A stretch of DNA of 16,680 nt, taken from the NCBI GenBank assembly GCA_017405115.1, contig JAFRBA010000232.1:1-16680 (forward strand), in the 5' to 3' direction. Both the position numbers and the translations under genes were made by a program. Of the stretch, positions 1 through 16,680 are shown piece after piece. This DNA is from Kiritimatiellia bacterium. GTDB taxonomy: Bacteria; Verrucomicrobiota; Kiritimatiellia; RFP12; UBA1067. Below the pieces are notes generated by a model. It saw only the letters and a list, made by a program, of their open reading frames with translations, did no database searches and was not told the DNA's origin. The first letter of the stretch is position 1; the number at the start of each line of letters is the position of its first letter.

Positions 1-2385
1 AAGTTCGTCGAGAACGGCGAGCTCAAGTTCTGCGTGGCGCTCGACCCGAAGGCCGAGACCCGAGCGAAGAACAGGACTAAGAAGTCGATCGCCCCCGCGC
101 TCGTGCACCTGACGAACGCGATCTTCCGCACGACGGGGAAGCTGCCGGAAGTGGTGGACGAGAACGACTCCGCCGCGCTCGAGAAGCACCGCTACTGGCT
201 TGTGCTAGGAGACTCGAAGCTCGCGCGCAAGGCGGGGGTGGACGTCTCGAAGATGCCGACGGAGGGGTTCGCAGTGAAGACGTTCCCGCGCGGCGTCGTG
301 ATCGCGGGCGCGGACACGTCGCTCATCGAGGGCTACAACATGTGCGCAGTCGACACGTACGGCGCGGGCTGCGGCACGAAGTGGGGCGCGCTGGACTTCT
401 GCGAGCGCGTCTTGGGCTGCCGCTGGTACTTCCCCGGCGAGAGGGGCTGCCACTATCCCAAGATACATGACCTGGCGATTTCGCCGGTGCACTACGAGGA
501 CGCGCCGTACTTCCAGAGCCGAGGGGGACAGTGGTTCCTGATAGAGTCGTTGTACGACGAGGCCCGCACGGCCCACTGGAGGAAGTACCTCGGCGACGGC
601 GTGAAGGTGCGCGACCTGTCTTACATCGACCACTGGCGCAGCGGGGGCACGCATCCAGGCGGCGGAGCGCACTGCCCGCATCCGCGGCCGTACGCCAAGG
701 CGCATCCCGACAAGCTGAAGACGATCTTCTACACCGACCCGTACGGACACTTCTGGTACGAGCCGAAGGCGCACGTGGGGAACTACTACAACGTCGTGGA
801 CTTCGGGCTCGCGGACCTGCTCATAGAGGACGTGAAGGCGTTCTACGCCTCCGGCGGGCGGAAGGATCCCGGCGGGTTCAACGGATGCGTCAACGACATG
901 TACGTGTCGTTCGGCGTGTGCGACACCTACATGCCGGTCACCACCATGATGAACGACCCGACGGTGAAGAGGCTAGGGCTCATCTCGAAGGCGGATCTCG
1001 CGCGCGAGCCGGACGCGGTGATGGCGAACGTCTACGGACGGTTCATACAGTACTTCGCGAAGCGGATCGGAGAGGAGTTCCCCGGCAAGAAGCTCAACCT
1101 GCTCGCGTACTACAACACGAAGCACGCGCCGACCGACCCGCGCTGGAAGCTGCCCGACAACCTGGCGATATGGCTGTGCGACGGCAGGCTTCCGCGGCGG
1201 GTGCGCAGCGCGAAGTACATGAAGGGGTCGATCGCGCTGTTCAAGGAGTGGTACGACGCGCGCGGCGGGAAGCCCGCCGAGAAGGCGTGGCTCTACACCT
1301 CGAACGACAATCCGTTCCAGCGCGCGGTCATCCCGGAGTTCTCCGGCGAGGTCGTAAAGGTGCTGGGCAAGTACCTCGGCCGCGTCGGCAAGTTCTACGA
1401 CTTCGGCGCGCCGTACAGGGACCTCTGGTGCTACTGGTACTCCGCGTACTGCCAGTACCGCACCGAGTGGAACCCCGAGTTCCCGGTGGACGAGGCGATC
1501 GACGAGGCGTTCGACATAATGTACGGACCCGATGCCGGCGCGCACATGAAGGAGTTCCACCGCATCCAGAAGAAGGCGTTTCTCGACTATGCGCTTGAGA
1601 CGGAAGACCGCTCTCCGGTCTACCCGGCGGCCGTGGTTGACGCGATGGAGCGCGAGCTGAAGGCAGCAGGAGAGGCGGTGAAGGGCGACGCCCTCAGGGA
1701 GATCCGCTGGAAGCTCGTCGCAGACATGTGGTGGCCCGCGTTCGAGCTCCAGCGCGCGCAGGCGACTTACGAGCCTCCCGTCTACGACGTGCCGCGCCTC
1801 GCCGCCGGCGAGAAGGTCGCCCTCGACGGCAACGGCGGCGAAAAGGCGTGGGCGCGCGCGAAGCCGATGCCGCTCCTCGACCCGCGAGGGCTCGGCAAGG
1901 TCGCGTTCCCCGTCGACGTGCGCTTCCTCTGGGACGACGAAGGTCTCTATGGAAAGGTCGAGGGCGCATACTCCGCGCTCGCCGACGAGCAGAAGGACCT
2001 TTGGGGCAACGACTCCATAGAGCTCATATTCGCGCCCGGCCTCAAGAAGGAGGAGTACTACCAGATCGCGTTCGACTACGTCGGCAGGACATACAAAGGC
2101 TACCAGAAGGTCGCGCCGATCATCCAGCCCCTTGACCTCAACTGGAAGGCGGAGGGCTTCCGCCATGTCGAGAAGCTCGGCGCGAACCGCTGGACGTGCG
2201 AGTTCTTCGTTCCGTTCTCGGTCTTCAAGTGCGCGCCGCCAGGGGCGTACGACAGCTGGAACTTCAACTTCGTGCGCAACAAGATGGGCGAGCCTCGCGA
2301 CTATTCCGGCTCGTCGCTTACGATGCGCGTCAACACCAACCTGGCGATGTTCGGCATGCTCAGGTTCGGGGGGAGGGGCGACTGA
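1..2385 (+). CDS. DUF4838 / GH67-N-like protein with C-terminal CBM9-like domain (5' truncated)
   Basis: The reading frame is open from base 1, so the true start lies upstream; the GTG at 34 is internal because in-frame residues before it (FVENGELKF) match the first strand typical of this family. Codons about 1-165 resemble the alpha-glucuronidase N-terminal domain, including GTKWGALDF and LGCRWYFPGERG near codons 125-145. A DUF4838-type TIM-barrel region follows, with a CVND motif (N298, D299) and a later AYYNTKHAPTDP segment. From about codon 605 to the end is a beta-sandwich resembling CBM9-type or DOMON-like sugar-binding domains (VALDGNGGEKAW, then FLWDDEGLYG). The protein is probably exported, but the signal peptide would lie outside the window. 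It lacks the Cys cluster seen in the other DUF4838 gene at the right edge. The role is probably binding or hydrolysis of an acidic or otherwise decorated glycan; the family is largely uncharacterised. Its stop overlaps the start of the GH31 gene (TGATG). Confidence 0.85.
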   Translation, partial: KFVENGELKFCVALDPKAETRAKNRTKKSIAPALVHLTNAIFRTTGKLPEVVDENDSAALEKHRYWLVLGDSKLARKAGVDVSKMPTEGFAVKTFPRGVVIAGADTSLIEGYNMCAVDTYGAGCGTKWGALDFCERVLGCRWYFPGERGCHYPKIHDLAISPVHYEDAPYFQSRGGQWFLIESLYDEARTAHWRKYLGDGVKVRDLSYIDHWRSGGTHPGGGAHCPHPRPYAKAHPDKLKTIFYTDPYGHFWYEPKAHVGNYYNVVDFGLADLLIEDVKAFYASGGRKDPGGFNGCVNDMYVSFGVCDTYMPVTTMMNDPTVKRLGLISKADLAREPDAVMANVYGRFIQYFAKRIGEEFPGKKLNLLAYYNTKHAPTDPRWKLPDNLAIWLCDGRLPRRVRSAKYMKGSIALFKEWYDARGGKPAEKAWLYTSNDNPFQRAVIPEFSGEVVKVLGKYLGRVGKFYDFGAPYRDLWCYWYSAYCQYRTEWNPEFPVDEAIDEAFDIMYGPDAGAHMKEFHRIQKKAFLDYALETEDRSPVYPAAVVDAMERELKAAGEAVKGDALREIRWKLVADMWWPAFELQRAQATYEPPVYDVPRLAAGEKVALDGNGGEKAWARAKPMPLLDPRGLGKVAFPVDVRFLWDDEGLYGKVEGAYSALADEQKDLWGNDSIELIFAPGLKKEEYYQIAFDYVGRTYKGYQKVAPIIQPLDLNWKAEGFRHVEKLGANRWTCEFFVPFSVFKCAPPGAYDSWNFNFVRNKMGEPRDYSGSSLTMRVNTNLAMFGMLRFGGRGD
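2372..2376 (+). promoter_or_regulatory. Shine-Dalgarno site for the GH31 gene
   Basis: GGAGG lies 8 bases before the ATG at 2385, inside the last codons of the upstream gene. It supports 2385 as the start over the upstream in-frame ATG at 2196, which would overlap the neighbour by about 190 bases and precede the signal peptide. Confidence 0.65.
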
Positions 2386-5180
2386 TGGCGCACGGAACGG
2401 CAATCTCCGCGCTCGCCGCCCTGTGCGCCTGCGCCGCGTCCGGATACGCCGCGTTGCCGCGCCCCGTGTGGCGGGATCCCGACCAGTCCGGGAAGCGAGC
2501 CTTCGTGACGCGGCTTGACGACGGCTCGCGGCTGCGCGTCGACGTGGTGGCGGCGGACGTCGTTCGCGTGCGGCGCACTGCGGGCGAGGTCTGGACCGAA
2601 AGCGGCATGAACCGCTACGGGATCGTGCGTCGGCTGGAATGGGACGGCGCGGGCCTCGAAATCGGCGACGGCAGGGCGTCCACTGAGGCGCTGGAGGTCT
2701 CGGCCGGGAAGGACGGCGAGGTGCGGGTGCGCTCGCGCGTCTCCGGGGCGGACCTTTCGGTGAAGACATCGCTCACGCCGGACGGTGGCGCGGTCAGGTT
2801 CCCGCTTGCGCCCGGCGAGCGAGTGTTCGGCCTTGGCGACGTCCACCGCGGCAACATCCAGCGCAGACCGGGAAGGTACGAGATATTCGTGAAGAACGTG
2901 AACAGCTACATCCCGGTGCCGATGGCCATGACGAGCGGCGGATGGGGCGTGTTCATGAACACGACGTGGAAGAACTGGTTCGACGTCGGCAAGGCGGATG
3001 CCGACGCCATGAATTGCGGGATCCCGGTTGGGGACCTCGACTTCTACGTGTTCGTCGGGAGCGGCTACCGCGAGCTCCTCGATGCGTACACGCGCCTCAC
3101 CGGCAGGCCGCAGCTGTTGCCGTCGTTCGCATTCGGCTTCGCGTACGTCTGCAACCAGTACGTGAACGAGTTCGAGCTCGTCAACGAGGCCACGTGGTTC
3201 GAGAAGCTCGGCCTTCCGATAGACATAATAGGCCTGGAGCCAGGATGGATGGAGACGTTCTACGACCATTCGACGAAGAAGCGCTGGGATCCGAAGAGGT
3301 TCGGCTCCTTCCCGTTCTGGTGCCCCGTCGGCAAGCACATCTTCCCGTCCGCGCTCGAGCGCATGGGTATCAACCTCTCCCTCTGGATGTGTTGCGACTA
3401 CGACCTATTTCGCTACGAGGAGCAGTGCGCGGCGGGCGAGGCGAAGCGCCGCGGCGAGTCGTTCGCCGTAAATCCCGAGACAGGCGACACGTGGGTAGAC
3501 CCGCGCATCGAAAAGGAGTCCGTGGCCGCAGGGGGGAAGGTCGCGCGGCCGACGAGTGTGTACGAGTGGGACAAGTACCTCGACATGAACGCAATCGACA
3601 AGAAGTACCTCGAGGAGGCGCGCTATCCGGAGGGCGCGCTGCCGTGGTTCCGCCATCTCGAGAAGTTCTGCGACCAGGGCGCACGCTGCTGGAAGCTAGA
3701 CGGCAACCTGCAGGTATGCCAGATAGACGAACATCCAGGGCGAGTCTATGTCAATGGAATGAGTGTCGAAGAGGCGCACAACCTGTATCCGGTCGTCTAC
3801 GACAAGCAGATGGCGCAGGGCTACGAGCAGTACACCGGCCGTCGCGCGATGGTGTATTCGGCCGGCGGATACGCGGGCGTGCAGGCGTACGTGGCGACGT
3901 GGGCGGGCGACACTGGCGGCGGGGAGAAGACGCTCGTCTCGACGCTGAACCTCGGCCTGACGGGGCACCCGAACCAGAGCTGCGACATGACCCTGGCGTC
4001 CAAGACGCGGATGCACTACGGGTTCCTCGCCCCGTGGAGCCAGGCGAACGACTGGGACAGCTTCCACCGCCCGTGGACCGAGGGCGAGGAGGCCGAGAGA
4101 TCCTTCCGCCACTACGCGGCGCTGCGCTACTCGCTCTTCCCGTACATCTACGCTGCCGCTGCCGAGGCCTCGCGCACCGGATGGCCGATAGCGCGCGCCC
4201 TCGCGTTGGAGTTCCCCGGCGAGACGCGCTACGACGACTGCTTCACGACCTATCTCCTCGGTCCGGACCTGCTCGTCTCGGCGTTCGGCGAGTTCACCGA
4301 CGTCCCGCCGGGCACATGGTACGACTGGCGCACGGGACGGCGTGTCGAGGGCCCGTGCCGCGAGAGGATCGACCTCTCCGGCGTGTGGGGCGGCGGGCTT
4401 CTCGCCAGGGAGGGCGCAATCGTCCCCAGACTCGAAGGCAGGCGCCATCTTCCGCGCGGCTGGTACGAAAGCGTGGTGTTCGACGTTTGGCCGAAGGCTT
4501 CAGGCGAGTCGTCCCGCGTCTGGTACGAGGACGACGGCGACTCCCTCGGCTACCGCGACGGGGAATTCTCCGAGACCCGCGTTTCGTGCTCGAGGGAGGG
4601 CGGCGAGATCGTGTTCAGGATCGCCCCTCGCCGCGGTTCGTTCAAGGGCATGCCCAGGAGCCATTACGTGAAGCTGCGCTTCCGGCTTGACGCGCGTCCG
4701 GACGTCGACTGCGGAGAGTACGACTGGTACGCGAAGATGTTCTCCGTGGACCTGGGCGACGTAGACGCGGATACCGGCGCGGAGTTCCGCCTGAAGGCGC
4801 CCAAGGCGGTGCCAGCCTTCGCCGACGGGAGGTTCAAGGGTGTGGACCTCGGCGACATCTTCCTCAAGGACTCTCCTGGGCCCGTGCGCGCATTCGATCG
4901 CGAAGGCCGCGAGATCCGCGTCGCGGCGACCGAGCCGAGCTACGCGAAGCTGATGGAGATGAAGGACGAGGCCGGGCGCAGGCGCGGGTCCTGCGCCATG
5001 CGCGTGACGCTGACGCCGCGCAGCGTGCGTCCGGAAATCGCGCCGCTGCTGAAGCTCGTCGATGCCGTCGTGTTCGATGGCGGCTCGGAGCCCGACGCCG
5101 CCAGGCGCGCCGCCGCGCTTGCGGAACTCAGGCGCCTTGCGCCGGACATTCCGGTGTATGTCGCCCAGGAGGGTTTATGA
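2385..5180 (+). CDS. Secreted GH31-family alpha-glycosidase
   Basis: A 931-residue exported glycoside hydrolase. The start at 2385 gives a signal peptide (residues 1-22, cleavage after SGYA) and follows a GGAGG site; the frame extends further upstream only as overlap. An N-terminal beta-sandwich (galactose-mutarotase-like, about 25-235) precedes the (beta/alpha)8 barrel. In the barrel WKLDGN places the predicted nucleophile at D439 and WAGDTGG the predicted acid/base at D509; their 70-residue spacing suits GH31. A DUF5110-type beta domain follows, with YEDDG at 714-718 and GEFSET. About 160 C-terminal residues (roughly 770-931) go beyond the usual architecture and are unassigned. GH31 members retain configuration and attack alpha-linked glucose, xylose, galactose, GalNAc or sulfoquinovose; the substrate here is not determined. 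It is translationally coupled on both sides (TGATG at each junction). Confidence 0.92.
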   Translation: MAHGTAISALAALCACAASGYAALPRPVWRDPDQSGKRAFVTRLDDGSRLRVDVVAADVVRVRRTAGEVWTESGMNRYGIVRRLEWDGAGLEIGDGRASTEALEVSAGKDGEVRVRSRVSGADLSVKTSLTPDGGAVRFPLAPGERVFGLGDVHRGNIQRRPGRYEIFVKNVNSYIPVPMAMTSGGWGVFMNTTWKNWFDVGKADADAMNCGIPVGDLDFYVFVGSGYRELLDAYTRLTGRPQLLPSFAFGFAYVCNQYVNEFELVNEATWFEKLGLPIDIIGLEPGWMETFYDHSTKKRWDPKRFGSFPFWCPVGKHIFPSALERMGINLSLWMCCDYDLFRYEEQCAAGEAKRRGESFAVNPETGDTWVDPRIEKESVAAGGKVARPTSVYEWDKYLDMNAIDKKYLEEARYPEGALPWFRHLEKFCDQGARCWKLDGNLQVCQIDEHPGRVYVNGMSVEEAHNLYPVVYDKQMAQGYEQYTGRRAMVYSAGGYAGVQAYVATWAGDTGGGEKTLVSTLNLGLTGHPNQSCDMTLASKTRMHYGFLAPWSQANDWDSFHRPWTEGEEAERSFRHYAALRYSLFPYIYAAAAEASRTGWPIARALALEFPGETRYDDCFTTYLLGPDLLVSAFGEFTDVPPGTWYDWRTGRRVEGPCRERIDLSGVWGGGLLAREGAIVPRLEGRRHLPRGWYESVVFDVWPKASGESSRVWYEDDGDSLGYRDGEFSETRVSCSREGGEIVFRIAPRRGSFKGMPRSHYVKLRFRLDARPDVDCGEYDWYAKMFSVDLGDVDADTGAEFRLKAPKAVPAFADGRFKGVDLGDIFLKDSPGPVRAFDREGREIRVAATEPSYAKLMEMKDEAGRRRGSCAMRVTLTPRSVRPEIAPLLKLVDAVVFDGGSEPDAARRAAALAELRRLAPDIPVYVAQEGL
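5167..5172 (+). promoter_or_regulatory. Strong Shine-Dalgarno site deciding the start of the next gene
   Basis: A perfect AGGAGG lies within the last codons of the GH31 gene. It is 4 bases from the ATG at 5177 and 7 bases from the ATG at 5180, which favours 5180. That choice also reproduces the TGATG overlap seen at 2383-2387. Confidence 0.75.
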
Positions 5181-6064
5181 TGGCGCTCCGCATGCTGTCC
5201 GCCGCCGTCGCCGCGTTGATCCTTCCGAGTGCGTACGGAGCCGGCGATTCGGTCGTGGTGCGATTTGACGCGAAGCCGAAGCCGGACGTCAAGACGCTCT
5301 TCGCCGCCTCCGCCGACATCTCCAATGCCGCCGGCAAGTGGCAGTTTGGCGTCAAGAACCTGCGCGCCCATGGAAACGCGCCGCGCAGATTCTCGTTCGC
5401 GACGGGAAACGGGCGGCAGAACGGCTTCAGCGGCCTCATATCGTCCGTCGCCCTCGAGGTGAACGGGATTCCGTGGGAGAAGCTCCTTGTGCACGAGCGC
5501 GGCGTCCGCCAGTGGAGTCCGCCCGGCGACAGGCGCGGCGTGGAGATGTTCTTCAACTTCGACGGCGTGCCGGTGCGCGTGAGGGCGTCCATGGCGCCGG
5601 GCTCGCCGACCCTCGACTTCGAGATCACCCCGTCGACGCGCGGGCAGATGGCTCCTACCAGCATGGTGGTGAGAGTTTCGTCGATCCCGTCGTTCCTCGA
5701 CTGCGGGAGCGGCAAGCCCACGCGGTTTTTCGGATACCGGCGGCAGGTGCGTACGGAGAAGCGCCTGATTGGACCGGTGAAGTCCGGAAAGTTCGCCCTC
5801 GACGCCGGCGAGCGCGTGTTCGTGATGGAGGATGCCGACTACGACGGCGCGTCCGAAGGCAGGGGGCAAGGCCCAAGCGCCGTGCTGCTTGCCGACGCCA
5901 CGCCTGGCTTCGCGCACGTGAACGACAGCTGGACGGTCGACATGCGCTTCACTCCCGACCCTTCGAAGACGTTCCGTTTCTCTCTGCTCGAATGGCCGGA
6001 GAAGCGCGTCTCCAACGCCGATTTCGAGCGCGAAGCCGCCGTGTTCGCGACCAGACTCCCGTAG
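5180..6064 (+). CDS. Secreted protein of unknown family
   Basis: A protein of 294 residues (295 if the adjacent ATG at 5177 is used). The N-terminus is a clear signal peptide: a short Arg-containing start, the hydrophobic run MLSAAVAALILPSAYG, then a small-residue cleavage region near AYGAG. I do not recognise the mature part. It is rich in alternating hydrophobic/polar strands and aromatic residues, with few predicted helices, so an all-beta sandwich is likely. Notable segments are FFNFDGVPVRVRASMAPGSP, FVMEDADYDGASEG and DSWTVDMRFTPDPSK. Two Gly/Pro-rich acidic loops could bind a ligand or metal, but this is a guess. Coupling to the GH31 gene through TGATG and a strong AGGAGG implies matched expression, so a carbohydrate-binding or accessory role beside the glycosidase is plausible but unproven. 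Confidence 0.85.
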   Translation: MALRMLSAAVAALILPSAYGAGDSVVVRFDAKPKPDVKTLFAASADISNAAGKWQFGVKNLRAHGNAPRRFSFATGNGRQNGFSGLISSVALEVNGIPWEKLLVHERGVRQWSPPGDRRGVEMFFNFDGVPVRVRASMAPGSPTLDFEITPSTRGQMAPTSMVVRVSSIPSFLDCGSGKPTRFFGYRRQVRTEKRLIGPVKSGKFALDAGERVFVMEDADYDGASEGRGQGPSAVLLADATPGFAHVNDSWTVDMRFTPDPSKTFRFSLLEWPEKRVSNADFEREAAVFATRLP

Positions 6065-6155
6065 CCATGCCGCACCAGCGCACCATGGGCGAATTGCGCA
6101 CTTGCACGATGTGACCTTTTGAGTTGCGACACGGTGGGCTTTGGCTGCGGATTTG

Positions 6156-6164
6156 TGGTATAAT
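6156..6164 (+). promoter_or_regulatory. Extended -10 promoter (TGG-TATAAT)
   Basis: A perfect TATAAT at 6159-6164 is preceded by the extended -10 dinucleotide TG one base upstream. No convincing -35 hexamer is seen at 16-18 bases, so the extended element probably compensates. Transcription would begin near 6171, leaving a leader of about 50 bases before the GTG at 6223. The rest of the gap (6065-6222) holds no gene or clear terminator. The same core, TGTGGTATRAT, recurs at 10212-10222. Confidence 0.75.
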
Positions 6165-6203
6165 ACGTGGCATAGAAGTAGAAGAGTGCCATCTGCATGT
6201 AGC

Positions 6204-6213
6204 TGGAGAAAGG
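6204..6213 (+). promoter_or_regulatory. Shine-Dalgarno region for the GTG start at 6223
   Basis: The purine tract GGAGAAAGG sits about 9 bases before the GTG at 6223. Together with the promoter at 6156-6164 this rules out the longer frame that begins with TTG at 6124. Confidence 0.6.
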
Positions 6214-6222
6214 ACTTACGTC

Positions 6223-7125
6223 GTGAACAAGAAGCTGCCAAGTTTATGCTGTGCCGTTGCATCGCTGGTCATTCCTCTCTTGACCTTTGGGGCGACGGAA
6301 GACTGTGAGCCCGGCGAGCCGAAGATATCGGTGTTCGCAAGCTTCATCCGCGCCATCGCCAGGCAGCGCGGCGTCTCGAAGGCGCAAGCCGCCGACCTGC
6401 TGTACGAAATGGGGGTGCGGGGATTCGACGCAGGGCCGTCGGAACCGGATCTGGACGAGCTTGCGGGGACTCGCCTGAAGCCGATCAACCTATATTACTT
6501 CCCGGATTGGTTCGGGCGCAAGAAAGGCGGGGGCGTGCTTTCTCCCGAAGCGTGCCTGTCTCGCGCCGCGAAGCTTGGCGTGCCGCGCATAATGGTGGTG
6601 CCTCCGGGCTTCACCGACGGGAAGGACAACCTCGGCGAGTTTGAGCGGATACTTGCGCACATGAGGGAGTTCGTCGCCATGGCGAAAAGCCGTTCCATCA
6701 TCGTAACGGTCGAGGATTTTGGCGGAACGGCGAACTGCTGCTCGTACGCAAAGTATCTGAAGCGCTTCCTGGACGAGATTCCCGACCTCCGCTTCGCGCT
6801 CGACTCCGGGAACCTCTACTATGCTGGGCGGGGCGAGGACATCCTCGAGATGATGGCGTTCGCGAAAGGGCGCATCGGGCACGTCCACCTGAAGGACCAG
6901 TCGAAGGATGACAACCGCGGATACGTGACGCTTGGAATGGGGGCTGTGCCGAACGAGCGGGTCGTCAAGGAGGTCGCGGCCTCTGGATACGACGGCTGGT
7001 ACACGCTCGAGAACCCGGTGGGCGACGTCCTGAACGACTCTGTGCGCCAGGTCGCCCTGCTCAAGTCATGGCTGGCGGCGGCGCGTCGTTCCGGGTGCGC
7101 GGGTTCCACGAGCGGAAACCGCTGA
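6223..7125 (+). CDS. Exported xylose-isomerase-like TIM-barrel protein
   Basis: A 300-residue member of the sugar phosphate isomerase/epimerase (AP endonuclease 2 / xylose-isomerase-like TIM barrel) superfamily. The GTG start is chosen because the promoter and ribosome site lie just upstream. It begins with a signal peptide (MNKKL, then a hydrophobic stretch ending LTFGA), which is unusual for a family that is mostly cytoplasmic. The metal site of the fold is visible: E164 in TVEDF, D194 in ALDSGN, H220 and H222 in HVHLKD with D225, and E263 in TLEN. Such enzymes isomerise or epimerise small sugars using a divalent metal; the substrate here is unknown. The gene leads a new transcription unit and stands 23 bases before a second member of the same superfamily that lacks a signal peptide. 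An exported lipoprotein form is less likely, since no clean lipobox is seen. Confidence 0.85.
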   Translation: MNKKLPSLCCAVASLVIPLLTFGATEDCEPGEPKISVFASFIRAIARQRGVSKAQAADLLYEMGVRGFDAGPSEPDLDELAGTRLKPINLYYFPDWFGRKKGGGVLSPEACLSRAAKLGVPRIMVVPPGFTDGKDNLGEFERILAHMREFVAMAKSRSIIVTVEDFGGTANCCSYAKYLKRFLDEIPDLRFALDSGNLYYAGRGEDILEMMAFAKGRIGHVHLKDQSKDDNRGYVTLGMGAVPNERVVKEVAASGYDGWYTLENPVGDVLNDSVRQVALLKSWLAAARRSGCAGSTSGNR

Positions 7126-7137
7126 ACGCTTTCGACT

Positions 7138-7142
7138 GGAGG
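7138..7142 (+). promoter_or_regulatory. Shine-Dalgarno site for the gene at 7149
   Basis: GGAGG lies 6 bases before the ATG at 7149. It fixes this start, rather than the in-frame ATG at 7068 inside the previous gene. Confidence 0.7.
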
Positions 7143-7148
7143 CCTGTC

Positions 7149-8063
7149 ATGCAAATAGCAGTCTGCAGCTGGAGCTACCGCCTGAGCGCGGAGCGTGTCG
7201 CCGAGGAGATGTCGAAGTGCGAGGTGAAGAATGTCCATCTCGCGCTAAATCCATTCGTCGATCCGCTGGCGGTTGTGCCGGGGACGGCGGGCGAAACCGA
7301 GAACGTCGCCGGGACGGGAGGCGTCGATTCGCTCGACAAGCAGCGCGCCGACATCGAGGAATACCTTGCCTCCGGCCGGTGGAAGATATCGTCAACGCTC
7401 CACAACTCGCGCTACGACGACTATTCGACGCTCGAGTCCATCCGCAGGACGGGCGGGCTCGTCCCCGACGAGCACTGGGAGGAGAACCGCAGGATCATCG
7501 CGGACGTGGCGAAGCTGACGGCGGAGTGGAAGTCGCCCTACATGATGCTCCACGCAGGCTACATAGACCCGTCCGACAGGGCCGGGCACGCGAAGCTCAC
7601 CGACCGCCTCAAATGCGTGCGCGACATCTGCGCCGACGTCGGCGTCGGCCTTACGCTCGAGACGGGGCAGGAAACGGCAGAAGACCTCGCCGAGACGCTG
7701 TCGAACCTGCCGGGCGTATACGTAAACTTCGACCCCGCGAACATGATACTCTACGGGAAGGGCGACCCCGTCAAGGCCGTGAAGACGCTTGCGCCCTGGA
7801 TCCGGCACATCCACATAAAGGACGCGAAAAACGCGAAGACGCCCGGCACTTGGGGCGAAGAGGTCGAGTGGACGAAGGGCGAGGTCAACGCGGACGCATT
7901 CATCGCGGCGCTCAGGGATGTCGGCTACGATGGATGCCTTGCCGTCGAGCGCGAGGCTGGCGACGACCGCAGTGGAGACATCGCCCGCGCGGTAATGGAC
8001 TTGCGCAGAAGGGGGCTCTCTGCCGTCGGCGCTCCACATGGAGAAGCAGAAGGACATGAATGA
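7149..8063 (+). CDS. Cytoplasmic sugar phosphate isomerase/epimerase-like TIM-barrel protein
   Basis: A 304-residue xylose-isomerase-like TIM-barrel protein starting MQIAVCSWSY, with the first barrel strand right at the N-terminus and no signal peptide, hence cytoplasmic. The expected divalent-metal ligands are visible: E171 in LTLETGQ, D195 in NFDPANM, H220 and H222 in HIHIKD with D225, and E267 in AVERE. The HIH/D motif falls at the same residue numbers as in the upstream paralogue, but the rest of the two proteins differs widely. A 25-residue Gly-rich loop after strand 2 (VVPGTAGETENVAGTGG) is a distinctive insertion. It probably isomerises or epimerises a sugar (or keto-sugar) released by the neighbouring hydrolases; hydroxypyruvate-isomerase-like or inositol-pathway roles remain possible. 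Its end overlaps the next gene by 8 bases, pointing to co-translation. Confidence 0.87.
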   Translation: MQIAVCSWSYRLSAERVAEEMSKCEVKNVHLALNPFVDPLAVVPGTAGETENVAGTGGVDSLDKQRADIEEYLASGRWKISSTLHNSRYDDYSTLESIRRTGGLVPDEHWEENRRIIADVAKLTAEWKSPYMMLHAGYIDPSDRAGHAKLTDRLKCVRDICADVGVGLTLETGQETAEDLAETLSNLPGVYVNFDPANMILYGKGDPVKAVKTLAPWIRHIHIKDAKNAKTPGTWGEEVEWTKGEVNADAFIAALRDVGYDGCLAVEREAGDDRSGDIARAVMDLRRRGLSAVGAPHGEAEGHE

Positions 8064-10170
8064 AGCGAACAAGTCTCGTGCGATGGCCGTGGCGACATTG
8101 TGTGTCGCCGCAACCGTCTGGGCCGCGCCGGTAGAACGTCCATATCAGTTTCATGCCGAACTTGAGACTGTCCATGAGGCGGGGATACGCGATCTCTCGC
8201 TGAAGCCGCAAGCCGACGAGTTCTCGCTTGTCGACGGCATGGCCATCTCGGTGCCGAAAGACGACGGCTTTCTCCGCAGGGTCGCGGAGGATTTCGCCGA
8301 TTACCTGGCCGTTTCCCATGGCATCAGCGTGCGTGTGGCGATGGACGAAGCCGGCGCAGCCGTCACGGCAAGGATCGATCCGTCGATGTCGCCGCGTGAA
8401 TACCGCTGCGCGGTGTCATGGCATGGCGTCAGGATATCCGCTGCCGACGGACGGGCCGTGGCACAGGCTTTCTACCACCTGGAAGACCTGATGAGCTTGC
8501 GCATGGCGCCGTTTCTCAAGTTCGGCTACAAGCGGCGCAGGACGGTGTTCGCGCCGCGTATGATCCACTCCGGCTGGGGCATTGATACCTTCCCGGAGCC
8601 ATATCTCGTCCGTGCGGCGCACCACGGCTTTGACGCCATTCTGGTCTTTGTCCCGGAGGTGGGCCGGACGCAGCGCGGATGGTGCGACATCAATGCAATC
8701 ATCCGTCGCGCTTCGAAGTGGGGGCTTGACACCTACCTCTACAGCTATGTGCATGCGCCGGTCCATCCGGACGATCCGCAGGCCGAACGCGTGTTCGACG
8801 AGACGTACGGGGCGATCGCCCGCGCCTATCCTTCCGCCCGCGGCTACATATTCGTGGGCGAAAGCTGCCAGTTCCCGTCGCGCGATCCGCGCACCAACGG
8901 CAAGATTCGTCCCACGCTGCCAGATCCTGGCGATGAGCGTCCGTATCCCTGCATGTATCCCTGCAGCGACTATCCGGACTGGTTGCGGGGCGTCAAGCGG
9001 GCGATTGACCGATACAGTCCTGGCGCGGAGATTGTATTCTGGACCTACAACTTCGGCTCCCAGCCGGTGGATGCGAGGCTGGAGCTCTTGCGGAAGATGC
9101 CGAGGGACGTCACATTGCTCGTGACCTTCGAGATGTTCAACGAAACGGTGAAGGCCAATGGCCTCAGGTCGCGCGTGCGCGACTATTCGCTGTCCGATCC
9201 CGGGCCGGGCGCCTATTATCTTTCGGAGGCCGAAGAATGCGGCAAGCTTGGCTTGAGGCTGTACACCCAGTCCAATACGGCGGGGCTCACGTGGGACCTC
9301 GGCACCGTGCCGTATCTGCCGTGTCCGCAACAGTGGAAAAAGAGGTGGGACGCGCTCAACGCCTCGCATGGCCGGCACCGTCTTTCCGGGCTGATGGAAG
9401 GGCACCACTACGGCTGGACGCCGTCGTTTGTCACCGAGCTGTCAAAGGAGGCGTTCACGGACGGGGGGATGCCGTTTGACGAGCATCTGCGCAAGATTGC
9501 GGCGCGGGACTTCGGAGAGGCAAACGCCGAGCGCGCAATCGCAGCCTGGCAGTGGCTCTCCGAGGCTGTCGCGGACAGTTTCCCATGTCCCCAGAACCTG
9601 GCTGGCCCGTATCGCATCGGGCCCGCGATGCCTTTCAACTTCACGACGAACAGGATTGAGTACTCCGACGTTCCGTTCCCGAAGGCGTCGCCATACGTGA
9701 AAAACTATTGCTGGACGTATTTCAACTATCTTGAGGATTTTGCAAAGCGGCGTTTCCCGCCGGTGACCAAGACGGACTGGCGGCCAGACCAGCTCAAGCT
9801 CGAGGCGGAGCTTCTTGAAGGCATGGTCGGGAAATGCGAAGCGGCGGCCGACGCGTTTGTCGCGATGGTGCCGACGGTAGACGCGCGGCGGGCTGGAAAG
9901 GCGAAAAGGATGTCTGACCTGGCGCGCTACATGGCCCGTTGCTGGACGACGACCCGAAATCTCAAGTTGGGCGTGTTGGCTCATCTCGCAAGAGATGCCG
10001 TCGCGATGAAGGCGGCTGCAAAGGCGGAGTACGCAAACAAGGCCGCCACGCTTGAGCTTGTCGACCGCAACTCCCGCCTTGGGTGGGAGCCGTCGATGGA
10101 CTACATGGGCGGCCGGGCCATGATCGAATGGTCCATGAAGCTGATGCGCGACGCATACGAACTTGAATAG
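8056..10170 (+). CDS. Large exported TIM-barrel glycoside hydrolase candidate (GH20/GH67-like)
   Basis: About 704 residues from ATG 8056 (710 from ATG 8038). I prefer 8056 because GGAG lies 12 bases upstream and the overlap with the previous gene is only 8 bases. A signal peptide ends near VWAAP. Residues about 40-150 resemble the small alpha/beta N-terminal domain of GH20 and GH67 enzymes (REYRCAVSWHGVRISA followed by AVAQAFYHLEDL). A barrel begins at MIHSGWGID (about 169). Candidate acidic active-site residues are E269 in IFVGES, E359/E363 in FEMFNE and E448 in EGHHYGW; which are catalytic is not established. The C-terminal 170 residues are mainly helical (FGEANAERAIAAW, then ELLEGMVGKCEAAADAF). 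It probably cleaves a beta- or alpha-linked hexosamine or uronic acid, but the family assignment is by pattern only. No terminator follows; the next promoter lies in the 117-base gap. Confidence 0.82.
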   Translation: MNEANKSRAMAVATLCVAATVWAAPVERPYQFHAELETVHEAGIRDLSLKPQADEFSLVDGMAISVPKDDGFLRRVAEDFADYLAVSHGISVRVAMDEAGAAVTARIDPSMSPREYRCAVSWHGVRISAADGRAVAQAFYHLEDLMSLRMAPFLKFGYKRRRTVFAPRMIHSGWGIDTFPEPYLVRAAHHGFDAILVFVPEVGRTQRGWCDINAIIRRASKWGLDTYLYSYVHAPVHPDDPQAERVFDETYGAIARAYPSARGYIFVGESCQFPSRDPRTNGKIRPTLPDPGDERPYPCMYPCSDYPDWLRGVKRAIDRYSPGAEIVFWTYNFGSQPVDARLELLRKMPRDVTLLVTFEMFNETVKANGLRSRVRDYSLSDPGPGAYYLSEAEECGKLGLRLYTQSNTAGLTWDLGTVPYLPCPQQWKKRWDALNASHGRHRLSGLMEGHHYGWTPSFVTELSKEAFTDGGMPFDEHLRKIAARDFGEANAERAIAAWQWLSEAVADSFPCPQNLAGPYRIGPAMPFNFTTNRIEYSDVPFPKASPYVKNYCWTYFNYLEDFAKRRFPPVTKTDWRPDQLKLEAELLEGMVGKCEAAADAFVAMVPTVDARRAGKAKRMSDLARYMARCWTTTRNLKLGVLAHLARDAVAMKAAAKAEYANKAATLELVDRNSRLGWEPSMDYMGGRAMIEWSMKLMRDAYELE

Positions 10171-10193
10171 CCCCTGCGCCGCCATTACCGCGC

Positions 10194-10222
10194 TTGAATT
10201 TGTCGTCCAAATGTGGTATGAT
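10194..10222 (+). promoter_or_regulatory. Sigma70-type promoter with -35 and extended -10
   Basis: TTGAAT at 10194-10199 and TATGAT at 10217-10222 are separated by exactly 17 bases, with TGG just before the -10 (extended element). Transcription should start near 10229, giving a leader of about 60 bases that contains AGGAGGGG at 10257-10264. The remainder of the 10171-10287 gap holds no other recognisable feature. Confidence 0.8.
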
Positions 10223-10287
10223 GCGCGTGTTTTATTGGAAAATAGGCAAGAAAAGCAGGAGGGGCGATCAACTTTCGCACAGAGTCG

Positions 10288-12288
10288 ATGAGGGAGGTCA
10301 CGAAGAATGGCTTCATGGGCGGGATTGCCGCCGTCGCTTTGGCGGCGTTTTCGCCCTGCACGCTCATTGCGGACGCGAACTCGTTCGCTTCGGCGAAGTT
10401 ACACGTCCAGGTTGACGTTGAGAACATCGACGCCAAGAGCATGCCGCTCTATCTTGCCGACGCACGGGCGGCCGGGGCGGATGCCGTGCAGATTGCGGTA
10501 TGCGACTTCTTCTGTCGAGGAGAGGCGCGTCGGCACAGGCTAGAAACGGTGAAATACGCCCTTGCCGAAGCGGAGAAGGCAGGGTTCGCGACGGCGGTGT
10601 GGACTTCGTCCATTGGCTACGGGTCGAAGGCGGCGCCGGAAACAATGGAGCGCTTTGCTGGATCGACGCGCCTGACCGCCCTTGACGGCAAGGCGCACCG
10701 CTCCGCCGCAATATGCCCGCTCGACCCGACGCTGCGCGAGGCCCTCTGCGAAAACGTGCGCGACTACATCCGCGCTGGCGCGAAGTTCATATTGTGGGAC
10801 GACGACTTCATCCAGAGTGCACGCTGGTTCGTCTGCTGCACGTGTCCGCGCCACCTCGCGCTCGTGCGCGAGAAACTGGGCCGTGACGTAACTGCGTCTG
10901 AGATCCGCGATTCGTTCTGTGGCGGGCCGAACGCCGTGCGCACCGCGTTTCTCGACGCCGACCGCGACGCCGCCAAGGGGCTGGCGCGGCTTCTGCGCGA
11001 GACGGCGGACGCGACCGCGCCAAACATAGGGATGGGGCTTTGCGCGACATATACCCTCTACGACATTGAAGGCACGGACGTCCGGGACATCGTCGCCGCG
11101 TTTGCAGGGAATGGGCCGAAGGTCTTCCGTCTTAGTGGCGCCACCTACTGGCCGCTCGCAGGCAGCGAGCGCTACCCTGGCCAGGGGCTTGACGGCGTCT
11201 TCGAATACATGCGGCTGCAGAGGACGCTTCTCGCCGGGAGCGGAATCACGCTGCTCGACGAGAACGACCCCCATCCGCGCCGCACGTCAGTCGTGCCTGC
11301 ATGGGCCACGGAGCTCTTCGACAAGGTGGTCATCGCCGCTGGCGGCATCGTCCGCAACAAGTACATCCTGCGCTATCCCGCCGACCGCTCGGAGCAGGGG
11401 TATCTCTTCGCGCATTTGGAAAACAAGCGCGACGACGCGAAGCTTTCCGCGATGTTCGCCGGAACGGAGGACTGCGGGTGGCGCGTCGTATTCCCCGAAC
11501 ATCTCGCCCGCGAGGCCGAGCTGCCGGGGAAGTACGTCGGTGACCGCGAGCTGATGAACGTCTTTTCGTTTCCATTGGCGTCGCACTTCCTCGCCCTTAA
11601 CGGACATCCCTCCAAGTTCTCGGGGAAAGGTCCGTCGATAGCATTCGGGCCGGCCGCCGTGATGCTGGACGACGCGGCGATGCGGCGCGGCGTTCTGCTC
11701 GACCGTTATGCCGCGGGCATCCTGGAGAAGCGTGGCATCCGCACCGGGCCTTCCGGCATCCCCGGAAATTCCGGATTCGCCACACACGCCGATGCGCAGG
11801 GGAGAAAGTTCGCCGTCTTCGGGTTTGACGCGATGTCGCTAGATTTCGCCGGCTATGCCGCAGGCTCGCATCGCACCGCTCTCGCGGAGGCCATGGGGTT
11901 CTTTGGCGCAGAGGTGCCGTGCCGCGTGGAAAGCGATTCGCACGTCTACCAGATGGTGAGGCGCGATCCACGCACAGGCGAGATGTCCGTGCTGGTGGAG
12001 AATCTTACCGACGCGCCTGCGGACGTGAAGGTCCTCGTCGGCGGCAAGGCGACCGTGGTGTCCGCGCTGCGCGGCGAGTTTCGCGCCGTTCCAGGCGGGT
12101 TCGCGCTCGAGAGACTTGCGCCGCACGAGTTCGCGGCGGTGCGCATTCGACTTCAACCAAAAGAGGCAATTGCAAAGCCCCTTCGCGATGCGTCGTTTGG
12201 TAGGGCGGTTTCGACGAAACCGCCGCAAACGGCGGCATCATCGATGCCGCCCTACCAGGTTTTGCAATTACCTCATAAGACAAACTAA
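10288..12288 (+). CDS. Exported GH42-like (clan-A-like) TIM-barrel protein with a repeat-derived C-terminus
   Basis: A 666-residue protein. ATG 10288 gives a good signal peptide (MREVTKNG, hydrophobic core, cleavage near IADA), although no ribosome site is well spaced to it; an in-frame TAG at 10243 limits longer starts. Residues about 35-340 look like a beta-galactosidase-type (GH42) barrel: repeated alpha/beta units, FILWDDDF (D171-D173), a Cys cluster C183/C184/C186, and LLDEND with E325 as a possible nucleophile. Residues about 380-550 resemble the glutamine-amidotransferase-like trimerisation domain, and 555-624 a small beta domain ending VRIRLQ. In GH42 the acid/base sits in an Asn-Glu pair after strand 4; here that place appears to hold Asp residues, so activity may differ. 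From residue 626 on, the sequence is encoded by the palindromic element at 12163-12274 and is probably not native. It opens a transcription unit that likely includes the beta-helix gene 11 bases downstream. Confidence 0.83.
   Translation: MREVTKNGFMGGIAAVALAAFSPCTLIADANSFASAKLHVQVDVENIDAKSMPLYLADARAAGADAVQIAVCDFFCRGEARRHRLETVKYALAEAEKAGFATAVWTSSIGYGSKAAPETMERFAGSTRLTALDGKAHRSAAICPLDPTLREALCENVRDYIRAGAKFILWDDDFIQSARWFVCCTCPRHLALVREKLGRDVTASEIRDSFCGGPNAVRTAFLDADRDAAKGLARLLRETADATAPNIGMGLCATYTLYDIEGTDVRDIVAAFAGNGPKVFRLSGATYWPLAGSERYPGQGLDGVFEYMRLQRTLLAGSGITLLDENDPHPRRTSVVPAWATELFDKVVIAAGGIVRNKYILRYPADRSEQGYLFAHLENKRDDAKLSAMFAGTEDCGWRVVFPEHLAREAELPGKYVGDRELMNVFSFPLASHFLALNGHPSKFSGKGPSIAFGPAAVMLDDAAMRRGVLLDRYAAGILEKRGIRTGPSGIPGNSGFATHADAQGRKFAVFGFDAMSLDFAGYAAGSHRTALAEAMGFFGAEVPCRVESDSHVYQMVRRDPRTGEMSVLVENLTDAPADVKVLVGGKATVVSALRGEFRAVPGGFALERLAPHEFAAVRIRLQPKEAIAKPLRDASFGRAVSTKPPQTAASSMPPYQVLQLPHKTN
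12163..12274 (+). repeat. Nested-palindrome REP/MITE-like element inside the 3' end of a gene
   Basis: A 112-base structured element. Its ends are 17-base inverted repeats: GAGGCAATTGCAAAGCC at 12163-12179 and GGTTTTGCAATTACCTC at 12258-12274 (15 of 17 positions pair). Inside, TGGTAG (12198-12203) pairs with CTACCA (12252-12257). That stem encloses two perfect hairpins: a 10-bp stem with a one-base loop at 12204-12224, and a 9-bp stem with a three-base loop at 12231-12251, both starting GGCGG. The whole could fold as a cruciform or three-way structure in DNA or RNA. It carries no gene. It is read in frame as the last residues of the upstream protein. No other copy is in the window. Confidence 0.85.
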
Positions 12289-12292
12289 GGAG
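12287..12292 (+). promoter_or_regulatory. Shine-Dalgarno site for the beta-helix gene
   Basis: AAGGAG overlaps the TAA stop of the upstream gene and stands 7 bases before the ATG at 12300. It lies just outside the right end of the palindromic element. Confidence 0.75.
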
Positions 12293-12299
12293 TAAAAAG

Positions 12300-15200
12300 A
12301 TGAAAACCATAAGGCACTTGTTGGCGGTGATCGCGTTCGCATGTTCGCTCTGCGGCTACGCAACGGACTACTACGTCGACGCCGTGAACGGCAACGACGC
12401 AAACAGCGGTCTCGCCGCCGGCGAAGGGAACGCGATGGAGTCTTTCGCCGCGCTGTTCGCCAAGTACACGATCACCTCCGGCAGCGTCGTCCACGCCGCG
12501 CCGGGCGTCTACACGAACGGCGTGATGACAGGTTATCGCGTGATAGTGCCAGCGGGAGTCACGATCGTTGCGGACGAAGGCCCGGAGAATACGATCATCA
12601 AGGGCGCTTCGGCGGAAGGCGTAGCCTTGGACGTGTCGCCGTTCGGCTGCGGCACAGGCGCCATTCGCTGCGTGTATCTTGGCGAAGGCGCAATAGTCAA
12701 GGATTTCACGCTGACGGACGGCCACTCTCCCGCATACGACGGCAATACGTATATAGGTGCGGTCAACGGGTCGAGTACGACGACATATGTCATTGGATGC
12801 GTTGTTACGAACAATGTCGCCGGTCGTGCGGCGGGCGTGTACCGGTCAGCCGCCATCCGTTGTTTCTTCGACAACAACCGCGCCTATACGACAGGGTGCG
12901 ACGTTATGCAGGGCAGCGCGTTCAACTGCCTTTTCGGCAATCTGCCGAACACGGGAAACTACAACCTCTATCAGGGCGGGCCATACGTGAACAACACGTT
13001 CTACGGATCCGGCTCGTGCGCCCATGCGGCAAATTCGGGAACGATAATGCTGTACAACTCCCTCATTCTGAAGGGGCCTGCAAGCAATGTGTATTGTACA
13101 AACAGCGTCCTTACGAGTGCCAGCATCGGGCGCTACGAATCGACGAAGATTGCAAACGCGGCGGCAGCGAGACTCGATGCCGACTATCGTCCGCTTCGCG
13201 ATTCGCCGTGCATTGATGTCGCATCTTGGGAATTCTATACGAACAGGTTCCCGTCCGCAGTCATCGATGAAGCGACGAAGGACTTCCTCGGCAATCCGCG
13301 TATCGTGGGAGCGGCCTTGGACGCCGGCGCGTGCGAGTCGCAGTTTGCCACCGGCGTTCCGTTCGACTGGCACGTGGACGCGGTTAACGGCAGCGATGCG
13401 AACGACGGCACTTCGGCGGAGAAGGCGTTTCAGAATCTATCGATGGCGCTTACCAACTCGTATCTACGTTCCGGCGACACCGTCCATGCAGCACCAGGAC
13501 TTTACACGAACGGCGTGATCACGTCGAATTGGCGGTTCCGTGCCGTCGTCCCGGCGGGCGTTGCGCTTGTCGGCGATGCGGGAGCGGAGCGGACCTTCAT
13601 CGTGGGAGAGCCTGATCCGGCAGTTGAATTGAACGCCTCGCCGTGGGGATGCGGCAGCGGGGCTACGCTGTGCGTCCGTCTGTGGGAAGGCTCGTCCGTT
13701 CGCGGATTCACGCTGACCGGAGGCCGTGCGGCAGGATACAGCGGGAATAACTTCGGCGCGGCGGTCTACTGCGGCGACGACAGGGTCAACAACAAGACGT
13801 ACGGCTATGTCGTCGACTGCATCATAACAAACAACTGCGCCGCACGCGGCGCGGGCACGTTCGGCGCGGTATCCGTCCGATGCAAGTTTGCAGACAACCG
13901 CGCGTCGCAGGAATCCAGCGACATTCGCGCCGGTTGTGCGTTCAACTGCCTGTTCGGCGACGTGCTCAACACGTCCACGGACAACTTTTTCGGGAGCAGC
14001 GACTTGTTTTATTGTGCTAACTGCACCTTCTACGGATCAGGTGCGGCGGGCAGGATGAACGCGAAAAACGCCGGACTTCGCAATTGCGTGATACTGAAGA
14101 ACGTCGGGCAGTACATGATATTGTCGAATTGCGTCTATACGGGCAGCCTCGGGAGCAACGCCTCTGCCGGCAATTCTAAGAAGGTCGATTCCGTGGAGGC
14201 CGTCCATCTGGACGCGTCGTACCGCCCGCTCCGCAATTCGCCCGCGCTCGACAAGGGCGACGCGACGCACTACACGCTACCGGCTGCGTTGGCGGACGAG
14301 TCCGGATACGACATCCTCAAGGCCGCGCGCGTGCAGGGGCTTGGAATCGACATCGGCGCGTTCGAGTCGTCGGAGTCGTTGGCCTCGACGAACTGGTACG
14401 TGAACGTTGAGACTGGAAGCGACGCAAATGATGGTGCAACGGAGGCAACTCCGTTCAAAACGCTTGCCGCAGCCATGACGAACGGTCGGCTCGCCGAAAA
14501 CGACATTGTGAACGTGGCGGAGGGAACGTATTCTGACGGCGAGATGACCACCGCGTCCTCCCGCAAGTACCGCGTGGTCGTGCCGGCGGGCGTCACGCTC
14601 CTCGGCGCTGGCGCTGACAAGACGATCATCGAAGGCGCCGAAGACCGCGAGAACGGCACGGAGGCCGGCCATTGGTGCGGGCCGAACGCCCTCGCGTGCG
14701 TAAAGCTCTACGCAGGTTCGATCGTTCGCGGCGTGACTCTCACCAAGGGCCATACGCCCGCGTGGGAGGCAAGCAGTACGGAGAACTGGGGCGGCGCGGT
14801 GCAGGCTTCAGGAGTGGCCGCATACGTCGTGGACTGTGTGATCTCCAACAACTTCGCCGGACGCGGCGCGGGATTCTATGGCGGTACTGCGGTTCGCTGC
14901 CGCTTCAACGGCAACGGCGTTGCTTCGACAGGAACCGACATCATGCAGGGCAGCGCCTACAACTGCATCTTCGGCGACATCGTCAACGTCGGCCAGGACA
15001 GCGTATACCAGGGCCACCAGTACGTCAACTGCGTGTTCTACGGCGCGGGGAACGTCTCGCACGACAACAGCGGTACCGTCACCAACATCTGGAACAGCAT
15101 AGTGCTGCGGCAGTGGCCGGGGACGGGCGTCAGGCTCATAAACTGCGCCACGACCGCGTCCTCTACGTATTCCTACGGGGGGACTTCCATCACGCTCACC

Positions 15201-15743
15201 CAGGCCGAGATGATGCTCGACGAGAACTATGCACCGCGCAAGGGTTCGCCGCTAATCGACAGGGGCCGCAACGACCTGTACGCCAAGTTCCCCGTGGCAG
15301 TCGCCGAAGCCCTTGCGAAGACCGATCTCGCGGGAAGCCAGCGCGTGTACAACGGAACGATCGACATTGGCGCGTACGAGTACGACTGGCGCGGAGACTT
15401 CGCGAAGAGGCTGAAGCGTTCGCAGGTAGAGGTTGTGTCTGCAAGCGCAGATGTCGTCACTAACGTAGTGAGGGCGCTGACCGTGCCGTCCGATGCGTCC
15501 ATCGAGATCGACTGGCGCGTGAAGGCTGACGGACGGCACACGTTCTATGCGGTTGCGGAGGGCGAGGGCTCCGTGTTCGTGACATGCGACGGCGTGGAGC
15601 TTTCGCCGACCGCCGACGGGCTGTATACGTTCATCGGGACAACGGGCGAGACGCGGCGAATCGTCGTATCTTGCTCCGATGGCGCGAGTGCCGTTCTCCG
15701 CGACTTCCGCGATTCCAGCGGCCTAACGATCTCGTTCAGGTGA
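12300..15743 (+). CDS. Exported triple-module right-handed beta-helix protein
   Basis: A 1147-residue protein with a signal peptide (MKTIRHLLAVIAF, cleavage near GYA-T22). The mature part is three homologous modules, residues 23-347, 356-690 and 698-1027. Each begins with a WYVDAVNGSDANDG-like segment, continues as a right-handed parallel beta-helix (G-x-T-L-x-G, xVVDCxIxNNxAxRGAG, FNCLFG turns), and ends with (I/L)D-(I/A)-GA-(Y/F/C)-E, the pattern typical of choice-of-anchor Q (DUF1565-like) proteins. Residues about 1028-1147 form a separate beta domain (ALTVPSDASIEIDWRV) of unknown type. Similar folds occur in polysaccharide lyases and surface adhesins; no lyase active site is evident, so glycan binding or surface attachment is as likely as catalysis. 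A strong AAGGAG drives translation. It follows the GH42-like gene by 11 bases. Confidence 0.88.
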   Translation: MKTIRHLLAVIAFACSLCGYATDYYVDAVNGNDANSGLAAGEGNAMESFAALFAKYTITSGSVVHAAPGVYTNGVMTGYRVIVPAGVTIVADEGPENTIIKGASAEGVALDVSPFGCGTGAIRCVYLGEGAIVKDFTLTDGHSPAYDGNTYIGAVNGSSTTTYVIGCVVTNNVAGRAAGVYRSAAIRCFFDNNRAYTTGCDVMQGSAFNCLFGNLPNTGNYNLYQGGPYVNNTFYGSGSCAHAANSGTIMLYNSLILKGPASNVYCTNSVLTSASIGRYESTKIANAAAARLDADYRPLRDSPCIDVASWEFYTNRFPSAVIDEATKDFLGNPRIVGAALDAGACESQFATGVPFDWHVDAVNGSDANDGTSAEKAFQNLSMALTNSYLRSGDTVHAAPGLYTNGVITSNWRFRAVVPAGVALVGDAGAERTFIVGEPDPAVELNASPWGCGSGATLCVRLWEGSSVRGFTLTGGRAAGYSGNNFGAAVYCGDDRVNNKTYGYVVDCIITNNCAARGAGTFGAVSVRCKFADNRASQESSDIRAGCAFNCLFGDVLNTSTDNFFGSSDLFYCANCTFYGSGAAGRMNAKNAGLRNCVILKNVGQYMILSNCVYTGSLGSNASAGNSKKVDSVEAVHLDASYRPLRNSPALDKGDATHYTLPAALADESGYDILKAARVQGLGIDIGAFESSESLASTNWYVNVETGSDANDGATEATPFKTLAAAMTNGRLAENDIVNVAEGTYSDGEMTTASSRKYRVVVPAGVTLLGAGADKTIIEGAEDRENGTEAGHWCGPNALACVKLYAGSIVRGVTLTKGHTPAWEASSTENWGGAVQASGVAAYVVDCVISNNFAGRGAGFYGGTAVRCRFNGNGVASTGTDIMQGSAYNCIFGDIVNVGQDSVYQGHQYVNCVFYGAGNVSHDNSGTVTNIWNSIVLRQWPGTGVRLINCATTASSTYSYGGTSITLTQAEMMLDENYAPRKGSPLIDRGRNDLYAKFPVAVAEALAKTDLAGSQRVYNGTIDIGAYEYDWRGDFAKRLKRSQVEVVSASADVVTNVVRALTVPSDASIEIDWRVKADGRHTFYAVAEGEGSVFVTCDGVELSPTADGLYTFIGTTGETRRIVVSCSDGASAVLRDFRDSSGLTISFR
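12366..13340 (+). repeat. Internal module 1 of the beta-helix protein
   Basis: First of three in-frame homologous segments (residues 23-347). It shares with module 3 the strings MQGSA and YQG, which module 2 lacks. Its terminal motif is degenerate (LDAGACES rather than IDIGAxE). Confidence 0.8.
13365..14369 (+). repeat. Internal module 2 of the beta-helix protein
   Basis: Second homologous segment (residues 356-690), starting HVDAVNGSDANDG and ending IDIGAFES. It differs most from the others in the turn after CAFNCLFGD. Confidence 0.8.
14391..15380 (+). repeat. Internal module 3 of the beta-helix protein
   Basis: Third homologous segment (residues 698-1027), starting WYVNVETGSDANDG and ending IDIGAYE. 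The start-to-start distances of the modules are 333 and 342 residues. Confidence 0.8.
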
Positions 15744-15748
15744 GGGGA

Positions 15749-15784
15749 AAGGGACATAAGGGACGAAAAGGACGCAAGGGACAG
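15749..15784 (+). repeat. Four-unit 9-bp purine-rich tandem array
   Basis: Four consecutive 9-base units: AAGGGACAT, AAGGGACGA, AAAGGACGC and AAGGGACAG, consensus AARGGACNN. They fill most of the 44-base gap between the beta-helix gene and the next DUF4838 gene. The last unit puts AAGGG 7 bases before the ATG at 15788, so it also serves as the apparent ribosome-binding site. Confidence 0.8.
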
Positions 15785-15787
15785 ACG

Positions 15788-16680
15788 ATGAAAAAGCTAA
15801 TCTTACTGGCGGCAGCAGCTGCATCGCTTTTGGCGCACGCCGGCGACGAAATCGTCCTGCCCCCCGACGCGAATGCCGTGGAGCGGACTGCGGCGCAGGA
15901 ACTCGCAGAGCATTGGAAGAAGGCGACAGGCTCGGAACCCGCTGTCTTGACAAACGCTACGGGAAAGGCAAGGTGGACGTTCCGCCTCGGGTGCGCGGCG
16001 CGGCAGATTGACCTCACTGGACTGGACAAGAACGACGCGACAATAAGGGTCGGCGACGGCACCGTCGACATCGCGGGCGTGGACGGCGCGGGGCGGGCCA
16101 TGAAGGCCAGCACGCCGTCGGGCACGCTCTTCGGCGTATACTCGTTCCTCGAGCGCAAGCTTGGCGTGCGCTGGCTGTGGCCGGGCGAACTCGGCACCGT
16201 CTGCCCGAAGTTCTCCGGCGCATCCATGGCGCAGGAGACTTGGACTGTGCGCCACATGGCGTTCTCTCAGTGGCGCGCAAGCGCAAACCTTGCGTCGCCT
16301 GGCTGGCCGGACCGCTCGGCCGCGCAGAGGTTCTACAGGAACCAGTCCCTTTGGCTGCGCCGTCACCGATTCGCCGCCTGCGACTCTCTCGCGAAGGGGC
16401 ATGCGTTCACGAAGTGGTACGCGCAATACGGCAAGACGCACCCCGAATGGTTCAACGAGATGCCGGACGGAACGCGGCGCGGCGACCCGTTCTACTTCGG
16501 AGGGCGGGCGGACATCATCTCGCTGTGCGCCTCCAACAGGGAACTTGTGCGCGAGATCGTGAGGCGTTGGGCGGAAAAGGATCCGACTGACATCATCAAC
16601 GGCAACGAAAACGACACGGCGGGCAAGTGCTGCTGCGCCAACTGCCTGGCGGCCGACGCGACGGGCGACGACGCCGGGCG
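15788..16680 (+). CDS. Exported DUF4838 / GH67-N-like protein (3' truncated by the window)
   Basis: At least 297 residues, running off the right edge. The ATG at 15788 gives a classic signal peptide (MKKLILLAAAAASLLAHA, cleavage before GDE). Residues about 20-145 match the alpha-glucuronidase-type N-terminal domain: IVLPPDANAVERTAAQELAE, then GTLFGVYSFLERKLGVRW and LWPGELG at 112-136. The start of the DUF4838 barrel follows, with FNEMPDG and RADIISLCASN, and then NEND (N275, D276) followed by C281, C282, C283 and C286. This Asn-Asp plus Cys cluster is common in DUF4838 proteins and absent from the DUF4838 gene at the left edge, so the two are distinct subtypes, not a recent duplication. Probable role: exported glycan-active protein; no biochemical function is established for most of the family. 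Confidence 0.85.
   Translation, partial: MKKLILLAAAAASLLAHAGDEIVLPPDANAVERTAAQELAEHWKKATGSEPAVLTNATGKARWTFRLGCAARQIDLTGLDKNDATIRVGDGTVDIAGVDGAGRAMKASTPSGTLFGVYSFLERKLGVRWLWPGELGTVCPKFSGASMAQETWTVRHMAFSQWRASANLASPGWPDRSAAQRFYRNQSLWLRRHRFAACDSLAKGHAFTKWYAQYGKTHPEWFNEMPDGTRRGDPFYFGGRADIISLCASNRELVREIVRRWAEKDPTDIINGNENDTAGKCCCANCLAADATGDDAG

What the first reader, a model, noticed from the sequence alone, without database searches (positions are those of the whole stretch)
12163..12274. Cloverleaf-like palindromic element captured as a protein C-terminus
The element has 17-base terminal inverted repeats, an inner TGGTAG/CTACCA stem and two perfect GGCGG-headed hairpins in tandem. This organisation resembles REP/BIME or MITE elements mobilised by a transposase in trans. 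It begins exactly at codon 626 of the GH42-like gene and supplies the last 37 or so residues before a stop just beyond the element. The recognisable protein domain ends at about VRIRLQ, just before it. An insertion that extends a secreted enzyme, and that places a structured RNA immediately before the next gene's ribosome site, could affect both mRNA stability and expression of the beta-helix gene.
Basis: partly seen in the sequence, partly recalled or inferred. Interest (0 to 1): 0.75.

Follow-up and report, generated by a model that had tools for sequence, protein, structure and literature searches.

The report
Jumping DNA hairpin became enzyme's tail
A 112-base non-autonomous transposon that carries a pair of repeated hairpins has landed at the very end of a secreted sugar-cutting enzyme gene in a Kiritimatiellae bacterium and now encodes most of the enzyme's last 41 residues.

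Summary
Core: a head-to-head pair of GTAG-tagged REP hairpins (REPIN/BIME type); the core, or one of its REPs, matches in 39 of 114 related genomes. Shell: 17-nt inverted ends of an IS5/IS1182-like insertion sequence (DDE transposase, 4-bp target duplications). Shell plus hairpin pair is a MITE family: a scan for paired ends 86-116 bp apart found 13 elements in 10 of 114 genomes, 11 exactly 101 bp; 12 carry hairpin pairs of two tagged types, 6 have exact 4-bp duplications. The window copy (112 bp, duplication 3 of 4) sits where the GH42-like fold ends: of nine other homologues aligned, eight lack it and one (91% identical) shares it; the model is ordered to residue 622 and unstructured from 626. 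The same REP pair is read in frame in a ferredoxin-like protein, intact in at least two genomes. GTAG-REP dimers inside genes and inside palindromes are in print (PMC3733652). No RAYT beside this REP type was found. New variant of a known kind; effects on expression untested.

The parts
12163..12274 (.). Non-autonomous MITE, 112 bp, carrying a GTAG-tagged REP pair
   Evidence: Paired ends and REP core; same order of parts as the 101-bp elements of relatives
12163..12179 (+). Left terminal inverted repeat GAGGCAATTGCAAAGCC
   Evidence: 15 of 17 bases as the IS end GAGGTAATTGCAAAACC; 1 mismatch to the degenerate form GAGGYARTTGCAAAACC
12258..12274 (-). Right terminal inverted repeat GGTTTTGCAATTACCTC
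   Evidence: 17 of 17 bases as the IS end; flanks of other copies diverge right after CCTC
12180..12198 (+). Left arm between terminus and REP pair (19 nt, longer than in the 101-bp elements)
12199..12224 (+). REP 1: GGTAG head plus 21-nt hairpin GGCGGTTTCGACGAAACCGCC
   Evidence: Same type multicopy in G056 and others
12225..12230 (.). 6-nt spacer between the two REPs
12231..12256 (-). REP 2, inverted: GGTAG head plus 21-nt hairpin GGCGGCATCGATGATGCCGCC
12159..12162 (.). Left flank AAAA, candidate half of a 4-bp target duplication
   Evidence: 3 of 4 bases match ATAA at 12275-12278
12275..12278 (.). Right flank ATAA, candidate half of a 4-bp target duplication
   Evidence: removing element plus 4 nt gives VRIRLQPKDKLRSKK, like homologue ends VRIRLQLEDKNKQRRKR, VRIRLQTEDKNK and VRIQLQLNDKKE
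10288..12288 (+). GH42-like secreted enzyme (666 aa); residues 626-666 are the tail that the element brought
   Evidence: fold matches GH42 / GH164 structures
12286..12288 (+). Stop codon, beginning 12 bases beyond the element
12289..12292 (+). GGAG, likely ribosome site of the next gene
   Evidence: sequence; inference
12300..15743 (+). Next gene, DUF1565 match, beta-helix-like

Best explanation
The stretch is a MITE whose ends belong to an IS5/IS1182-like insertion sequence and whose core is a head-to-head pair of GTAG-tagged REP hairpins (a REPIN). A DDE transposase encoded elsewhere bound the 17-nt ends and inserted the element, with a 4-bp target duplication, about four to nine codons before the point where the nearest homologues end. 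The frame entering the element happens to be open (GRAVSTKPPQTAASSMPPYQ), so the element replaced the native short tail and stop, and translation now stops 12 bases beyond it. Shown by calls: the anatomy; matching IS ends and transposase in relatives; 4-bp duplications of some IS and MITE copies; the repeated REP pair; homologues without the insert and one with it; an unstructured prediction for the tail. Inferred: that this kind of transposase moved the window's copy, that the tail is made as protein, and that it is tolerated rather than useful. REP pairs may also move or be exchanged by a separate route, since the same pair occurs outside this chassis.
For: Ends: TTTTGCAATTACCTC in 7 of 24 genomes, reversed control 0 in all; IS in G002 with both ends and a DDE_Tnp_1 + DUF772 transposase. 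IS duplications: left and right flanks agree at length 4 in 3 of 24 combinations against 0.12 expected, 0 of 24 at lengths 3, 5 and 6; TCTT/TCTT and TCTC/TCTC in 2 of 6 copies with both flanks. Chassis: 13 elements in 10 of 114 genomes, 11 of 13 exactly 101 bp, reversed control 0; exact 4-bp duplications 6 of 13 against 1 of 156 cross-element pairs. Junction CCCTACCN{0,2}GGTTTTGCAA: 24 places in 12 of 114, control 0. IS match in 6 of 10 chassis genomes against 7 of 104 others, Fisher 1e-4. REP core: 39 of 114 genomes, many by one REP only; at least 12 genomes have a match over 50 or more of the 60 bases in the capped listing; 23 copies read with flanks. GGTAG precedes a hairpin in 31 of 454 occurrences, 6.5-fold over average, in 399 kb of G056. 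Homologues: of ten proteins aligned (of 25 found), P0003-P0008, P0010 and P0011 lack the insert, P0002 carries KEAIAKPFRDVLFGRAVSTKPPRTPSS. Model: last strand 615-622, blocks from 631 on at pLDDT 34-40.
Against: The window copy's duplication is imperfect (AAAA / ATAA) and it is 112 bp, not 101. Its own genome is not held. The IS transposase is below the NCBIfam cut-offs for IS1182 (96 of 270 bits) and IS5_4 (75 of 140), so its family is approximate. 4 of the 6 IS copies with both flanks readable have no exact 4-bp duplication, and the copy in G002:C51, the only one there with both ends on one contig, has GCTG against A at the contig end. 7 of 13 chassis elements have no exact duplication. 4 of 10 chassis genomes show no IS match, in fragmented assemblies. 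The Fisher test ignores shared descent. Low confidence of the modelled tail is partly expected: 2 of 10 aligned sequences cover it.
Confidence: 0.87

Rival explanations
1. A REPIN moved by a RAYT (HUH tyrosine transposase) inserted here; the outer arms are an older MITE into which it jumped. Partly compatible with the best explanation.
For: The core occurs at unrelated sites and, read by eye, inside a second MITE type with other ends (near AGGTGTTGTCCAAAA) in G056. PF01797 (RAYT-like) matches in 19 of 24 and 10 of 10 genomes searched. GTAG hairpins of other types lie within about 250 bp of the PF01797 match in L158 (an inverted pair), L159 and L089; further ones in L086, L092 and L100 may lie inside the ORFs.
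Against: No GGTAGGG-type REP was seen directly beside a PF01797 match in the loci scanned; the three on the same loci (L084, L087, L097) are over 1 kb from the match, though nearer to the ORF end. GTAG hairpins near RAYTs are not above control heads, 7 against 1-22. Flanks were short and not every RAYT was scanned. The right arm matches the IS end at 17 of 17 bases, and paired ends recur at a fixed 101 bp without selection for the REP.
Confidence: 0.25
2. Ordinary coding sequence: the tail is a native, functional C-terminus and the palindrome a by-product of codon use.
For: In frame, and shared with one 91%-identical homologue.
Against: Eight of nine other aligned homologues lack it; the same DNA occurs at unrelated sites in other genomes; in the tail about 5-6 of 27 residues differ between P0001 and P0002, more than in the body; no predicted structure.
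Confidence: 0.02
3. A transcription terminator or RNA-processing hairpin kept for control of the next gene (as a secondary role this is compatible with the best explanation).
For: Very stable hairpin ending 25 nt before the next ATG; REPs in print are thought to act partly as RNA elements (PMC3733652, abstract and section 15).
Against: No T run follows and the scan lists no terminator there; the hairpin lies inside the reading frame, so ribosomes pass through it; elsewhere it behaves as a repeat.
Confidence: 0.15

Closest known systems
GTAG-tagged REP dimers (Di Nocera et al. 2013, PMC3733652; abstract and sections 4 part 1, 7, 15, 16 read, plus passages)
   Same: GTAG head, mostly 6-9 bp stems with covarying types, head-to-head dimers, presence in PVC bacteria (O. 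[quoted passage not shown] Anabaena variabilis GTAG-15 dimers lie within long palindromes; a GTGG tag is noted for O. terrae GTAG-20.
   Different: Here the enclosing ends are traced to a DDE-transposase IS with 4-bp duplications and a nearly fixed 101-bp spacing; no RAYT with this REP type was found.
REPINs (Bertels and Rainey 2011, PMC3116915; abstract and passages seen)
   Same: Two inverted REPs with spacer as the recurring unit.
   Different: RAYT link not found here; the pair rides inside an IS-derived MITE.
MITEs that extend proteins, e.g. QMITE2 in Coxiella enhC (PMC5896051; passages seen)
   Same: In-frame insertion at a gene's 3' end supplying the last residues, stop just beyond.
   Different: Other ends and core; no REP pair in the passages seen.
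Rickettsia palindromic elements (seen through passages of PMC10969869 and PMC3733652)
   Same: Palindromic repeats translated in frame inside unrelated proteins.
   Different: Those related to REPs are of the CGTC type; here GTAG type with an IS-type shell.
IS5 / IS1182 insertion sequences
   Same: DDE_Tnp_1 and DUF772 domains; best NCBIfam matches IS1182 and IS5.
   Different: Scores below the curated cut-offs.

Membership tests
MITE | Short, no transposase gene, paired terminal inverted repeats | tested here: met
   112 bp, 17-nt ends, 15 of 17 complementary
MITE | Ends shared with an autonomous IS | tested here: met
   7 of 11 IS loci examined show both ends of this kind; full IS in G002. 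Not testable in the window's own genome
MITE | Target-site duplication | tested here: inconclusive
   Window 3 of 4 bases; family 6 of 13 exact
MITE | Multiple copies | tested here: met
   13 chassis elements in 10 of 114 related genomes
GTAG REP / REPIN | GTAG tetranucleotide directly before a GC-rich hairpin | tested here: met
   Both REPs; GGTAG enriched before hairpins in G056
GTAG REP / REPIN | Two inverted units that can form a hairpin, multicopy | tested here: met
GTAG REP / REPIN | Cognate RAYT gene flanked by the same REP | tested here: not met
   None seen in the loci scanned; not every RAYT of every genome was scanned, so an unseen one is possible
IS5 / IS1182 (partner IS) | Transposase above the curated family score | tested here: not met
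   IS1182 96 of 270 bits, IS5_4 75 of 140
GH42 (host protein) | Fold and sequence of GH42 | tested here: inconclusive
   Best fold matches are GH42, GH164 and other glycoside enzymes, E 6.5e-13, TM about 0.5; no Pfam match and no PDB sequence match

The most novel reading that the evidence does not exclude
In this Kiritimatiellae family a DDE-transposase MITE of nearly fixed 101-bp length has become the vehicle of GTAG/GTGG-tagged REP pairs: hairpin stems are exchanged or converted between copies while length, junction and ends stay constant, so REPs spread without a RAYT; and the copies repeatedly become translated linkers or tails, among others in carbohydrate-active enzymes, as a source of new protein segments.
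Probability: 0.35. Interest if true: 0.72.

Novelty: new variant of a known kind. Interest (0 to 1): 0.55.

Why it matters
How REP repeats spread is still unsettled; the usual suspect is the RAYT transposase. A MITE with known ends, a known type of transposase and a nearly constant length that carries interchangeable REP pairs offers a second route that can be tested. It also gives clean cases in which the age and frame of a translated insertion can be followed across related enzymes.

Tried and rejected
Rejected: native tail, and terminator as the main role (see rivals). Window scan for further copies: none exact. Rfam: no match at gathering scores. RAYT adjacency: 7 GTAG hairpins in 106 kb, not above nine control heads (1-22 each); 9 GTAG[GA] hairpins in 183 kb. 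Closer homologue of the enzyme in 114 family genomes: 15 of 114 match, none above 49% identity, so the DNA of an empty site in a close relative could not be read and that comparison rests on proteins. One search used a pattern with one N too many and found 0 of 24; it says nothing and was not repeated in that form. Papers: none holds both Kiritimatiellae and repetitive extragenic palindromic, nor Kiritimatiellota and transposable element. Listings showed, by title and start of abstract, no paper on REP pairs inside DDE-type MITEs; I saw listings only and the library lacks most subscription journals, so this is weak evidence of absence.

Full report
WHAT IS THERE. The window comes from a Kiritimatiellae metagenome genome: the protein database names the window's GH42-like protein so (P0001). 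Between codon 626 and the stop of this gene lies a 112-bp element, 12163-12274. Its outer 17 nt are inverted repeats (15 of 17), its core is two perfect hairpins of 9-10 bp facing each other, each with GGTAG as outer head. It folds at -68 kcal/mol, z = -9.45.

THE CORE IS A REPEATED REP PAIR. With the 60-nt core as query, 39 of 114 genomes of one family of relatives match at E 0.001. At most 8 candidates were scored per genome and the list was cut, so copy numbers are lower bounds; many matches cover one REP only, and at least 12 genomes have a listed match over 50 or more of the 60 bases. G056 has eight near-full copies at 95-98% identity. I read 23 copies with flanks from 22 loci: in most the unit runs from GGTAG to CTACC at unrelated sites (L027 and L174 deviate; L026, L177 and L182 are one orthologous site). 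In 399 kb of G056, chosen partly because they held REP or RAYT hits, I counted every 5-mer lying 0-3 nt before a hairpin: apart from masked N, TAGGG (26 of 176, 14-fold), GGTAG (31 of 454, 6.5-fold) and their overlaps lead. Of those 31 I dropped 6 whose hairpin is of another kind; the other 25 and the window's 2 form alignment A2 (8 distinct): all share GGTAGGG, 6 of 9 stem pairs change on both sides, 98.6% of cells pair, covariation 0.69 against 0.17 in shuffles, 0 of 500. They were picked as hairpins, so pairing itself was selected for; the spread of types is the informative part.

THE SHELL IS AN IS-DERIVED MITE. The right terminus is exactly the end of an IS in G002, and the left one matches at 15 of 17. 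The IS has both ends at C51:23514-25119 and a 377-aa transposase with DDE_Tnp_1 and DUF772. NCBIfam places it nearest IS1182 and IS5, below the cut-offs. Flanks of copies diverge right after CCTC. Six left and four right flanks in G002 agree at length 4 in 3 of 24 combinations against 0.12 expected, and in 0 of 24 at 3, 5 or 6 (one right flank of a single base was left out, and two further copies with other inner sequence). That single base, in the copy on C51 itself, does not agree with its left flank. Of 11 IS loci examined, 7 show both ends; among the 6 of these with both flanks readable, 2 have an exact 4-bp duplication (G046 TCTT, G054 TCTC) and 4 do not. The transposase is found in 13 of 114 genomes, some in pieces.

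A FAMILY OF 101-BP ELEMENTS. The junction search (REP end, 0-2 nt, terminus) found 24 places in 12 of 114 genomes, reversed control 0. Nine of the 24 have no left terminus within 250 bp: three are one conserved coding site (L257, L258, L268), some are cut by contig ends or masked bases; seven are 101-bp elements, and 5 of the 24 have an exact 4-bp duplication. The second search asked only for two termini 86-116 bp apart: 13 elements in 10 of 114 genomes, control 0; 11 are 101 bp, one 102, one 107. Four hold GGTAGGG REP pairs, eight hold hairpin pairs tagged GTGG or GTAG before CAAGG at one end at least, one holds another repeat; exact 4-bp duplications in 6 of 13 against 1 of 156 swapped pairs, 1 of 13 at length 5. 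So a chassis of nearly constant length carries different hairpin pairs. An IS match is found in 6 of the 10 chassis genomes and 7 of the 104 others (kinship not corrected for). The window's element has the same order of parts with a longer arm and spacer, and a duplication matching at 3 of 4 bases, as an older copy might.

EFFECT ON THE PROTEIN. Of 25 homologues found I aligned ten, P0001 being the window's own; the others were shorter or more distant. P0003-P0008, P0010 and P0011 end within about 15 residues of position 622-625 with unrelated short tails; P0002, 91% identical, has KEAIAKPFRDVLFGRAVSTKPPRTPSS there, so the insertion predates that split. Taking out the element and 4 nt gives VRIRLQPKDKLRSKK, close to VRIRLQLEDKNKQRRKR (P0004), VRIRLQTEDKNK (P0009, a 368-aa piece) and VRIQLQLNDKKE (P0003); of nine offsets tried (0-8 nt) only this one puts DK right after LQxx without a stop between. 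It then reads on into the next gene, so the old stop must have changed since. The predicted structure ends with strand 615-622 at pLDDT about 89; 626-666 is unstructured, 34-40 from residue 631. The best fold matches are GH42, GH164 and other glycoside enzymes, so the GH42-like label is fair.

THE SAME REP PAIR IN OTHER PROTEINS. In a 4Fe-4S ferredoxin-like protein (matches in 36 of 114 genomes) a REP pair fills a variable linker in the same reading frame as in the window (GRAV...PPYQ). Of 32 loci examined, 19 gave a readable linker in one frame; 6 rows, 5 distinct places in G006, G050, G055, G059 and G071, carry it, 13 do not, and 13 further loci could not be read. G050, G059 and G071 show one stop codon within the wider match, G006 and G055 none. 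At this site the REP types differ between species. A scan listed 61 long frames with a REP inside, in 141 distinct REP contexts, many surely spurious; of ten that I picked for Pfam, three have domains on both sides of the REP: a GH2 beta-galactosidase, a GH106 rhamnosidase and an LRR / Flg_new protein. The GH106 case uses another frame. Two of three forward frames and one of three reverse frames of the window's core are open, so a shared frame is weak evidence of preference.

WHAT DOES NOT FIT. PF01797 (RAYT-like) matches are common (19 of 24; 10 of 10), but in the loci scanned none has a GGTAGGG REP right beside it; three on the same loci are over 1 kb from the match. GTAG hairpins of other types lie near a few RAYT matches, most clearly an inverted pair in L158. 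So whether RAYTs move these REPs is open. The same REP pair also sits, read by eye, in a second MITE in G056 with other ends, so core and shell are not inseparable.

COMPARISON. Di Nocera et al. 2013 (PMC3733652; [quoted passage not shown] variabilis. Work on TnpA-REP (PMC8266576, passages) shows the role of GTAG in binding and cleavage. Coxiella QMITE2 is said to supply the last 33 residues of EnhC in one strain (PMC5896051, passages). The MITE review (PMC10969869, passages) and the REPIN paper (PMC3116915, passages) give the other parallels. Each part thus has precedent; the combination with an identified DDE-type IS, 4-bp duplications and a nearly constant 101-bp size with varying REP pairs I did not see in the listings and texts named.

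VERDICT. Real, well explained, a new variant of a known kind; interest moderate, higher if the cargo-exchange reading holds.

Noticed in passing
L164, L166-L168, L170 (G056): A second MITE-like family with ends near AGGTGTTGTCCAAAA, read by eye, carries the same REP pair.
   Followed up: partly
L206:14949-15166 (G056:C1): Tandem array of REPs with a 48-base (16-codon) period near the start of a long open frame with ThiI and NFACT-R matches.
   Followed up: no
L158:1797-1891 (G054:C19): RAYT-like match followed at once by an inverted pair of GTAG hairpins of another type (TGTAGACGCGACGG): a likely REPtron.
   Followed up: no
L137:500-3028 (G108) and L257:3-2042 (G055): REPs in open frame between domains of a GH2 beta-galactosidase and of a GH106 protein.
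   Followed up: partly
L201, L278, L280, L282, L283, L286, L287, L289: 101- or 102-bp MITEs with GTGGCAAGG-tagged hairpin pairs, a second REP-like type in the same chassis.
   Followed up: partly
window 34-16680: Most of the window is a run of genes for carbohydrate breakdown in one direction (DUF4838, GH31, xylose-isomerase-like, GH20-like domain, GH42-like, DUF1565).
   Followed up: no
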